The notes beneath the pieces are model-generated. The model did not search any database. It saw nothing but the letters and a program-made list of their open reading frames with translations, and was not told where the DNA came from. A DNA stretch of 64,000 bases from Methylomonas fluvii (lineage in GTDB: Bacteria; Pseudomonadota; Gammaproteobacteria; Methylococcales; Methylomonadaceae), in contig NZ_JACXST010000002.1 of the NCBI RefSeq assembly GCF_014850975.1, positions 62,001 through 126,000 on the forward strand, in the 5' to 3' direction. Every line of letters starts with the position of its first letter. The stretch's first letter is position 1. Below, piece after piece: positions 1-64,000 of this stretch. The position numbers and the translations under genes are program-made.

Positions 1-448
1 CAATTTCAATATCCGGTTCGGCGCCGCCAGCCATAATCGCCAAACTGCCCTGCTCTGCCCCGGCCGTACCGCCGGATACCGGCGCGTCCACCCAGCGCAT
101 ACCGCAAGCAGTCCGCAATTGAGATGCCATGCGCCGGGTGGCTTCCGGGTGAATACTGGATAAATCAATCAACAATTTGTCGGCAGCGCCGTTGGCGATA
201 AAGTGTTCCATCACCACCGCTTCAACGGCCATGGTGTCGGCCAGACACAAAATCACCACATCGGAGGCTTCTACCAATTCACCGACACTCTGGCAGACCT
301 TAGCACCTGCGCCAGCCACCACAGCCAATTTGGCGGCAGTGCGATTCCAGACATTGACCTGAAAGCCCGCCGCCAGAAGCCGCAAGGTTAACGGTTGCCC
401 CATCAAGCCTATACCGACGAAGCCTAGCGTGTAGCGTTGTTCTGCCAC
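1..448 (-). CDS. NAD(P)-dependent 3-hydroxyisobutyrate dehydrogenase-family oxidoreductase, C-terminus beyond window
   Basis: The reading frame runs off the left edge, so only the N-terminal part (about 149 codons) is present. It begins with a Rossmann nucleotide-binding motif (GFVGIGLMGQPL), followed by NVWNRTAAK and later DAPVSGGTAGAEQGSL, the substrate-side signature of the beta-hydroxyacid dehydrogenase family (3-hydroxyisobutyrate dehydrogenase, tartronate semialdehyde reductase, glyoxylate/succinic semialdehyde reductase). The probable start is GTG at 448, 14 bases after the stop of the upstream gene. No ATG is near, and the frame stays open further upstream. Which hydroxyacid it uses cannot be read from this fragment. 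Confidence 0.85.
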   Translation of the reverse strand, partial: MAEQRYTLGFVGIGLMGQPLTLRLLAAGFQVNVWNRTAAKLAVVAGAGAKVCQSVGELVEASDVVILCLADTMAVEAVVMEHFIANGAADKLLIDLSSIHPEATRRMASQLRTACGMRWVDAPVSGGTAGAEQGSLAIMAGGAEPDIEI

Positions 449-462
449 AGTGACGCTCGCTT

Positions 463-957
463 TTATTCGAATAGCGCCGGACTTAAATCCAAACGCTCGG
501 CATCGCCGCGCCCGCTCATCAGATGTTGATAGACGATTTGAAAAGCTTCGTCGAAATCGGCATTGACAAAGCGCTGGGACAAATGCACGCAAATGGCATA
601 TAAGCCCGAATAATGTACGGTTTCGCCGGAATTACAAAGGTTGATTTTCTCGGACAGTACCCGCATCACTGACATTACCGAACCGTCTTGCCGCCAGTTG
701 GCGGACACACTAACCACCTCGTCGCCCCGGCTCGCGATAGCAGCCAGCGCATTAAAGGATAAATCCACCAAACCGGCCAAAATTTTGATGAGGTCGCCGC
801 CGGCAATGGCTTTAAATGTCTCGCTACCGCAATCCAGCAATAGGGCTTGGCGCAGCACAATATCCATATCGGACAAATGGCCGATTTCGCCGTCGTCAGG
901 CTGCTTGATAGCGAATTTCCGGTGGAAATCTCTAACTTGTTGTAAATGTTGGTTCAT
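463..957 (-). CDS. PRA-PH/MazG-like NTP pyrophosphohydrolase-fold protein, possibly degenerate
   Basis: 164 residues. The N-terminus (VRDFHRKF, then a P-D stretch) and the helix reading DLIKILAGLVDLSFNALA resemble the phosphoribosyl-ATP pyrophosphohydrolase/MazG all-alpha family (usual form EIADALADLLYVVLG). The acidic metal-binding motif expected near residues 40-47 (EExxE) reads DCGSE here, and the Glu usual in the second helix is Lys, so catalytic competence is doubtful. The start has a good ribosome site (CGGAG, 8 bases upstream). It lies 14 bases upstream of the dehydrogenase gene on the same strand, so the two are probably cotranscribed. The family assignment is by pattern only. Confidence 0.6.
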   Translation of the reverse strand: MNQHLQQVRDFHRKFAIKQPDDGEIGHLSDMDIVLRQALLLDCGSETFKAIAGGDLIKILAGLVDLSFNALAAIASRGDEVVSVSANWRQDGSVMSVMRVLSEKINLCNSGETVHYSGLYAICVHLSQRFVNADFDEAFQIVYQHLMSGRGDAERLDLSPALFE

Positions 958-1106
958 GATTCTACTCCGGGCTTGGATTCAAAGAATTCGGGGAATAATG
1001 GCGCGGCGCTGGACAACATCTGCAGTCAACGACCTAGCCATTTTTAGGACATCAGCGCATCTGAGAATGCGCCAATGAATCAACTAGGGCAATAGGGAAA
1101 TCTGTT

Positions 1107-1595
1107 TTAACGCAGTTGCCGGCGCGATTCAATCAACGACAAACCGACTATTACAATCAGCAGGAACAAGGATGTTTCCAATAATAAAAACGCGGCTATT
1201 TTGAAATAAGCGAAAGCTGGATCGACATAACGCACCAGCCATCCGGCCGCTTCATCGGCTATCGCTGCAGCGTAAACTATCGCGCTAATCCAGACTTTCA
1301 TCAGAGTCGGCAACGAGGTCATCAACATCAGATGCGTCAGCGTCAATACCAACATGCCCATGGCAAACAAATGAAAATGACTGACTTCCAGCAGACTTTG
1401 ATAGCTTTTCGGTTCGTTAAACTCTTGCTCGTTTCCCAAGTAATACGAAACTACCGACTCCGGGGTGAGATTCATTTTATGGAAATACATCAGACCATTA
1501 CTAATCCACAATAAGGCCACATAGGCCAAGAACATCAAGATCAAAGAGTTGATCAACAGCTGGCGATTCTGCTCGCCGGTTACAAAGAAACGCAT
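1107..1595 (-). CDS. Four-helix inner-membrane protein partnered with FMN-binding protein
   Basis: 162 residues with four predicted membrane helices (about residues 13-33, 72-94, 100-118 and 130-152). Helix 2 contains VSHFHLFAMGMLVLTLTHLML, whose spaced histidines (HFH and TH) could ligate heme or metal; that is inference. The start codon overlaps the stop of the FMN-binding protein gene by one base (TAATG), so the two are translationally coupled and probably work together, for example as the electron-delivering membrane partner of a periplasmic flavoprotein. I do not recognise a named family. Confidence 0.7.
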   Translation of the reverse strand: MRFFVTGEQNRQLLINSLILMFLAYVALLWISNGLMYFHKMNLTPESVVSYYLGNEQEFNEPKSYQSLLEVSHFHLFAMGMLVLTLTHLMLMTSLPTLMKVWISAIVYAAAIADEAAGWLVRYVDPAFAYFKIAAFLLLETSLFLLIVIVGLSLIESRRQLR

Positions 1596-2146
1596 TAGTT
1601 GGGCTTGTTTTGGATGAGAACTTGATAAATCGCCAATACCTTGCGCGCGCTGTTAATTGCGGCACGGGTACTAAGCGTCGCCCCCGCCACACCTTGTATA
1701 TCCTGATTCAGGCTCAGCTCTTCGATGGAATGATTAGCCAGCAAGGCCATCCAGCGTTCCGGCGGTTGATATTCCGGCGGCTCATGAAATGCCAGCGTAT
1801 GAACGTTACGCAATTTGCCATCTGGTGTTAGTACCACCAACAAGGTTTCCGGTTTGGTTCTAACAGTGTGGGCCTCAATCGCGGCATAGCCGATTACCGC
1901 GCCTTGCTTCTTACCCACATAAAAACTAAACAGATTGGATTCCAACTTGACCTTCGCCAACTGTTCGATCTGCGCGACTTCCTCCGGCGTGGGAAACAGC
2001 GACTGCATTTCCACGGTAGCATCGTCACCGAAGGCCAGCTTCATTGCTTCGTCCTTGCTATAAAAAACGGCAGCGGCGAGGTTTACGCTCGTTAAACAAA
2101 AAACCAGTAGCGCCAGCATAAGCCGACGAGTTTTTGAAATCAGCAT
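1595..2146 (-). CDS. Periplasmic FMN-binding domain protein
   Basis: 183 residues. An N-terminal signal peptide (hydrophobic 9-25, ending near AAA-VF) precedes an FMN-binding domain of the NqrC/RnfG C-terminal type. The key motif is IQGVAGATLSTRAA near residues 150-163: the Thr of AGAT is the residue that in this family is esterified to FMN by the flavin transferase ApbE. No apbE gene is seen in the window. Upstream is a porin with a Fur-like box and downstream a translationally coupled four-helix membrane protein, so a periplasmic flavin electron-transfer role, possibly in iron reduction, is inferred. Confidence 0.8.
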   Translation of the reverse strand: MLISKTRRLMLALLVFCLTSVNLAAAVFYSKDEAMKLAFGDDATVEMQSLFPTPEEVAQIEQLAKVKLESNLFSFYVGKKQGAVIGYAAIEAHTVRTKPETLLVVLTPDGKLRNVHTLAFHEPPEYQPPERWMALLANHSIEELSLNQDIQGVAGATLSTRAAINSARKVLAIYQVLIQNKPN

Positions 2147-2261
2147 GAGTGGGAAAAATCCAGGGAGTGAACAATACGGCGGCTATGATAGAGACCGGCA
2201 AACAATTTGCCAAGCCGATAGGCGCATAAGCAATTTAGAGGCGTCATTATATAACGATGTA

Positions 2262-2284
2262 CCCCGCCGAATGAAACGGCGGGG
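2262..2284 (-). terminator. Hairpin after porin gene (terminator or attenuator)
   Basis: An 8-bp GC-rich stem (CCCCGCCG / CGGCGGGG) with a 7-base loop lies 25 bases beyond the porin stop on the minus strand. No T-run follows, so it may act as a partial terminator or mRNA-stabilising hairpin that lowers expression of the downstream FMN-binding and membrane-protein genes relative to the porin. Confidence 0.5.
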
Positions 2285-2309
2285 CTTAATACGCAACCAG
2301 ACAGTAGCT

Positions 2310-3743
2310 TTAGAAAATAAAGCCTACACCCAAGTTGAAGTCGTCTGGAGAAGTGCCCGATTTTTGGGTGAAATTACGGTAATCGGCTTTGATCACGACA
2401 TTGGGAATGGGTTTGTAGTTGAGGCCGACTTGGTAGATTTCGACATCCCTGGTCAAATCGTCTCGACAAATGGCGTTTGCGCATGTCGAAGCAGTAGCAA
2501 CAGTATCCATACGCTCGTAACGTACGAAAGGAGCCAAATATTGGGTTGTATCGTGCGCAAAGTGCGGCAATATGTCGTAACCAACTTCACTGTACCAACC
2601 ATAGTTTTCTTCACCGATACTTTTAGCATTGGCAACACTCAGCAAGGCTGCATCGCCGATATGCCCCCAGGAACCCAAGGTACGAAATTCCAGGCCACGG
2701 TATTTCCATTGCAGATGGGCTTCGTAAAGTTGCGTCGCTACTTCAAGTTGCCGCCCGTTATACAGCTGATTCTGCCCGGAATTACCGACATACGCCGAGC
2801 CGCCCACCATGACGCCGGGCAACATCGGCGGCGCATAGTCGATGCGACCGACATAAGCCAAATCTTCCGCCAACGCCTGTCCGCCGGATTGCCGGCCGCT
2901 ACGAATGCCGTCAGCGCCAAAATTCTTAGCATTCATACCGTTAACCACATAGGTTGTGTACGTCAGACCCGGCAACAATTCACCGAATAATCCCACACCG
3001 TTTTCACGCCAAGTGCTGGGGATAATGCGTCTTTCGACTTCCGGGCGATTGTTACCGAAGAAAAACGGCGGTTCATGTATCTGGTTGATAAAGCCCATCG
3101 GCATTAACACCATCCCGGCCCGGACGTTGACCAGCGGGTCGATGAAGAAATCCAAGGAGGCCATCTCAACAGAGACGGTGCCCGTGCTACCTGATCCGTT
3201 ATTGCCAGTTGAGGAATGTTCGAACTCTATTTCACTGTTGAACAGTATGCTGTCAGTGAACTTATAACCCGCGTAAATGACTAGTCGTTCGAAATCTGTA
3301 TTGTCCGGATTATTGACGGTGCCGGTTGCCGCATTACGCCCGCCCTGATCATCAACCCGCGCCTGATAATTGGCCTCACCGTAGCCACCTAAAGACAGGC
3401 CCTTGCCAACTTGATAAACCTTGGAAGCCGCTGGACCTAGACCATAAGCACTTTTGTATTCGACTTTTTCCGGCACCACCAACTCGGTACGCAGCTTTTC
3501 CACTTCTTCCGTCAATACATTGGTTTTACGCTCCAAATTGCTGACTTCACCCGTGGGCGCCTTTTGCGCGACCGCTTCCAGCTTTTTAGTCATGCTGTCA
3601 ATCTGCTGCTGCTGAGCCTGAATGATCTTCCACATTTCATCCATGGTTTGTGGTTTTTCGGTGGGAACACCCGCAGCGTTTACCCCGGCACTGACAACAA
3701 TCGCCGAAATCGCGGCGCTAAGTTTTGAGTTTAATGGCTTCAT
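2310..3743 (-). CDS. Outer-membrane porin with N-terminal coiled coil
   Basis: 477 residues from the ATG at 3743, chosen because TTGGAGACC lies just upstream and a signal peptide begins there (MKPLNSKLSAAISAIVVSAG, cleavage near NAA-GV). After the signal comes a short coiled coil (EMWKIIQAQQQQIDSMTKKLE, then NLERKTNVLTEEVEKLRTEL), as in trimeric porins of the OprP/phosphate-porin type. The rest is alternating beta-strand with the terminal GVGFIF ending in an aromatic residue, the outer-membrane sorting signal. A Fur-like box lies about 50 bases upstream of the start, suggesting an iron-responsive porin. The substrate is unknown. Confidence 0.85.
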   Translation of the reverse strand: MKPLNSKLSAAISAIVVSAGVNAAGVPTEKPQTMDEMWKIIQAQQQQIDSMTKKLEAVAQKAPTGEVSNLERKTNVLTEEVEKLRTELVVPEKVEYKSAYGLGPAASKVYQVGKGLSLGGYGEANYQARVDDQGGRNAATGTVNNPDNTDFERLVIYAGYKFTDSILFNSEIEFEHSSTGNNGSGSTGTVSVEMASLDFFIDPLVNVRAGMVLMPMGFINQIHEPPFFFGNNRPEVERRIIPSTWRENGVGLFGELLPGLTYTTYVVNGMNAKNFGADGIRSGRQSGGQALAEDLAYVGRIDYAPPMLPGVMVGGSAYVGNSGQNQLYNGRQLEVATQLYEAHLQWKYRGLEFRTLGSWGHIGDAALLSVANAKSIGEENYGWYSEVGYDILPHFAHDTTQYLAPFVRYERMDTVATASTCANAICRDDLTRDVEIYQVGLNYKPIPNVVIKADYRNFTQKSGTSPDDFNLGVGFIF

Positions 3744-3789
3744 ATCGGTCTCCAAGAATTTGAGACTCGAGTATAAAACCCTCACAACA

Positions 3790-3808
3790 ATTAATGCAAA
3801 TCATTCTC
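3790..3808 (-). promoter_or_regulatory. Fur-box-like operator upstream of porin
   Basis: ATTAATGCAAATCATTCTC matches the 19-base Fur consensus GATAATGATAATCATTATC at 14 of 19 positions, including the core AATG..AATCATT. It lies 47-65 bases upstream of the porin start codon, where an operator would block the promoter. Seen by eye; binding is inferred. Confidence 0.6.
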
Positions 3809-3872
3809 AAATCTATCCGCATTAAGAAACAATGGCTATCCCCAAAATATTGACACCCATCCAATTCAACCG

Positions 3873-4130
3873 CTATAAGCAGCTAGCGATTGCGATAAGA
3901 TGAAGTTTTTCAGTACGTTTCATTTTTTTGATGATCACTTCCCTTCTGGAGGCAGAAACACGGTCATGTCCCGCTTCGACAAACACCACTTGCCGAGGTT
4001 GACGGCTTCTAAAATATTTGGCTCCTTTTTGCATCAGATGCTGGCGGAAACGTCTATCAACATTGGTACTGATTCCGGTATAAAGACTGCCGTCATCACA
4101 CTGAATGATATACACCGACCAATTTGACAC
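3873..4130 (-). CDS. GIY-YIG nuclease-superfamily small protein (YhbQ/UPF0213-like)
   Basis: 85 residues forming one GIY-YIG domain: WSVYIIQCDDGSLYTGIST supplies the V/G-Y-I and Y-T-G motifs, followed by the conserved Arg in the DRRFRQH helix and a catalytic-type Glu in SRREVIIKKMK. This is typical of the short stand-alone UvrC-N-like proteins common in Proteobacteria, whose physiological role is poorly known. The start is GTG at 4130; no alternative ATG fits without removing the first strand. It follows the small membrane-protein gene by 7 bases on the same strand. Confidence 0.8.
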   Translation of the reverse strand: MSNWSVYIIQCDDGSLYTGISTNVDRRFRQHLMQKGAKYFRSRQPRQVVFVEAGHDRVSASRREVIIKKMKRTEKLHLIAIASCL

Positions 4131-4137
4131 TGGCGCG

Positions 4138-4419
4138 CTACTTAGAGTCTGTGGATTTATTCAACCAACCGTTCAACAAAACCGCTACCAATACGCCAAA
4201 CCCGATATAGACATAGCGAACGATGAAGATCAGTACGGCGCTCTGACTGTGGCTTGCAGCATCTGCAGCACCTGGGGTGATTGCCAAAGTCCAGAGCAGC
4301 GCCGCCAAAAAATACACCACCACACCCGACACCGCCCATGAGACTGCTGGACGGCTTGAGCGTGCCGCAGTGTTGTAAAACCAAATGCCGACTAATGCAG
4401 CAGCTATCGAACCTAACAT
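4138..4419 (-). CDS. Small hypothetical inner-membrane protein
   Basis: 93 residues with three hydrophobic segments (about 2-18, 26-48 and 63-84) separated by short polar loops, ending in a polar KSTDSK tail. The start is supported by AGGA 6 bases upstream. It sits between rnhA and the GIY-YIG gene, in the same direction and 23 bases after the rnhA stop. It resembles the short membrane proteins of unknown function found in many gammaproteobacteria; I cannot give a role. Confidence 0.65.
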   Translation of the reverse strand: MLGSIAAALVGIWFYNTAARSSRPAVSWAVSGVVVYFLAALLWTLAITPGAADAASHSQSAVLIFIVRYVYIGFGVLVAVLLNGWLNKSTDSK

Positions 4420-4442
4420 GTGTTTTCCTGATTTTAAGTGGT

Positions 4443-4883
4443 TTACCGGCGAGACAAGCGCTCGATTCCCAGATTGGCCAACTGATCGGCACGCTCGTTA
4501 CCGACATCCCCGGCATGTCCCTTCACCCATATCCAATCGATGTTGTGACGCTGGATAGCAGCATCCAAACGTCGCCATAAATCTTCGTTTTTCACCGGCT
4601 TATTTGCCGCAGTTTTCCATGCCCGCTTTTTCCAGTTAGCCAGCCATTCGGTAATGCCTTGCAAAACATATTTGGAGTCAGTGTGCAATTTGACGCTACA
4701 CGGCTTTGTTAGTGTTTCCAGAGCCTGTATTGCAGCCACTAATTCCATGCGGTTGTTCGTCGTTTCAGGTTCGCCACCGCATAGCTCCTTTTCTTTATCA
4801 CGGTATTCCAAGCGCACGCCCCAGCCTCCTGGTCCAGGATTGCCCTTGCATGCGCCATCCGTATAAATAATAACGTCAGTCAT
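4443..4883 (-). CDS. rnhA: Ribonuclease HI
   Basis: 146 residues, the usual length for bacterial RNase HI, which cuts the RNA strand of RNA-DNA hybrids in the cytoplasm (R-loops, Okazaki primers). All four catalytic carboxylates are present: [16 protein letters not shown] (Asp), [13 protein letters not shown] (Glu), [11 protein letters not shown] (Asp) and [10 protein letters not shown] (Asp), with the [11 protein letters not shown] His loop. It overlaps the upstream methyltransferase gene by 8 bases, which couples their translation. The methyltransferase-rnhA pair beside mltD is a conserved gammaproteobacterial arrangement (yafS-rnhA in Escherichia coli). Confidence 0.97.
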
Positions 4884-5598
4884 GGTCCACCTTTCTGTGT
4901 ATGTTCGATTTCAATCCCAATCCAACCGTAGCCAAATTGCTGCGGCCTTGCTTTGCCGCAGCCAAAGGAATCAATGTATACTGCCTCTTGACCGCTTTGA
5001 TCCCATAAGCCATCGCAAATAAAGACGCAAAGCTCAACTGGAATTTACCGTGAGCAATGGTGTAACTGTCCAGCCCAAACTCGGCGGTCGTTAGCAATTC
5101 GAAATTCATCAGTTTCAACCAATCCAAAACCCGGGCTTTGGTAATGAAATGCGCCCGCCAAGATTCCGCAAGCTTCCAGTCCCATAAAAACTGGAAACGT
5201 ACCGACATACTGAACGGATTGAAATTCAGCATGACCAATTCGCCGCCCGGTTTTAACACGCGATTGACTTCGCGCAGGGTTTGAAATCGACGCGCATCGA
5301 ACTCCAAAATGTGCGGAAGTATGACTAAATCCATTGATTCAGTTTGAATAGGCAAGTTAAATGCTTTAGCGGTCACCTTCAACGCGCCAGCATCACCCAA
5401 GGCCTTGCCGTCCAGAATTAGATAATTCCTATACAAGGAAAAATCGACAAACTCATTTTCCCAACCTAAACCACCGATCTGGAGTTGTTGTTGTTTACAA
5501 CTCACCGTTATTGATCTTCGCAGATAGTTGGCCTCCATGGTTTGCAGAAGCTTACCCCTCGGGGTTTGGTACAACGCAAACAGAAATTGTCTCTTCAT
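4876..5598 (-). CDS. Class I SAM-dependent methyltransferase (YafS-like)
   Basis: 240 residues. The C-terminal part of a Rossmann methyltransferase fold is clear: [13 protein letters not shown] (motif II region), then [24 protein letters not shown] (motif III). The glycine-rich SAM motif I is weak or atypical, as in YafS-type proteins. Its position between mltD (divergent) and rnhA (overlapping by 8 bases) matches yafS of enterobacteria, although gloB, which normally lies between, is absent here. The substrate is unknown. Confidence 0.8.
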
Positions 5599-5624
5599 TT
5601 AACCGCCGCTAAGGGTATGTTTTT

Positions 5625-5653
5625 TTGGCTATTTTAGAAAGCCATGCTAGGAT
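5625..5653 (+). promoter_or_regulatory. Probable sigma70 promoter of mltD (extended -10)
   Basis: TTGGCT at 5625-5630 is followed after 17 bases by TAGGAT at 5648-5653, preceded by TGC, which makes an extended -10 (TGCTAGGAT). The 3' end of the -10 is 30 bases before the mltD start codon. Each hexamer matches consensus at 4 of 6. Predicted by eye. Confidence 0.45.
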
Positions 5654-5683
5654 CTAATTTTTTTATTTTAGCGAGTTCAGACA

Positions 5684-7282
5684 ATGCCCCGCTCAATTTC
5701 CAAAAAATCAGGCCGTCATCTGTCTTATCTACTGCCTATTCTGCTAGCAACCGGTTGTAGCCAACATGCGCAAAAAGACCATCTGAGCCAATCATCAACT
5801 AGCAAGTTTTCCGTATTTACCCGTAATGGCAATGCCGGAAAAATCCATAACAAGCAGGTAGAAGCAAAAGAGCACACCACCATCTGGGATAGGATGCTGT
5901 CTCTTTACGCCTTACCGGAAATCGATAATGCCAGAATCGACCGCGAAGTAAACTGGTATCTTAGAAACCCTGAATATCTGACCAGGGTGCAACAACGCGC
6001 CGAGCCCTATCTATATTTCATCCTGAACGAAATCGAAGCAAAAAATATCCCCGGAGAACTGGCACTATTACCTGCGGTTGAGAGCGCTTTCAGACCTGAC
6101 GCAATGTCGCCAGCTCAAGCCTCCGGTCTATGGCAATTCATTCCACCCACCGGGCGTCTTTACGGATTAAAACAGAACAGTTGGTATGACGCGCGACGCG
6201 ATGTGGTGCAATCGACTCAAGCAGCCACCACCTTCCTGAAAGAACTGAGCGAGACTTTCAATAACGACTGGTTACTGGCGCTCGCTTCATACAACGCCGG
6301 CAAAGGCAATATCAAAAATGCCGTGGATAGAAACCTCGAACGCGGACAGCCTACCGACTTCTGGTCTCTGGATTTGAACAACGAGACCTCAGCTTACGTA
6401 CCCAGGCTGCTGGCAATCGCTAAAATCTTCGCCAATCCGGAAAAATATAACGTCAATCTGCATCAATTCGCCAACCAGCCTTACTTTGAGTTGGTTGATG
6501 TAAAGTCCCAGCTCGACTTGGGTAAAGCCGCCGAAATGGCGCAAACCCCGCTGGACGACTTCTTAAAGCTCAATCCCGGCTATAACCGCTGGAGTACCGA
6601 CCCGAACGGCGCGCAACATCTGCTGATTCCGGTAAGCAAAGCCGATTCCTTTAAAGAGAAACTGGCTGAACTGCCACACGAAGAAAGAATCAAGTGGGAA
6701 CACCACACGGTAGGCAAGAAAGAAACTCTGAAAAGTATTGCCAGCAAGCACAGCACCAGCATTGAAGAGATTATTAATGTCAATCATCTTGACGATGATA
6801 CCGTTGCCCAAGGCACAATCCTGTTAATCCCGGTTTCTTACCATTCACAAAAGGGCGAACCGACCGCACCGGCTGTTGCCGCAGTGTCGCAACAATCCAC
6901 ACCAACGCCCGCTCAATCAAGCAAACAGCAATATACGGTTAAGAAAGGCGATACCCTATGGGATGTCTCGCAACGTTTTTCTGTTGATAAAGACGATATT
7001 GTGAGTTGGAATAAATTACCCAAGAAAGCGACTCTGAAACCCGGTCAAAAACTGACTATCAAGAAAACCAGTAGCAGTATAACCGTTGCATCTACCGCGC
7101 CTTCCATCAAGCAAATCAGCTACACGGTCAAAGCCGGCGACACTTTGGCGCAAATCTCGAAGAAATTTAACGTCAACGTCACCGAGCTCCGCAAATGGAA
7201 TAACGTCCCCAAAAACAAGGCAGACATCAAACCGGGCTCTAAGCTAAAAGTGATGATTGAAGCCGGCCATCCGTCTACCTAA
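5684..7282 (+). CDS. mltD: Membrane-bound lytic murein transglycosylase D with three LysM domains
   Basis: 532 residues. A lipoprotein signal (LLPILLATGC, lipobox ATGC, acylated Cys at 24) anchors it in the envelope. The SLT catalytic domain spans roughly residues 110-240: LLPAVESAFRPDAMSP carries the catalytic Glu, then ASGLWQFIPPTG and LLALASYNAGKGNIKNA. Three LysM peptidoglycan-binding repeats follow (about 344-386, 412-458 and 480-526; each starts YTV/HTV-x-x-G/K-x-T-L). It cleaves the MurNAc-GlcNAc bond with 1,6-anhydro product formation. It is divergent from the methyltransferase gene; a possible promoter lies in the gap and a stem-loop follows the stop. Confidence 0.96.
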   Translation: MPRSISKKSGRHLSYLLPILLATGCSQHAQKDHLSQSSTSKFSVFTRNGNAGKIHNKQVEAKEHTTIWDRMLSLYALPEIDNARIDREVNWYLRNPEYLTRVQQRAEPYLYFILNEIEAKNIPGELALLPAVESAFRPDAMSPAQASGLWQFIPPTGRLYGLKQNSWYDARRDVVQSTQAATTFLKELSETFNNDWLLALASYNAGKGNIKNAVDRNLERGQPTDFWSLDLNNETSAYVPRLLAIAKIFANPEKYNVNLHQFANQPYFELVDVKSQLDLGKAAEMAQTPLDDFLKLNPGYNRWSTDPNGAQHLLIPVSKADSFKEKLAELPHEERIKWEHHTVGKKETLKSIASKHSTSIEEIINVNHLDDDTVAQGTILLIPVSYHSQKGEPTAPAVAAVSQQSTPTPAQSSKQQYTVKKGDTLWDVSQRFSVDKDDIVSWNKLPKKATLKPGQKLTIKKTSSSITVASTAPSIKQISYTVKAGDTLAQISKKFNVNVTELRKWNNVPKNKADIKPGSKLKVMIEAGHPST

Positions 7283-7336
7283 AGCTTTAGATAACGAGTA
7301 CGTAAGTTCACGAAATTAGATCTTTCTCATCGCCGC

Positions 7337-7373
7337 AAGGGTAAACTTAAATAAGCGATTTAGGTTTACCCTT
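7337..7373 (+). terminator. Long stem-loop downstream of mltD
   Basis: A 16-bp stem with one G-U pair (left arm 7337-7352, right arm 7358-7373) and the 5-base loop AAGCG lies 55 bases after the mltD stop. The right arm ends in CTT without a T-run, so it is a strong hairpin but not a textbook intrinsic terminator. It could end transcription from mltD and also from the convergent tRNA genes. Confidence 0.6.
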
Positions 7374-7543
7374 ATGCATCGCCATATCAAACCACCCTGC
7401 TAAAGCAACCAGCATAGAAGGCACTATCGCCACATCCCACAGAAACAGCGATTCGACTTAAGATATTGAATTAAAACAGACGCTATAGCAAACTTGGCAC
7501 AGCATTATTGCCGCTGTGCAAGAGCTATAACTTTAAGAATTGA

Positions 7544-7619
7544 TGGCGTCCCCACGGGGGTTCGAACCCCGGTTACCGCCGTGAAAGGGCGGTGTCCTAG
7601 GCCACTAGACGATGGGGAC
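7544..7619 (-). tRNA. tRNA-Glu (TTC), copy 2
   Basis: A 76-base cloverleaf read on the minus strand: acceptor GTCCCCA/TGGGGAC, anticodon loop CTTTCAC with anticodon TTC, T-arm CGGGG-TTCGAAC-CCCCG, discriminator G and an encoded CCA end. It is identical in sequence to the copy at 7685-7760 and lies downstream of it. Confidence 0.97.
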
Positions 7620-7684
7620 TAAGACTATTTTTTCAGAATGACTTCTTTAACACGAAGTACCGGCTTAACCGGCTTTAGCCAAGT

Positions 7685-7760
7685 TGGCGTCCCCACGGGG
7701 GTTCGAACCCCGGTTACCGCCGTGAAAGGGCGGTGTCCTAGGCCACTAGACGATGGGGAC
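7685..7760 (-). tRNA. tRNA-Glu (TTC), copy 1
   Basis: Same 76-base tRNA-Glu(TTC) sequence as the neighbouring copy, including the encoded CCA. The 65-base spacer between the copies is unrelated to the flanks, so this is an old tandem duplication or selected redundancy. It follows tRNA-Ala and gltX on the same strand. Confidence 0.97.
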
Positions 7761-7783
7761 TCAGGACTAAATCAACTATTATT

Positions 7784-7859
<76 letters not shown>

Positions 7860-7900
7860 GTAGTTGAGTCCTCGTATTATACGGATTTTCAGAGCTTTGT

Positions 7901-9307
7901 CTAGGAATTTTCTACATTCTTTATGTAACTGATCGCTCGCTCTATTCTGTGCAAGGTTTTCTCTCTGCCCAATAGAGCCAAAGTCAGATCAATAGCCGGC
8001 GATACACCGCTGCCACAAACCGCAACGCGCAAGGGTTGCGCAACCTTACCCAAATTAAGCTGCAACTGCTCAGCACTATCCAATACTACTTGATGAAGGC
8101 CTGAAGCTTCCCATTCGCCGATAGCGCTAAATTGCACCAGTAAATGTTGCAATATATCGTCCACGCCCGCTTTGAAATTCTTCTTGGCGGCTTTTTCTTC
8201 GTAAGCATTGAATTCCTTGTAAAAGTATTCGCTTTCGGCCGCCATATCCACCAGGGTTTTGCATCGCTCGCGCTGCGCTTTAACCACATCCGCCAACGCC
8301 GGACCGCTGGTCGGATCGATACCCCGCTCCCCCATATGCCAAGCCAAATGCCGAGCGACATGCGCCGGATCGCTACTCATGATGTACTGGTGATTCAACC
8401 ATATCAACTTCTCGGTATTGAACGTGGACGCGGAAACATTGACTTTTTCCAGCTCGAACAGCGCGACCATCTCTTCCAAGGAAAACAATTCCTGATCACC
8501 GTGCGACCAACCCAACCGCACCAGATAGTTCAACAAAGCCTCGGGCAAATACCCGTCATTGCGGTACTGCATCACACTTACCGCACCGTGGCGTTTGGAC
8601 AGTCTTGCACCGTCGGAACCTAAAATCATCGGCACATGAGCATACACCGGCAATTGCGCACCCAAGGCTTTTAGAATATTGATCTGCCTGGGCGTATTAT
8701 TGACATGATCGTCACCGCGTATCACATGAGTAACCCCCATATCCATGTCATCGACTACCACCGTCAAGTTATAGGTCGGAGTACCGTCGGAGCGTGCAAT
8801 AATCAAATCATCCAGTTCCTTATTGGCAACGACGATGCGACCTTTCACCAAGTCATCGATGATAACCTCACCCTGCTCCGGATTCTTAAAGCGCACCACT
8901 CGCTCGCCTTGCGGATTTTCAACGCCATGCCGGCACTTGCCGTTGTAACGCGGCTTTTCCTTGTTGGCCATTTGCTGCTCGCGCAACACTTCCAACTCTT
9001 CGCGACTGCAGTAGCAATAGTAGGCATCGCCCTGCGCCAGCAATTGCTGAATGACTTCTTTGTATCGATCAAAACGATGCGTCTGATAGAACGGACCCTC
9101 GTCATATTCCAAGCCTAACCAAGTCATGCCTTCCAGAATGGCATTCACCGACTCCTGGCTGGAGCGCTCAAGATCGGTATCCTCGATTCGCAAAATAAAT
9201 TTGCCACCGTGTTTGCGCGCATACAACCACGAAAACAGAGCGGTTCTGGCACCACCGACATGTAAATAACCGGTGGGACTGGGGGCAAAGCGGGTTCTAA
9301 TACTCAT
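7901..9307 (-). CDS. gltX: Glutamyl-tRNA synthetase
   Basis: 468 residues, charging tRNA-Glu in the cytoplasm. Class I signatures are present: [17 protein letters not shown] (HIGH-like motif HVGG) and [13 protein letters not shown] (KMSKS-like LSKR). Cysteines in YCYCSREE and the KCRHG region form the zinc-binding knob seen in the discriminating bacterial enzyme. The frame opens with TTG-ATG-ATG-AGT right after the stop of the Sel1-repeat gene. I chose the second ATG (9307), giving [11 protein letters not shown]; 9310 is equally possible and there is no clear Shine-Dalgarno. Its cognate tRNA-Glu genes lie just downstream. Confidence 0.97.
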
Positions 9308-9313
9308 CATCAA

Positions 9314-9757
9314 TTATTTAGTTGTTAAAAATTTCTTGGCATATTCGCCGGGAATGGAGCGAGAGGCGTTTAAACGCATCGCCTGGTAATTAAATTGCAC
9401 ACTGCCTTTGGCTGCATCGTTTCTGCCCAGGATCGCCAACGAAGTGGCATGCCCTTGTTTAGCGGCTTTTTCGTACCAATCGGTAGCCTTATCTCTGTCG
9501 CTGCTGACACCCATGCCTCTATCGTACATCGCCCCCATTACTACCTGGGCATCGAGTAGACCTTGATTCGCGGCTTTTTCCATCCACTCCGCAGCCTTGT
9601 GTTCATCCTTATCAAAACCCTCTCGGCCAAGTAAATATAGCGACGCCAATTTAGCTTGCGCCAGCGCATTACCGTGCTCAGCCATTTCTTTCACGCTATC
9701 AGCCTTTACCGCACTGGCGAGTAAAAACATCGCACAGAACATTAAAATCTTGCCCAT
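9314..9757 (-). CDS. Exported Sel1-like repeat protein
   Basis: 147 residues with a signal peptide (hydrophobic 4-17, cleavage near VKA-DS). Sel1/TPR-like repeats follow: ALAQAKLASLYLLGREG, AAEWMEKAANQGLLDAQVVMG, and KATDWYEKAAKQGHATSLAILG, i.e. about two and a half repeats of the 36-residue unit. Such solenoids mediate protein-protein contacts, and periplasmic versions often attend envelope complexes. The start is supported by GGAG upstream. The stop lies 6 bases before gltX, so gltX may depend on this gene's transcription and translation. The partner is unknown. Confidence 0.85.
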   Translation of the reverse strand: MGKILMFCAMFLLASAVKADSVKEMAEHGNALAQAKLASLYLLGREGFDKDEHKAAEWMEKAANQGLLDAQVVMGAMYDRGMGVSSDRDKATDWYEKAAKQGHATSLAILGRNDAAKGSVQFNYQAMRLNASRSIPGEYAKKFLTTK

Positions 9758-9925
9758 TACATTCTCCAGGGAAGCCTACGAATTAAAAACAAACCGGCAT
9801 TATTTCACGGTGCCCGGCTAAGATGAACGCACTATTTAAAAATAAGGGATTGATGTTAGACTTAAGACACCAAGGCGGTACGCTAGGCCTTGTCGATGCA
9901 GAACAATAACCTGGAGAATTAATAC

Positions 9926-11110
9926 ATGAAAAGAAACCTTTTATTCACGGCCACTCTGGCCGGAGCGCTGCTTTCCGGTTGCGCGACGCAGTCGAGCAAT
10001 AATTTCCAGGCCTTCCAGCCTGAAGACCTTAACGCGCTGGTTAAATCCGGAAAACTGGTACAAAAAACCAACAGCTTTTTCGTGATTAATGATTCATCTT
10101 CATCCATGAGCCGTACCTATGTAAATTCTGCGGATTACAGCGGCACCAAGCTGGATGTCGAAAAAAATCTGCTCAACAAGTTTAACAAATCCATTCCGGT
10201 CATGCCGCTGACATCCGGTTTACGCAGCTTCGGTTTTGGCCCATGCCTATCTTGGGGCTCAACTTATCTCAACCAAGCCGTGCAAGACTACTCTCCAGCC
10301 AGTTTCGAAACTGCGATTACCTCTCTACAATGCTCTAGTGGCGGCACCCCACTGGCCACGGCGCTAAGCGATTCCGGCAAAGACATCACCTCTGCTCCCG
10401 GCAATATTGCCTTAATCGTTTTAAGCGACGGTATCGAGGAAGTCTCGCCGCTACCGACTGCCGAAGCGCTTAAATCCCAATACGGGGACAAGTTGTGTAT
10501 TTACACAGTTTGGGTCGGCAATGACCAAGATGCGGCCGGACAAGCGGTGCTGCAAGAACTGGCCAATGCATCGGGTTGTGGGTTCTCGACTACTGCCGAA
10601 GCGATTACCAGCGCCAAAGGCATGAGCGATTTCGTTAAAAACGTCTTCCTGAAAGCAGGCACACCCAAAGCGGCCGATTGCTCAACACAAGACGACGACA
10701 AAGACGGCGTAAGCAACTGTGCAGACAAATGCCCTGACACCCCTAAAGGCGCTATCGTTGATAAAGACGGTTGCTGGGCATTCCGCGGCCTGCTGTTCGA
10801 TTTCGACAAATCTGACGTCAAAGCCAAATACGGCCCGCTGATTCAAAACGCCGTGGAAGTCATGAAAATGAACCCTGGTTTGACCATTGAAATTCAGGGG
10901 CACACCGATAGTTATGGTAAGGATGCTTACAACCAAAAGCTTTCAGAGCGCAGAGCCAATGCGGTCAAAGCCGAGTTGATCAAACAAGGCGTGGAAGGCA
11001 AACGCCTCACAGCGGTTGGCTTCGGCGAGTCCAAACCCGTCGATACCAATGAAACCGACGAAGGCCGTGCCTACAACCGCCGTGTCGAATATAAACGTAC
11101 TGATCGCTAA
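9926..11110 (+). CDS. Lipoprotein with vWA, thrombospondin-type-3 and OmpA domains
   Basis: 394 residues. The signal ends in the lipobox LLSGC (Cys about 19). A von Willebrand factor A domain follows (about 50-240) with the metal-site motif NDSSSSMS, a later SSGGTPLATAL (MIDAS Thr) and IVLSDGIEEV. A calcium-binding TSP3-like linker comes next (DDDKDGVSNCADKCPDTP). The C-terminal OmpA/MotB peptidoglycan-binding domain starts at LLFDFDKSDVK and has the IEIQGHTDSYG and LSERRANAVK motifs. It is likely an outer-membrane, cell-wall-bound lipoprotein presenting a vWA domain in the periplasm or on the surface. CTGGAG supports the start. It is monocistronic with its own terminator. Confidence 0.9.
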   Translation: MKRNLLFTATLAGALLSGCATQSSNNFQAFQPEDLNALVKSGKLVQKTNSFFVINDSSSSMSRTYVNSADYSGTKLDVEKNLLNKFNKSIPVMPLTSGLRSFGFGPCLSWGSTYLNQAVQDYSPASFETAITSLQCSSGGTPLATALSDSGKDITSAPGNIALIVLSDGIEEVSPLPTAEALKSQYGDKLCIYTVWVGNDQDAAGQAVLQELANASGCGFSTTAEAITSAKGMSDFVKNVFLKAGTPKAADCSTQDDDKDGVSNCADKCPDTPKGAIVDKDGCWAFRGLLFDFDKSDVKAKYGPLIQNAVEVMKMNPGLTIEIQGHTDSYGKDAYNQKLSERRANAVKAELIKQGVEGKRLTAVGFGESKPVDTNETDEGRAYNRRVEYKRTDR

Positions 11111-11137
11111 ACGATAAGTTTCCAGCTTAACGAAACC

Positions 11138-11164
11138 AGGGAGGCCTAGGCCTCCCTTTTTTTT
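11138..11164 (+). terminator. Rho-independent terminator of the vWA-OmpA gene
   Basis: Stem AGGGAGG / CCTCCCT with a 6-base loop (11138-11157) is followed by TTTTTTT (11158-11164), 28 bases beyond the stop codon. Textbook intrinsic terminator. Confidence 0.92.
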
Positions 11165-11839
11165 ATGTCCAGACCAGTCGAATCGACTGTCGCCTAATAT
11201 TGGTGCCGCGTGGCGTAATCGTCAATTTATCAAAGCATCCGCAGGTATGGAAGCGCAATGGCGACACAACACGTTGGCGTAGTTTCAGCCGCTAAAGATC
11301 CACAAATTCTTGCCCCGTTGGCGCGTTCGCAATCATAGATGTAAATTTAAAACCTTGTTGGGCATATTCCAGGCCAGGGTTCACAACGCTTTATGTCTGG
11401 AACCTACCTTCGATACCTCCGCCCTCACCCAACTATCTGCAAGGTATGCACACGAAACCATGGCATGCCTATAAAATACCTTAATTCGAGTATTCCAAAA
11501 TTTCGCCAGTGAATTCGAAAGTTTTTGATATGCATGATTTTGGATTTTTGGCGAATAAACCAAAGCGAGCAGCATATCTACAGAGGCTGAAAAAGCGAAC
11601 GAGCTATTCGGCTTAAAGCTTTGGAATATTTTGTTTTCAGTGGTCGAGTTCGACCCTTAAGCGTCATTCGCCGGAAAATACGAATGGCAAAAGTTGGTAA
11701 GATAGCAGACAAGAATGGATGGTGCATAGCGATACCCATCAATTATCCGCCTAAAATGATGGGTTCCGGCTATCGCCTTACCCCCGCCACGTTTTGATGT
11801 CTATTCATTATGTTACGAACCCACACCAAGAGGGCAATT
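11165..11839. other. Intergenic stretch without a recognisable gene
   Basis: 675 bases between the vWA-OmpA terminator and the disrupted membrane-protein gene. Only a 64-codon minus-strand frame (11381-11575) is open; it has no clear ribosome site or family signature and I do not call it. No tRNA, long repeat or clear attC site was seen. It may hold decayed accessory DNA at the edge of the island. Confidence 0.5.
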
Positions 11840-11936
11840 GTGGCTTTTAGCAAAATTTTACTTTCAACAGCGATTGCCATAAGTATTTTTCTTTTTGGTT
11901 ATTTACTTTTGTTAATAGAACGTACCGATTAAGCGC

Positions 11937-12533
11937 CTAGCAAAAAGTTAACGTGTATTGTGAGCCAAACCCGCGACCAATTTCGTCAATGGCTTGCTCA
12001 AGTTCATCCGGCGTAAATGTTTTGAATGGCAGCCATTCATATTTCATTTTATGCCACAGCAATTCAATGCGGTTCAGCTCGGGACTGTAGGGTGGCAGGA
12101 AATAAAATCGCATACCTTTCTCTTCCAATAAATCCCAATAAGGTTTCAGTTTCTTGGCAGTATGAATGGATGCATTATCCAAAATCACTACCAAGGGTTT
12201 GCTGACGCGTTCGATCAAAGCCATCAGAAAGCCAAAAAACCACAGACCATTGACGCTTTGCCACAGTTTCGCCATCATTAATCGGCCCGATGAAAGCAAA
12301 GCGCCTATGACATTCATGCGCTGCGCACGTGTAGCGGTAATGGCATGGACTTCTCCGCTTTTCGTCCAAGCCGAACGATTCGGCGGCTGTGGCGCAAACC
12401 CGGCTTCGTCCACATAGGCCAATTCGATTTCACCGGCTTGCGCTTGTTTAATCAGCTCGGCGATGTCATGTCGGGCCTGCTCGAAGCGCTCTGGATCGCG
12501 CTTTTTTTTAAACTGTAGCGGGTGCGCTTCCAC
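11937..12533 (-). CDS. IS630 transposase, C-terminal DDE frame (orfB)
   Basis: 198 residues in the -1 frame relative to orfA, overlapping it by 82 bases. It contains the DDE catalytic triad of the IS630/Tc1 superfamily: ELAYVDEAGFAP (first Asp), LVVILDNASIHTAKK (second Asp) and YSPELNRIELLWHKMK (Glu). The productive protein is expected to be an orfA-orfB fusion of about 330 residues made by -1 frameshifting at the A8 run at 12502-12509. Stop TAG lies 5 bases inside the left IS end. Confidence 0.88.
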   Translation of the reverse strand: MEAHPLQFKKKRDPERFEQARHDIAELIKQAQAGEIELAYVDEAGFAPQPPNRSAWTKSGEVHAITATRAQRMNVIGALLSSGRLMMAKLWQSVNGLWFFGFLMALIERVSKPLVVILDNASIHTAKKLKPYWDLLEEKGMRFYFLPPYSPELNRIELLWHKMKYEWLPFKTFTPDELEQAIDEIGRGFGSQYTLTFC

Positions 12534-12934
12534 ACATAGCCCAGCCGTTTCAACTCGTTCCGTAGCGTGCCGGCACTAATCGTCACGCCGCATTCCGTCG
12601 TTAGACGACTGACTAATGCCCGGCAATTCAAAGGTTCCGCATCGATCCATTCTTTGAGTTGGCATCGATGCGAGTCGGTCAACTTACTCGGCGCACCACT
12701 GCGGGGGTGATCCGGTAAGCTGTTCAGTCCGTTTCTCCACCACTTCCGTCGCCGCTCCCGAATCGCTTCCGGCTTCACGCCTTGTTGTTCTGCAACCGCA
12801 ATGACTGTCTGACCATTGGCTAACATCAAAATGGTGTCCGCACGCTCACGCTCTCGCCAATCACTCCCTTTTTTGATAATTAGCTGGAGTTGCTCTCGTT
12901 CGTTTTCGCTCAATTCAATTGGTTTTACCCGCAT
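12452..12934 (-). CDS. IS630 transposase, N-terminal frame (orfA)
   Basis: 160 residues. A helix-turn-helix DNA-binding region (about 40-70: QTVIAVAEQQGVKPEAIRERR) is followed by a second winged-helix segment (KLTDSHRCQLKEWID, then GVTISAGTLRNELKRLGYVWKRTRYS), as in the N-terminal half of IS630 transposases. The homologous frame is lost after YSLKK, at a run of eight A (minus strand; 12502-12509), and the tail SAIQSASSRP is off-family. A -1 shift on that run joins it to the catalytic frame. Whether the shift is programmed or a mutation cannot be told from one copy. Confidence 0.85.
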   Translation of the reverse strand: MRVKPIELSENEREQLQLIIKKGSDWRERERADTILMLANGQTVIAVAEQQGVKPEAIRERRRKWWRNGLNSLPDHPRSGAPSKLTDSHRCQLKEWIDAEPLNCRALVSRLTTECGVTISAGTLRNELKRLGYVWKRTRYSLKKSAIQSASSRPDMTSPS

Positions 12935-13220
12935 TCCGTCGCTACCACCACCGTATCTAAAATCCGGTTATTTTACTGCATGGCGATTTGTTATTAAGCG
13001 CTTACCTAGCAAAACCAACATCAATTGGGTTTGATGTAATTATTTTTTTTCACACAATCGTCGTGTTCTTAATACCTTTATTTATAGTCGGCTTACAGAA
13101 TAATATTTTTACAAAACCGATTCTCCTATCGGCGTTAATTCTCTCGATTATGTTAGAGATTGTTTTTTTAGGATTAAATAGTCGTCCCTGAAAAAGCCGA
13201 TATTTTCCGAACACCAGCAT

Positions 13221-14567
13221 TCAGGCCGACAATAAAAACGGCGCGCTCAATGGCCGCGCCAAAATCCGACATGGCGGTCTCCAAAAATGAGGCAAAAAAA
13301 TCCTCAACTGCCTGAGGATCATACGGATATTGTGGCCAGCACCGCATAAGATGGCATGCATGGCATCGCCCAGTTCGCCTTTCAGGTAATTGCGGCCCAG
13401 CAATCCGTCGTTTTTGAGGTGCCCGATGACGGGTTCGATGGCATTGCGGCGTTTGAGGGCGCGTTTGAGTCGCCGGGTGTTTATTCCTCTCTTTTGCCGG
13501 GCTTTGTAAATGGTCACGTTCGGGACCTCGACACCACGGTATCCTAAATCCACAAAAGCTTCTTTTGCGCGTGTACCGCTTAGAATCTCCGCCTGTTCCA
13601 GACACGATTCCAGGGTGTGTCCATCGTAGGGATTACCGGAAAAGCTGCGGGCGCCGAGCACAAAATTACTTTTGTTGGTGACGGTGATGCCCACTTTGAC
13701 GCCGAATTCATACTTCTTGTGGACTTTGCCTTTGGAAATGCATTCGACTTCCGTGGCGTGGAAACTGTACAGCTTGTTTTTATCCTGGGGTTGTTGGTTC
13801 AAAATCCGTTGGGTTTTCTCTAGCGTCTCTTTAAAAGCCAATTTGACTGCATCGGATTGATCCGTCAATTGGCGCTCGATATCTCGGTAAACCCGACCCA
13901 CCAAAGTTTTGAGCTGTTTGAGCATTTTGCGTTTGCGCTTCATTTGCTTGGCATGACTGTACCGGTTCGCCATCATCAGCAAATAGGGGGCTTTGCGGTT
14001 GTAGTTCTGCCGTAGTGTAATCTCATGCTGCTCAGCCAGACGTACCATGTGCTGGCGACAGCGTTCATACAATTTTCCATCGGTCGGATACGTGATGGCT
14101 TTCTCTTGCACCGTGCTATCAACCGTCACCGATTCAAAATCCTGTTTCTTCACGGTCTTGCTGGCTACGCCAGCCTGGATCGTCACCGATAACATCCACT
14201 CGCAACCTTCTTCTCCGATCCGTTTTCGCCAATAGGTCAGTGACGTGGGGTGGCAAGGTATCTGGTGTTGGAAATACTCTTCGCCACAAAAATATTGCCA
14301 ATAGGGATTTTCAAGCCACTGTGCCACGACCGCTTCGTCCGAGCGTGCAAACGCATGTTTGAGGTAATGAAGCCCGGCAATAAGACGCGTTGGCAACGCC
14401 GGAGCGCCTTGGTTCTCGGTAAAAAATTCACCGAACGCATCATCCAGTACTTTCCAATCGATCAAATTTGCCAGTTGGTAAAGCTCATGCTTCGGATTCA
14501 ACAGGTCGGCCAGTGGTGTGTTGAATAGATCGATTTGGCCGCTACTTTCTTGGGATTTTGGCTTCAT
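13221..14567 (-). CDS. IS5-family DDE transposase
   Basis: 448 residues. The N-terminal part (LFNTPLADLLNPKHELYQLA, then LPTRLIAGLHYLKHAFARSDE) is the IS5-type DNA-binding domain. The DDE catalytic core shows FESVTVDSTVQEKAI (first Asp), AFVDLGYRGVEV (second Asp) and RRNAIEPVIGHLKNDGLLGRN (Glu, of the Y-(2)-R-(3)-E-(6)-K type). The frame is intact, so the element may be active. The ATG at 14567 lacks a strong ribosome site, usual for transposases that are expressed poorly. Confidence 0.93.
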   Translation of the reverse strand: MKPKSQESSGQIDLFNTPLADLLNPKHELYQLANLIDWKVLDDAFGEFFTENQGAPALPTRLIAGLHYLKHAFARSDEAVVAQWLENPYWQYFCGEEYFQHQIPCHPTSLTYWRKRIGEEGCEWMLSVTIQAGVASKTVKKQDFESVTVDSTVQEKAITYPTDGKLYERCRQHMVRLAEQHEITLRQNYNRKAPYLLMMANRYSHAKQMKRKRKMLKQLKTLVGRVYRDIERQLTDQSDAVKLAFKETLEKTQRILNQQPQDKNKLYSFHATEVECISKGKVHKKYEFGVKVGITVTNKSNFVLGARSFSGNPYDGHTLESCLEQAEILSGTRAKEAFVDLGYRGVEVPNVTIYKARQKRGINTRRLKRALKRRNAIEPVIGHLKNDGLLGRNYLKGELGDAMHAILCGAGHNIRMILRQLRIFLPHFWRPPCRILARPLSAPFLLSA

Positions 14568-14580
14568 TTTCGATAAAAAT

Positions 14581-14619
14581 TTGCAAGAAATTAATATCTA
14601 TTTTACTAATTTCTTGCAA
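14581..14619 (-). promoter_or_regulatory. Inverted repeat in the transposase leader of the IS5 element
   Basis: Perfect 13-base arms (TTGCAAGAAATTA and its complement TAATTTCTTGCAA) are separated by 13 bases. It begins 13 bases upstream of the transposase ATG and lies inside the IS. It could limit translation of read-through transcripts entering from outside, or be a regulatory or transposase binding site; this is inference. Confidence 0.55.
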
Positions 14620-14807
14620 TTATTGCCCGTCTTTTTCTTCAATTATTTATTGTGTTTCAATGCTTTAGCCGTGAATTTGTGGCTTTTCAGGGGCGACTAA
14701 ATACAACAGGAATTGTGTGGCAGTATGAAAAAGGCACTCCAGCAAATCTGATAGACCTTATTCGCGAACAACTTAATTGAGCAAATTACAGCAAACATGC
14801 AATTTTT

Positions 14808-14870
14808 ACTAAACTTTGCGCTCAAGGTGGCTCTCAGCTTCGCTACGCGCATCTTAGCTCAGTGTTATCG
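14808..14870 (+). other. Putative attC (integron cassette recombination site)
   Basis: 63 bases with attC-like architecture: ACTAAAC (RYYYAAC-like, 6 of 7), TTTGC, GCTCAAGGTG, a loop region with GCTTCGCTACGC, then CATCTTAGC, TCAGT and GTTATCG. The left arm GCTCAAG pairs with CTTAGC leaving one unpaired C, matching the extrahelical base that orients real attC sites. The right core departs from GTTRRRY after GTTA. It sits between the end of the disrupted gene (stop 14780) and the next ORF, which starts 4 bases beyond it, exactly where cassette sites lie. No integrase gene is in the window. Confidence 0.5.
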
Positions 14871-14873
14871 CTT

Positions 14874-15239
14874 ATGAAGTGTTTTCTACTGACAATATTG
14901 CTTTTCTCATTGACTGCAATGGCAAATGAAACTATCGAAAGTGATAACAAGTATGCGAAAAAGTACATGCAGCAGTTTCATAACGGAATGACAATAGATG
15001 AAGTGCGCTGTATCCTTCTCAAAGTCAAAAAGCAAGTAGTGTTTTACAATAACTGCATAAAAGATTTTCAATACCCAATGACGCCGTGCGCTGACGGATA
15101 CAATCTCATAATCACAATTAAACTTCCAGGCTTCGATCAGTCACTCGGCAAAGGTGACTTACAAATGTATTTTTACTTTGATAGTAATCAACTTTTGTTG
15201 GAGAATTTACATGAACTCTATTACCCGGCTCAGCATTAA
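14874..15239 (+). CDS. Small secreted protein of unknown function, possible gene-cassette product
   Basis: 121 residues from the ATG at 14874, chosen because the signal peptide starts there (MKCFLLTILLFSLTAMANE, cleavage near AMA-NE); an in-frame GTG lies 12 bases upstream. The mature part has four cysteines (DEVRCILLK, YNNCIKDF and MTPCADGY are visible) that could form disulfides in the periplasm, and a C-terminal beta-like segment. No family is recognised. It starts 4 bases after the attC-like site, as cassette genes do, but no second attC is visible after its stop. Confidence 0.65.
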   Translation: MKCFLLTILLFSLTAMANETIESDNKYAKKYMQQFHNGMTIDEVRCILLKVKKQVVFYNNCIKDFQYPMTPCADGYNLIITIKLPGFDQSLGKGDLQMYFYFDSNQLLLENLHELYYPAQH

Positions 15240-15437
15240 CAGCTAAAATTTTACGTTTAAGCTTGATATAGTGGGCACGGTTTTGTTTCTAACCAGATTA
15301 GAATTGTAGGAAAACTTGCCTAAACATCTGCTATAGACTCCTAACCGGTCAATCAAAAATTCAAATAGCTGTCCGCTCTTGGCCGAACTCAGCCTATCCC
15401 CTCAGCAACCAGAAATACAGGGCCCTCAAACGCCAGA

Positions 15438-18400
15438 TCAGTATCTGACCAACACCGTTTCGTTAGACAGCAAGCGCCGTAGGCGGATCAAAAGTTCATC
15501 GCTCGGGCGCACGCGCCAGTCGTCGCCCAATTGCAGGATCGCTTTGTCGGTGCCAGTGCGGTATTCGATTTGGATCGGGCATTGACCGCCGCAGAACGGC
15601 GTCAGCGTAGCCTGAAGGCCTGCCAACCAACCCGGCGGCAGGCCGCTATTGGCCAGATCTATCGTCAACGTAATGCCGCGGGCATATAACTCGCGCGCTT
15701 CTTCCATGCTGTAAAGCTTCTCGGCAGTCATCCGCAGACTGTTGGTAAAGTCGTCCATTGCCAATGAACCTTCGGCAATCAGAATCGTGTCCTTGCTGAG
15801 CAGGTTGCGATATTTGTCGTATATATTGCTGAAGGCCGCCACTTCCAGGCGGCCGGTACGGTCGTCCAGCGTTGCGAAGCCCATCATCTTGCCCTGCTTG
15901 GTTTGTCGGGTACGCATTTCCACGATCAGGCCGGCAACACGCGCTTCCATTTTGCCTCTGGAGCGGCCGGCATCGACTTCCAGACTGGCTAACGAGCCGT
16001 GGGTGATATGTTTTAATTCCGGCAGATATTCGGCGATGGGATGGCCGGTTAGAAACAGCCCCAAAGTCTGCTTTTCCGCTTCCAGCTTTTCTTTTTCGGT
16101 CCAAGGTTCGACCACGGTGGAATACGCTTCCGCTTCGCCATCGCTGACTTCCACTTGTACCGCCAAACCGAATAGATCATTTTGACCGGCCAGCGCCATT
16201 TTTCCGTGTTGTTCGGCCACTCGCAGCGCGGTGGTCAATTCAGCGAGATGGGCCGCGCGATTAGGGTCGATCGCATCCAGCGCTCCCGCCCTAATCAATG
16301 CTTCCAGAACCCGGCGGTTGACCTTGCGTAAATCGACACGTTTGCACAGGTCGTACAAACCCGCGAACGCGCCATTGGCGGCCCGTTCTTTTAATAGATC
16401 TTCAATCGCATTTTCGCCGACCCCCTTAATCGCGCCTATACCGTAAACAATCTGACCCTTGTCGTTTACCGTAAAACGAAAGTGGGATACATTAATGTCC
16501 GGCGGGCAGATCTCCAGTTTCATTTCCCGGCATTCGTCGATCAACACCACCACTTTGTCGGTGTTATCCATATCCGACGACATCACCGCCGCCATGAACG
16601 CGGCCGGATAATGCGCCTTCAACCAGGCGGTTTGATAAGCGACCAAAGCGTAAGCGGCCGAATGCGACTTGTTGAAACCGTAGCCGGCAAATTTCTCCAT
16701 CAAGTCGAACACATAGGTGGCGATGCCGGCGTCGATCTGGTTGGCTACCGCGCCCGACATGAACTTTTCGCGCTCCTTGGCCATTTCCTCCGGCTTTTTC
16801 TTACCCATCGCCCGCCGCAACATATCGGCGCCGCCCAAGGTGTAACTGGCCAATTCCCGGGCAATCTGCATCACCTGCTCCTGATACAGAATAACGCCAT
16901 TGGTAGGTTTTAAAATCGGTTCCAGCAAGGGATGAGCGTATTCGGCTTTGGCACCGTGCTTGACGTTGATGTAGTCGTCGACCATGCCCGACTCCAACGG
17001 GCCGGGACGGAATAACGCGACGAGCGCGATGATGTCGTCGAAGCAATCCGGTTTCAGCTTTTTGATCAGCTCCTTCATACCGCGCGACTCGAGCTGAAAC
17101 ACCGCCGTGGTCTGAGCGTTTTTTAATAATTCATAGCTGGGCAGGTCGTCACGGGGAATCTGGGAAATATCGACTGGCTCTTCACCGCGTTGGGCGCGCT
17201 GGCGATTGATGGTTTGCAGCGCCCAATCGATGATCGTCAGAGTCCGTAACCCCAAGAAGTCGAATTTAACCAAGCCAACCGCTTCAACGTCGTCTTTGTC
17301 GAACTGCGTCACCAGATTGCCGCCGCCCTGCTCGCAATACAAGGGGCTGAAATCGGTAAGTTTGGTCGGCGAAATCACCACGCCGCCGGCGTGTTTGCCG
17401 GCGTTACGGGAAATACCTTCCAGAGAACGCGCCATGTCGATCAGGGATTTAACCTCTTCCTCGGTATCGTATAAAACCTTCAATTCGGCGCTATCTTGCA
17501 AGGCTTTATCCAACGTCATGCCAATTTCAAATGGAATCAATTTAGCCAGCCTGTCCACAAAGCCGTAGGCGTGCCCCATCACTCGACCCACGTCGCGAAT
17601 CACCGCCTTGGCCGCCATCGAGCCGTAGGTGATAATCTGTGACACGTGATCGCGGCCGTAGTGACGGGCCACGTAATCGATGACCTCGTCGCGGCGCTCC
17701 ATGCAAAAGTCGATATCAAAGTCGGGCATCGACACCCGCTCCGGGTTCAAAAACCGTTCGAACAGCAAATCGAATTCGATAGGATCAAGGTCGGTAATCT
17801 TCAATGCATACGCCACCAAAGAACCAGCACCGGAACCCCGCCCCGGCCCCACCGGTATCGCATTGTTCTTGGCCCACTGGATAAAGTCGGCAACAATCAT
17901 GAAATAGCCGGGAAAACCCATTTGGGTGATCACGTTCAGTTCAACTTCCAAACGCTCGTCATAGACTTTGCGGTTATCCGCGAAGCTGCCCTTGCCTATC
18001 GGCGGATACTGGACTAAACGCTCTTCAAGCCCTTGGCGCGAGGCCTGCTTGAAGTAGTCGTCCAGCGTCATACCCTCAGGGACCGGAAAATCGGGCAAAT
18101 AGTTTTCGCCCAGCGTCAGCTCGACATTGCAGCGTTTGGCAATTTCCACGCTATTGGCCAAAGCCTCCGGAATGTCGGCGAACAATTCCGCCATTTCTTC
18201 GGCAGTGCGCAAATATTGCTGAGCGGTATAGTTTTTCGGCCGGCGGCTATCGTCCAGCACCCGGCCCTGATGGATACAAACGCGCACTTCATGTGCGTCG
18301 AAATCGTTTTTACTGATAAAACGCACGTCGTTGGTGGCGACCACCGGCAAATCCAACTCGGCAGCCAAATCCGCCGCTAATTTGATGTAACGCTCTTCGT

Positions 18401-18926
18401 CAGTTTTACCGAGCCGCTGCAATTCCAGGTAAAAACTGTCCTTGAACAAATCTCGCCAATATTCGGCACAGCGTTTGGCTTGCTCGGCATTTTCCGCCAA
18501 CAAAGCCTGACCTACGTCGCCATCCATCGCTCCCGATAACACGATCAAACCATCGTGATTCTCGGCAATCCAGTCTTTTTGCAACATCGGAATACCTTGA
18601 TGCTGCCCTTCTTGGTAACCTCTGGAAATCAGCTCGGTCAGCGTGACATAGCCTTTTTTATTGCGCGCCAACATAGTTAAGCGAAACGGCGAAGCCGGCT
18701 CGTCGGGATTGAAGATCAGTACATCGGCGCCGATCAACGGTTTGATGCCGGCGCCTTGTGCGGCTTTATAGAATTTAACCAGCGAAAACAAATTGCTCTG
18801 TTCGGTAATTGCAGCGGCCGGCATTTGATACTCAGCCAGTTTCTTCACCAACGGCTTGATTCTGACGATACCGTCAACCAGGGAGAACTCAGTATGAATA
18901 CGAAGATGAACGAAACTCGGTGTCAT
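15438..18926 (-). CDS. dnaE: DNA polymerase III subunit alpha
   Basis: 1162 residues, matching the usual length (about 1160) of the replicative polymerase of gammaproteobacteria. The N-terminal PHP domain begins FVHLRIHTEFSLVDG. The palm contains VGPGRGSGAGSLVAYAL and PDFDIDFCMERRDEVIDYV with catalytic aspartates, and later VGLVKFDFLGLRTLT. The tandem HhH and OB-fold regions lie C-terminal (GLIVEMRTRQTKQGKMMGF starts the OB domain). It is the last gene of the bamA-to-dnaE run, 6 bases after rnhB, so it is probably cotranscribed with envelope genes, as is common in this class. Confidence 0.98.
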   Translation of the reverse strand: MTPSFVHLRIHTEFSLVDGIVRIKPLVKKLAEYQMPAAAITEQSNLFSLVKFYKAAQGAGIKPLIGADVLIFNPDEPASPFRLTMLARNKKGYVTLTELISRGYQEGQHQGIPMLQKDWIAENHDGLIVLSGAMDGDVGQALLAENAEQAKRCAEYWRDLFKDSFYLELQRLGKTDEERYIKLAADLAAELDLPVVATNDVRFISKNDFDAHEVRVCIHQGRVLDDSRRPKNYTAQQYLRTAEEMAELFADIPEALANSVEIAKRCNVELTLGENYLPDFPVPEGMTLDDYFKQASRQGLEERLVQYPPIGKGSFADNRKVYDERLEVELNVITQMGFPGYFMIVADFIQWAKNNAIPVGPGRGSGAGSLVAYALKITDLDPIEFDLLFERFLNPERVSMPDFDIDFCMERRDEVIDYVARHYGRDHVSQIITYGSMAAKAVIRDVGRVMGHAYGFVDRLAKLIPFEIGMTLDKALQDSAELKVLYDTEEEVKSLIDMARSLEGISRNAGKHAGGVVISPTKLTDFSPLYCEQGGGNLVTQFDKDDVEAVGLVKFDFLGLRTLTIIDWALQTINRQRAQRGEEPVDISQIPRDDLPSYELLKNAQTTAVFQLESRGMKELIKKLKPDCFDDIIALVALFRPGPLESGMVDDYINVKHGAKAEYAHPLLEPILKPTNGVILYQEQVMQIARELASYTLGGADMLRRAMGKKKPEEMAKEREKFMSGAVANQIDAGIATYVFDLMEKFAGYGFNKSHSAAYALVAYQTAWLKAHYPAAFMAAVMSSDMDNTDKVVVLIDECREMKLEICPPDINVSHFRFTVNDKGQIVYGIGAIKGVGENAIEDLLKERAANGAFAGLYDLCKRVDLRKVNRRVLEALIRAGALDAIDPNRAAHLAELTTALRVAEQHGKMALAGQNDLFGLAVQVEVSDGEAEAYSTVVEPWTEKEKLEAEKQTLGLFLTGHPIAEYLPELKHITHGSLASLEVDAGRSRGKMEARVAGLIVEMRTRQTKQGKMMGFATLDDRTGRLEVAAFSNIYDKYRNLLSKDTILIAEGSLAMDDFTNSLRMTAEKLYSMEEARELYARGITLTIDLANSGLPPGWLAGLQATLTPFCGGQCPIQIEYRTGTDKAILQLGDDWRVRPSDELLIRLRRLLSNETVLVRY

Positions 18927-18932
18927 GTCTGT

Positions 18933-19523
18933 TTAAACAAGATACTTTTTAACAGGGGCATACGATTTTCGATGCTGCGGGGTAATCCCAAGCTGTTGTA
19001 ACGCCGCTAAATGCTGCTGGGTTGGATAGCCTTTGTGGATAGCAAAAGCATAACCGGGATACAGCCTATCCAGTGTCTGCATTTCCTCATCGCGGGCGAC
19101 TTTGGCTAGGATCGAGGCGGCGGAAATTTCCGCGACCAGCAAATCGCCTTGTACGATAGCTTCGCCGGGCATATCCAATGCCGGCAGCCGATTGCCGTCA
19201 ACCTTGACCGCATCCGGGCGATATTCGAGTTGTGATACCGCCCGTTGCATCGCCACCATCGTCGCTTGCAGAATGTTGATAGTGTCTATTTCGCTGGCTT
19301 CGGCGCGGGCAACGGCCCAGCACAAGGCATTGCTTTTGATCTGCTCGGCCAGCAACTTGCGTTTCTTTTCGGTAAGTTTTTTGGAGTCGGTCAAACCCGC
19401 GATAGGTCTGAGCGGATCGAGAATCACCGCAGCGGCGACCACCGGACCGACTATGCAGCCACGGCCAACTTCGTCGATACCGGCTATGCGTGGGGGGTTA
19501 TCGGAGGATACCGCGCGTGACAT
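18933..19523 (-). CDS. rnhB: Ribonuclease HII
   Basis: 196 residues, normal length. It removes single ribonucleotides and RNA from RNA-DNA hybrids. The signature [20 protein letters not shown] supplies the DE pair and GRG motif; [10 protein letters not shown] and [11 protein letters not shown] follow, and the remaining acidic residues are in the [18 protein letters not shown] region. The ATG at 19523 lies inside the end of lpxA (26-base overlap), suggesting translational coupling. In enterobacteria lpxB lies between lpxA and rnhB; here it is missing. Confidence 0.97.
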
Positions 19524-20268
19524 TACGTAGAAAGCTGACCATATTGGAAAGTTCGTTGCTTTCGCCGGCCATATCTTCCATTTCTTCGATGGCGTCTTCC
19601 AGACGCAGATTGTTTTTATAGAGGATTTTATAGGCTTTGCGAATCTGCCGAATCACTTCCGGCGGCACGCCGTTGCGCTCCATACCCACCGAATTGATCC
19701 CGTGCGGGCGAGTGGGCCTGCCGCCGACCATCACATACGGCGGAATATCCTGAGTGATTGCACTACCCATCGCCGAAAAACTGTATTCGCCGATTTTGGT
19801 AAATTGATGCACCAAGGTAAAACCACCCAAAATAGCATGATCACCCAGATGCACATGCCCGGCAATCGAGGCGCCATTTGCCATGATCACATGATCGCCA
19901 ATTTCGCAATCGTGCGCCACGTGGGTGTAAGCCATGAACAAATTATCGCTGCCGATCAAAGTCAATCCTCGATCTTGCTGCGTCCCACGGTGCATCGTAC
20001 AAAATTCGCGTATTACATTGCGGTCGCCGATTTCCAGGCGGGTGATTTCATCGGCGTACTTTTTATCTTGCGGGTCTTCACCTATCGAGGTGAATTGGTA
20101 GATCGTATTATCCTTGCCGATGGCGGTAGGACCTTTAATCACCACATGCGGCCCGATCTCGGTACCTGAATCTATCTGCACATCCGGGCCAATAACCGAG
20201 AATGGCCCGACTTTAACGTCGTCGGCCAATTCGGCATTGATATGCACAACCGCTCTGGGATCTATCAT
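19498..20268 (-). CDS. lpxA: UDP-N-acetylglucosamine acyltransferase
   Basis: 256 residues, the standard length. It catalyses the first step of lipid A synthesis, transfer of a 3-hydroxyacyl group from ACP to the 3-OH of UDP-GlcNAc. Hexapeptide repeats forming the left-handed beta-helix run from about residue 8 to 190 ([20 protein letters not shown], then [20 protein letters not shown]). The catalytic His is in GGFTLVHQF and the C-terminal helical domain begins near [13 protein letters not shown]. The gene directly abuts fabZ with no gap and overlaps rnhB. Confidence 0.97.
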
Positions 20269-20718
20269 TTAAGCCTCTGCTGCCACAGCCGCACACATAA
20301 TTTGCGCACTGGCGGCCAGTTCGCCATCTACTTCCGCACGGCAATCGAAAGACCATAGGTGACGCTTGTGTTTGATGTAAGTCACTTCCAGGCGCAATTG
20401 GTCACCAGGAACGACTTGCTTTTTGAAACGGGCATTGTCGATGCCCGCCAAGTAATAAATCGTGCCTTTGCCCAATTGCTTGTTGCTTTGCGACGTCAGC
20501 AGCGCGGTAGCTTGCGCCAGGGCTTCCATGATCAACACACCTGGCATGATAGGCTGACTTGGAAAGTGACCTTGAAAAAACGGCTCGTTAAATGTCACAT
20601 TTTTCACAGCCAACAAACGCACACCCGGCTCGCATTCAAGCACCCTGTCTACCAGCAAAAAAGGATAGCGATGTGGCAAGAGTTCCTGAATTTGTAAAAT
20701 ATCGAGTGTGCCGGCCAT
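20269..20718 (-). CDS. fabZ: (3R)-hydroxyacyl-ACP dehydratase
   Basis: 149 residues with a hot-dog fold. It dehydrates 3-hydroxyacyl-ACP in fatty acid elongation, sharing the 3-hydroxyacyl-ACP pool with LpxA next door. The catalytic His and Glu are seen in [33 protein letters not shown] is the N-terminal family signature, and [20 protein letters not shown] the middle one. Its stop is immediately followed by the lpxA start. A gap of about 107 bases with a hairpin separates it from skp, in the place where lpxD usually lies. Confidence 0.97.
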
Positions 20719-20790
20719 GAGTAATCTGTGCGAAATGAGGGGAAGCGGGAAGTTCGCTTTGACTAGGAACTCCCCAACTTAAGGTGCTGC

Positions 20791-20813
20791 ATGCTTCCGC
20801 AATCAGGAAGCAT
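20791..20813 (-). terminator. Stem-loop between skp and fabZ
   Basis: Perfect 8-bp stem ATGCTTCC / GGAAGCAT with a 7-base loop, 12 bases after the skp stop on the minus strand and without a T-run. It may protect the skp mRNA end or partly attenuate transcription into fabZ. Confidence 0.45.
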
Positions 20814-20824
20814 CGGGGAAAATC

Positions 20825-21325
20825 TTATTGAGACAAGTTTTCCAGTTTTTGCTGAACGCGGCTGGTAACGTCAATTTGATCGTTGGCATAAATAACACCG
20901 TCGGTCAGCAACAAATCAAAAGACTCTTCTTTGGCTAACGCTCTTACTGCTTCCACGATACGTTTTTGCAGGTTGCCCAACTCTTCGTTTCTACGCATGT
21001 TGAAATCTTCGCTGAACTCTTGTTGCGCACGCGCCGCGTCGCGTTTTTTGTCCAGAATGTCTTTTTCGATTCTATGACGCTCTTCTTCGCCCATTACCGC
21101 AGTATCACGGCCCAACTTTTCTTCAAGCGATTTGATCTCTTTTTGCTGAGAAACCAGCGCTTTGTCTCTTGGTGAAAATTCAGTTTCCAAGCGAGTTTTT
21201 GCTTTGGCGGCTTGTGGCGCTTTTTCCAAAACCTTGGCCACATTGACAAAACCGATTTTCAGCTCTGCGTGACTCACGCCAGCAAAAATCATCAGCATTA
21301 GAAACAAAGAAATTCTATTTTTCAT
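20825..21325 (-). CDS. skp: Periplasmic OmpH/Skp-family chaperone
   Basis: 166 residues from the ATG at 21325, chosen because the signal peptide starts there (MKNRISLFLMLMIFAGVSHA, cleavage before ELKIG) with GGAG 12 bases upstream; an ATG 12 bases earlier would sit against that ribosome site. The mature N-terminus LKIGFVNVAKVLEKAPQA is the OmpH family signature. A long charged coiled-coil (about 45-130) forms the tentacles that hold unfolded outer-membrane proteins on their way to BamA. It is encoded just after bamA, as usual. Confidence 0.95.
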   Translation of the reverse strand: MKNRISLFLMLMIFAGVSHAELKIGFVNVAKVLEKAPQAAKAKTRLETEFSPRDKALVSQQKEIKSLEEKLGRDTAVMGEEERHRIEKDILDKKRDAARAQQEFSEDFNMRRNEELGNLQKRIVEAVRALAKEESFDLLLTDGVIYANDQIDVTSRVQQKLENLSQ

Positions 21326-21408
21326 GGTCAAAACCATCTCCGGTTAATTTTTTTGAGTTTAAGACAGAACGCAAAGGCGATTATAGGGCAAAACAGGCTC
21401 AAACTAAA

Positions 21409-23757
21409 CTAAAATCCCGAGCCGAAGGTGAACTGGAAGGCTTGAGTTCTATCGGTACTCTCCGAATTCAGGGGCTGGGCGACACTCACTGCCAAGGCCC
21501 CAAACGGCGACAACCATTCCCCCGACAAGCCCACCGAATAGCGGAAATACTTGCGCAAATCGCCGGAATTAAGTCCAGGGGCCAGTGTGCCGGCGTCAAC
21601 AAACGAGCCAATCCTCACCGATTTCATATCGCTTAAGAACGGTACAGGAAAAAACAGCTCGGCCTTGCCAATCAGCTTGGTGGAGCCCCCGATGGGTCGA
21701 TTGTAGGTATTGGCGGTATTGATTTCGTTTTGGTCAATGACACCCAAGGTATTTTGCATAAAACCGCGGACGTCACCGGTACCACCGGCAAAATAGTTTT
21801 CAAAAAACGGCAAGCCGGAACTACCACCGTAGCTACCGCCATGCGCCACCTCACCTAACAAGCGGAAGGTAAAGTCGTTGGATAAGGGAAAATAATGCTG
21901 ATGTTTATAGCCGACTTTGAAATATTCCAAGTCACTACCGGGTACGGTAATCAATCCGGACAGCCTTTGCTGACCACCGCTATGAGCGAAGGTGGCTCTG
22001 TCCAAGGTATCGTGAGTCCAGCCGGCAGAAGTTGACAGCGTATCGAAGCTTTTCGACCGAATAGCCGAAATGTCGTCGCCCTTTTTAAACCCTAGGAATT
22101 TTAGAATCGTGTCCGAAGACAAGGTGGTATTTTCAATCTCGGTACGCTTTAAATCAATATCAAAACCGATTCTGTCGAACTCGTTCAACGGGATACCAAA
22201 GTTGATACCGGCGTTTGTAATGGTTGTGTTGTACGCCGCCAAGTTAGCCGCGTAGGCATTTCGAGAGGTGTAACCAAGGTTGTAGCCCATCGCCACGCCA
22301 TCCAGCGTGTAATAGGGGTCTGAAAAACCCAGGTTGTAACGCGTCAAAATACTACTGTTGTTGAACGCGAAATCCACCCGCTTACCGGTACCGAAGATAT
22401 TGTCTTGCGAAACGTTGGCGTTAAAAATAATACCTTGCACCTGCGAGTAACCGACACCAGCCTGCAAGTTACCGGAGGCTTTTTCCTTGATCGTGTAATT
22501 GACATCGATCTGATCTGCGGAACCCACCACAGGCGGTGTTTCCACGCCCACTTCCTCAAAATAGCCCAATCTATCCAGACGGGTCTTGGTCCGTTCAATC
22601 TTGCTACTGGCCGCCCAACTGGACTCCATTTGCCGGGCTTCGCGGCGAATCACTTCGTCACGGGTTTTAGTGTTGCCTTTGACGTTAATTCGCCTCACAT
22701 ACACGCGCTTGCCCGGATCGACGAAAAAAGTCATCGCCACGGTTTTTTGCTGCTCGTTAATCTCCGGCACCATATTGACGTTGGCAAAGGTATAGCCTTC
22801 GTCACCCAGGCGATCAGAAATGGATTTGGACGTTTCGGTAGCGTTTTTTCGGGAGAAAATCTCGCCCGGTCCAACTTTAACCAACTTGATCAACTCTTCA
22901 GGTTGCACGATCAATTCACCGGACAATTTGACCTTTTCCAAGGTATACACATCGCCTTCCTTGACGTTGATAGTGATGTAGATTTCCTTTTTATCGGCCG
23001 TAATATCAACTTGAGTAGATTCGATGGAGAAATTGATATAGCCGCGATCCAGATAATAGGAACGCAGTTTTTCTAAATCAGCGGACAGCTTTTGTTTGGA
23101 ATATTGGTCGTCTTTGGAATAAAAAGACAGGAAGTTGGTGGTGCTTAATTCGAATTCTTTCCGCAACACATCGTTAGCAAAGGATTTGCTGCCGACAATG
23201 TTGATTTGCTTGATTTTGGCAACCCGGCCCTCGGAAATATCGATATGAATCCCGACCCGGTTCCGCGTCAACTCGGAGACTTCGGTTTTGATTTTCAGGC
23301 CGTATTTACCGTGGCTGAAATATTGCCGACGCAGTTCTTGTTCGACCTTGTCCAGAATTTGCTTGTTGTAAACCTTGCCTTCCGCCAAGCCGATTTTTTT
23401 TAAGGCTTCGGTCAAATCTTCCTTTTTGATGTCTTTGTTGCCCTCAATAACCACTTTCGCAACCGAAGGCCGCTCGACTACATTCACCACCAGCGTGCCG
23501 CCATCGCGTTCCAGCGATATATCCTTGAAAAATCCGGTGTTGAATAAAGCCCTGATGGCCGCGGCTTGCTTGTCTTCGGAAAAGGTTTCGCCAACATTAA
23601 CCGGCAAATAGTTGTAAACGGTACCGGCGGAAATTCTTTGTAAGCCCTTGACCTGAATATCCTCAACTACAAAGCTGCTTGCATGAGCGGCCTTGCCGGA
23701 CAGCATACTCAGCAACAGTATTTGTAATAGTGGGTTTTTCTTCACGCAGTCAACCAT
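21409..23757 (-). CDS. bamA: Outer-membrane protein assembly factor BamA
   Basis: 782 residues. The signal peptide (about 1-26, ending AHA-SS) is followed by five POTRA domains (about 28-430, beginning FVVEDIQVKGLQRISAGTVYNYLP) and a 16-strand barrel of the Omp85 family. The diagnostic VRGF motif is in GGTGDVRGFMQNTLG, and the chain ends FTFGSGF with the terminal Phe needed for outer-membrane insertion. It inserts beta-barrel proteins into the outer membrane. An ATG is used at 23757; an in-frame GTG 15 bases later (MKKNPLL) would also leave a full signal peptide. rseP, often upstream, is absent. Confidence 0.97.
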   Translation of the reverse strand: MVDCVKKNPLLQILLLSMLSGKAAHASSFVVEDIQVKGLQRISAGTVYNYLPVNVGETFSEDKQAAAIRALFNTGFFKDISLERDGGTLVVNVVERPSVAKVVIEGNKDIKKEDLTEALKKIGLAEGKVYNKQILDKVEQELRRQYFSHGKYGLKIKTEVSELTRNRVGIHIDISEGRVAKIKQINIVGSKSFANDVLRKEFELSTTNFLSFYSKDDQYSKQKLSADLEKLRSYYLDRGYINFSIESTQVDITADKKEIYITINVKEGDVYTLEKVKLSGELIVQPEELIKLVKVGPGEIFSRKNATETSKSISDRLGDEGYTFANVNMVPEINEQQKTVAMTFFVDPGKRVYVRRINVKGNTKTRDEVIRREARQMESSWAASSKIERTKTRLDRLGYFEEVGVETPPVVGSADQIDVNYTIKEKASGNLQAGVGYSQVQGIIFNANVSQDNIFGTGKRVDFAFNNSSILTRYNLGFSDPYYTLDGVAMGYNLGYTSRNAYAANLAAYNTTITNAGINFGIPLNEFDRIGFDIDLKRTEIENTTLSSDTILKFLGFKKGDDISAIRSKSFDTLSTSAGWTHDTLDRATFAHSGGQQRLSGLITVPGSDLEYFKVGYKHQHYFPLSNDFTFRLLGEVAHGGSYGGSSGLPFFENYFAGGTGDVRGFMQNTLGVIDQNEINTANTYNRPIGGSTKLIGKAELFFPVPFLSDMKSVRIGSFVDAGTLAPGLNSGDLRKYFRYSVGLSGEWLSPFGALAVSVAQPLNSESTDRTQAFQFTFGSGF

Positions 23758-23948
23758 GGAAAATGAACAGGCGCGATTGTAACACGCTGTTTTCGGATTC
23801 CCGCGCGTTCAATGGTAAATACTCGTAAATACTGGCCGAAAAATTGCTTTCTTATTCACTTTCAATTGCAAGGAAAAACAATTCAAAAAAAAATACAAAA
23901 ATCCAATGCAAGCTATTGAAATAAAATAATTTTGATCAAAACATCAAG

Positions 23949-25247
23949 TTAACCAAACGTATCGGCAATCAAGTTCCGATAGACGGCACGCGTGTAATCC
24001 GCTTCCGCAGCGGCTACTTGGGCATCTATTCGCGGACTCACTCCGCCAGCGCCTTTCACCGGCGCAATCACGTTGGCTGCGTCCAGTTTGTAAACCCCAG
24101 CCACAGAAATACCGTGGTCAGGCGCGATCAGGCTATAGCAGGTATTCAGCCAATGTGCTTCGGGTACGGGGGTCTGATTAAGCAAGCTCGTCACCGCCAG
24201 CGCACACGCTTTAGCTTCGGAATTAGCGGCAAAAGCAGATTTAGGGATAGGCGCATAATGCGCGGCATCACCAATGACGTGGATAAATTCGTTAAATAAC
24301 GATTGCCCAGTCAGCGGCCGAACCGGACACCAACCGGTGCTATCGGCCAAACCCTGCTGCAAAGCGATGTGCGCAGCCGATTGCGGCGGAATGATATTTA
24401 ACACATCACCTCTGAATCGGTCGCCGAATTCGCTAGTCAGCACCCTATTCTGCTTATCCAGTTCAAGTAAAGGATTATCCGCCAAACTATGCCACTCGAT
24501 CATACTATTGGCGGTGCCGTAACCGTAATGTTTTTTCCAGCCGGCTTCGAACAGCGCCTGCTTGGAAAAGCTGCGCTTGGCATCAAGGATGAGTATTTTC
24601 GAACGTGGTTTATATTGTTTCAGCCAATACGCCATCATACTGACCCGCTCATAAGGGCCAGGAGGGCATCGATAAGGATCGGCAGGCACCACAATCAGCA
24701 CTACCCCACCGTCCGGCATCGCTTGCAGTTGCCGCGCCAGCATTAAGGTCTGCGGACCGGCCTGCCAGGCATGCGGAAATTGCTCCGCGGCGGCCTGATC
24801 GTAACCTGCCATCGCATCCCACCGAAAATCGATGCCGGGCGACATGATTAACCTGTCATAGCTCACGCTCTGCCCGCCGGCCAATCGCAATCGCCGTTGC
24901 CCGGCGTCTAAACTGCTGACGCGATCAACTAACAGCTTGATTCCATATTTGTCTTGCAAAGCCTGGTAATCGACCGTCAACTGGTCGAGGCCTGTCAAAC
25001 CGGCAAACAGCCAATTACTGCCCGGACAAGTGATATATTTGGCTTTGGGTTCGATCAGCGTGACTTGAATATTCGCATCCAGCAAGTGCAGATATTTCGC
25101 CGCCGTCGCACCGCCGAAGCCGCCACCAACCACCACGACATGCGCTTTGGCACCCGAAAAAAACGGCAATCCGCCACAACCGCTAAGAACACCAGCCCCA
25201 ACCCCGGCCAGGCCTTGTAAAAAACGTCTGCGGGATAACCCAATCAT
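23949..25247 (-). CDS. fccB: Flavocytochrome c sulfide dehydrogenase-type flavoprotein
   Basis: 432 residues. A twin-arginine signal (SRRRFLQGLAGVGAG) ends in a lipobox-like LSGC. The FAD Rossmann motif is HVVVVGGGFGGATAAKYL. The TCPGSNWLFAGL segment matches the region around the Cys that carries covalent FAD in flavocytochrome c, and the YRCPPGPYERVSM and WCPV cysteines match its redox disulfide. A C-terminal PRIDAQVAAAEADYTRAVYRNL segment is typical. It oxidises sulfide and passes electrons to the adjacent cytochrome c, whose gene overlaps by one base (TAATG). It could instead be a related periplasmic FAD dehydrogenase, but the covalent-FAD Cys favours FccB. Confidence 0.82.
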   Translation of the reverse strand: MIGLSRRRFLQGLAGVGAGVLSGCGGLPFFSGAKAHVVVVGGGFGGATAAKYLHLLDANIQVTLIEPKAKYITCPGSNWLFAGLTGLDQLTVDYQALQDKYGIKLLVDRVSSLDAGQRRLRLAGGQSVSYDRLIMSPGIDFRWDAMAGYDQAAAEQFPHAWQAGPQTLMLARQLQAMPDGGVVLIVVPADPYRCPPGPYERVSMMAYWLKQYKPRSKILILDAKRSFSKQALFEAGWKKHYGYGTANSMIEWHSLADNPLLELDKQNRVLTSEFGDRFRGDVLNIIPPQSAAHIALQQGLADSTGWCPVRPLTGQSLFNEFIHVIGDAAHYAPIPKSAFAANSEAKACALAVTSLLNQTPVPEAHWLNTCYSLIAPDHGISVAGVYKLDAANVIAPVKGAGGVSPRIDAQVAAAEADYTRAVYRNLIADTFG

Positions 25248-25543
25248 TAATACCGACTCAAATACTCGGCAACCGCCGCCAGCTCGGCATCGCTGTAACC
25301 TTTAGCCAAACGAGGCATCAATGTGGCGGGCTTTTTGTCGTATTTAAAATCCAGCAAGGCCTGCCGGAGCTGTTGTGCGGATAAACTTTTTAGCGAAGGG
25401 ATTGAGCTTTTGGCATCTAAGCTTGACTCGGTGTGACAATTCCAGCAATTAAAGGCAATTGCTCTCGCATCGATTTCGGCATAAGCCATCGAGCTTAATG
25501 CGCTGGCAAGCAAAGCCGCCGAGACATAGCCAATGCGCTTCAT
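25247..25543 (-). CDS. Periplasmic monoheme cytochrome c, partner of the FccB-like flavoprotein
   Basis: 98 residues: signal peptide to about residue 22 (ASALSSMAYA-EID), one heme-binding CWNCH, and an axial Met candidate in KPATLMPRLAKGYSDAELAAVAEYLSRY, the standard class I cytochrome c ending. It is the expected electron acceptor of the following flavoprotein and its stop overlaps that start. It resembles one half of the diheme FccA subunit. It begins 5 bases after the rlmB stop, so it is transcribed from the rnr-rlmB operon or an internal promoter. Confidence 0.88.
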   Translation of the reverse strand: MKRIGYVSAALLASALSSMAYAEIDARAIAFNCWNCHTESSLDAKSSIPSLKSLSAQQLRQALLDFKYDKKPATLMPRLAKGYSDAELAAVAEYLSRY

Positions 25544-25548
25544 GCCGT

Positions 25549-26292
25549 TTAAGCAAGCAGTTTCTGCCGAAACACTTCATACAACAATACGCCAGCCGCC
25601 ACCGATACGTTCAGGCTTTCCACCTGCCCGGCCATCGGGATTTTCACCAGAAAATCGCAATGCTGACGGGTCAAATGGCGCATGCCGGTGCCTTCCGTGC
25701 CCATCACCACCGCCAGAGGCATATCCAGTTTCATCTGAAACACGGTTTGCTCAGCTTCGCCGGCCGCGCCCATGATCCAGATATTCTGCTCTTTCAACCA
25801 GCGCAGCACTCTGGCCAGATTGGTGACTTGATATACCGGCACCGTTTCCGCTGCGCCGCTGGCTACTTTACAAACCGTCGGCGTGATACCGGCAGCGTTG
25901 TCTTTAGTGACGATCACGCCATGCGCGCCCACGGCATCCGCGGTGCGCAAACAAGCGCCGAGATTATGCGGATCTTGCACTTGATCCAAAACCAGATAAA
26001 ACGGGGTCTGGGTTAGCGCTTCGACGTCTTGTTTGAGCTGGTCTTCGCTGCGCATCGCCGGCAATTCCACGGCCACCACAATGCCTTGGTGATTTTTGCC
26101 GTCGGCCATCTTTTCCAGCTTTTTGCGCTCGGTTTTTTCCGGATTGATACCCAGCTTGACGAGATCGTCTATCACTTGCTTCAGGCGCACATCCTGGCGT
26201 TGGCTATCCACCCAGGCACGGCGAATTTTTTGCGGTGAATAATCCAGCGCGGCTTGTACCGCGTGAATGCCAAACAATTGGGTTAAATTCAT
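25549..26292 (-). CDS. rlmB: 23S rRNA (guanosine-2251-2'-O)-methyltransferase
   Basis: 247 residues, a SpoU/TrmH-family knotted methyltransferase. The N-terminal substrate domain (LFGIHAVQAALDYSPQKIR) resembles L30e folds. The catalytic domain carries motif 1 DPHNLGACLRTADAVGAHGV, motif 2 VMGTEGTGM and motif 3 IPMAGQVESLNVSVAAG, with the SAM-binding trefoil knot. It methylates the P-loop guanosine of 23S rRNA. The start overlaps the rnr stop by 4 bases, the same rnr-rlmB pairing found in Escherichia coli. Confidence 0.96.
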   Translation of the reverse strand: MNLTQLFGIHAVQAALDYSPQKIRRAWVDSQRQDVRLKQVIDDLVKLGINPEKTERKKLEKMADGKNHQGIVVAVELPAMRSEDQLKQDVEALTQTPFYLVLDQVQDPHNLGACLRTADAVGAHGVIVTKDNAAGITPTVCKVASGAAETVPVYQVTNLARVLRWLKEQNIWIMGAAGEAEQTVFQMKLDMPLAVVMGTEGTGMRHLTRQHCDFLVKIPMAGQVESLNVSVAAGVLLYEVFRQKLLA

Positions 26293-28613
26293 GAGCGACG
26301 GCGTCTTTTGGCTTTTGGCTTGTTTGGGGCTTTTTTATCTTTATCCGATTTGGCAGCTTTACCGTTCGCTTCGGCTTTTTTGCGGCCCGAAGAAGATTTG
26401 GTTTTGGCGATTTTTTTACCCGTCTGTAGCAACTCAAAATCGATTTTCTTGTCGTCCAGATTAACCCGCACCACGCGAATTTTAACCATATCGCCCAAGC
26501 GGTAACGCACGCCCGTGCGCTCGCCGTACAACTGATGCTTACTGGCGTCGAAGGCAAAATAATCCTGTACCAGGGAGGCGATGTGCACCAAGCCTTCCAC
26601 GTAAATCGATTGCAATTCAACGAAAAAGCCGAAACCGGTCACAGCGGAAATCAAACCGTCGAACTCTTCGCCGATCTTGTCCATCATGTACTCGCATTTC
26701 AGCCAGCTCACCACATCGCGGGTCGCGTCGTCGGCGCGGCGCTCGTTCGCCGAACAATGCTCACCCAACAACACCATGTCAGGATGCGTGTAATAAAAAC
26801 TATCCGGCGATTTGCCGGCCAGACAATGGCGAATCGCTCTATGCACCAACAAATCCGGGTAGCGGCGTATCGGCGAGGTGAAATGTGCGTAGGCATCGAG
26901 CGCCAAACCGAAATGGCCTTTGGTTTCCGGGCTGTAAACGGCTTGCGACATGGAACGCAACAAAATGGTCTGAATCAAATGCGCGTCGGGACGCTCCTTT
27001 ACCGACTCCAACAGATGCATGTAATCCAATGGCGTGGGTTGCGCCTTACCACCCAGAAACAAGCCCAGCTCGCCCAAGAAGGTTTTCAGCGCCAGTAATT
27101 TTTCGGGGCCCGGGCCATCGTGGATCCGCAGCAGACGCGGCATTTTTTTCTTATTTAGAAACTTCGCCGCCGCCGTGTTGGTGGTGATCATAAATTCTTC
27201 GATCAACTTGTGGGCATCGTTGCGCTGCAAAGGCACGATTTCAGCGATTTTACGCTCGGGCCCGAAGACGATTTTGGTCTCCTGGGTGTCGAAATCCATC
27301 GCCCCGCGCAACTCGCGCTGATTGCGCATCACTTTATACAAGCCGTATAAAGTCTGTAGATGCGGCAACAAAGCGGCGTATTTTTTTGCCAGCTTCTGAT
27401 CCTCATCCACCAGTATTTTTGCTACTTCGGTATAGGTCAAACGGGCATGAGAGCGCATGACGGCTTCAAAAAACCGCGAACGCAGGACATTCCCTTCTTC
27501 GTTGATCAGTAACTCGCAGACCATGCATAAACGATCCACTTCCGGGTTCAACGAACACAAGCCGTTGGACAGTATCTCCGGAAGCATCGGAATGACTTTT
27601 TCCGGAAAATATACCGAAGTACTGCGGTTTTTGGCTTCGGCATCCAGGGCTGTATCAACTTTTACGTAGTGCGAGACATCGGCAATCGCCACCAACAGCT
27701 TCCAGCCTTTTGGAGTTTTTTGCGCGTAGACGGCATCGTCGAAATCGCGGGCATCTTCGCCGTCTATCGTGACCAAGGGCAACTTGCGAATATCTTCCCT
27801 GCCCTGCTTGGCGGACTCCGGCACTTGCGGTGTGAGTTCCTTGATTTCTTCCAGTAATGGGTCCGGCCACTGATTAGGCAAATCGTGCGAGCGAATCGCC
27901 ATTTCGATTTCCATGCCCGGCGCCATATGCGCGCCCAGCACTTCAGTGATGCGGCCCAAGGGCTGACAATGCTGGCTTGGTTGCTGAATGATTTCCGCCA
28001 CCACAATCTGGCCTTGCTTGGCATGACCGACGTCTTCCTTGGCAATCAACACTTCGTGGGCAATTTTTTTGTTATCCGGCACCACATAAGCCACGCGGCC
28101 CTCGGTAAAAAACCGGCCGACCACTTGATGCGTATTGCGTTCGCTGATTTCAATCACTGCCGCTTCACGGCGACCGCGTCTATCAATGCCAGCCACGCGC
28201 GCGATGACTCGGTCGTTGGGCATCAGCGGCTTCATTTCCCGCGGCGACAAAAACAGGTCTTCGCTACCGTCGTCGGGCTTCAAAAAACCGAAACCTTCCG
28301 GATGTCCAAGCACCCGCCCGGCGATAGTATTGCCCCCGGAGCCCAGGCAATATTTTTGCCGGCTGTTAAAACTTAGCTGGCCGTCGCGCTCCATGGCACG
28401 CAGCCTGCGGCGCAACGCCTCCAGGGCATCGGGCGTTTCCAGGGCAAATTGTTGGGCGATTTGTTGGCGGCGTAGCGGCTTGCCGGCTTCTTGAATAAGC
28501 TGGAGGATCAGCTCGCGACTGGGTATGGGGTTCTCGTATTTTTCGGCCTCACGCTGGGCGTGCGGATCGACGAGTGCGTTAAAATCAGATGTCTGATCGG
28601 TATTTGATGTCAT
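26289..28613 (-). CDS. rnr: Ribonuclease R
   Basis: 774 residues, a 3'-5' exoribonuclease able to digest structured RNA. Domain order: N-terminal winged helix (about 28-90, LQLIQEAGKPLRRQQIAQQF), two cold-shock domains (about 95-240), and the RNB catalytic domain with DGEDARDFDDAVYA (metal-binding aspartates). An S1 domain follows (about 620-705, FDGLISAVTGFGFFVELQSIYVEGLVHI), and then a basic Lys/Arg-rich tail ending KPKAKRRRRS, the region that in E. coli controls stability and ribosome contact. It is followed at once by rlmB. Confidence 0.97.
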   Translation of the reverse strand: MTSNTDQTSDFNALVDPHAQREAEKYENPIPSRELILQLIQEAGKPLRRQQIAQQFALETPDALEALRRRLRAMERDGQLSFNSRQKYCLGSGGNTIAGRVLGHPEGFGFLKPDDGSEDLFLSPREMKPLMPNDRVIARVAGIDRRGRREAAVIEISERNTHQVVGRFFTEGRVAYVVPDNKKIAHEVLIAKEDVGHAKQGQIVVAEIIQQPSQHCQPLGRITEVLGAHMAPGMEIEMAIRSHDLPNQWPDPLLEEIKELTPQVPESAKQGREDIRKLPLVTIDGEDARDFDDAVYAQKTPKGWKLLVAIADVSHYVKVDTALDAEAKNRSTSVYFPEKVIPMLPEILSNGLCSLNPEVDRLCMVCELLINEEGNVLRSRFFEAVMRSHARLTYTEVAKILVDEDQKLAKKYAALLPHLQTLYGLYKVMRNQRELRGAMDFDTQETKIVFGPERKIAEIVPLQRNDAHKLIEEFMITTNTAAAKFLNKKKMPRLLRIHDGPGPEKLLALKTFLGELGLFLGGKAQPTPLDYMHLLESVKERPDAHLIQTILLRSMSQAVYSPETKGHFGLALDAYAHFTSPIRRYPDLLVHRAIRHCLAGKSPDSFYYTHPDMVLLGEHCSANERRADDATRDVVSWLKCEYMMDKIGEEFDGLISAVTGFGFFVELQSIYVEGLVHIASLVQDYFAFDASKHQLYGERTGVRYRLGDMVKIRVVRVNLDDKKIDFELLQTGKKIAKTKSSSGRKKAEANGKAAKSDKDKKAPNKPKAKRRRRS

Positions 28614-28675
28614 TGAATCTGTTTGCTGGGTTCTGCCGCCTATTCCCTGTCGGAACCGGCCGGCAATCGTCTTTG

Positions 28676-30268
28676 TTATATAAAATCATAGCCTTTCTTC
28701 TTGTTCTGCGTGGGAATGACGTCGTCCAGAATACGCCGGCATTCGAACTGCCAATAGCCCAAGCCGATATTTCTGCGGCCGTTCAAAATAATGGGAAAAT
28801 TCTCATGCCCCATAAACATTCGCAATAAATCGCCGTCTTTCAAGCGAAAAGAATCCATGATGATAAAGCTTTTTTCGCCTTCGCTATCTCTTGTGCCATA
28901 GATTAAGGCTTTCTTACGCTCCGCATCGGTATCCGCCTCGAGCGCCTGATAAGCCACCGGGAAAGCTTGGGCAGCGATGACCATTACCTCAAATATCAGC
29001 TTGGAATCCTGCTTGGGGAGCAGTATTTTGCACACCACGCCGAGCGAACGTTGTTGCGGCATCGCGTCTATCTTGCGGAAACTCACCAAGCTGCCGATAG
29101 ACAGTACGCCTTCCTTGTGGAAATTACAGGACAAGGCGCGCTCAGAGTCAGTCTCGGCCCGTATTTCCAGACCGGTTTCCAAACCAAGTCTACCGGTTTC
29201 CAATAGATCATAGGTCGTTTCCAAACCAATAGCCACATATCTATCCAGCCGATCAGCAAAATATACCGTCCCTTGCGGCTCCTTCCCTTGCCAGCGCTGC
29301 ATCAGATAGTCGAACAGTTCCGCGGATAGCTTTTGATGATTATTCTTATCGATCTCCAGCGAACTAAAGCGGGCTTCCTCCTTGCTGCACAATTTGTCCG
29401 CCTGCTTGATTACTTTACCCAATTTAGTCAGATTCAGGTAAAGCATGGCCGAGTCCGACCTACGATCAGTCTGTGTGCCACTGAGCAAAAAAGCCGGCGG
29501 CAGGTCTTCGTCCATTAAAATAGCGCACTGCACGGCTTGTTCGGCTACCGGTTTGGTTTCGATTTGCAGAAAATCGCTGATTTTCTCGAGAAACTCATAA
29601 ACCAGTTGAAACTCTTTCTGCATCAAGCCGGATGGATAAGCCAAACTTAACAGCAATATTTGTTTATAGCTGTCTTCGACTGACGACAGTTTACTGAATA
29701 TACCGCCCTGGTCGGCCACCTTGGAGCCCGCCTTATCCAGCTTCACGGCGAGTTTATACAACGAGTGCAAATCGATCCAGATCCAATCCGGCACCGGATA
29801 GCTCATCATGTAATGACTTATCACGATGCGGCTCAAGCCCCGGATAGTCCGCTGTATCCCCAGCGCGGTGGATTTACCTTGCAACCAACCAATTTCCCGG
29901 CGGGTCAAATCCTTTACCACGCTCCAATAGCCGATGGTAAATTGTCTTTCGATTGCGCAGGCCAAGCCGAATATTTTTTTTTCGCTTTCGCCCTTTGGGA
30001 AACCGAACTTGATCAGCCGCGAGCGCAGATAATCGTCGATCAGGTAAAAGCTGTCTCTGAGCAACTCCAATGCATGCAAGCGTTTCGCCGCCGGCATTTC
30101 CACCGAAATCAATTCGCCTAACAACTCGTAAAACAGCCGGGCAGCCAGACCCGGATTGGCCGTCGGCAGTTCCGCAATCCATTGCCTTAGCGCATCGTCA
30201 GTAAACGACGCCGATAATTGGGGATCATTTTTTTGCTGGGGTATGACCAGAAAAAACGAGTTTTTCAC
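28676..30268 (-). CDS. Conserved-looking cytoplasmic protein of unknown function, 530 aa
   Basis: 530 residues with no signal peptide or membrane helix. The N-terminal two thirds (about 15-310) is mostly helical, with regularly spaced Leu and charged residues (for example RLFYELLGELISVEMPAAKRLHALELLRDSFYL). The C-terminal third (about 370-515) looks beta-rich (VLSIGSLVSFRKID, KLIFEVMVIAAQAFPVAYQ, EKSFIIMDSFRLKDGDLLRMF). That arrangement would fit a ligand-binding PilZ-like or similar barrel at the C-terminus, but no RxxxR motif is visible, so this is a guess. It lies upstream of rnr on the same strand with a 62-base gap. The family is not recognised. Confidence 0.7.
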   Translation of the reverse strand: MKNSFFLVIPQQKNDPQLSASFTDDALRQWIAELPTANPGLAARLFYELLGELISVEMPAAKRLHALELLRDSFYLIDDYLRSRLIKFGFPKGESEKKIFGLACAIERQFTIGYWSVVKDLTRREIGWLQGKSTALGIQRTIRGLSRIVISHYMMSYPVPDWIWIDLHSLYKLAVKLDKAGSKVADQGGIFSKLSSVEDSYKQILLLSLAYPSGLMQKEFQLVYEFLEKISDFLQIETKPVAEQAVQCAILMDEDLPPAFLLSGTQTDRRSDSAMLYLNLTKLGKVIKQADKLCSKEEARFSSLEIDKNNHQKLSAELFDYLMQRWQGKEPQGTVYFADRLDRYVAIGLETTYDLLETGRLGLETGLEIRAETDSERALSCNFHKEGVLSIGSLVSFRKIDAMPQQRSLGVVCKILLPKQDSKLIFEVMVIAAQAFPVAYQALEADTDAERKKALIYGTRDSEGEKSFIIMDSFRLKDGDLLRMFMGHENFPIILNGRRNIGLGYWQFECRRILDDVIPTQNKKKGYDFI

Positions 30269-30378
30269 AAAAAATCCATTATTAATGAACGTGTTGGGAA
30301 TCGCTCACTATTCAGGATGACACCCCAATAGGCGACAAGACCAAAGGCACGCTGCGTTGCTAAGCCATCAACCATCGC

Positions 30379-30702
30379 CTAGAACAACCCTTCGTCGTCT
30401 ATCATCAAATTTTGCAAGGCATTCACATCCTTTCTGAGTTGCTTCCTTGCCAATAACTTGGTTTGCACACGTTCAGGAAGCTCGGTAAAAATCAATACCT
30501 GATTGGCCACCAGTAAATCCACCAAGTCGTCTATGACCCTGACCATATCGTTATCGGTGGCCGACAAGGCTTCCCTTGCCTTATCACTTGGGACCTGCTG
30601 CAAAAATACCGCTACTTCCGGGTGATCGACATCGAGCCACTCGTCGCCGCTGTCGCGCAGTTGCACAATTGCTCCCGCCTGATCTCGGACTACAAACGGC
30701 AC
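30379..30702 (-). CDS. Small conserved protein of the type annotated TrpB-like
   Basis: 107 residues. The layout (MPFVVRDQAGAIVQLRDS, a short acidic linker, then ATDNDMVRVIDDLVDLLVANQVLIFTELPERVQTKLLARKQLR) matches a small proteobacterial protein often labelled tryptophan synthase beta-like. It is far too short to be TrpB (about 400 residues) and has no PLP lysine, so that name should not be read as a function. It is soluble, with an amphipathic helical core. It is upstream of the 530-residue unknown on the same strand. Confidence 0.7.
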   Translation of the reverse strand: MPFVVRDQAGAIVQLRDSGDEWLDVDHPEVAVFLQQVPSDKAREALSATDNDMVRVIDDLVDLLVANQVLIFTELPERVQTKLLARKQLRKDVNALQNLMIDDEGLF

Positions 30703-30774
30703 AGGTCACCTACCATCGACATAATCAGCAAAATATCGGACCTTATCGGTAAGCACCGGCAACGCAAAAACCGA

Positions 30775-31221
30775 TCATCTAGGTGAGATAGTCAAAGCGC
30801 CCAGCGTCACGCCAATGTCTATACCGCGGCCCTTGCCGGACAGTGCCAAAGAAATTTCGCCGCGGGTTAACAGTTGCCCGTCTATGGATTTGGTGGCGCC
30901 GGCATGCCCTTCAAAAGCCACAAAGCTGCCGTAAATTTCATTCAGATTTCTAACTTCGGAAAACACCCCGGTACCCTCGATTTCCGATTTACCGATGGTA
31001 AAACCTATACTCTTCGAAGCCAGTGCGACTTGCGCCCGCTGTCCGTTACTACAACTGATGTTGCCCAGGCCATCGTATTGCTTATACACAAATGACCAAC
31101 CGCTCAGCTTGTAAGTCATCGTGCAGGATGTTAACGATTGCGCGGCTGCCGGAGACACGAAAAACAGTCCGCTTAGGCTTAGCGCCAACAGCGGAATAAA
31201 TCGAAAAAACTGGGTTGTCAT
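30775..31221 (-). CDS. Periplasmic protein of unknown function
   Basis: 148 residues from the ATG at 31221, supported by GGAG upstream and by a signal peptide starting there (hydrophobic 7-22, cleavage near AAA-QSL). The mature part is beta-rich with two cysteines (LTSCTMTY and NISCSNGQ) and a glycine-rich end (ALSGKGRGIDIGVTLGALTIS). This resembles small exported beta-sandwich proteins, but I recognise no family. It follows the DUF748 gene by 93 bases on the same strand. Confidence 0.65.
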   Translation of the reverse strand: MTTQFFRFIPLLALSLSGLFFVSPAAAQSLTSCTMTYKLSGWSFVYKQYDGLGNISCSNGQRAQVALASKSIGFTIGKSEIEGTGVFSEVRNLNEIYGSFVAFEGHAGATKSIDGQLLTRGEISLALSGKGRGIDIGVTLGALTISPR

Positions 31222-31314
31222 AGAATCTCCATTTTTATAAAACTTTAAATACAAATCGATGCGCCACTATCGCTGCGTAAACCCCATTATATTACAAACA
31301 GTGTAAGCTTCCGT

Positions 31315-34257
31315 TTACTGTGAAACGCTCAACGATAGCACCGACTTAATCCCATCGGCTGTTTCGGCCTGATTCAACTCGGTCGCCATTAGATACAGCC
31401 TGTCTTTGCTGATCCCGCCGGGGTCGGCCAGATACTGCGCGATATGGTTGGCTCTGGCAATCGCCAGATCGTTAAGTCGCTGCGGATCGGGTGGAAAAAT
31501 GCCTTCCAGCTTCTGTTGCGCCAACGGGTAAAAGTCGGCGTCCGGATTACTCTTGATCCGCGGCTTGCCCAATAAGGATCTATCCATCTCCAGAGGGAAG
31601 ACTTCGCCAAAAAACTTGGCCAGCAAGCGCTTGTAGTCATCGTCGGACAATTCAATGTATTCGTGCCGAACTTTCTCCCCCTTGTCGCGCAACTCGCCGG
31701 ACTTCATTTTTTTCAAGACATCCTTTACCGCTTCAAAACGCATCGCCGGCCAATCCATGTTTTGATAGGCAATTCCTTTGATTTCCAGGGTTAATTCGGG
31801 TTTGCTGAGCAAGGCTTTGTTAAGCTGATCCAGTTTGGCGGATTCTTCGACAGCTAATTCAGCACTGCCCGGTGCGAAAGCCACCGCACTAAAATCCTTA
31901 TCGTCATCCAATAACGAACCCAGCGCTTTGAAAGGCGACATCGCCACTTTAGAGACCAGATTAACCAACACATCCGCCAGCAAAGAACCAATACTGAATT
32001 TCGGATCTTCCAGACTGCCGGTGATTGGAAAATCCAGATTAATTTTGCCGTCCGCATCTTTCAGCAAGGCAATCGCCAAATGCAAAGGCAAGGACACCGC
32101 ATTCGGATTTTCCACGTGCTCACCCAAGGTCAGCTGATCGATAAGCAATTTGTTCTGCACTGCCAACTGTGCCTGCTTGATGGTGTAGCGCAAATCCAGC
32201 GCCATTTGGCCTTTTTCAATCCGGTAGCCGGCAAACTCAGCCATATAAGGCGTAATCAACGGCAAAGGCATGTTGGTAAAATTTAGGGCAATGTCCGAAT
32301 CACCCGTATCGAATTGATATTTGCCCTTGATACCGACCGAGGCCATCTCGTAAACCTTGCCTTTTAAAGCCAACTTGGCCTCGGCATCTTTGTCCGACGA
32401 AAACCCGCTGACTTCGCCGTTGAGGCTGTTCATGGCCGCTACGAACGGCAAAATCAAGGAGTAGTCGGAGAAATCCGATTTACCCTCTTTCAGTTCGATT
32501 TTACCGATACTGACCCGCGGCTCGGCGGTTTTGCCGGCCGCCTGTTTGGCTGGAGGTTTAGCTGCCGGCGCTGGTTTTGTGGGCGTTTGCGGCAGCATCA
32601 GATCGTCGATATTGGTTTTACCATCCTTTTTGATATTAAACCGCAGATAAGGACGATCAAACATTACCTTGGCAAATTTGAAATCCTGTTTCGCCAAATC
32701 AATGTCTATCCCCGCCACCTCCAGATTGGACCATTTCAAGAAATCCACGTTTTTGAGCTGATCCCGAGTCACCAAACCTTCTAAATTGGCGTCGCCTTGG
32801 AAGGTGAGTTGCAGTTGCTCGGCCACCGCTAATTGCAGATTGCCCTTCCCACTGAAGTCGCCATCCACCAATTCGAGTTTTAGAAAGGGATCCAGATAAG
32901 GTTGGAACACTTTCAGGTTAATATCGTGAATATCCAGCGCCCAAGAGCCCGCAAAAGGCTGCAAACTCATCTCGCCGTCCACTTTCAACCCGCCGGTATT
33001 ATTGAACTTACTGCTCAACTGCACCGGCAATTTGCCACCGTCCTGGGTGCTAAATTTTTGCAACTTGCCACTCAACTCGCTCAGTTGCAGCTCCAGCGGC
33101 TTCGGCAGACTGTAATCGGTAAAATGAATGTTGTAGTTGTCTAATGCCAACTCATCCACTTTAACCAGCCAGGGCTTACTCTGCTCAGCAACCGCCGGCG
33201 TTGCCGGTGGCTCAGTACCGTCAGGTGCGGCGGGCTCTCCGGCAAACAAGGCCTGGTAATTGACAATACCATCCGCTTGCAACCATGCGCTAATCGCCGC
33301 ATCGCTGCTGGATACCGAACCAATCTCAACTTGCTGCTGATTAACATCGACATTAATGCCGTTGACCGCCAAGACAGGCACACTAACTAACGGCTTACCA
33401 TGATTGTTCTCAGTAATTTCCAGCTGCTTGATCTCGACCTTGCCGTTGCTTATTTTTGTCAGCATCCCATCCGCTGCTTGGGCAAGCGTGTAATCGACTT
33501 GCAAACCGAGCAGACCGTTGACGATTTCCACCGGCAGGATTGCTTGCAAAAATAATTGCCAGCTTCTGGCCAGGCCTATGTTTTCCAACTGCAGATGACC
33601 CTTTGAAGCCAGCGGCGCAATCGAGAAATCCCCATGCCATTGGATAGTGCCGCCCGATTCCAAACCCACACTCAATTCACCCAGCGCACTGCTTGCCGCC
33701 TGAGTGCTGAATTCGTTGAGTGTTAGATTAAGCGGCAACAGGTTTTCCGATAGCACTGGACCGCTGGTAGCGTCCTGCCAACCTATTCGTCCTTCTTTGA
33801 TAGCGATTTGATGAACCAACAGCGCCAAGCTGTCGCCGCCACTGTCTTTTGTGTCCGGCTGCGACAGTGATTGCTTGGCTTTTATATCCGCAAAATTGAA
33901 TGCGCCGTCGGCACGACGTTCGATATTGACTTGCGGGTCCTGCAACTCGATGGCATCTAAAACCACACCGCCTAGCTTTGCCGATTCCACTGCGTCTAAA
34001 TCGACAAATAGACGCCCGAAACCTACCAGGTCTTTGCCGTCTTTCGCCGCCAGGGCAAAGCCTTCCAATGTCAGAGTAAATTTGAACGGGTTAAAGCGAA
34101 TCGCCGAAATCCGGACTGGCTGTCCGGTTTCTTCCTGAATTAAAGCCGGTAGCTTTTTTAAGGCCAGTGCCGGCACTAGGTAAAACCCCAATAAGGCGTA
34201 GAGCGCCAAAAGCGCAATAAGCCCCAATCCCGCGATCAAGCCCTTTTTTCGATTCAT
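31315..34257 (-). CDS. DUF748/AsmA-like large envelope protein
   Basis: 980 residues from the ATG at 34257 (GGTGG upstream; GTG codons 12 bases earlier are possible). One N-terminal membrane helix (about 7-30) is followed by a very large periplasmic region made of AsmA-like beta repeats (VRISAIRFNPFKFTLTLEGFAL, YNIHFTDYSLPKPLELQLSEL, IGKIELKEGKSDFSDYSLILP), as in the DUF748 family. Near the C-terminus is an OmpA-like stretch (VAFAPGSAELAVEESAKLDQL). AsmA-like proteins are thought to bridge the envelope or move lipids; that role is inferred. It lies 22 bases after the lipoprotein gene, so the two form an operon. Confidence 0.85.
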   Translation of the reverse strand: MNRKKGLIAGLGLIALLALYALLGFYLVPALALKKLPALIQEETGQPVRISAIRFNPFKFTLTLEGFALAAKDGKDLVGFGRLFVDLDAVESAKLGGVVLDAIELQDPQVNIERRADGAFNFADIKAKQSLSQPDTKDSGGDSLALLVHQIAIKEGRIGWQDATSGPVLSENLLPLNLTLNEFSTQAASSALGELSVGLESGGTIQWHGDFSIAPLASKGHLQLENIGLARSWQLFLQAILPVEIVNGLLGLQVDYTLAQAADGMLTKISNGKVEIKQLEITENNHGKPLVSVPVLAVNGINVDVNQQQVEIGSVSSSDAAISAWLQADGIVNYQALFAGEPAAPDGTEPPATPAVAEQSKPWLVKVDELALDNYNIHFTDYSLPKPLELQLSELSGKLQKFSTQDGGKLPVQLSSKFNNTGGLKVDGEMSLQPFAGSWALDIHDINLKVFQPYLDPFLKLELVDGDFSGKGNLQLAVAEQLQLTFQGDANLEGLVTRDQLKNVDFLKWSNLEVAGIDIDLAKQDFKFAKVMFDRPYLRFNIKKDGKTNIDDLMLPQTPTKPAPAAKPPAKQAAGKTAEPRVSIGKIELKEGKSDFSDYSLILPFVAAMNSLNGEVSGFSSDKDAEAKLALKGKVYEMASVGIKGKYQFDTGDSDIALNFTNMPLPLITPYMAEFAGYRIEKGQMALDLRYTIKQAQLAVQNKLLIDQLTLGEHVENPNAVSLPLHLAIALLKDADGKINLDFPITGSLEDPKFSIGSLLADVLVNLVSKVAMSPFKALGSLLDDDKDFSAVAFAPGSAELAVEESAKLDQLNKALLSKPELTLEIKGIAYQNMDWPAMRFEAVKDVLKKMKSGELRDKGEKVRHEYIELSDDDYKRLLAKFFGEVFPLEMDRSLLGKPRIKSNPDADFYPLAQQKLEGIFPPDPQRLNDLAIARANHIAQYLADPGGISKDRLYLMATELNQAETADGIKSVLSLSVSQ

Positions 34258-34279
34258 TGTCACCACCACACGCTGTAAA

Positions 34280-36070
34280 TTAGTGCAGCTTATTCAACAA
34301 ATCGGCATCTATCCGGCATCCGCCGAGATCCGGATAATCGGCTAGGTTTTGTTCGAAATCTCGAAAGGACGGATGTTGAAAAGCCAGGCGGGCAATCTTG
34401 CCTTGCACTAACTCAAATTCCAAAGCCCCGCCTTTTTCACGTGGGCTACCGGGTTTGGTGACAAACAGCATGATGCCGATATTCGCCATCGGCTGACCTT
34501 GATCCTGAGCGGGACGCGCGCAGCTATAAGTCTCGACATTGAGCCCACTAAACACACCCGCCAGCTGAGCGGCGTTGATCAGCACACCTTCGTCGGCAAC
34601 CGTCGCTACTTGCAGTAGCGCTTCCAAACCAAAGTTGCCCAAGTGGTTTTGCAGTAGCACCGTGCCGTTCCCGCCTTTTTCGGTATTCAACAAAGGGTAT
34701 AACTGCCGGGCAGCTTCGTCTTTGTTGGGGTTTTGCAAAGCCGACAAAAACTGCCGCGCCGCGGATTGAATCGGATTGATGACGCCTTCTTTTTTCTGCC
34801 GGGAGTTGGTCAGCGCTTCCCAATCCTGCTCGGTATTAACCGCCAGTTTCATACTCTTCATCACGGCGTAGTCTTCGCTCGCCAGACAGCCGGCGAAATC
34901 CTTAGCCCGGTATTGTTCCAGCAACTTAGGACGGATTTCGTCGGTCATGGCCCGCTGCGCGGAGATATTGAAGTTTTTCCAATCCGGCGAGGTTTTGCTC
35001 AGGAAATAATACAACACCGCATTACGATCAAATTTATTGAAGCCCAAATCCTTCATAGCCAGCTTCAAGCGCCGACATTGGCTTTCCACATCCGGGTAGT
35101 TTTGCCAGTCCGGTTGCAGATTGGGTTTCGCGGCCGGGTCAACTTGATCGATCAGCTGCCGCAAACTGACTTCGCCATTGGCCGTTTGAATCGGTATCCG
35201 CCACAATTCATCAAGTGACAAATCATGCGCGTCGGGCGGCAGGTCACCCAAAGTTTTCAGCAGTAATGAGGAGACTATTTCCGGGTATACCCGCAATTCG
35301 CCCAGCAGTTTGCTCTCGGAAGACCAGGCACTCAAGCCGCCTTCGACCACTTCATAAACGCCCAGACGGATTTGATTGAAACTACTGCTGTCGCCCGCAA
35401 GTACCACACTGGCTGGCAAAGAATGCGTCTCGGAACTGTATTTACCGTTACCGGAAGCACCGGCAGCCGGCGTTTTGGCAACCACTTGCGGATTGCTCTC
35501 CACCCAGTTGCCGGCTAGTTTGCCCATCACCGCCATACCCGCGCCGACGCCGGTGAATGCGAACAAACTGCTAGCGGCATTCACGTCGTTGATCAACTGG
35601 GAAAGATTGGCTTCGTGGCTGTTACTGGTCAGAAAATTGTATTCGATCAGGGTGTCTTTGCTGGAATCGAGCCGTAACCAAGGGGTCAGATAGGATTTTT
35701 TGGTTTCCAGTTTGAAATTGCATTTGCCGGTCGTGGCTTGATACAAAAAGCCGCTGGCTTCGCGCTTCAGTTTTAACGCATCGTTATGCACACTGAATAC
35801 CAGCGCCGCGGACAAGTCACCGTTTTCGTAATGACCACCGACATCGCTACAACCGCCTTTCAGGGCGTTATCCCCTTTGAAATCAAAGTCCGAAACCAAT
35901 TGTACATAGTAGTCATCGCCACTCACTGTGGTTTGACCGCGTAGCGGCTTGATCGGCAAAGACTCGGTTTTGGGATAATCGACGGCAATTTGCCGGGTTG
36001 TGGCGCAACCGGCCAGCAAACCGCTGGTTAGCAATGCAGTAGTCAGGACTGAAAAACAACGTATCGACAT
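34280..36070 (-). CDS. Large lipoprotein of unknown function, operon partner of DUF748 protein
   Basis: 596 residues from the ATG at 36070, chosen because AGGA precedes it and the lipoprotein signal starts there (MSIRCFSVLTTALLTSGLLAGC, lipobox LAGC). The mature protein has a beta-rich first half (DYYVQLVSDFDF, GKCNFKLETKKSYLTPWLRL) and a helical second half, with no signature I know. The Cys is followed by ATT, not Asp, so outer-membrane retention is expected. It is transcribed ahead of the AsmA-like gene, suggesting a joint envelope role. Confidence 0.75.
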   Translation of the reverse strand: MSIRCFSVLTTALLTSGLLAGCATTRQIAVDYPKTESLPIKPLRGQTTVSGDDYYVQLVSDFDFKGDNALKGGCSDVGGHYENGDLSAALVFSVHNDALKLKREASGFLYQATTGKCNFKLETKKSYLTPWLRLDSSKDTLIEYNFLTSNSHEANLSQLINDVNAASSLFAFTGVGAGMAVMGKLAGNWVESNPQVVAKTPAAGASGNGKYSSETHSLPASVVLAGDSSSFNQIRLGVYEVVEGGLSAWSSESKLLGELRVYPEIVSSLLLKTLGDLPPDAHDLSLDELWRIPIQTANGEVSLRQLIDQVDPAAKPNLQPDWQNYPDVESQCRRLKLAMKDLGFNKFDRNAVLYYFLSKTSPDWKNFNISAQRAMTDEIRPKLLEQYRAKDFAGCLASEDYAVMKSMKLAVNTEQDWEALTNSRQKKEGVINPIQSAARQFLSALQNPNKDEAARQLYPLLNTEKGGNGTVLLQNHLGNFGLEALLQVATVADEGVLINAAQLAGVFSGLNVETYSCARPAQDQGQPMANIGIMLFVTKPGSPREKGGALEFELVQGKIARLAFQHPSFRDFEQNLADYPDLGGCRIDADLLNKLH

Positions 36071-36304
36071 TAAATATCCTATGGTGTCGCGAAACCCAGG
36101 CAGGCATGTGCCCGATGCAGTATCGTTTAAATGTAGAATCGAGTTCTTAGGCGCCACTTAATCGTGGCGCGATAAAATTTATCGTAAGGCATCTTGATGC
36201 CGCGGATAGACGCTATTCAAGCACTAATTCCATGCAAGTTAGCCGGGAATGATAAATTGAAGTGTGTTTTGTGGCTATTGTTTTGTTCGACGCGGCAATA
36301 GCGC

Positions 36305-36703
36305 TTAAAGCGCGTCCTGTTTGAAGCGATGGATTTGCCGGCGTTGTTTTTTGTTGGGTTTATGCTCGCGCTCTGACGGATGCAGCAAGGCTTGCTGCTG
36401 CTTGTGCAACTCGATTTGTTTAAGCCGCTTATCGATACTGGCTTGGTCTTCGCTGTAAAGCGCCACGGCCTCTTTAGCGGGACGGCGTTGATTATTCAGA
36501 TCGGTTACCGTAAGTTCCCAAGTGTATTGGTCTTTGGTGACGCTGATCAAATCGCCGACTTTCACTTCCTTGCCCGGCTTGCAGCGCTGGCCATTGACGT
36601 GCACTTTGCCGCCGCTAACCGCATCGCCGGCCAGACCGCGCGTCTTAAAAAAACGCGCGGCCCACAGCCACTTATCGATGCGGACGTGATTTAACTCACT
36701 CAA
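36305..36703 (-). CDS. hslR: Ribosome-associated heat-shock protein Hsp15 (S4 domain)
   Basis: 132 residues. The S4 RNA-binding domain is at the N-terminus (VRIDKWLWAARFFKTRGLAG, then GKVHVNGQRCKPGKEVKVGD) with a long basic C-terminal tail (KPNKKQRRQIHRF), the exact layout of Hsp15. The protein binds stalled 50S subunits carrying nascent chains and helps recycle them. The start overlaps the end of the rhodanese gene by 8 bases. Confidence 0.94.
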   Translation of the reverse strand: MSELNHVRIDKWLWAARFFKTRGLAGDAVSGGKVHVNGQRCKPGKEVKVGDLISVTKDQYTWELTVTDLNNQRRPAKEAVALYSEDQASIDKRLKQIELHKQQQALLHPSEREHKPNKKQRRQIHRFKQDAL

Positions 36704-37052
36704 CGCTTAAACCGCTCTCCGTCCAGGCTTTAAAACCGCCCGCCATGCTGACCGCCCCACTATAACCCAGTTGATTCAAGACCTGGGTAGCTAGCGCCGA
36801 ACGTCCGCCAGTCTGGCAATAAACCACTATATCCGCCTGTTGCTGGCCTTGAAAATCCGGATGGCTATCGATCTTGAACTCCAGCAGGCCGCGAGGAATA
36901 TTGACGGCCCCCGGCAAATGTCCGGCGGCGTACTCGGCTGGCTCACGCACATCCAGCAATAAACTGCTCAAGCGCGTTTGCGCAGTCACCACGTCGATTT
37001 CGGTAATCTGTTGTTTGGCGGCAGCCACTAGTTCTTGGGCAGTAAGGCTCAT
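36696..37052 (-). CDS. Single-domain rhodanese-like sulfurtransferase
   Basis: 118 residues. One rhodanese domain: LLLDVREPAEYAAGHLPGAVNIPRG (CH2A/CH2B signature) and active-site loop VVYCQTGGRSA with the catalytic Cys, then LGYSGAVSMAGGFKAWTESG. It is likely cytoplasmic, carrying a persulfide on the Cys. GGAG precedes the ATG. It overlaps hslR by 8 bases; ispH lies 25 bases upstream. The acceptor is unknown. Confidence 0.93.
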   Translation of the reverse strand: MSLTAQELVAAAKQQITEIDVVTAQTRLSSLLLDVREPAEYAAGHLPGAVNIPRGLLEFKIDSHPDFQGQQQADIVVYCQTGGRSALATQVLNQLGYSGAVSMAGGFKAWTESGLSVE

Positions 37053-37077
37053 AAAAATTCTCCAGTCGTAAACGGAA

Positions 37078-38034
37078 TCAAGCTTCCATGTGTTTTTTCA
37101 ATTCTTTCGGAATCGAGAATACCACTTTTTCTTCTATACCTTTGTTTTCACGAACCTGGGTGGTTTCGCCGCCCCACTCTTTAAGTTGATTAATGACTTC
37201 CTGTACCAACACTTCTGGCGCGGACGCACCGGCAGTCACTCCCACTACGTTGATACCTTCCAGCCACTCTTGTTTCAAATCCTTATAGGTATCGATCAAA
37301 AACGCCTGCTTACCCAGCTGTTCGGCGATTTCCCGCAAGCGGTTGGAGTTGGAGCTGTTGGGCGAACCCACCACCAAAATCAGATCGGAAATCTTTGCCA
37401 AATCATGGACTGCGTCCTGGCGGTTTTGGGTGGCGTAGCAAATATCGTCTTTTTTCTGTTCCTTGATCGACGGAAATTGTTCACGCAATGCGTCGACCAT
37501 TATTTTGGTGTCGGTCATAGACAATGTGGTCTGGGTGACATAAGCCAAGTTATCCGGATTATTGACCCTCAGATTTTTTACATCATCCGGAGTTTCAACC
37601 AGATAAATGTCGCCATGCTCAGTGCACTTGTCGTACTGCCCCATAGTTCCTTCAACCTCAGGATGGCCGGCATGGCCGATCAGAATCACTTCTCTATCCT
37701 GTTTGGCATGTTTGGCCACTTGCATGTGTACTTTGGTTACCAAGGGACAAGTTGCGTCGAACACCGTTAACTTGCGCTCTTCGGCTTCTTTTTGGACCTG
37801 TTTGGACACACCGTGAGCACTAAAAATCAGGTAGGACCCCACCGGCACGTCACTGAGTTCTTCGATAAAAATCGCGCCTTTTTCCTTCAAGCCATCGACT
37901 ACCGTACGGTTATGCACCACTTCGTGCCGCACATAAATTGGTGCACCGAAGGTATCGATCGCTTGATCGACAATTTCAATAGCCCGGTCTACGCCGGCAC
38001 AGAATCCACGAGGGTTAGCGAGTACGATTTGCAT
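37078..38034 (-). CDS. ispH: 4-hydroxy-3-methylbut-2-enyl diphosphate reductase
   Basis: 318 residues, the last enzyme of the MEP isoprenoid pathway, making IPP and DMAPP with a [4Fe-4S] cluster. The three cluster cysteines are in [24 protein letters not shown] and [11 protein letters not shown]. The conserved YVTQTTLSM and [13 protein letters not shown] loops and the catalytic Glu region are present. Length is standard. It lies 37 bases downstream of rraA on the same strand. Confidence 0.98.
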
Positions 38035-38071
38035 ATTCTTGAGTATTTTACTTGGTTAAGACAAAACGATT

Positions 38072-38557
38072 TTAATCCAATTTTGTTTCCGAGACGATAA
38101 TTCCGTCGCTATCGGCGTACAGATAGTGATCTTTTTTGAAGTTGACGCCGGCAAAAGTGATCATCGAATCCCGGTGACCATGCCCGTGCTTACTGCTACA
38201 GAGCGGATGGGTGTTCAAAGCCACGACACCAATCGGCATTTTGTTGATGGCTTCTGAGCCGCGGATACTGCCGTACACGACGATACCCTGCCAGCCATTT
38301 TCGACTGCCAAAGCTGTTAAGGTGTCCCCCAGCAAGGCGCAACGCTTTGAGCCGCCGCCGTCGATCACCAGCACCCGCTCAGTGACTTTTTCTTCCAGCA
38401 CACTCCGCACCAAAGTGTTGTCCTCGAACACTTTTAAAGTCGTAATTTGCCCGCTGAACTGGCTTTTACCGCCGAAATACCGAAACAAAGGCTCGGCAAT
38501 TTGAAAATTTTCTTGGGCGGAAAAACGGTCACATAAAGCGCCGGTCAAAAATGACAT
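38072..38557 (-). CDS. rraA: RraA-family protein (RNase E activity regulator / HMG aldolase fold)
   Basis: 161 residues from the ATG at 38557, which has a strong GGAGG 6 bases upstream; the longer frame lacks that support. Family motifs: LCDRFSAQENFQIAEPLF at the start, VLVIDGGGSKRCALLGDTLTALA and GWQGIVVYGSIRGSEAINKMPIGVVALNTHP. The GDxxxxxA and R..D-type metal/aldolase residues are present in part. RraA binds RNase E in enterics; relatives act as 4-hydroxy-4-methyl-2-oxoglutarate aldolases. Either role is possible here. It starts 14 bases after the trhP stop. Confidence 0.93.
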   Translation of the reverse strand: MSFLTGALCDRFSAQENFQIAEPLFRYFGGKSQFSGQITTLKVFEDNTLVRSVLEEKVTERVLVIDGGGSKRCALLGDTLTALAVENGWQGIVVYGSIRGSEAINKMPIGVVALNTHPLCSSKHGHGHRDSMITFAGVNFKKDHYLYADSDGIIVSETKLD

Positions 38558-38571
38558 ATAGCCTCCAAAGG

Positions 38572-39927
38572 CTAGTAATAACGCGCCAGCAATCCGTACT
38601 GGCAATCAGCATCGGGCAGCGGAATTTTCACTTCATAACCGCCCCCTGACGCTTCCTGCATGGGCTGGCCGTATTTATCGACCATATTCTCCACGGTTAT
38701 ATCCCGATTGCCGTGCGGCAGGATCAATTCCAGCTTGTCGCCCAGCGAAAATTTGTTCTTGACGCTAATGTCAGCCCAACCCGTTTCGGTATCGTAATGG
38801 GTAATTTCCCCGCAAAATTGCTGCTGATGGCTTTTGGAATAACCGGACAGGTAGTTTTGATGCTCATGGGTATGGTGGCGCTGATAAAAACCGTCTGTAT
38901 AACCGCGATTCGCCAAGTTATCCAGAATACCCAACAACTCGGGTTGGAACGGCCGCCCCGCCAACGCATCGTCTATTGCCTGCCGATAGGTTTGTGCGGT
39001 GCGCGCCACGTAAAAATGCGATTTGGTACGGCCTTCGATCTTTAGACTATCGATACCGATTTCCACCAAGCGCTGCACATGCTCTATCGCGCGCAAGTCT
39101 TTAGAGTTCATGATATACGTGCCGTTTTCGTCTTCCATCACCGGCAAAAGCTCACCCGGACGGCCTTCTTCTTCCAGGAAATAGATGTTGTCTGCCAAGG
39201 GATGTCGATCAGCGCCGCCGCAACTGGCGGTATTTAGTCCCTGGTTTAGATCATTCATAGAGATGACCGCACTATCGGCCAACAAATAATCGCCTTCCGC
39301 ATTTTCCACCGCCGGCTTGGTATCGTATTTCCAGCGGCAGGAATTGGTGCAGGTACCTTGATTCGGGTCTCGATGATTGAAGTAACCAGATAACAGGCAA
39401 CGACCGGAATAAGCTATACACAACGCGCCATGCACGAATACTTCCAGTTCCATATCCGGACATTGCTGGCGAATCTCGGCAATCTCGTCCAGCGACAACT
39501 CGCGTGACAGAATCACTCGCTCTACGCCCATGCTTTTCCAGAATCTTACGCTGGCATAGTTGACGGTATTGGCTTGCACCGACAAATGAATCGGCATCTC
39601 CGGCCATTGCTCACGGGTCATCATGATCAAACCCGGATCGGCCATGATCAGCGCATCAGGCTTCATAGCAATGATGGGCTCAATATCTTTAATGAAGGTT
39701 TTAATCTTGGCGTTATGCGGAATGACGTTGGCAGCCAAAAAGAATTTTTTGCCAAGCTGATGCGCTTCGGCAATACCTTTGGCTAAGTTGTCTGCCATAA
39801 AATCGTTGTTGCGCACCCGTAGACTGTAGCGCGGCTGCCCGGCGTAGACGGCGTCAGCGCCGAACGCGAACGCGTAACGCATGTTTCGTATGGTGCCGGC
39901 GGGGGAGAGAAGTTCGATGTGTTTCAT
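38572..39927 (-). CDS. trhP: U32-family tRNA hydroxylation protein TrhP (YegQ)
   Basis: 451 residues from the ATG at 39927 (MKHIELLSPAGTIRNM, the conserved family start). TrhP works in prephenate-dependent 5-hydroxyuridine formation at the tRNA wobble position. Cysteines in HGALCIAYSGRCLLSGYF and QGTCTNSCRWKYD would bind an Fe-S cluster. The U32 signature lies in this same region, and GIDSLKIEGRTKSHFYVA follows. Length matches YegQ. It is the last core gene before the polysaccharide cluster and is followed on the same strand by rraA. Confidence 0.94.
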   Translation of the reverse strand: MKHIELLSPAGTIRNMRYAFAFGADAVYAGQPRYSLRVRNNDFMADNLAKGIAEAHQLGKKFFLAANVIPHNAKIKTFIKDIEPIIAMKPDALIMADPGLIMMTREQWPEMPIHLSVQANTVNYASVRFWKSMGVERVILSRELSLDEIAEIRQQCPDMELEVFVHGALCIAYSGRCLLSGYFNHRDPNQGTCTNSCRWKYDTKPAVENAEGDYLLADSAVISMNDLNQGLNTASCGGADRHPLADNIYFLEEEGRPGELLPVMEDENGTYIMNSKDLRAIEHVQRLVEIGIDSLKIEGRTKSHFYVARTAQTYRQAIDDALAGRPFQPELLGILDNLANRGYTDGFYQRHHTHEHQNYLSGYSKSHQQQFCGEITHYDTETGWADISVKNKFSLGDKLELILPHGNRDITVENMVDKYGQPMQEASGGGYEVKIPLPDADCQYGLLARYY

Positions 39928-40040
39928 GTCTGTACTAAAAAATGAGCTGACAGGCATTCTAGCAAATTATCGCCCGCGTCAGGGTATCGCAAGCATTGGC
40001 CAAAGAACCACTAAAAATCTCGGCCGGAACGAATGCCGAA

Positions 40041-40811
40041 TTACTTAACGGGGACAGTCGGTCTATTGAAAAACTGCGGCATCCGGGAAAGAACTTTACG
40101 CAAAATAAACATCGGCATTCGCACGGGCAGATTATTCTTTCGGCAAGCGTAATAAGCCTCTATGTTTCCTTTGATAATGCCGATCAGACTATTATTGGAA
40201 ATACCGCCGGTCCGCATTTTTATCCAGATTTTGGGAATATAGACTGCCTTAACCTTATTCACGGCTAGAAATCGCATAGTCAACTCAAAGTCTGCTTGTC
40301 TGGAAAATTGTAAATCGAATCCACCCAACTGCTCATAGAGACCGCGACGCACGAAAAAAGTCGGATGCGCCGGCATCCAACCTTTTTCGAATAAACCGCT
40401 ACGATAGTTACAAGAAGTCCAATATCGAACAATTTTTGAGGCATCATATCTGTCGACATACAACAAATCTGCGTAGCAAACGTCTACAGTAGGGTCAGAA
40501 AATATCTCGGCGACTTGGGATAATATAGTGTCATCCGCATACACATCGTCAGCGTTCAGGGTACCTATCACATCACCGGACGCCAGAAAAATACCTTTAT
40601 TCATAGCATCGTAAATACCTTGATCAGGTTCGGAAATAAACTTGGCCAGATGCTGACCGTATTTACGCACCATATCGACGGTGCCATCGGTTGAGCCGCC
40701 ATCGATTACGATGTGCTCGATGTTATTAAAATCCTGCCTCGATACTGACTGCAAGTTATCGTGAATAAACTCCGCCGCATTATAAGATACGGTGACAATT
40801 GATATTTTCAT
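40041..40811 (-). CDS. GT2-family glycosyltransferase (WcaA/colanic-type)
   Basis: 256 residues. GT-A fold: ISIVTVSYNAAEFIHDNLQS at the N-terminus, HIVIDGGSTDGTVDMV, then the metal-binding region TLNADDVYADDTIL. SRQADFELTMRFLAV and the C-terminal basic segment are typical of polysaccharide GT2 enzymes that take a nucleotide sugar at the inner membrane. It is the distal end of the cluster, 229 bases from trhP. Donor and acceptor cannot be predicted. Confidence 0.9.
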   Translation of the reverse strand: MKISIVTVSYNAAEFIHDNLQSVSRQDFNNIEHIVIDGGSTDGTVDMVRKYGQHLAKFISEPDQGIYDAMNKGIFLASGDVIGTLNADDVYADDTILSQVAEIFSDPTVDVCYADLLYVDRYDASKIVRYWTSCNYRSGLFEKGWMPAHPTFFVRRGLYEQLGGFDLQFSRQADFELTMRFLAVNKVKAVYIPKIWIKMRTGGISNNSLIGIIKGNIEAYYACRKNNLPVRMPMFILRKVLSRMPQFFNRPTVPVK

Positions 40812-40947
40812 TAGACCTGAGATAAATACTTAAGAATCTTGAAACAATTAATAGTCGCCTCCACCGCTAACCAACAGAACTGCTCCGTACGCGAATAAGG
40901 CGAACTTTATCAATCCTTAATAAAGGCAATTGCTCATAACCAGAACG

Positions 40948-41979
40948 CTAACGCCTAATAAATTTGCCTAACCGTACCCAAACAAAAGCACAACCGCGTC
41001 TGAAGTCGCCAGTTAACACTCTCCCGATAAAAACCGATATGGCACCGTAAATTATTGCCAATCCTTTCGGCAGCTTAAAAATTGGCGCGACAAAACAATG
41101 AAAAGTCCAATGCTGAGAAAATCTGGCGTTAAACCGTGAATAGGCAACGCTCAAATCTTCAGTTCCCTGCAACCGCAGCCTTAACACGTAGTATGGATAG
41201 TAGCCTATCAGCATATCCGATTCGAGTTTATACTTAGTATCTACAGATAATCCACTATCAATATATTTATCAACAATAGCGCCAAACTTATCAACGAACA
41301 CGTCGGAAAACGAGTACCCGCCGCTATTATTACGCTTATAAGCCACCAAATAACTGTCTACATATAGATTAACGGGCGCCTTTAAAGCGGCACTATAAAT
41401 TAAATCAATGTGTACCAGATTGGTTCCACAGTAATCGTTAGCATCGACACCTTGCAAATAATCCTTGGATATTATATTTACGGAAATCAACGTTGAAAAC
41501 TTACCTAACTTGATAATAAACTCGTTTGAGTTTGCGAATTCGTACAACTTCTCGCCACCGCCAGGGTATTCAGCCCTAAAGTCAAAGTCGTAACCATATG
41601 CTCTAACTGACACCACGCCATAACTTTTACGCGCCAGTAAACTTTCCAGATGTTTTAAAGAGCCATCTATGAGTAAGTCATCATCGCCAAAAATTAAAAC
41701 GTATTGTCCCGCCGCCTGATTAAAGCATTGTGCAATATTTAGATCCGGACCGATGTTCTCCGAATTTCTTATATATCGTATTGGAAGGTCTTTGTTTAAG
41801 AACTGGTCAATACAATCTTTAGTATTATCGCTGGAACAGTTGTCGGATACTAAAATCTCTACAGGGTGAGTTAATTCACCAAGCTGAGATACAATTTGTT
41901 CGATATTCTTAACCAAATAATCTGCTCTATTCCAAGTTGGAATCGCAATAGTTAGCAAGGGCCTAGTGTGTTTATTCAT
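40948..41979 (-). CDS. GT2-family glycosyltransferase (abequosyltransferase-like)
   Basis: 343 residues. N-terminal LLTIAIPTWNRADYLVKNIEQI, ILVSDNCSSDNTKDC and IFGDDDLLIDGSL (the DxD-type motif) form a GT-A domain of the RfbV-like group. That group transfers 3,6-dideoxyhexoses in some O-antigens, notable because this locus also encodes CDP-3,6-dideoxyhexose synthesis genes. A C-terminal hydrophobic patch (GLAIIYGAISVFIG) may hold it at the membrane. Substrate is inferred only. Confidence 0.85.
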   Translation of the reverse strand: MNKHTRPLLTIAIPTWNRADYLVKNIEQIVSQLGELTHPVEILVSDNCSSDNTKDCIDQFLNKDLPIRYIRNSENIGPDLNIAQCFNQAAGQYVLIFGDDDLLIDGSLKHLESLLARKSYGVVSVRAYGYDFDFRAEYPGGGEKLYEFANSNEFIIKLGKFSTLISVNIISKDYLQGVDANDYCGTNLVHIDLIYSAALKAPVNLYVDSYLVAYKRNNSGGYSFSDVFVDKFGAIVDKYIDSGLSVDTKYKLESDMLIGYYPYYVLRLRLQGTEDLSVAYSRFNARFSQHWTFHCFVAPIFKLPKGLAIIYGAISVFIGRVLTGDFRRGCAFVWVRLGKFIRR

Positions 41980-41986
41980 ATTTTTA

Positions 41987-43288
41987 TTATATTATCGCGT
42001 GCCACTTTTTACGAAGCATTACCCACATCACCAGCGATGTCGGAAAACCGAACCCAACATTCACTAGAAACAAAACCAGCACAATACCCGCCGAACCCCA
42101 ACTCGGCGCCAGCCAAACCGAGCCACCGACGGTCAACAAGGCTCCTGACAACGACAACCAAAGAAAGGGCTCCTTGCGGTGCGCCCTGAGATAGATAGCT
42201 AACAATCCGGAAATATGGGCAAACAAAATTGCACCGATCAACACGGCGGTTTCCCAAAAAGGTAAAAACCGTACGCCATACGCCGTGTAATCGGCCGCAT
42301 AGCGAATCAAAACAAAAAACACCGCCCCCAGGACAAATACCGCAAGTGAGCGTTTAAAACCCTTTTTGAATTCCTTGTCCAGTAAATCCCAATCCTGTTG
42401 GCCGGCAGCTTTGGCTAACACGGGGATTCGGCTCGTCATCCAAGCTAAACTTAACAAACCCAACATATTGCAAACGGTCATGGTGACGCCCATTTGTCCT
42501 GCAACCACGGCATTCTGAGTCTGAAACAATAGCGGAGTATGCATCTGAGTTAAAAAATATCCGCAGAGCCAACTGATTCCCAAGCGCCATTGCATCGGCC
42601 AAAGCTCTCGCCACCAGCCGAAGTCTCCGGAAATCCCAAACAAAGCTGACGCCCATAGTTTCGGATAGCGAAGTAGCGCCCATACCAAGGCAATCAAGGC
42701 GGCCGATGCGGGCATCATAGCGACCGCATAAAGACCGCCCCCCTCAATTAGAGTGAACCAAATGGCGATAGCGCCAACAATACCTTGCATCAAGCGCAGC
42801 GAATAGACCTCCACGACTTTACCGCTGCCTTCCACTATAGCCAAAACGGGCAATAAGGCCAAACCTACAGCCGTGCTAACAACCAGAACCAACCAAGGTT
42901 GTTGCCAGGCTAAATCCGACTCCTGGGGCCGATGACTAAAGAAATACAAACCACCCGGATAAACTAATAAAAACAGCAGCCCTGAAACACCATACCAATA
43001 CAACGCTTTTTTAGTCAGTGCCAGATAGCGGCCAACATTGTTACCAACGACAGCCCCATGAGGCAACCAATTCAATTCGGCAAATTCATGCGCCGCCTGC
43101 TGCACCAGTATGGTAGATAGGCCCATATCCAATAACGCCTGCAAGCCGGCGAGACTGGCAAAGGTGTAGTAGTAGCCCTGTTCAGCGGGAGATAAATATC
43201 GTGCAATGCAAAATAGCGTAATCAGGCCAGCACCAGCCTGCCAACCCCGTTGCGCTAAAACTGCTAACGTTTTCTTATCGACCTGCAT
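41987..43288 (-). CDS. Wzx-like lipopolysaccharide flippase
   Basis: 433 residues from the ATG at 43288 (GAGG 9 bases upstream; a start 30 bases earlier lacks support). About 12 hydrophobic segments span the protein, beginning AQRGWQAGAGLITLFCIARYLSPAEQGYYY, the pattern of MATE-like polysaccharide transporters (MVF/PST group). It is expected to flip undecaprenyl-PP-linked repeat units across the inner membrane. It is the only flippase candidate in the window; no Wzy polymerase is evident. Confidence 0.83.
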   Translation of the reverse strand: MQVDKKTLAVLAQRGWQAGAGLITLFCIARYLSPAEQGYYYTFASLAGLQALLDMGLSTILVQQAAHEFAELNWLPHGAVVGNNVGRYLALTKKALYWYGVSGLLFLLVYPGGLYFFSHRPQESDLAWQQPWLVLVVSTAVGLALLPVLAIVEGSGKVVEVYSLRLMQGIVGAIAIWFTLIEGGGLYAVAMMPASAALIALVWALLRYPKLWASALFGISGDFGWWRELWPMQWRLGISWLCGYFLTQMHTPLLFQTQNAVVAGQMGVTMTVCNMLGLLSLAWMTSRIPVLAKAAGQQDWDLLDKEFKKGFKRSLAVFVLGAVFFVLIRYAADYTAYGVRFLPFWETAVLIGAILFAHISGLLAIYLRAHRKEPFLWLSLSGALLTVGGSVWLAPSWGSAGIVLVLFLVNVGFGFPTSLVMWVMLRKKWHAII

Positions 43289-43359
43289 ATAGTTTTGCCT
43301 CGGGTTCCCTGCATCCAATGAATGGATTGGCTAGTTATAAATTCAATTCGGCAAAAAAA

Positions 43360-44373
43360 TCAAAGCCTGGATCGATCAATAGTTAAAGTTCGCTCGGGTA
43401 AATTAAAAAGCTTACGATAAAATCGGCGTAAGCCTCCGGCCAAAAAACCGGGCATTAGACAATAAGCCAGAAATACCATAAATATACGACCACGCCAGCC
43501 ATCGCCATAAGCCATCATAGACAACAAATAATTAAATTGATTGATGCCTTGGGCTTTGTAATTTAATGCGACTTTAAGCAACCACAAACTGCCGTTCTTG
43601 CTACGTCTATCCCTTGTCATATACCGGGTAATTTCCCCAATAAATTTTATACGGAGCTTTTTGTCCTGCAAAAATCGACTGGTCCTAAACCAGCCTGCAT
43701 ACCATTCCAAATCGCCAAAATAATATCCGGGAGCTGTATTTGGCGTATGTGTCATTAAATCACTTTTAGTACTGTAGACTGTAAGAGGTTTCTCCTGCAT
43801 CGAGAGCATCGTAGATACCAATTGCGGATATGCGTCACCTATATTCATATATGCAGAGGGCAAATGGGCCGATGCAACGCTGCGACGAATAATGGTTGCG
43901 GAAATCATGCTGATACTGGCGAAAAACAATTGCTCATTATAAGCCAGATCCAGCGCTGGAATAGATTTACCTTTACTACAACCTTCAACAAGCCATCCCA
44001 AGCGAATAATATCGGCATTTTGAGATTTTAACACCTCAATCAATTCATCAATAAATTGCAAATGCCAGTCATCGTCGTCACCTATAATCCAGCAATATTC
44101 AGAATCCGTTATCTCTATGGCGCGTAATATATTACCGTTACCACCGATGTTGTATTTATTTTTTTGGTACTTCAGATTAGGCCAAACGTTCTGAAATTTC
44201 ACCACCACATCCTTTGTGTTATCAGTAGAGGCATTATCTAAGATATATAGCTGAACTCCTGTCAGACCAGCTTCGACAAATTTCTGCAGCGTTAAATCCA
44301 AGCAATTGCCACGGTTATACGTAATAAGGACCGGTGCCAGTAGTTGGTTATTCCATTTAGTAGATGAATTCAT
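43360..44373 (-). CDS. GT2-family glycosyltransferase
   Basis: 337 residues. APVLITYNRGNCLDLTLQKF, LYILDNASTDNTKDVV and WIIGDDDDWHLQF form the GT-A nucleotide-sugar site; the acidic run DDDD replaces the simple DxD. The C-terminal part has a hydrophobic helix (FMVFLAYCLMPGFLAGGL) before a basic end, suggesting membrane association. It is encoded between the large membrane protein and the flippase, all on the minus strand. Donor is unknown. Confidence 0.87.
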   Translation of the reverse strand: MNSSTKWNNQLLAPVLITYNRGNCLDLTLQKFVEAGLTGVQLYILDNASTDNTKDVVVKFQNVWPNLKYQKNKYNIGGNGNILRAIEITDSEYCWIIGDDDDWHLQFIDELIEVLKSQNADIIRLGWLVEGCSKGKSIPALDLAYNEQLFFASISMISATIIRRSVASAHLPSAYMNIGDAYPQLVSTMLSMQEKPLTVYSTKSDLMTHTPNTAPGYYFGDLEWYAGWFRTSRFLQDKKLRIKFIGEITRYMTRDRRSKNGSLWLLKVALNYKAQGINQFNYLLSMMAYGDGWRGRIFMVFLAYCLMPGFLAGGLRRFYRKLFNLPERTLTIDRSRL

Positions 44374-44413
44374 TATTTATTTTTAACATCTTAATTATTT
44401 AAAAACAGAAGCA

Positions 44414-46789
44414 TTACGGTATTAAATAGAACTTCTTTAAATCACCTTTAGAAATGCAACACACATCCCCTGCTTTTTTAACAAGATCTGAGTAAGGGGA
44501 TATAATTGAGCTGCAATTGGCCACCAAACCATCTGAATCTACTTTTGAAAAAAACTGACGTATAGACTTATCGTCATTTCCAATCCATACATAAGTAATT
44601 GCCATTGGCCATTTACTCTTCTGGAAGAAAAAATAGGAGTTATCATCAACTATAATTTTTTTACCCTGAACGGGATCAATGCTACATACTTGTGAAGCTA
44701 AGATTAAGTCAGAACGTGATTTGACCGCATCATATTTAGCTATTGAAACGCCAGGACCGACGTATCCATCCATAAACTCAGACAAATATCTTGAGATAAA
44801 GATTGCTTGAGAAAACAATGCTACCAAACCCAAATATACAACGACCACGCTCATTCTAAACTTCAAAAAAATTCCAGAAAAATTCTCACCTAAAAAGAAA
44901 ATTAGGATTATTAAAAGCATCGAATAAACATACCCTGCATCGTACCAATTTTTTGGCAGATTAAACACGCCCCCTATAAAAACGCACCAAAATATAACCA
45001 ACAATACAAAATTAACAGTAACAAATCGCCGACTTGAAATGTCTTTCCAATATTGATATGGAATTAAAAATAATAGCGTAAAAAAAACCACTGAAACATT
45101 TAACCATATAAAAATATTTATACAGTTCTCTTCGACTGCAAGAGGCAAACTAGGCAAATAGTCAACATCTGTCTTCTCTTGAAATCCAAGCTGATATAAA
45201 TACTTATGGAACATACTCAAACTTCTAAACGCCATGCCAAAAAACTGGCTTGGATCATGGATTAAAAGCCCAGGATCAATAGAAAAGCTTTTAAGCATAT
45301 TTTGAAATGCAGGAGTTTCATCGCATTGAAACGCATACTTAAATGCAATGAAATTCTGTACAACATGCATTACCAACAGCAGTATTGCAAACAGAAAAAT
45401 TAATCGGGACTTGAAGCGACGAAATAATTGCCATCCAACTACAAAAAAAAACGGAGCTAGGAACAAACCTTTTGGATGCCCATACAGAATAAGGGAAACA
45501 GCAACAAAAAATAGAAAAACCAAACCCAGTAATTTTCTCAAAGCATATTTTTGATCAAGACTTTGATTCAAAATAAAAATATATATAAGTAAAATAACCG
45601 ACGGAAATATAAGCTGCTCACCTCGATTTATTACCAAAAAAAATGGGAAAACCCCAATGGAAAAAAACGATATGATAAAACCTAAAATACGCAAATCTTG
45701 AGAAAAGCTAAGTACATGGGATCCATTTTGTACAAGCTTTTGCTTTACCTTCAACTTTAGATAAAAAGCCAACCATGAAACCCACAGAAACGCCACTAAT
45801 ATACCGACTTTTCTTAAGGCGGGCGGATCCGTAACCCAGCCATGTATAAGCCAATTTATTAAGCCGGGCAAATACATTGCTGCAGGTATAGATTGAAAAA
45901 ATGTAGCAACGCACGTAGGAGCACCGCTAATTTTATAGGGATAATCGTAGGGAAGGCGTGAAAGCCAAAATCTAATCTGAACTTCGTCAGGATATATTGG
46001 AAAAAAATACGTAGTGACTAGCGTTATGCAAAATACGAGAGCTAAAGCAAGGTATATATATGCAGGCCAATCAGCACGTCTAAAATATTTTACGACCTTA
46101 TAGCTTACCGGAATAACTTGATCTTTAACTGTATAGACTTTAACCAAAAATATCAATAAACCGGCCAAAGCGATAAAGTAAAATGCATATAGGATTTTAG
46201 TGCCGGGAAAAGTGCCTATTTTTATAGAAACGTCTTCTATTCGTCCTCGAAAATATCTGGAATTATCGAACCCTTGCCCTATTAATATCTGAGAGGTATT
46301 CACAGATAGGCTGGAACTCCGATAATCAGCCACACCTAATCCATCCAAATTAGCTTTTACGAAAGAGCCATTCAGCGCCTCTACTTCAAGATCATACCAC
46401 TGGTCTTTTCTGAGGTTTTCTGTAATTATCAGCCCCTTTATACCATTAGGAGCGGATGAATCATTAACAACAATAGATGCCGTAGTACCAGAGATCTCTA
46501 AGCGCACTCCCTGATTGATAGGCGCGGTTTGAAATAAATTTGGGTAGCCATCTGTAGCATTAACGAGAAAACGTAACTTTATGCTGAAATAAGCATTATC
46601 GGACGCTTTAAACTCGCCAACCGAAGTAACAGAAGTATCGCCATAAATGTATGGCTTAGCATTTATAGCTTCTAAATGACTCGCAAGAATCGCTACAACC
46701 GGAGACTGAGCTCTGAGCCAATTGGGATCCATATGATGAATACACAACGCCATAAGCGCTGAAAGCCATATTACCAACAATATTTTCAT
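44414..46789 (-). CDS. Large multi-pass membrane protein with N-terminal LamG-like domain, GT-C-like
   Basis: 791 residues from the ATG at 46789 (MKILLVIWLS); an upstream TTG in frame would overlap gtrA. Helix 1 is followed by a soluble LamG/concanavalin-like domain (about 40-200: FSIKLRFLVNATDGYPN, KDQWYDLEVEAL, ILIGQGFDNSRYFRGRIEDVSI), the sugar-binding type of fold. Then come about ten membrane helices. After the first of these the loop YFFPIYPDEVQIRFWLSR has the acidic pair typical of GT-C enzymes using polyprenyl-phosphate sugars. It lies directly after a GtrA-type gene, so a GtrC-like role is likely. The LamG-plus-GT-C combination is unusual. Confidence 0.7.
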   Translation of the reverse strand: MKILLVIWLSALMALCIHHMDPNWLRAQSPVVAILASHLEAINAKPYIYGDTSVTSVGEFKASDNAYFSIKLRFLVNATDGYPNLFQTAPINQGVRLEISGTTASIVVNDSSAPNGIKGLIITENLRKDQWYDLEVEALNGSFVKANLDGLGVADYRSSSLSVNTSQILIGQGFDNSRYFRGRIEDVSIKIGTFPGTKILYAFYFIALAGLLIFLVKVYTVKDQVIPVSYKVVKYFRRADWPAYIYLALALVFCITLVTTYFFPIYPDEVQIRFWLSRLPYDYPYKISGAPTCVATFFQSIPAAMYLPGLINWLIHGWVTDPPALRKVGILVAFLWVSWLAFYLKLKVKQKLVQNGSHVLSFSQDLRILGFIISFFSIGVFPFFLVINRGEQLIFPSVILLIYIFILNQSLDQKYALRKLLGLVFLFFVAVSLILYGHPKGLFLAPFFFVVGWQLFRRFKSRLIFLFAILLLVMHVVQNFIAFKYAFQCDETPAFQNMLKSFSIDPGLLIHDPSQFFGMAFRSLSMFHKYLYQLGFQEKTDVDYLPSLPLAVEENCINIFIWLNVSVVFFTLLFLIPYQYWKDISSRRFVTVNFVLLVIFWCVFIGGVFNLPKNWYDAGYVYSMLLIILIFFLGENFSGIFLKFRMSVVVVYLGLVALFSQAIFISRYLSEFMDGYVGPGVSIAKYDAVKSRSDLILASQVCSIDPVQGKKIIVDDNSYFFFQKSKWPMAITYVWIGNDDKSIRQFFSKVDSDGLVANCSSIISPYSDLVKKAGDVCCISKGDLKKFYLIP

Positions 46790-46818
46790 AGAAGATGCGC
46801 TTGTCTTTACGCAAAAAC

Positions 46819-47202
46819 TTAACGCATTGACCAAAGTTTTGCTGTTGTGAAATTGAAAGCTACGATGAACGGGATCAACGCCATCTGCACGAAAAAAGGA
46901 TCAGTGCTAGTAGTTTCTACAATATAACCCAGTACCCACATATTCAACAATACGGACAAAACACTAGCCAAGAGAAACTTGAAAAACCTAGCCCTAAATT
47001 GAATTTTCTGCTCTGGATTGAAAACCCACATAAAATTCAACGTGTAAGAAAATACCATACCGACACCCCAAGCAGTAAGTAACGAAAGTAAATAATTCAC
47101 TTTCAACAACTTCAGCATTGAAGTAAATATGAAAAAAGTTAGAACAAAATTCGCACCTCCTACGAGCGTAAATCGTGTAGCCTCGACTCTAAGTTTGCGC
47201 AT
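46819..47202 (-). CDS. GtrA-family membrane protein (module 1)
   Basis: 127 residues with four membrane helices (about 10-30, 36-56, 70-90 and 98-118). The pattern FTLVGGANFVLTFFIF, SYTLNFMWVF, FFKFLLASVLSVLLNM is the GtrA/DPMS family signature. GtrA proteins are thought to flip undecaprenyl-phosphate-linked sugars made by a GtrB enzyme; the GtrB-like gene is 879 bases upstream with a methyltransferase between. A short gap separates it from the large GT-C-like protein. Confidence 0.9.
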   Translation of the reverse strand: MRKLRVEATRFTLVGGANFVLTFFIFTSMLKLLKVNYLLSLLTAWGVGMVFSYTLNFMWVFNPEQKIQFRARFFKFLLASVLSVLLNMWVLGYIVETTSTDPFFVQMALIPFIVAFNFTTAKLWSMR

Positions 47203-47253
47203 TTTTTAACAGCAGATAGTAAATGGATAGACCGCATGGGTTTTTAAATTTTT

Positions 47254-48084
47254 TTATTCGTTTTTTTGTGCCACTACCACTAAGGTACCTCCAAAAGGAA
47301 GCGAGACACCGGCTTTAATAAGAGCTTCATCTAATCGCATAAAAATATCAAAAATTATATTTAAGAATACGGGAAACTTAACCCTTTTCTCTAGCTCTAC
47401 TTTATCTGATTTTAGTTGCTTGCATCCTTTATCAAATATTCGAGAAACCAACATCAACGGAAATAGCATAAAAACAAAGGAAGTCGCAAAAATAATGTCA
47501 AACCCATTACTTTTTAGTTTGGTCACCAGCTCTTTCCGGGAATATCTACGCTTGTGTTTGACTATTTCATCAAGCCTGCTCCACAAAAACATATGTTGAG
47601 GAACAGTAATAATCGCACGCCCTCCTGGGCGGAGTAATCGGTTAATATTTGCCATCGCGACAACATCGTCACCAATATGCTCAAGGACATCAAATGCAAT
47701 AATTAAATCAAATTGTTGGCCAAGGTTTCCATTTACAATATCAAATTGAATGAAGTCCACATCAGGAAGTTTATTTTTTGCATACAACAACCCACTAATA
47801 TAAACTTCAGAGCCGGTTATTTCTAGGTTTTCGTTCTCCACAATATGTCGAATAAACCCTCCTGTCCCACAACCAATTTCCAGTAATTTAGTTCGACCCA
47901 CTATAGCTTGATTATAAACAATAGCTTTAAAAAGCCTATTTCTGGAACGAACCCAAAAGCTGCCTTCCTCATTCTCATCGGTCAGCTCGAACCCACTGTC
48001 GGGATAGTCGGCATAGGAACTCATCACTTCTGGGTTAAAGCATTTGACTCCTTCAATTACTGTGTATTTTCCAGCATTGGTCAT
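47254..48084 (-). CDS. Class I SAM-dependent methyltransferase (cluster MT 1)
   Basis: 276 residues. Motif I is TKLLEIGCGTGGFIRHI, followed by DFIQFDIVN, FDLIIAFDVLEHIGDDV (motif II/post-I) and INRLLRPGGRAIITVPQH, as in UbiE/Methyltransf_23-type enzymes. It ends with a membrane-proximal hydrophobic stretch (ATSFVFMLFPLMLVSRIF). Its start overlaps the stop of the GtrB-like gene by 4 bases (ATGA), so it belongs to gtr module 1 and may methylate the sugar or the lipid-linked intermediate. The target is unknown. Confidence 0.87.
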   Translation of the reverse strand: MTNAGKYTVIEGVKCFNPEVMSSYADYPDSGFELTDENEEGSFWVRSRNRLFKAIVYNQAIVGRTKLLEIGCGTGGFIRHIVENENLEITGSEVYISGLLYAKNKLPDVDFIQFDIVNGNLGQQFDLIIAFDVLEHIGDDVVAMANINRLLRPGGRAIITVPQHMFLWSRLDEIVKHKRRYSRKELVTKLKSNGFDIIFATSFVFMLFPLMLVSRIFDKGCKQLKSDKVELEKRVKFPVFLNIIFDIFMRLDEALIKAGVSLPFGGTLVVVAQKNE

Positions 48085-49001
48085 AGAAACTTATCCCTAA
48101 CGACATAGTTCGGTCTTTTTCGTACTTCTTCATTGATCCGCCAAACATACTCCCCGATAACACCTAGCATTACCATGATTAATCCTCCTACCAAAAGGAT
48201 TGCAATCATAATGGGAGCCCAACCCGAAAATGGCGTCTCACCACGCCACCAACTGAAGACAATTGATAGACTATATAGCACTCCAAGCGCTGAGGTTATC
48301 ACGCCAATCAAGGATATAAACCTTATTGGCAGGTATGAAGCATCTAACACACCATCCAAAAAATTTTTAAGCTTTTTGCCGAAGTTATATTGCGATTTAC
48401 CAATAGTCCTCTTCAACCGGATATAAGGAATAAAACTCGTTCTATATCCAGTCCAAAGTAAATCGCCTTGAAAAAACCGATGCCGCACGTCAATTGCGTT
48501 AAATGCATCCATAACTTTTCTATCCATTAAGACGAAATCAAAACCGCCGGGAGGTATTTGCGGCAATGAAATCCTTAAAACGCCATAAGCCAAACGTGAG
48601 AACAATTTTGCAAGCAATGAGTCGGAACGATCTGTACGATAACAAATTACAATTTCAGAACCTTCATGCCATTTATCAACCATCTGCGGAATTAGTTCGA
48701 CAGGGTCTTGCAGATCGGCTGATATATTAATGACCGCATCGCCGGTAGCCTCCTTGAAACCCGCCAACATAGCCGCCATTTGGCCGAAATTTCTGGTAAA
48801 GGTAATAACTTTAACTCGAGTGTCGTGTTTTCTTAAGCTCAACACCTCCTCTAAGGAGCCGTCTTTAGATCCATCGTCCACAAAAACGATTTCGTATTCG
48901 TCGTGAATCAGTTGATTTGAAAAAACTGAATTAATTTTTTCATATGTTTTAACAAGAGCCCCTTCATTATGATAGACAGCAACAACGAATGAAATTTTCA
49001 C
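48081..49001 (-). CDS. GtrB/dolichol-phosphate-mannose-synthase-like GT2 (module 1)
   Basis: 306 residues from the GTG at 49001, which shares its G with the TAG stop of the upstream methyltransferase and has GAGG about 9 bases upstream; an ATG 42 bases earlier would add an off-family leader. ISFVVAVYHNEGALVKTYEK, IVFVDDGSKDGSL and INISADLQDPVELIP form the GT-A site. Two C-terminal membrane helices are typical of enzymes that attach a sugar to undecaprenyl phosphate. With the downstream GtrA-like protein this makes a glycan-modification module. Confidence 0.9.
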   Translation of the reverse strand: MKISFVVAVYHNEGALVKTYEKINSVFSNQLIHDEYEIVFVDDGSKDGSLEEVLSLRKHDTRVKVITFTRNFGQMAAMLAGFKEATGDAVINISADLQDPVELIPQMVDKWHEGSEIVICYRTDRSDSLLAKLFSRLAYGVLRISLPQIPPGGFDFVLMDRKVMDAFNAIDVRHRFFQGDLLWTGYRTSFIPYIRLKRTIGKSQYNFGKKLKNFLDGVLDASYLPIRFISLIGVITSALGVLYSLSIVFSWWRGETPFSGWAPIMIAILLVGGLIMVMLGVIGEYVWRINEEVRKRPNYVVRDKFL

Positions 49002-49747
49002 TATTTTTGGCCTCGTTCGCACAACAAAAAAATACTCGAACATAAATCCGGATACTGTTGACCTAATTTATAACATGCCTCCAAATACTCTTTAGAAATT
49101 ATGTCGGTCTGCAATAGGCGATCCCATTGAAAATTTGCCAGCGCTTTGAAGAAAACCCCAGACCGATGAATCACATTAAGGCCTGCTGCAACAGCATCTC
49201 GCTCCAAGGTATCCAATGTATAAGTGCATTGATGACCGTGTTCGGCTTCTGATTTAGTAACGGCTGTGTTATGCGAAATTAACCCCATTTTTACAGCAAT
49301 CTGTCTCGAAGGTGCATTTGCATTAGGGCATACTAGAAAAAGCCGACCATTATCATCCAACCACTCATAATTGATACGTTTCAATAAAAATACAGGATCA
49401 TCCAAATGTTCCAATACGTGAGTAAGTACAACGTTGTTATAGCGAGAAGGGAGGCTCGCATTCTCAAATAACGAATTAACGAACTTTACACCATTATTCA
49501 ACTTGAGCTTTGCTTCAGATATAGCCAAATCAGAAGCTTCGACACAGGTTACATCATCAAAATACTCATTCAGTCTTCGAGTAAAATCGCCCTTGAAACT
49601 ACCAAGCTCAAGTACACTCCCTGAATTAAAAAAAGGCTCAAACGACCGAATCATAAAAGGATGCATAACATCGATATCGAAGCTATATGCATATTTAGAG
49701 TCGCCAATATCAATCAACTCTCTATTGTAATCTCTCTCGGAATTCAT
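49001..49747 (-). CDS. Class I SAM-dependent methyltransferase (cluster MT 2)
   Basis: 248 residues from the ATG at 49747, 7 bases after the GNAT gene stop; the longer frame would overlap that gene. The SAM motif is GSVLELGSFKGDFTRRL, then VTCVEASDLAISEAK and NNVVLTHVLEHLDDPVFLL, the Methyltransf_23 pattern used for sugar or polyketide-like O/N-methylation. It resembles MT 3 (52673-53392) in overall layout (HVLEHLDDP and a C-terminal YKLGQQYPDLCSSIFLL ending). Its stop overlaps the GtrB-like GTG start by one base. Confidence 0.86.
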   Translation of the reverse strand: MNSERDYNRELIDIGDSKYAYSFDIDVMHPFMIRSFEPFFNSGSVLELGSFKGDFTRRLNEYFDDVTCVEASDLAISEAKLKLNNGVKFVNSLFENASLPSRYNNVVLTHVLEHLDDPVFLLKRINYEWLDDNGRLFLVCPNANAPSRQIAVKMGLISHNTAVTKSEAEHGHQCTYTLDTLERDAVAAGLNVIHRSGVFFKALANFQWDRLLQTDIISKEYLEACYKLGQQYPDLCSSIFLLCERGQK

Positions 49748-49754
49748 AATACAT

Positions 49755-50315
49755 TTATTCCCAATAATTAGTTTTTTCCAAGAGATCGCGGTAATCTTTC
49801 GAAGTGATACCAACTAATACCTGATCCCAATAACGACCTTTTCGAAAGAAATAATTTCTCCTACGCCCTTCTTCTATCCAGCCCAATCTCTTTCCGCAAT
49901 ATGTAGCAATAGAAAGCTTATTGTATTCAATCATTGATCCATCCAATCGTTCTAAATTGAGCTCATCGAAAGAGTAACGCATTGTAGCCATGATCGCGTC
50001 GATAGCATAACCTTTACCACGATAGCTGGATTCTCCAATAACAAGGCCATGCCAGGCATGTCTATTACGCCAATCGATATTAACAATACTGGAAATCCCT
50101 ATAATCCCAATTTCTGGCACATCAACAACGAAACGCTGATTCAGCCTATCACTTTTTAAATTATGGAACCATGCTTCATGGAAATCTAATGAACTTGGAA
50201 AGTGAATTTCGCCGATTCCATCCTGTGTAACAGGATCATTGGCCCATTTCTGAAGCAATTCCAGATCACTCTCTTCTATGGCCCTTAAGGTCAAATGTTT
50301 TCCTTTTATGTTCAA
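49755..50315 (-). CDS. GNAT-family N-acetyltransferase (RimJ/RimL-like)
   Basis: 186 residues. LTLRAIEESDLELLQKWAND opens the fold, and the acyl-CoA-binding loop is GESSYRGKGYAIDAIMATMRY (R-x-x-G-x-A like). NLERLDGSMIEYNKLSIATYCGKRLGW is the conserved C-terminal part of sugar-acting members such as those acylating 4-aminosugars. In this cluster, with a VioA-like aminotransferase, it is a candidate N-acyltransferase for the aminosugar. This role is inferred; protein N-terminal acetylation is the alternative. Confidence 0.85.
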   Translation of the reverse strand: MNIKGKHLTLRAIEESDLELLQKWANDPVTQDGIGEIHFPSSLDFHEAWFHNLKSDRLNQRFVVDVPEIGIIGISSIVNIDWRNRHAWHGLVIGESSYRGKGYAIDAIMATMRYSFDELNLERLDGSMIEYNKLSIATYCGKRLGWIEEGRRRNYFFRKGRYWDQVLVGITSKDYRDLLEKTNYWE

Positions 50316-50415
50316 TTAATTCACCACAGAACGGTATTATTGACAACAGTAAAAAACAAATATTAATTACGCTAAATATCGATTTCCCATCTACCCAGCA
50401 TAAACTAATATAATA

Positions 50416-51366
50416 TTAGCTCTCATACCTAGCCACACCAAACCCGAAACGACCGAAGTCGTTACCGTTATACAACATATAAATATTACCATCCATTTCG
50501 AAAACATGGGGATAGCATAGCATATCCGAATCCCAACCACCTTTTGTCACGTCAATTCCAACATTGTCATCATCCCTAATCCAATTAACCAAATCAGTTG
50601 AATATGCATACCCTATTCTATATGCTCTGCTTGTATTGGTTCTAAAATCAGTGGCGTGCCGATAACAAAAAAACATGTGGTATTTATTGTCAAAATGAAT
50701 AACAGATGGGAGAGCTTGACACTCGTCAAGTAATTTATCTTCTACTAACTGCCTACCCTCTTTACGCCACGAAACTCCGTCTTTAGATGTAGCATGTGCA
50801 ATTTTATATACACGATCAGGCTCCTTCGCCGACGTCCCTCTAACCCATTTTGTACCATGGATATACCACATATGAAAAGTATCGCCATAAGTAGTAACAA
50901 AAGCGTCACCAACTAAAAAAGGCTCATGTAAAGAAGAGGTTAGTACAGGACCTTGTCCAATTTTTTTAAACGTCACACCGTCATCAGTGCTTATAGCCAA
51001 CCCAATAGATGCGTCCGTCGATACGGATACTTTTCTATTCCAGCCGGTCGTATATCCCAATACTTTATCCTTAACCCTAAAAACGTTCATAGGGAAAATT
51101 CCGTGCTCATCAAAGCAGCCCAAACCACCTAGTTCAATTACCGTCGAACTCGATACTGCTATAATTTTCTCAAAATATTTATCCATATCAACAAAAGAAA
51201 TATGACTCAAATATTTACCATGCCTATCAATTTCTCTTGTTGAAAAATAAATTCTAATATAATTATCAAAGACCAAGGCTTGAGGAGATTGAGCAAACTC
51301 GAAACAATTATTAGATAAAGAATGCTCCCTTGGATCGAATATTTTTCCTAATTTTTTCCATTTCAT
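50416..51366 (-). CDS. GH43/32-like five-bladed beta-propeller protein, copy 2
   Basis: 316 residues. Repeated propeller-blade motifs with W and acidic residues: IRIYFSTREIDRHGKYLSH, GLAISTDDGVTFKKIGQGPV, KIAHATSKDGVSWRKEGRQ, HMFFCYRHATDF, RIGYAYSTDLVNWIRDDDN and YPHVFEMDGNIYMLYNGND, the latter close to the glycosidase/arabinanase family F. It has no signal peptide, so it is cytoplasmic. It may be a glycosidase, a phosphorylase (GH130-like) or a sugar-binding protein. It is clearly homologous to the neighbour at 51386-52348. Confidence 0.75.
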   Translation of the reverse strand: MKWKKLGKIFDPREHSLSNNCFEFAQSPQALVFDNYIRIYFSTREIDRHGKYLSHISFVDMDKYFEKIIAVSSSTVIELGGLGCFDEHGIFPMNVFRVKDKVLGYTTGWNRKVSVSTDASIGLAISTDDGVTFKKIGQGPVLTSSLHEPFLVGDAFVTTYGDTFHMWYIHGTKWVRGTSAKEPDRVYKIAHATSKDGVSWRKEGRQLVEDKLLDECQALPSVIHFDNKYHMFFCYRHATDFRTNTSRAYRIGYAYSTDLVNWIRDDDNVGIDVTKGGWDSDMLCYPHVFEMDGNIYMLYNGNDFGRFGFGVARYES

Positions 51367-51385
51367 AAGTACAATATAATAAGAA

Positions 51386-52348
51386 TCAAGTCAATCTTCC
51401 TTCTAGCTGTGCCAACCCAAAACCATATCTGCCTACCTGATTTCCAAGATATAACATGTATATCTCCCCATCAAGCTCAAACACGTGAGGATAAGCGATT
51501 GATTGATCATCCCAGCCCTCTTCAGAAATATCAATACCTGCTTTACTGTCATCTCTATGCCAATTTACCATATCAGTTGAAACAGCATAGCCAATGCGAT
51601 ATCCTCTATCGTTTTTTCTAAAATCCAAGCTATATTTATAGCAAAAAAACATATGATATTTATTATTGTAGAAAAATACATCCGGACTAGCTTGACACTC
51701 ATTCTCATCTAATTTACTTTCAATAATATTTCTACTATCTCTTACCCATTCAAATCCATCATCTGAGTGTGCCATACGAATTTTATATACCGCTTCCGGA
51801 CTGCCATCATTCTCTAGCCAACTAGTTCCTGCCACATACCATAAATACCATCTATTGCTAAATCTTCTAATTTTAGGGCCGCTTAAAACAAAAGGATCAT
51901 TAACATTGCAAGATAGAACCGGTCCTTTACCAGCCTTTGTGAAAGTCTCGCCGTCGTCGTAACTGATTGCTGCGCCTATCGCAACCGTAAAAGGAATAGA
52001 CTCACATCTTGTCCAACCACCGTAATAGGCAAAAACGCTACTATTGTGTCTAATCACTGATACGGGATAAGTACCGAATTCATCAAAAGTACCTAAATCC
52101 CCTAATTCCAGAATGGGCGATTTAGATACATTTAAAATTTCAAATAAATCATGTCTATTCAAGTCTACGTAGGCTGAATAACTAATATATTGCCCACGCT
52201 CATCGGGCAGCGGCCTGCAGGAGAAATACACTCTAACAAATTCATCAAAAACCAATACAGAAGGCGCTTGAGCAAACTCTTTTAGCCAACTTTTACCTTC
52301 AATTTCTTGAGGTTTAAAAACTAGACCAAGCTTTTTCCATTTAAACAA
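51386..52348 (-). CDS. GH43/32-like five-bladed beta-propeller protein, copy 1
   Basis: 320 residues, about the same length and domain plan as the gene that follows 19 bases downstream. Shared blocks include the KKLG opening, FAQ-P-LVF, YFS-R, GPVL and C-NDPF, WHRDDSKAGID and YPHVFELDGEIYMLYLGN. No signal peptide. It is a tandem duplicate. Whether both copies are catalytic cannot be told. Similar propellers occur in some O-antigen loci, where the substrate is unknown. Confidence 0.75.
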   Translation of the reverse strand: MFKWKKLGLVFKPQEIEGKSWLKEFAQAPSVLVFDEFVRVYFSCRPLPDERGQYISYSAYVDLNRHDLFEILNVSKSPILELGDLGTFDEFGTYPVSVIRHNSSVFAYYGGWTRCESIPFTVAIGAAISYDDGETFTKAGKGPVLSCNVNDPFVLSGPKIRRFSNRWYLWYVAGTSWLENDGSPEAVYKIRMAHSDDGFEWVRDSRNIIESKLDENECQASPDVFFYNNKYHMFFCYKYSLDFRKNDRGYRIGYAVSTDMVNWHRDDSKAGIDISEEGWDDQSIAYPHVFELDGEIYMLYLGNQVGRYGFGLAQLEGRLT

Positions 52349-52672
52349 AATGAGCCACCTAAGGGTTAATTAAGACTAGAACGAGCCCGCACATATATAT
52401 CAAAAATCAAAAGTCTATATATGCGTCGGTGAGAAGATTGGGATGAGGTTGTTTAATAGTACACCCTACACCCAGCCCATGAACGGCTAACATAAGCAGC
52501 TCAGGGCCTGCACGGCGTACTATGATAGGATTTCTCATTAATCCTTCGGAAGAATATGCCCCCATGGGGCATAAATACAAACACCCAATACTTAATTTAA
52601 CGGGATTCCAATCAATGGACAAAGGATTCTTTGGGATTCCCTATAGTTTATCTATTTGCATGTCTAAAAACT
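52349..52672. other. Non-coding stretch inside the polysaccharide cluster
   Basis: 324 bases between MT 3 and the propeller genes. A 71-codon minus-strand frame (52407-52622) is open, but it lacks a ribosome site, and its translation (for example EGLMRNPIIVRRAGPELL) fits no family known to me. It might be a relic of a lost gene or a promoter region for the propeller genes. Confidence 0.45.
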
Positions 52673-53392
52673 CTAATAATACTTCTTAGTTGCTACAACT
52701 AAGAGACTAGCACAATACTCAGGAATATCTTCTCCCAAAGAATAAAATGCACGCACAGCGTCGTCACCTAATTCAATCATCTGTTTTTCCGAAAGCGGCT
52801 TAAGATACATCCCTTTAACAGATAGCACTTTTAAACCTGCTTTATCACAGTGATCTTTCAACATATCCACGGTGTATAAACGTCTATGCCCAACTTCATA
52901 ATCTTTTGGCGCCATTTTTTCATAATTTTCCAGAACACCCATTTTATATCCCGCACGCCTATTTAAAGACATACAATTTGGAGCTGAAATAAAAATTAGC
53001 CCTTCATGTCTAATTAAATCAGCAAGTATTTTGAGAGACTGAACTGGATCTTCAACATGTTCAATGACATTTAAAAAAAATATAAAATCAAATCGTCGGG
53101 TAGTAGAGAACTCTTCTAAAAGCAATTCATGGCATTTTATATTTGAAACCCTATTTTTTAACAACGCCACATTTTTTTTCGAAGGCTCGATTACTTCTAT
53201 ATCTTGAAAGATTTTATATAATTTTTCAGTGGAAGAACCACTACCGCAACCTACTTCTAAAGCGCTTTTACCTTCGGCACTATATCGCTTAATGATTTCA
53301 ATCTCACGATCTATCATAAGCTCATCCATATAGTCACCTTTTTCATAGAAAGCACTAATAGTCTCTAGGTGCGCTATTTCTTTGTTACTCAT
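52673..53392 (-). CDS. Class I SAM-dependent methyltransferase (cluster MT 3)
   Basis: 239 residues from the ATG at 53392, which has GGAGGG 5 bases upstream. SAM motif SALEVGCGSGSSTEKL is followed by IEVIEPSKKNVALLK and FDFIFFLNVIEHVEDPVQSL, with FISAPNCMSLNR after. It resembles MT 2 in order of motifs and in the C-terminal DYEVGHRRLYTVDML and SLGEDIPEYCASLL segments. This suggests two related methyltransferases acting on similar substrates in the same glycan. Confidence 0.86.
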   Translation of the reverse strand: MSNKEIAHLETISAFYEKGDYMDELMIDREIEIIKRYSAEGKSALEVGCGSGSSTEKLYKIFQDIEVIEPSKKNVALLKNRVSNIKCHELLLEEFSTTRRFDFIFFLNVIEHVEDPVQSLKILADLIRHEGLIFISAPNCMSLNRRAGYKMGVLENYEKMAPKDYEVGHRRLYTVDMLKDHCDKAGLKVLSVKGMYLKPLSEKQMIELGDDAVRAFYSLGEDIPEYCASLLVVATKKYY

Positions 53393-53457
53393 CAAACCCT
53401 CCAATTAGGATTTCAATAGGCTATATGATATTTTTAGCACCATTTTTAGCAAAAAAG

Positions 53458-54312
53458 TTAAATCTTTTTACGGTAAGAATAAAATCCAATCCCTGTTTTT
53501 TTTCCAAGCTTACCTGCGCGAACGTACCTTTTTAACAAAATAGCAGGCCTATATTTTACATCACCGGTCTCTTCCATAAGTGTTTCCAATATACTCAAAC
53601 AAATATCCAAACCTATCAAATCTGCAAGCTCCAACGGCCCCATTGGGTGGTTAGCTCCAAGCCGCATGCAATTATCAATAGTTTTGGCATCCGAAATACC
53701 TTCCGACAATAGAAACACAGCCTCGTTAATCATCGGAAAAAGCAACCGATTAACAATAAAGCCAGGGGTTTCAGGGATAACTACAGGATGTTTGTTAATT
53801 TTATCTAATACATTTAAAGCAAACTCCAAAGCCGCATCAGAAGTCAATTCACCCTTTATTACCTCAATCAATTTCATCGACATAGGTGGATTAAAAAAAT
53901 GAATCCCTAAAAACCGACTTGGGTTTTCAGTAAAAGATGCAAGCTCCGTGATACTTAACATCGAAGTATTAGTTGCCAGCACTTTGGCTTGCCTAGCAAT
54001 AGCATCTATCTGCCTTAAAACTATAGCCTTAACTTCCTTGTCTTCCTTTATAGCTTCAACAATAAAGTCGCAACCCTCCATAACGGTTATATCATTTGCA
54101 TAACTTATGTGCTCTATAACTTTTTTTATATTTTCTTTATTAAAAAATCCAAGTTTTGATTGAATTGTTGCCAATCTAAAAATGTCATTTTCATAACTTG
54201 GCTGCTCCTTATGATTCCAGATTATCGTAGCAATATCATGGGACGCAAAAAGTATTGCAAGTTGCATCCCCATATTTCCAGCACCAGCAATGCCAACAAC
54301 ATGATTTTGCAT
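53458..54312 (-). CDS. 3-hydroxyacyl-CoA dehydrogenase family protein (3-hydroxybutyryl-CoA dehydrogenase-like)
   Basis: 284 residues, the length of Hbd-type enzymes. NAD-binding VGIAGAGNMGMQLAILFASHD at the N-terminus, GCDFIVEAIKEDKEVK, catalytic region GIHFFNPPMSMKLIEV (His), and FIVNRLLFPMINEAVFLL plus NHPMGPLELADLIGLD at the C-terminal dimer domain. It would interconvert acetoacetyl-CoA and 3-hydroxybutyryl-CoA. Placed in the cluster beside an aminosugar gene, it may supply a 3-hydroxyacyl group for sugar N-acylation (inference). It ends the gene set coupled to wbqC. Confidence 0.9.
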   Translation of the reverse strand: MQNHVVGIAGAGNMGMQLAILFASHDIATIIWNHKEQPSYENDIFRLATIQSKLGFFNKENIKKVIEHISYANDITVMEGCDFIVEAIKEDKEVKAIVLRQIDAIARQAKVLATNTSMLSITELASFTENPSRFLGIHFFNPPMSMKLIEVIKGELTSDAALEFALNVLDKINKHPVVIPETPGFIVNRLLFPMINEAVFLLSEGISDAKTIDNCMRLGANHPMGPLELADLIGLDICLSILETLMEETGDVKYRPAILLKRYVRAGKLGKKTGIGFYSYRKKI

Positions 54313-55020
54313 TCACGATACCTCTATCAAATCATATTCAAAATTCAAGCATTCTTTGATTAAATCAGTAGAATTGAACATTAATACATCAATAATAGAT
54401 AACCAAGGCACAAACACGGAACCGAATTGTTTGTATTCGAATGGCTTCGACTGAATGAATTTCAAATCAACGCCTCTTAGACGGAATATATATTTTGAAT
54501 ATAATTCAATTCCACCTATAGCATTTATGTACGTCTTCGCTCCGATATAATCGCACAACGCGAGAACTTTTTCCTGACTCTTAAGTGAATGATCAATGTC
54601 TATTTCGGATGATATTCTGATTTCAGTACTAACACCCAAATAGGCGCAGGTTTTGACAATAGAGTTGTGTAGGAAGCGAAATAAGTTTTCATCCTTAAAC
54701 GACACTATATGCTCTACCAAGTGAAGTGTTTCGGAAAAATATGGCGCTCCTCGATAGGCTTCGCTGAGTTGATTTAGAAATTTGAGGCGATTAAAATCCG
54801 CCGCCACTTCTCGCTGGCAAATATCAAGAGTATCCGAATCGGATTTCAAAGGCAGTGTAAGCATAACATCTCTGCCGTTCTGCAAAATCCGGTTACGATT
54901 AATCCACCCCTTCTTTGTGTATTTTATATTATCGTAGACGATGAATACATCAACAGCGCTAATCAACTGAAAATACCCAATATACGGAAAGAAATAGGGT
55001 TGCATAATTGCGGCCCTCAT
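54313..55020 (-). CDS. WbqC-family protein
   Basis: 235 residues. The conserved opening AAIMQPYFFPYIGYFQLISAVD and YDNIKYTKKGWINRNRIL, followed by LPLKSDSDTLDICQREV, are the WbqC-like family signature. The family is common in O-antigen clusters containing 4-amino-4,6-dideoxyhexose genes. Its reaction is not settled; it has been proposed to act in acylation of the aminosugar. Its stop abuts the Hbd-like gene start with no gap, and it follows the VioA-like gene by 43 bases. Confidence 0.88.
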   Translation of the reverse strand: MRAAIMQPYFFPYIGYFQLISAVDVFIVYDNIKYTKKGWINRNRILQNGRDVMLTLPLKSDSDTLDICQREVAADFNRLKFLNQLSEAYRGAPYFSETLHLVEHIVSFKDENLFRFLHNSIVKTCAYLGVSTEIRISSEIDIDHSLKSQEKVLALCDYIGAKTYINAIGGIELYSKYIFRLRGVDLKFIQSKPFEYKQFGSVFVPWLSIIDVLMFNSTDLIKECLNFEYDLIEVS

Positions 55021-55063
55021 TTAATACTCACCAGCATAACTATAGATTGCACGACACTCATCC

Positions 55064-56173
55064 TCATTGCGCAGAGATTATGCTCGTTATTTCATTGACA
55101 ATAGCCATATCCAAATCTGGATAGATCGGCAGACACAGAATTTTTCTAGCTGCGTCTGTAGCGATGGGAAGATTCTCTTTATGCGCGGAACTGAAGCCTC
55201 TATACATAGGAAACTCAGATATCAACGGATAAAAATAACGGCGGGGATGTATGCCAGCGTCTTTTAACTTCTGATAAAGTTCATCTCGAGTAATAGGATA
55301 ATCTATATCAACAAGAATAGGAAAATAGGAATAATTTGCTACTTTCTCCCCGGAATCACCCAAACATGTTATTCCTTTTATTCCCACCAATCTTTCCCTA
55401 TAAGCAATATCAATTTTCTTTCGCGCACCAAGCGCTTGGTTTATATAGTTTAACTGCAACAAACCGAGTGCGGCATTGAATTCACTCATTTTTCCGTTAA
55501 TACCAGGAGCTACCACTGTCACTTCTCCAACGTGACCGAAGTTTTTAAGCTGATCTATTCTCACTTTAGTCTTTGCATCCGGGCAAACTATCGCACCACC
55601 TTCAAAAGTATTGAACACCTTTGTGGCATGAAAACTTAATACTGACAAATCCCCGTGATTTAACACACTACCATTGGCATCTTCCACGCCAAAAGCATGA
55701 GCAGCGTCGTAAATCACCCTAAGGCCATAGTTATCAGCTATTTTTTGAATAGCATCGACATCGCAGGGATGCCCGTAACAATGTACCGGCATGATCGCTG
55801 CTGTGTGAGGATTAATAGCCGCTTCAATTTTTGACGGGTCGAGATTTAGCGTATTTGGATCAATATCTACAAATACGGGCTTAATATCATTCCATAACAG
55901 CGAGTGGGAAGTAGCAACGAAGGAAAGCGGAGTAGTTATAACCTCCCCCCTAATTCTCAAAGCTTGTAAAGCAGTAACTAAAGCAATGGTTCCATTAGCA
56001 AATAAACTAATATAATTTACACCCAGAAATTCACAGAGCGCGTCTTCTAGTTTCTGGTGAAAAGGCCCCCCATTGGTTAATATTTTATTATTCCAAATCT
56101 CTTGAAGATAGGGAATGAATTCCTCCAATGGCGGCAAAGATGGTTGCGTTACATAAATGTTTTTTTTATTCAT
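55064..56173 (-). CDS. DegT/DnrJ-family sugar aminotransferase, VioA-like
   Basis: 369 residues. PLP-dependent nucleotide-sugar aminotransferase fold: VTQPSLPPLEEFIPYLQEIW at the start, ANGTIALVTALQALRI, IMPVHCYGHPCDVDAIQKI, VIYDAAHAFGV, and the PLP lysine in LSFHATKVFNTFEGGAI. The N-terminus and blocks closely resemble VioA, which makes dTDP-4-amino-4,6-dideoxyglucose (Qui4N) from dTDP-4-keto-6-deoxyglucose; FdtB (3-amino) is the nearest alternative. rmlA/rmlB, needed for its substrate, are not in this window. Confidence 0.87.
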   Translation of the reverse strand: MNKKNIYVTQPSLPPLEEFIPYLQEIWNNKILTNGGPFHQKLEDALCEFLGVNYISLFANGTIALVTALQALRIRGEVITTPLSFVATSHSLLWNDIKPVFVDIDPNTLNLDPSKIEAAINPHTAAIMPVHCYGHPCDVDAIQKIADNYGLRVIYDAAHAFGVEDANGSVLNHGDLSVLSFHATKVFNTFEGGAIVCPDAKTKVRIDQLKNFGHVGEVTVVAPGINGKMSEFNAALGLLQLNYINQALGARKKIDIAYRERLVGIKGITCLGDSGEKVANYSYFPILVDIDYPITRDELYQKLKDAGIHPRRYFYPLISEFPMYRGFSSAHKENLPIATDAARKILCLPIYPDLDMAIVNEITSIISAQ

Positions 56174-56442
56174 AATTAAAATTTTTATGACATTTTATTT
56201 AAACGCCTAACAGAAATTTAATGAGTATTTAAAGGTGAAACCATTAAAGCACTTCATCAATGCCCGTTAAAATCTATCAGAGTTAAATTATTTTAAAAGG
56301 CAACCAATCATATTTTATATCACTGCATGTCGAAACAGCTCTACTCAAAACCATACATCGCAGAAAACAAAGTCTGCTTGCCTTTAAATACAGCAAAATA
56401 GTCAACAGGCAAAAAATATATACAACTCACCTATTCTAATAC

Positions 56443-57096
56443 TCACGATCTATGGTATTCAACGATTAGCAAGCTTGAAAACATCCACATGAATAGCGCT
56501 ACTAAATAAACTGTCCCATAATCGATAGATACAATATCAAATGACTTTGATGCGGGAGCCACGATTTCTGTTGGCTTCATACTCAAAATGATCAATTTTA
56601 GCTGGGAAATTGATTCAACTGCCTGACTATTGCATTCCTTCTTATCTAAAATTTTCTCCCAATAAAGTATTTCATTTTTGACACTATTGAGTTCTTTGTT
56701 CAATTTTTGCTGCTGATAATCGACAATTTTCTGACCTAAAGCCGAAACTAAGCGCTCAGCATCGTCAACAGAATCCCAATGGACTAGTATCTTTATTGCT
56801 TTATTATTATCGATAGGATGCGTCCTAATTCTTTTTGAGAGCTTATTAGGAGATACGTTATTAGCAGTCGCCACCGCAATTAAGGTTTCTGAGTTACGTA
56901 AATATTCGATGGACTCCGCCGCACCAGCAATGGGCGTATTGCTATCAAATTGGCCTAACTTAATTATAATTTGTGCCTCATATTTAATAGGCATTACTTC
57001 CAGTAAAATAAAAGCCATTAAAACCCAGAAAAGGAGATTTAAACCTATATATTTCTTATTTTTTATCAGCGCATCAACTAGGCTTTTAAATGTCAT
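56443..57096 (-). CDS. Wzz-like polysaccharide chain-length determinant protein
   Basis: 217 residues from the ATG at 57096 (AAGGA 8 bases upstream). Two terminal membrane helices (about 18-37 and 192-211) flank a periplasmic, charged helical domain (KYEAQIIIKLGQF, then AERLVSALGQKIVDYQQQKLNKELNSVKNEILYWEKIL). This is the PCP/Wzz layout, but shorter than typical Wzz (about 320), lacking most of the long extended helix. No kinase domain. It overlaps the upstream GT-C-like gene by 4 bases (ATGA). Confidence 0.72.
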   Translation of the reverse strand: MTFKSLVDALIKNKKYIGLNLLFWVLMAFILLEVMPIKYEAQIIIKLGQFDSNTPIAGAAESIEYLRNSETLIAVATANNVSPNKLSKRIRTHPIDNNKAIKILVHWDSVDDAERLVSALGQKIVDYQQQKLNKELNSVKNEILYWEKILDKKECNSQAVESISQLKLIILSMKPTEIVAPASKSFDIVSIDYGTVYLVALFMWMFSSLLIVEYHRS

Positions 57097-58346
57097 GAAA
57101 ATTTCCTTAAAGATATTAAAACCGGGTAACTCATGATTATCAACATGAAGAACAGGCAAAATGGACGAATATATGCACCAAATGTCAACCCGGTTGATAC
57201 ATCCACGTAATGCTGCGAAAGAAAACTAAATTGATTGAACTCAATTATCGGACCAACCACAAAATCCAGAGGAATCAACAGCACAAACATGATTGCCCTT
57301 CTATATTTATTAGCATATCTTCCAATTAAAATTGCACTTAAATATGGCAGTAACAAAATAACTGCATACCCCCCTGGAGAATCAGTAGCTACCATCATAC
57401 AAAGCAAAACAACTACGCTTAATTGCTCCCAAGTGAAAAAGTGAGCTTTTCGCGCTGATAAAAATAAAATATACGCCGCAACAAAAAGAACAAACCACCT
57501 TAAAAAATGCGTAGCCAAATAGAGGATTACCGGAATCCTGTCCTGATAGTAAAAGACAGCTTTCGACCAGGAGCTAAGCGAAGTTGTATACCAAACTTTT
57601 TGGAAAAAATCCGAATTAACAGCGCCAGAAAAAGAAAACATATTTTCGAAAATTTGCCTATAGTTTCCATCTTCTAACACAAGCATACTTATTTGATTAA
57701 TCAATAATGATGCAAAAAAACTCATCAAAAAGTATGTATATTCCCTTTTAAAAAACGGCACAAACCAGAGCACTATCAAATACTGCTTAATATTTATAGC
57801 CAACGCGAGAAATACCGCGCCTTTCCAATTGACGCCAAAAGCCTGAGAAAAAGCCAACAACATAAAAGCAACTATAATATAGTTCCCTCTTTCTAACGCA
57901 TAAAGCCCGGGAAATTGCATCAACAACGCGAGAAATATAATTATCTCAACCGAAATATATTTTATCCTCACCTGCTTTACGATTAGTTTTGTACATAAAA
58001 AAATTGCACAAAAATAAAATAAAAATAGCCAAGCGATAGAATATGGCGCGCAATCTCGTAACTCTGCAGGCAAAACAACGGAAGCACAATAATCCGGCAC
58101 TAACATTTGCGCCAATGCAAATACACTTATCGGATAAATTGATTGCCATATATCATAACGCCCATCATTCAGACTCCAATAATTTGTATTATAGAAGTCC
58201 ATAAATGTATCTAAAGGCGCAAAGAAAAACGGCGGTATTGCATAACCGCTGGATTCAAAATACTTGACAAAAAAGATCAGAAAAATTAGCTCTGAACAGA
58301 TTATCCAGACGAACCACCAATCAATATCTTTATTTTTTAAACACAC
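57093..58346 (-). CDS. GT-C-type multi-pass membrane protein (GT87/DUF2029-like)
   Basis: 417 residues with about 10 membrane helices. The acidic loop (about 45-62: FAPLDTFMDFYNTNYWSLNDGRYDIW) after helix 1 and the ALERGNYIIVAFMLLAF segment are typical of GT87/DUF2029 polyprenyl-phosphate-sugar transferases. GTG start at 58346, 50 bases downstream of gtrA module 2. In this position it is the likely GtrC-like enzyme that transfers the flipped sugar to the glycan in the periplasm. Donor sugar is unknown. Confidence 0.72.
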   Translation of the reverse strand: MCLKNKDIDWWFVWIICSELIFLIFFVKYFESSGYAIPPFFFAPLDTFMDFYNTNYWSLNDGRYDIWQSIYPISVFALAQMLVPDYCASVVLPAELRDCAPYSIAWLFLFYFCAIFLCTKLIVKQVRIKYISVEIIIFLALLMQFPGLYALERGNYIIVAFMLLAFSQAFGVNWKGAVFLALAINIKQYLIVLWFVPFFKREYTYFLMSFFASLLINQISMLVLEDGNYRQIFENMFSFSGAVNSDFFQKVWYTTSLSSWSKAVFYYQDRIPVILYLATHFLRWFVLFVAAYILFLSARKAHFFTWEQLSVVVLLCMMVATDSPGGYAVILLLPYLSAILIGRYANKYRRAIMFVLLIPLDFVVGPIIEFNQFSFLSQHYVDVSTGLTFGAYIRPFCLFFMLIIMSYPVLISLRKFS

Positions 58347-58396
58347 ACACTATCAGCTGAAGTCATTCAATATGCCATCCATACTAGATAGTAAAT

Positions 58397-58822
58397 TTAA
58401 GATAACTTACTTTGCACACTATTCTTTTTAAAAGAAAATCGGCGATGCAAGATATAACTGCTTATCACAGTAATGGATACTATAATTGCTTGAGCAATCA
58501 ATGTATGTAGATTAAGTCTCTCGACCAAAAGAGGTAATGCTATTAAATTAAAACCAAAAGCACCAAGGTACACCATATTAAACCTAAAAAATTCTTTCAA
58601 CCACCGTCCTTTCACGCGAAACACATAAATCCTATAACCCAAATATGCATTAATCACCGATACAAAATGACTTATTATTAAAAGCCCCACATAATGTAAA
58701 TCATGGTGTAGAAAAAACCAAATAACTGCAAAAAAACCATACCCAAAAGCGGTATTATACAAACCTACAAATAAATAACGAATCTTTTCGTTACCCCAAA
58801 AACGTTTAGTTATTGAACCCAA
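58397..58822 (-). CDS. GtrA-family membrane protein (module 2)
   Basis: 141 residues, four membrane helices. IRYLFVGLYNTAFGYGFFAVI, SVINAYLGYRIYVFRV and FFRFNMVYLGAFGFNLIALPL follow the GtrA pattern. Its start overlaps the end of the GtrB-like gene by 17 bases, so they are translated together. It is thought to flip an undecaprenyl-phosphate-linked sugar. It is followed by a GT87-like membrane protein, which completes a gtrABC-like set. Confidence 0.92.
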   Translation of the reverse strand: MGSITKRFWGNEKIRYLFVGLYNTAFGYGFFAVIWFFLHHDLHYVGLLIISHFVSVINAYLGYRIYVFRVKGRWLKEFFRFNMVYLGAFGFNLIALPLLVERLNLHTLIAQAIIVSITVISSYILHRRFSFKKNSVQSKLS

Positions 58823-59747
58823 CTTGCTTTCTCACGATAAAATTAGGGCGATTCTTCACTTCCTCGTATATCAAACCAATATATTCTGCAACAATACCCA
58901 ACATAGTAAATAATATTCCGAACATCAAAAACATAACAGTCATAATGGTTCCATATCCAGCAAACGGCACACCCCAGAATATTGCTTTTACTATTGTCCA
59001 CACTAACAGGATAAAAGACGCCACAGATATGGTTATCCCCAATATAGTAATAAGCTTTAAAGGCACATAAGAATGGGCCAATATGCCTTTTAACGCCAGT
59101 TCGATAACCTTGAAAGTATGCGCCCCAGACACCCCGGCAAAGCGTTCCGCACGTTCGTGTTCGACGCCAATGGATTTGTAACCAACCCAGGCAAATAGTC
59201 CACGGATGAAGCGATTGCGCTCATGTATGGAATTGATGGTTTCGTAAACTTTTCTATCGATCAGCCTGAAGTCGCTAACATTTCTGGGGACCATGCCGTT
59301 GGTCAAACCATTCGCAACCCAATAAAATAATTGCGAGTTAAAACGGCGAATCAGGCCTGTACCATTACGTTTGGTAACGATGCCGTACACATTTTCATAT
59401 CCCTCTTCCCATTTTTTGATGAATTGGGTTATTAAATGCGGCGGATCTTGCAAATCGGCGGTCATAATCACAGCAGCATCGCCAGACGCATAATTCAGGC
59501 CGGCGGTAATGCCACCATCCATTCTAAAATTACGCGCTAGTTGCACAATTTTAAACCGCGGATCTTTCTCATGTACCGCGCAGAGCTTTTCGTAGGTATT
59601 ATCTTGAGAACCATTCTCTACGATAATAGCTTCAAAATCGTAAGCGCTATTTTCCGCAAATACCGCTGTTAATTGTTTAGCCAATTCATCAACATTGTCC
59701 TGCTCGTTATAGGCAGGAATAACCACGGAAATTAATTTTTTATTCAT
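58806..59747 (-). CDS. GtrB-like bactoprenol glucosyltransferase-type GT2 (module 2)
   Basis: 313 residues. SVVIPAYNEQDNVDELAKQL, AIIVENGSQDNTYEKL and AVIMTADLQDPPHLITQF are the GT-A/DXD-like motifs of the DPM1/GtrB group. Then RNFRMDGGITAGLNYASGD and the C-terminal two membrane helices (about 228-250 and 262-287). It transfers a sugar from a nucleotide sugar to undecaprenyl phosphate. It overlaps gtrA module 2 and lies 11 bases downstream of the YerE-like gene, so it is transcribed with the 3,6-dideoxyhexose genes. Confidence 0.93.
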   Translation of the reverse strand: MNKKLISVVIPAYNEQDNVDELAKQLTAVFAENSAYDFEAIIVENGSQDNTYEKLCAVHEKDPRFKIVQLARNFRMDGGITAGLNYASGDAAVIMTADLQDPPHLITQFIKKWEEGYENVYGIVTKRNGTGLIRRFNSQLFYWVANGLTNGMVPRNVSDFRLIDRKVYETINSIHERNRFIRGLFAWVGYKSIGVEHERAERFAGVSGAHTFKVIELALKGILAHSYVPLKLITILGITISVASFILLVWTIVKAIFWGVPFAGYGTIMTVMFLMFGILFTMLGIVAEYIGLIYEEVKNRPNFIVRKQVGFNN

Positions 59748-59758
59748 ACTGGATATGT

Positions 59759-61540
59759 CTATTGCAAATATTGCGCTACTACGGCATACAGATTCTCATC
59801 CAAATCCGGAGTCATTTGGTGCAAAGGATTTGATTGCATAGAACCTGTTTCCGTTACCCTACTGGTAATTTTGGGAAAATAGGTTTGTTCCGGATCTATC
59901 GGCACGACAAACCCAGCAGGTTCATCGCTTGCGAATAGGCGTTGGAATTCCGGGTCTTGCTCGAAATTAGCATGGAGTTTGATACAAGGCAAATTAAAGG
60001 CTTTAAATAAAGTTAGCCAATCCGGTAAACCCAATCCCGAGGACTGGTCGCAACCAATATAGGCGCCATTAAAATAATTTCGTTGCGTCATCCGAATAGA
60101 GGCATAGCCATTATCGTTAAATATAAAAATTTTCAGATTTAACTTATTAACAGCAACCGTACCCAACTCCTGTAAATTTTGGGCAAATCCGCCATCGCCT
60201 TCGACTAGAACGGTCCTGCGCTGCGGATAGGCGAAAGCCGCGCCTATTGCTCCGCTCAATCCGTACCCCATGGATGCCAAGCCCTTGTTGGTAACGATGT
60301 GTTGGCCGCGCTGTTGAGCGAAGGTTTGCATCATCACGGTAAAGGCGCCACCGCTACTGCAGGGAATGACGTTATCAGTGTCTCGGCAGTGTACCGACAA
60401 ACGGCTGACAAAATCGTAAGGCGATACATAATTCTCTGCCGTGTTATTGATCGGCTCGATCAACAGCAATTCGGCTTTCACTTTTTGGCAATAAGCCATC
60501 CATTCGGAATGATCGCCAAGGCTGGCTGCCGCTAATGCTTGTAATACTTGATTGGCATCGCCTTGCAAACCGCAATCGACGCGGGGATGGCCTTTATTAA
60601 GTTCGGTAGGGTCGCATTCCACTTGCACCACTCTGCCCTTAGGTACGAACTCCTGCCAGTTAAACCCGGTTTGTTGCAGACCCAAACGAGTTCCCAGTGC
60701 GACCAGCAAATCGGCTTGTTGCATCAACAAGTTGCTGTAACGTTGTCCCCAGGTATTCGGACGACCAAAATACAAGGGATGATCTGCCGCCACCCTGTCC
60801 GCACCATTCCATGTGGTTGCCAATGGAATACCCATGGGCTCCAAAGCCTCGTATATCTTTTCTACCGTCTGCCTGGCAACACCGGCTCCAATCAATAAAA
60901 ACGGCCGTTTTGCCGTGCGAACATCCTCGATTAGACGTTGGATTTCGGCTGAATCTATAGGTGGAATTGCTTGTTTTGCGGCTGGGGCAACTTCGCATAG
61001 TGGATCGTTTACATCGACTGGCGCACCTTGAATATCCAACGGAATTTCAAGAAACACCGGACCTTTGCGGCCTGTAACCCCGGCGTCGATAATCCGGTTA
61101 AATGCCTCACAGGAAATCAAGCTATCCATCAGCACCGATTTTGAGGTGATCGGCTTGACGATATCGACACCATCAATCTCTTGAATGCCGCGCTGGCGTA
61201 CTTGTTGCCGACAAAGATCGGCAGTCTTTACTTGCCCGCCAATCACCAACAATTCCCGGCTCTCCAAATAAGCACCCGCCACTGCGGTGACAATATTGGT
61301 TAAGCCGGGACCGGCGGTTACCAAAGCAAAGGCTTTGCCGTCGGCACTTATTTCATTGAAATATTCCGCTGCAATGCCTGCCGCCACCTCATGCACCACG
61401 CTAACGCATTTGAAATGACGATTCACGCTGGCGAGAATGTGCATGATATTGCCGCCCGCCACGTAAAAGCAGTGGGTATATCCTCTTTCCTTTAACCAAT
61501 CGGCCAATAGATCGCTATATTTTATGGTCTTGTTTTGCAT
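59759..61540 (-). CDS. Thiamine-diphosphate enzyme, YerE/acetolactate-synthase-like
   Basis: 593 residues with the three-domain ThDP fold: Pyr domain (DLLADWLKERGYTHCFYVAGG, catalytic Glu in VVHEVAAGIAAEYF), a central domain (about 190-330), and the PP domain with the cofactor motif VEGDGGFAQNL ending in NDNGYASI. It is homologous to acetolactate synthase, but in this operon (after ddhB, ddhC) the best match is YerE, which decarboxylates pyruvate and adds the two-carbon unit to CDP-3,6-dideoxy-4-ketohexose in yersiniose synthesis. It starts 15 bases downstream of the ddhC stop. Confidence 0.75.
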   Translation of the reverse strand: MQNKTIKYSDLLADWLKERGYTHCFYVAGGNIMHILASVNRHFKCVSVVHEVAAGIAAEYFNEISADGKAFALVTAGPGLTNIVTAVAGAYLESRELLVIGGQVKTADLCRQQVRQRGIQEIDGVDIVKPITSKSVLMDSLISCEAFNRIIDAGVTGRKGPVFLEIPLDIQGAPVDVNDPLCEVAPAAKQAIPPIDSAEIQRLIEDVRTAKRPFLLIGAGVARQTVEKIYEALEPMGIPLATTWNGADRVAADHPLYFGRPNTWGQRYSNLLMQQADLLVALGTRLGLQQTGFNWQEFVPKGRVVQVECDPTELNKGHPRVDCGLQGDANQVLQALAAASLGDHSEWMAYCQKVKAELLLIEPINNTAENYVSPYDFVSRLSVHCRDTDNVIPCSSGGAFTVMMQTFAQQRGQHIVTNKGLASMGYGLSGAIGAAFAYPQRRTVLVEGDGGFAQNLQELGTVAVNKLNLKIFIFNDNGYASIRMTQRNYFNGAYIGCDQSSGLGLPDWLTLFKAFNLPCIKLHANFEQDPEFQRLFASDEPAGFVVPIDPEQTYFPKITSRVTETGSMQSNPLHQMTPDLDENLYAVVAQYLQ

Positions 61541-61555
61541 TGCTTGTTTGCCAGC

Positions 61556-62869
61556 TTATTGACGGATACCAAAAAAAATTTCTATTTTTTCGGCAACGAA
61601 TTCCAGCATCTCTGTGGTCAAGGCCGGATAAATACCGATCCAAAAAGTTTGCCGCATAATTCTATCGGTTACATCCAGCGAGCCGGAAATTCGGTATTGC
61701 CTGCCTTTCATATACGGTTGCCGGGTTAAATTTCCGGCGAACAGCAGACGGGACCCGATTTTGTATTGATCCAGGTACTTCAACAATTCCACGCGTTCAT
61801 GGCCCGAATCCTCCTTCAGCGTGATTGGAAACCCAAACCATGAGGGATCCGATCCCGGTGTCGCTTCCGGCAGAATTAAATACTGCTCGCAAGTGGCCAA
61901 ACGTTGCTTCAAGAATTTAAAATTACGCTTTCTGATTTCAATCAATTCCGGCGCACGCTCTAACTGCGCTAAGCCGCAGGCCGCCTGCATATCGGTAATT
62001 TTTAAGTTATAACCCAAGTGCGAATAGGTGTACTTATGGTCGTAACCGGCCGGCAAATCGCCTAACTGCCAACCAAATCTCTTTTTACAGGTGTTATCCA
62101 CACCGGGAGCGCAATAACAATCTCTTCCCCAATCCCGAAACGACTCGATGATAGTTTTCAGGCGACGACTACTGGTAAATACTGCACCGCCCTCGCCCAT
62201 CGTAATGTGGTGAGCCGGGTAGAAACTAAGCGTACCAATATCCCCAAAAGTGCCGACATTGCGGCCCTTGTAGGTTGTGCCTAAGGCATCGCAGCAATCT
62301 TCTATCAGCCAAAGATTGTATCTTTTTGCAATTTCGACCACTTGATCCAGGTCAAACGGGTTGCCCAGCGTGTGGGCGATCATGATTGCCTTGGTTTTAG
62401 GCGTAATAGCCGCTTCGATTTTACTGGGATCGATGTTATAGGTTGGTATTTCCACATCGACAAATACCGGGACAAGGTCGTAAAGCAGAATGGGATTCAC
62501 TGTTGTGGGAAAACCAGCCGCTACGGAAATGACTTCGTCGCCTTTTTGCAAGGCCCGGTCTCCCAGTTTTTCGGATGTCAAACAGGCAAAAGCCAGCAGA
62601 TTCGCAGAGGAACCGGAATTGACCGTCAACGCGCTGCTAACGCCAATAAACTCGGCCAATTGCTTTTCAAACTGGTCGTTAAATCGTCCGGTAGTCAACC
62701 AACCGTCTAGCGACGCTTCGACCATATAACTAAGTTCTTTGGCCCCGAGAATTTTACCCGACGGCGGCACTACGGACTGTTCCGGAACGAAAGCTTTTTC
62801 GGCATAACGTTCGGCGGCGTATTGTTCAACCAAATCCAAAATCTGCGCTTTTAATGTATTTTCTGTCAC
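61556..62869 (-). CDS. ddhC: CDP-4-keto-6-deoxyglucose 3-dehydrase (E1)
   Basis: 437 residues, the usual E1 (RfbH) length. It is a PMP- and [2Fe-2S]-dependent enzyme that removes the 3-hydroxyl on the way to 3,6-dideoxyhexoses. It belongs to the DegT fold but the PLP lysine is replaced by His, seen in [18 protein letters not shown], the hallmark of this dehydrase. Cysteines in [20 protein letters not shown] can supply the iron-sulfur cluster. It follows ddhB by 25 bases. The reductase partner (ddhD) is not in the window. Confidence 0.95.
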
Positions 62870-62894
62870 TGTCTTATCTTTGTGTTCAATAAAA

Positions 62895-63977
62895 TTAATG
62901 TTGATCAGCTGTCAAAAACTGCTCTAACTGCTCCGCGCAGACTTGCTGCATATCCTTGCCTTGTTGATAGGCCAGGTTCCAGTCGACAATCATCGCCAAC
63001 GCTTGGGCCAGAGTCCAACGCGGCACCCAACCCAGAAGGGTCTTGGCTTTGGAGCAATCAAGCTTCAAATAGTGCGCTTCATGCGGCTGCTCACTAGCAT
63101 CGATTTGCCAACTTGCGCCATTGCCCCATAAATCCGCCAGTTTTTCCAATATCCACGATACGGGTTGCGCATCGGCTTCGCTGGGCCCGAAATTCCAACC
63201 CTCCGCGTATCGACTACCTTTTTTGTATAGTTGTTCGGCTAACAGGACATAACCGGTCACCGGCTCCAGTACATGCTGCCAAGGCCTGATGGCTGTCGGG
63301 TTACGAATCGTCACAGCCTCCCCTGCCATGAACGCTTTCATGATGTCTGGAATTAAGCGATCCTGAGCCCAATCCCCGCCGCCAATCACATTGCCGGCAC
63401 GCACCGACGCCACCGCCACCCCGTGCTCAGCGTAGCGTTCGCTGGGAAAAAACGAATTACGATAGCTGGCAGTTACCAGTTCCGAACAGCCTTTGCTATT
63501 GCTGTAAGGATCGAAGCCACCCATCGGCTCATTTTCCCGGTAGCCCCACAACCACTCCTTGTTTTCATAGCATTTGTCGCTGGTGACTATCACAACTGAC
63601 TTTACCGACGCGGTGTGCCTGACAGCCTCCAGTAAATTAACCGTACCCATCACATTGGTGGCGTAGGTTTCCACCGGCTGTTGATAGGAATAACGAACAA
63701 GCGGTTGCGCGGCCAAATGAAACACAAACTCAGGTTGAAAGCTTTGCATTTCCGCCATCACGCTGGTTAAATCCCGAATATCGCCTTCAACGTGCTGCAG
63801 TACCGAAGCAATACCGGCCACTTGGAACAAACTGGGTGTGGTCGGCGCCGGTAACGCATACCCTTTGATCTCCGCACCTAACCGATGCAGATATAACGCC
63901 AACCAACCGCCTTTAAATCCCGTATGCCCGGTTATAAAAACCCGTTTGCCTCGCCAAAAATCGCTATGTTCTACCAT
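62895..63977 (-). CDS. ddhB: CDP-glucose 4,6-dehydratase
   Basis: 360 residues. Short-chain dehydrogenase fold with NAD motif [20 protein letters not shown], the conserved [13 protein letters not shown], and the [11 protein letters not shown] segment with Tyr and Lys of the catalytic site. It converts CDP-glucose to CDP-4-keto-6-deoxyglucose, the substrate of ddhC. The ATG at 63977 overlaps the ddhA stop by 7 bases; a GTG 9 bases earlier is also in frame. Length matches RfbG. Confidence 0.95.
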
Positions 63978-64000
63978 ATCTTCCACGGTGCTTTTTGCTG
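63971..64000 (-). CDS. ddhA: Glucose-1-phosphate cytidylyltransferase, last codons only
   Basis: The window's right edge holds nine sense codons and a TAG stop reading QQKAPWKIW. This is the typical end of RfbF/DdhA (GKAPWKVW), the enzyme that makes CDP-glucose for DdhB, and it sits exactly where ddhA precedes ddhB in 3,6-dideoxyhexose operons. The rest lies outside the window. Confidence 0.75.
   Translation of the reverse strand, partial: QQKAPWKIW

Follow-up and report, generated by a model that had tools for sequence, protein, structure and literature searches.

A candidate operon for a caryophyllose-type branched CDP-3,6-dideoxyhexose in Methylomonas fluvii

Which branched sugar is the product of an operon that couples the ddh genes for a CDP-3,6-dideoxyhexose with a ThDP enzyme? 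The locus lies at the right end of the window (i.e., the entire 64,000-nt stretch of M. fluvii DNA analyzed here) and continues beyond it. With a probability of roughly 0.7, we favor an operon for a CDP-3,6-dideoxyhexose that carries a long, open branch of the caryophyllose type at C4 and is intended for a surface polysaccharide, in which a synthase-like enzyme would eliminate phosphate without ring closure and an SDR would reduce the ketone.

Gene content of the operon

The genes are listed below; beyond the window edge, adding 55000 to the L002 coordinates gives extrapolated window coordinates.

57093–58346, minus strand: GT87-type membrane glycosyltransferase, a weak assignment (PF09594, 26.7 bits; cut-off 25) and a possible third component
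58397–58822, minus strand: GtrA-like membrane protein (PF04138), candidate flippase partner
58806–59747, minus strand: GtrB/ArnC-like GT2 (GT2 Pfam), candidate transferase
59759–61540, minus strand: YerE-like ThDP enzyme, 593 aa, three TPP_enzyme Pfam domains
61556–62869, minus strand: ddhC/rfbH, CDP-4-keto-6-deoxyglucose 3-dehydratase (E1), 437 aa, NCBIfam RfbH equivalog
62895–64000 (window end), minus strand: ddhB, CDP-glucose 4,6-dehydratase (TIGR02622); with a TTG start, its 5′ end lies 7 bases beyond the window
63971–64738 (L002:8971–9738), minus strand: ddhA, glucose-1-phosphate cytidylyltransferase (TIGR02623), last 30 bases inside the window
L002:9771–10772 (extrapolated 64771–65772), upstream of ddhA, outside the window: epimerase-family gene
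L002:10772–11848, upstream of ddhA, outside the window: DHQS-like gene, both DHQS Pfam domains
L002:11832–12536, upstream of ddhA, outside the window: SDR gene
L002:12538–13341, upstream of ddhA, outside the window: HpcH/HpaI-like aldolase gene

The ddhB gene, ddhC with its diagnostic His, and the tail of ddhA had been named in a sequence-only reading of the window, and their identities were confirmed by NCBIfam scores of 748 bits for ddhC (RfbH equivalog, cut-off 423), 505 bits for ddhB (TIGR02622, cut-off 278), and 474 bits for ddhA (TIGR02623, cut-off 300), with the remainder of ddhA found to the right of the window as anticipated. The ddhC product has a His at position 220, presumably in the place of the PLP lysine, and a C-x-C-x7-C motif (251/253/261) plus C193. 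Between rmlB and the gene at 56443–57159, the 15 intergenic distances range from −67 to +95 bases, consistent with a single predicted transcription unit, and rmlBDAC lies directly upstream of the operon genes. Since five further genomes of this genus keep the gene set, its occurrence is not due to chance.

The sequence-only reading also proposed a check for ddhD and a yerF-type reductase to the right of the window. No linked ddhD was seen by eye among the ORFs around the operon, and a genome-wide PF00970 search gave three matches, all on other contigs (C1, C1, and C3), i.e., an MmoC-like protein, an unassigned reductase, and an NqrF-like protein. The unassigned reductase (L006) has the ddhD layout, reached no NCBIfam cut-off, and matched no ddhD-named model. 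The absence of a linked ddhD does not refute the pathway, since a search with two reductases as queries detected none in the 100 kb surrounding the caryophyllose-type LOS locus discussed below and only 1 of 80 related loci (the best 80 of at least 365 aldolase relatives) contained one. For the yerF role, the epimerase-family gene just outside the window is a candidate.

The ThDP enzyme and the length of the branch

Matches of the ThDP protein extend to 54 NCBIfam families, with a best score of 269.6 bits. It is scarcely credible that it is an ordinary acetolactate synthase: it does match such models with E-values down to 4e-80, but its score is less than half the cut-off of every acetolactate-synthase model among the 25 families listed (cut-offs of at least 509). 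In the tree, the enzyme groups with JanthE (SH-aLRT 99), apart from Escherichia coli AHAS I and L131 (100), a separate synthase-like gene of the same genome, and inspection by eye of the ORFs around the ThDP gene showed no small regulatory subunit. An acetolactate synthase identity was rejected on scores and tree; the grouping inside acetolactate synthases that the sequence-only reading had named as refuting was not seen. The best solved relatives are 8rph and 5ahk, of which 8rph scores higher (30% identity over 591 residues); 5ahk has a long branch in this quick tree, so that the firm YerE-type support is that from 8rph. Taken together, this supports a YerE-like enzyme, predicted to ligate 2-keto acids to keto sugars.

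How long would the resulting branch be? The operon had been read as the core of CDP-yersiniose synthesis. One part of that reading is supported by 8rph, 5ahk, and the tree, namely that a YerE-like ThDP enzyme would add a branch at C4 of a CDP-3,6-dideoxyhexose; yersiniose as the product is improbable, given the aldolase, SDR, and DHQS-like genes conserved beside the ThDP gene across phyla. Pyruvate alone suffices as the donor for yersiniose, yet the operon carries these three additional genes, so the branch should be longer.

Support for this came from a survey of 80 aldolase loci (the best 80 of at least 365 relatives), with strict counts made on the 44 in which the aldolase gene is flanked by 8 kb or more on each side (the other 36 have less than 8 kb on a side). 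The aldolase gene was accompanied by a ThDP gene in 41 of the 44 strict loci and by an epimerase-family gene in 42, while ddhA, ddhB, and ddhC were present in 34, 35, and 35, respectively, and the aldolase and ThDP genes were paired in many gene orders. Among the matches listed, aldolase loci fell into seven named phyla, five of them with the synthase-like gene. For the product to be yersiniose or another two-carbon-branched sugar made from pyruvate, the aldolase, SDR, and DHQS-like genes would have to serve a different residue and merely share the operon, which is hard to reconcile with so conserved a pairing. This alternative can call on ddhA, ddhB, ddhC, and a YerE-like enzyme all being present, and on the two-carbon branch of the first product characterized for the family (PMC12247030). 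However, the same gene set occurs in an M. marinum-type LOS locus, and the M. marinum sugar caryophyllose is 3,6-dideoxy-4-C-[D-altro-1,3,4,5-tetrahydroxyhexyl]-D-xylo-hexopyranose, with an open six-carbon branch that ends in CH3 (PMC5706390). Because the aldolase sub-module is conserved, we set yersiniose aside as quite unlikely and regard a longer branch of the caryophyllose type as far more probable.

A proposed route to the donor and the question of ring closure

The predicted route (its reactions, aldehyde, order, and exact product alike) would begin with DdhA, DdhB, DdhC, and an unlinked reductase, which would supply CDP-4-keto-3,6-dideoxyglucose. The aldolase would condense pyruvate with a phosphorylated aldehyde, for which D-erythrose 4-phosphate is the most likely candidate, to form a 3-deoxyheptulosonate 7-phosphate; the DHQS-like enzyme would carry out the oxidation and phosphate elimination of DHQS with the ring left open, yielding a methyl ketone that the SDR would reduce to a 3,7-dideoxyheptulosonate (the aldolase step and the DHQS-like/SDR step could also occur in the reverse order). 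The YerE-like enzyme would then decarboxylate this 2-keto acid and attach the six-carbon unit to C4 of the CDP-4-keto-3,6-dideoxyhexose, the epimerase-family protein would reduce the branch ketone, and the GT2 at 58806–59747 would transfer the sugar to a lipid (polyprenyl) carrier.

The aldolase itself is, at best, a divergent HpcH/HpaI member. It scores 23.3 bits against PF03328, below the cut-off of 25, but has a TIM barrel of the HpaI type; its best Foldseek match is HpaI (4b5w), with VIA-align placing pyruvate kinases as high as HpaI. Residues E113 and D143, which by motif we take to be metal ligands, are invariant among 39 sequences. No aldolase match was found in phages at 1e-10, and matches on plasmids were confined to three records: two from Novosphingobium humi (55%), in one of which the matching stretch was seen to be without annotation, and a distant Ilyobacter paralogue in a different gene context.

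The DHQS-like protein resembles AroB and other sugar phosphate cyclases: it contains both DHQS Pfam domains, and of 16 AroB positions inspected, 15 are intact. It differs from AroB in its score against the AroB equivalog (245.6 bits, cut-off 305), in the replacement of the Glu of the HGE motif by Ile, Leu, Val, or Gln in all nine aligned module enzymes, and in the proposed reaction without ring closure. Against TIGR04425 (AroB-related phospholyase, cut-off 400), it scores 273 bits, compared with 311 for its M. marinum-type counterpart and 414, above the cut-off, for the L034 protein.

Alternatively, the enzyme may close a carbocycle before or after coupling, so that the sugar would contain a fused ring or a carbocyclic branch, comparable to caryose or bradyrhizose. 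The near-complete set of AroB positions would suit such a reaction, as would the name of the closest NCBIfam model, "cyclizing", although neither the operon's protein nor its M. marinum-type counterpart reaches the cut-off. Bradyrhizobium canariense (L087) also carries the gene set, with no ddhC detected, and ring-bearing sugars such as bradyrhizose occur in bacterial O-antigens (PMC4743980; PMC9912281); the genes for bradyrhizose are described there as unknown, with an 11-gene cluster containing a glucose 4,6-dehydratase proposed (PMC4743980). However, ring closure on a keto group would consume either the 2-keto acid required by the ThDP enzyme and by the CMP-ulosonate-transferase-like protein of L034, or the branch ketone on which the epimerase-family protein would act. 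Both groups seem to survive: the 2-keto acid would feed the ThDP decarboxylase and, in L034, has that transferase-like gene beside the sub-module, and the epimerase-family gene is kept in 27 of 27 cyclase loci. Moreover, caryophyllose is open-chain even though the M. marinum-type locus has the cyclase gene, and the HGE Glu is missing. Ring closure thus appears unlikely, and bradyrhizose remains only a rival to the open-chain product.

In the loci counted, the DHQS-like gene and a HAD phosphatase gene (counted if above 100 bits and within 4 kb) did not occur together. Among the 44 strict loci, 27 had the DHQS-like gene, 9 the phosphatase, none both, and 8 neither (Fisher P = 3.4e-5), and among all 80 (the best 80 of at least 365) the numbers were 46, 12, 0, and 22 (P = 9e-6), although eight of the nine sequences behind the HAD profile come from the very loci counted, and Fisher's test takes no account of kinship. 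On the ThDP tree, the two traits switch at least five times, counted with 14 of the 65 module rows left out (no cyclase or HAD; L033; L075 and L099, where another ThDP gene had been picked); the sign test (P = 0.0625) adds nothing beyond the number of switches because the traits are complementary by row choice. In Mycobacterium, the HAD gene occupies the slot of the SDR, cyclase, and FGGY genes (L095 versus L084 and L094). Contrary to strict exclusivity, L033 has a cyclase, an FGGY kinase, and HAD together; the eight strict loci with neither gene also weigh against the exchange, as does L054, which has a weak HAD match (34 bits) beside the cyclase, 6 kb from the aldolase. L126 has neither a cyclase nor a HAD match, with transposase-like ORFs seen by eye beside the aldolase.

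We give about even odds to a broader proposal, i.e., that this DHQS-like branch, labeled "cyclizing", stops at the methyl ketone after DHQS oxidation and phosphate elimination. Together with the SDR, it would act as a terminal deoxygenase (CH2-O-phosphate to CH3) and, with the dedicated aldolase, would form a portable module, spread over five to seven phyla at the least and exchanged for a phosphatase in some loci, that determines whether the chain placed on the CDP-sugar by a YerE-like enzyme ends in a methyl or a hydroxyl group. The ThDP step of a caryophyllose-like route is already known, whereas no published route to its donor was found in the literature searched. The genes would provide a complete and testable route that ties the aldolase, SDR, and DHQS-like genes to mutants already described and to a known sugar. 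A DHQS-like enzyme that leaves the ring open would be a new outcome of a classic mechanism, and the family label would then need correcting. Because the module is widespread, such sugars may occur in many unanalyzed polysaccharides, and the aldolase, phospholyase, and ThDP enzymes could serve as a toolkit for chiral tertiary alcohols.

Candidate transferase and comparison with known systems

The GT2 at 58806–59747 is the likely transferase for loading the branched sugar onto a polyprenyl carrier. It shows weak likeness to undecaprenyl-phosphate transferase models, is 61% identical to its MMAR_2333 counterpart, which lies next to the ThDP gene, and has relatives at least 45% identical in 27 of the 80 aldolase loci (the best 80 of at least 365). 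The abequosyltransferase-like GT2 at 40948–41979, named as a candidate in the sequence-only reading, was rejected, as its relatives are at most 46% identical and occur in only seven of these loci. The GtrA gene overlaps the favored GT2 gene by 17 bases; in two of the five same-genus relatives (L026 and L027), GtrA is only 38% identical and the GT87-type gene was not found beside it.

Compared with the yersiniose operon of Yersinia pseudotuberculosis, which consists of ddhABCD, yerE, and yerF, the window operon shares ddhA, ddhB, ddhC, and a YerE-like ThDP enzyme, but lacks a linked ddhD and has additional aldolase, SDR, and DHQS-like genes. Its ThDP enzyme belongs to the same family as the lyases with longer donors ErwE, MMAR_2332, MygE, and JanthE, which use 2-keto acid donors, with ketone acceptors shown for some of them (PMC12247030).

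The closest parallel is the M. marinum-type LOS locus, which contains ddhA, ddhB, ddhC, GT2, ThDP, aldolase, SDR, cyclase, and FGGY genes and probably corresponds to the caryophyllose genes MMAR_2328–2337, with numbers assigned by counting only. Counting from fadD25 (mmar_2341; PMC12395582) and papA4 (MMAR_2343; PMC5706390) makes the GT2 MMAR_2333, the ThDP enzyme 2332, and the aldolase 2331, in agreement with the description of MMAR_2332 as a YerE-like enzyme (PMC12247030). Mutants of MMAR_2331, 2332, and 2333 accumulate LOS-II*, and the MMAR_2331 mutant is without caryophyllose (PMC5706390). The DHQS-like proteins of the two loci share 37% identity over 257 residues and the SDRs 28%, so these two enzyme pairs could differ in chemistry; the FGGY kinase of the mycobacterial locus has no counterpart in the window operon, and the former serves a lipooligosaccharide while the latter has rmlBDAC directly upstream. 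The two nevertheless have in common ddhA, ddhB, ddhC, the GtrB-like GT2, ThDP, aldolase, SDR, DHQS-like, and GtrA genes and an epimerase-family gene in the region, with identities of 61% for the GT2, 56% for the aldolase and for ddhC, 54.6% for the ThDP enzyme, 51% for ddhA, and 44% for ddhB.

Layout of the operon and families of its enzymes

The genes that the sequence-only reading had placed at the right end of the window, i.e., the tail of ddhA, ddhB, ddhC and the gene of a YerE-like ThDP enzyme, are all present, on the (−) strand. Read past the window into its extension (L002), the transcription order is rmlB, rmlD, rmlA, rmlC (these four names assigned by eye), aldolase, SDR, DHQS-like gene, epimerase-family gene, ddhA, ddhB, ddhC, ThDP gene, GT2, GtrA and a GT87-like membrane protein. 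Intergenic gaps range from −67 to +95 bases as far as the gene at 56443-57159, and the next gap is 269 bases. The genes around the window end, in L002 coordinates (window coordinates, extrapolated, are obtained by adding 55000), are:

8971-9738, (−) strand, ddhA, passing its NCBIfam cut-off
9771-10772, (−) strand, epimerase-family gene, outside the window
10772-11848, (−) strand, DHQS-like gene, outside the window
11832-12536, (−) strand, SDR, start uncertain, outside the window
12538-13341, (−) strand, aldolase, outside the window

Past the upstream end of the operon, translations read by eye point to three further genes (L003, 1392-2339, 5537-6883 and 14476-15420): one for a nucleotide-binding protein of TIR-like type, one for a transposase and one resembling cytosine-5 DNA methyltransferases.

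The ddhB and ddhC products likewise passed their NCBIfam cut-offs, and ddhC carries His220 and cysteines 193, 251, 253 and 261, matching the corresponding residues of Yersinia E1. A neighboring ddhD, which the sequence-only reading had suggested looking for, is absent: the gene is unlinked to the operon here. Among the best 80 of at least 365 aldolase loci, only L053 has a linked reductase, at the operon head, and the reductases of L053 and L006 used as queries found none in the 100 kb examined of G541, a Mycobacterium genome with an M. marinum-type LOS locus. A PF00970 search of the Methylomonas fluvii genome returned three reductases, one MmoC-like, one NqrF-like and one unassigned (L006), the last of which could supply the electrons.

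The ThDP protein reached a best NCBIfam score of 269.6 bits (among the matches listed, 25 of 54 families), and its best solved relatives were 8rph and then 5ahk (PpYerE), with acetolactate synthases scoring behind both. We took 8rph as JanthE because its aligned sequence carries the CDG motif, described as unique to JanthE in PMC12247030. A quick tree (70 rows) placed the window enzyme in one group with 8rph and 62 further module enzymes (SH-aLRT 99); E. coli AHAS I and L131, a synthase-like gene of the same genome, lay outside it (100). In the same tree, which warns of long branches, the partner of 5ahk was L099 and that of L132, the third ThDP gene of the genome, was L075; both partners are long rows, and the two positions are not to be relied on.

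The aldolase matched HpcH/HpaI only weakly in Pfam (23.3 bits against a cut-off of 25). Its confident structure model (pLDDT 94.9, from 39 sequences) had HpaI as the top Foldseek match, and in VIA-align pyruvate kinases scored equal to HpaI, as is usual within this superfamily of barrels. Both DHQS domains are present in the DHQS-like protein, whose closest model is TIGR04425, with a score under the cut-off. Across nine module enzymes, all but one or two of 16 inspected AroB positions are kept (which of these are catalytic is our assumption), and the Glu of the AroB HGE motif is missing in all nine, replaced by Ile, Leu, Val or Gln.

Distribution of the gene set and exchange of the DHQS-like and HAD genes

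Of the 301 genomes searched in the order, M. fluvii counted, 15 encode a DHQS-like relative at an E-value of 1e-40 or better, several of the weaker matches resembling AroB itself. The operon has the same order in five same-genus genomes, and a related locus (L037) belongs to Methylomonas sp. WSC-7. Two of these five (L026 and L027) have one more gene within the rml group, a GtrA only 38% identical and different genes after it; in three further loci (L028, L029 and L030) the operon genes are rearranged.

A species-genome collection was scanned with the aldolase alignment, and the best 80 of at least 365 stretches were kept. These span seven phyla by record labels, some of which may be wrong (e.g., two labelled Bifidobacterium breve), with one locus unlabelled; the DHQS-like gene is present in five of the seven. 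In the 44 of these 80 loci whose flanks extend 8 kb or more in both directions, the ThDP gene was found in 41, the epimerase-family gene in 42, ddhA in 34, and ddhB and ddhC in 35 each. Genes of the loci were assigned by BLAST with the window genes and a few others, to which unrelated replacements are invisible. Three sphingomonad loci (L109, L110 and L113) keep the aldolase, ThDP and epimerase-family genes, with ddh, cyclase (DHQS-like) and HAD genes not detected nearby. In one Mycobacterium-group locus (L126, 10395-11600), IS3-like transposase ORFs, recognized by eye, lie straight after the aldolase, where SDR and cyclase or HAD would be expected.

The DHQS-like gene and a HAD phosphatase gene (match of >100 bits, ≤4 kb away) replace each other. 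Among the best 80 of at least 365 loci, 46 have the former, 12 the latter, none both and 22 neither (Fisher 9e-6); the corresponding numbers for the 44 well-flanked loci are 27, 9, 0 and 8 (Fisher 3.4e-5). Nine sequences went into the HAD profile, eight of which came out of these same loci, and L054 (34 bits, 6 kb off) was left uncounted. An SDR lies beside the DHQS-like gene in all 27 well-flanked cases. Across 51 rows of the ThDP tree, the state changed at least five times, and in Mycobacterium the exchange is confined to one slot: where L084 and L094 have SDR, DHQS-like and FGGY kinase genes beside the aldolase, L095 has a HAD gene. The one counterexample among the loci examined is L033 (781-8243), a short contig lacking the aldolase, where DHQS-like, FGGY kinase, HAD, epimerase-family and ThDP genes stand in one row. 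Read most simply, the two routes would take off the same phosphate, by hydrolysis to CH2OH with the HAD enzyme and by a DHQS-type elimination with the DHQS-like enzyme.

Four HAD-type loci (L067, L073, L083 and L111) show, by eye, a radical-SAM-like gene, an epimerase-like gene and two more in the same order after aldolase/HAD, a second conserved sub-module. Counterparts, 44-56% identical, of these window genes lie close to the aldolase in a genome of the Mycobacterium group (G593, L145):

48081-55020, WbqC, methyltransferase, two GH32/130-like genes and GT2

This hints that surface-glycan genes may be more widely shared between Methylomonas and mycobacteria.

A proposed route without ring closure

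In DHQS, the ring is closed on the keto group of the substrate. Here, the 2-keto acid should survive the DHQS-like step, because the ThDP enzyme requires a 2-keto acid and because one locus (L034, 1406-4710) pairs SDR, DHQS-like gene and aldolase with a PseF/KdsB-like CMP-transferase protein (59 bits, cut-off 206). No ddh genes lie near these three genes, and the product of this sub-module is possibly a CMP-activated deoxy-ulosonic acid. The branch ketone seems to survive too, since the epimerase-family gene, likely encoding a ketoreductase, is retained in all 27 cyclase loci (well-flanked, from the best 80 of at least 365). The enol, if unused for ring closure, would become a methyl ketone to be reduced by the SDR, so that the net effect of the two enzymes would be a terminal deoxygenation.

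Comparison with the M. marinum LOS locus and caryophyllose

The aldolase occurs in 10 of 396 Mycobacterium genomes. In G541, FGGY, DHQS-like, SDR, aldolase, ThDP, GT2 and ddhA genes lie on one strand and ddhC, ddhB and GtrA on the other, followed by seven genes identified by eye on the basis of their size and sequence (membrane protein, methyltransferase, PKS, FadD, MmpL, PapA-like and a second PKS). Counting back from fadD25 (mmar_2341; PMC12395582) and papA4 (MMAR_2343; PMC5706390) gives 2333 for GT2, 2332 for the ThDP gene and 2331 for the aldolase, provided that the numbering has no breaks and that every small gene was noticed. The numbers agree with PMC12247030, where the YerE-like enzyme is MMAR_2332, and with MMAR_2333, which PMC5706390 credits to Sarkar et al., the title of whose paper names a caryophyllose-adding glycosyltransferase. 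Five M. marinum strains are reported not to differ in the number or the synteny of their LOS genes (PMC13354803). According to PMC5706390, mutants in 2331, 2332 and 2333 pile up LOS-II*, the precursor without terminal caryophyllose, and M. marinum caryophyllose is 3,6-dideoxy-4-C-[D-altro-1,3,4,5-tetrahydroxyhexyl]-D-xylo-hexopyranose.

The branch of this sugar is open and has six carbons, C2′ being a CH2 and C6′ a CH3 group. For the ThDP enzyme, the donor of such a branch would be 3,7-dideoxyheptulosonate, the product of the proposed route. From the name, we infer at C4′ and C5′ the D-erythro configuration also present in erythrose 4-phosphate, and at C3′ a difference from DAHP, which would explain a dedicated aldolase. 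A 2024 survey covered >200 YerE-like clusters (cited in PMC12247030, the ThDP review). In the literature searched, caryophyllose and an aldolase came together only in that review, and no work was found linking aldolase, ThDP enzyme and dehydroquinate synthase to a branched-chain sugar and lipopolysaccharide; parts of the present proposal may already be in print.

As a candidate transferase, the sequence-only reading had named the GT2 at 40948-41979; the best candidate is instead the GT2 at 58806-59747, 61% identical to that of G541. Of the operon's other proteins, aldolase (56%), ThDP enzyme (55%) and ddhC (56%) are similarly close to their G541 counterparts, whereas the DHQS-like protein (37% over 257 residues) and the SDR (28%) are distant. 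On these identities, the operon's product is likely a caryophyllose-type sugar; whether it is caryophyllose itself is uncertain.
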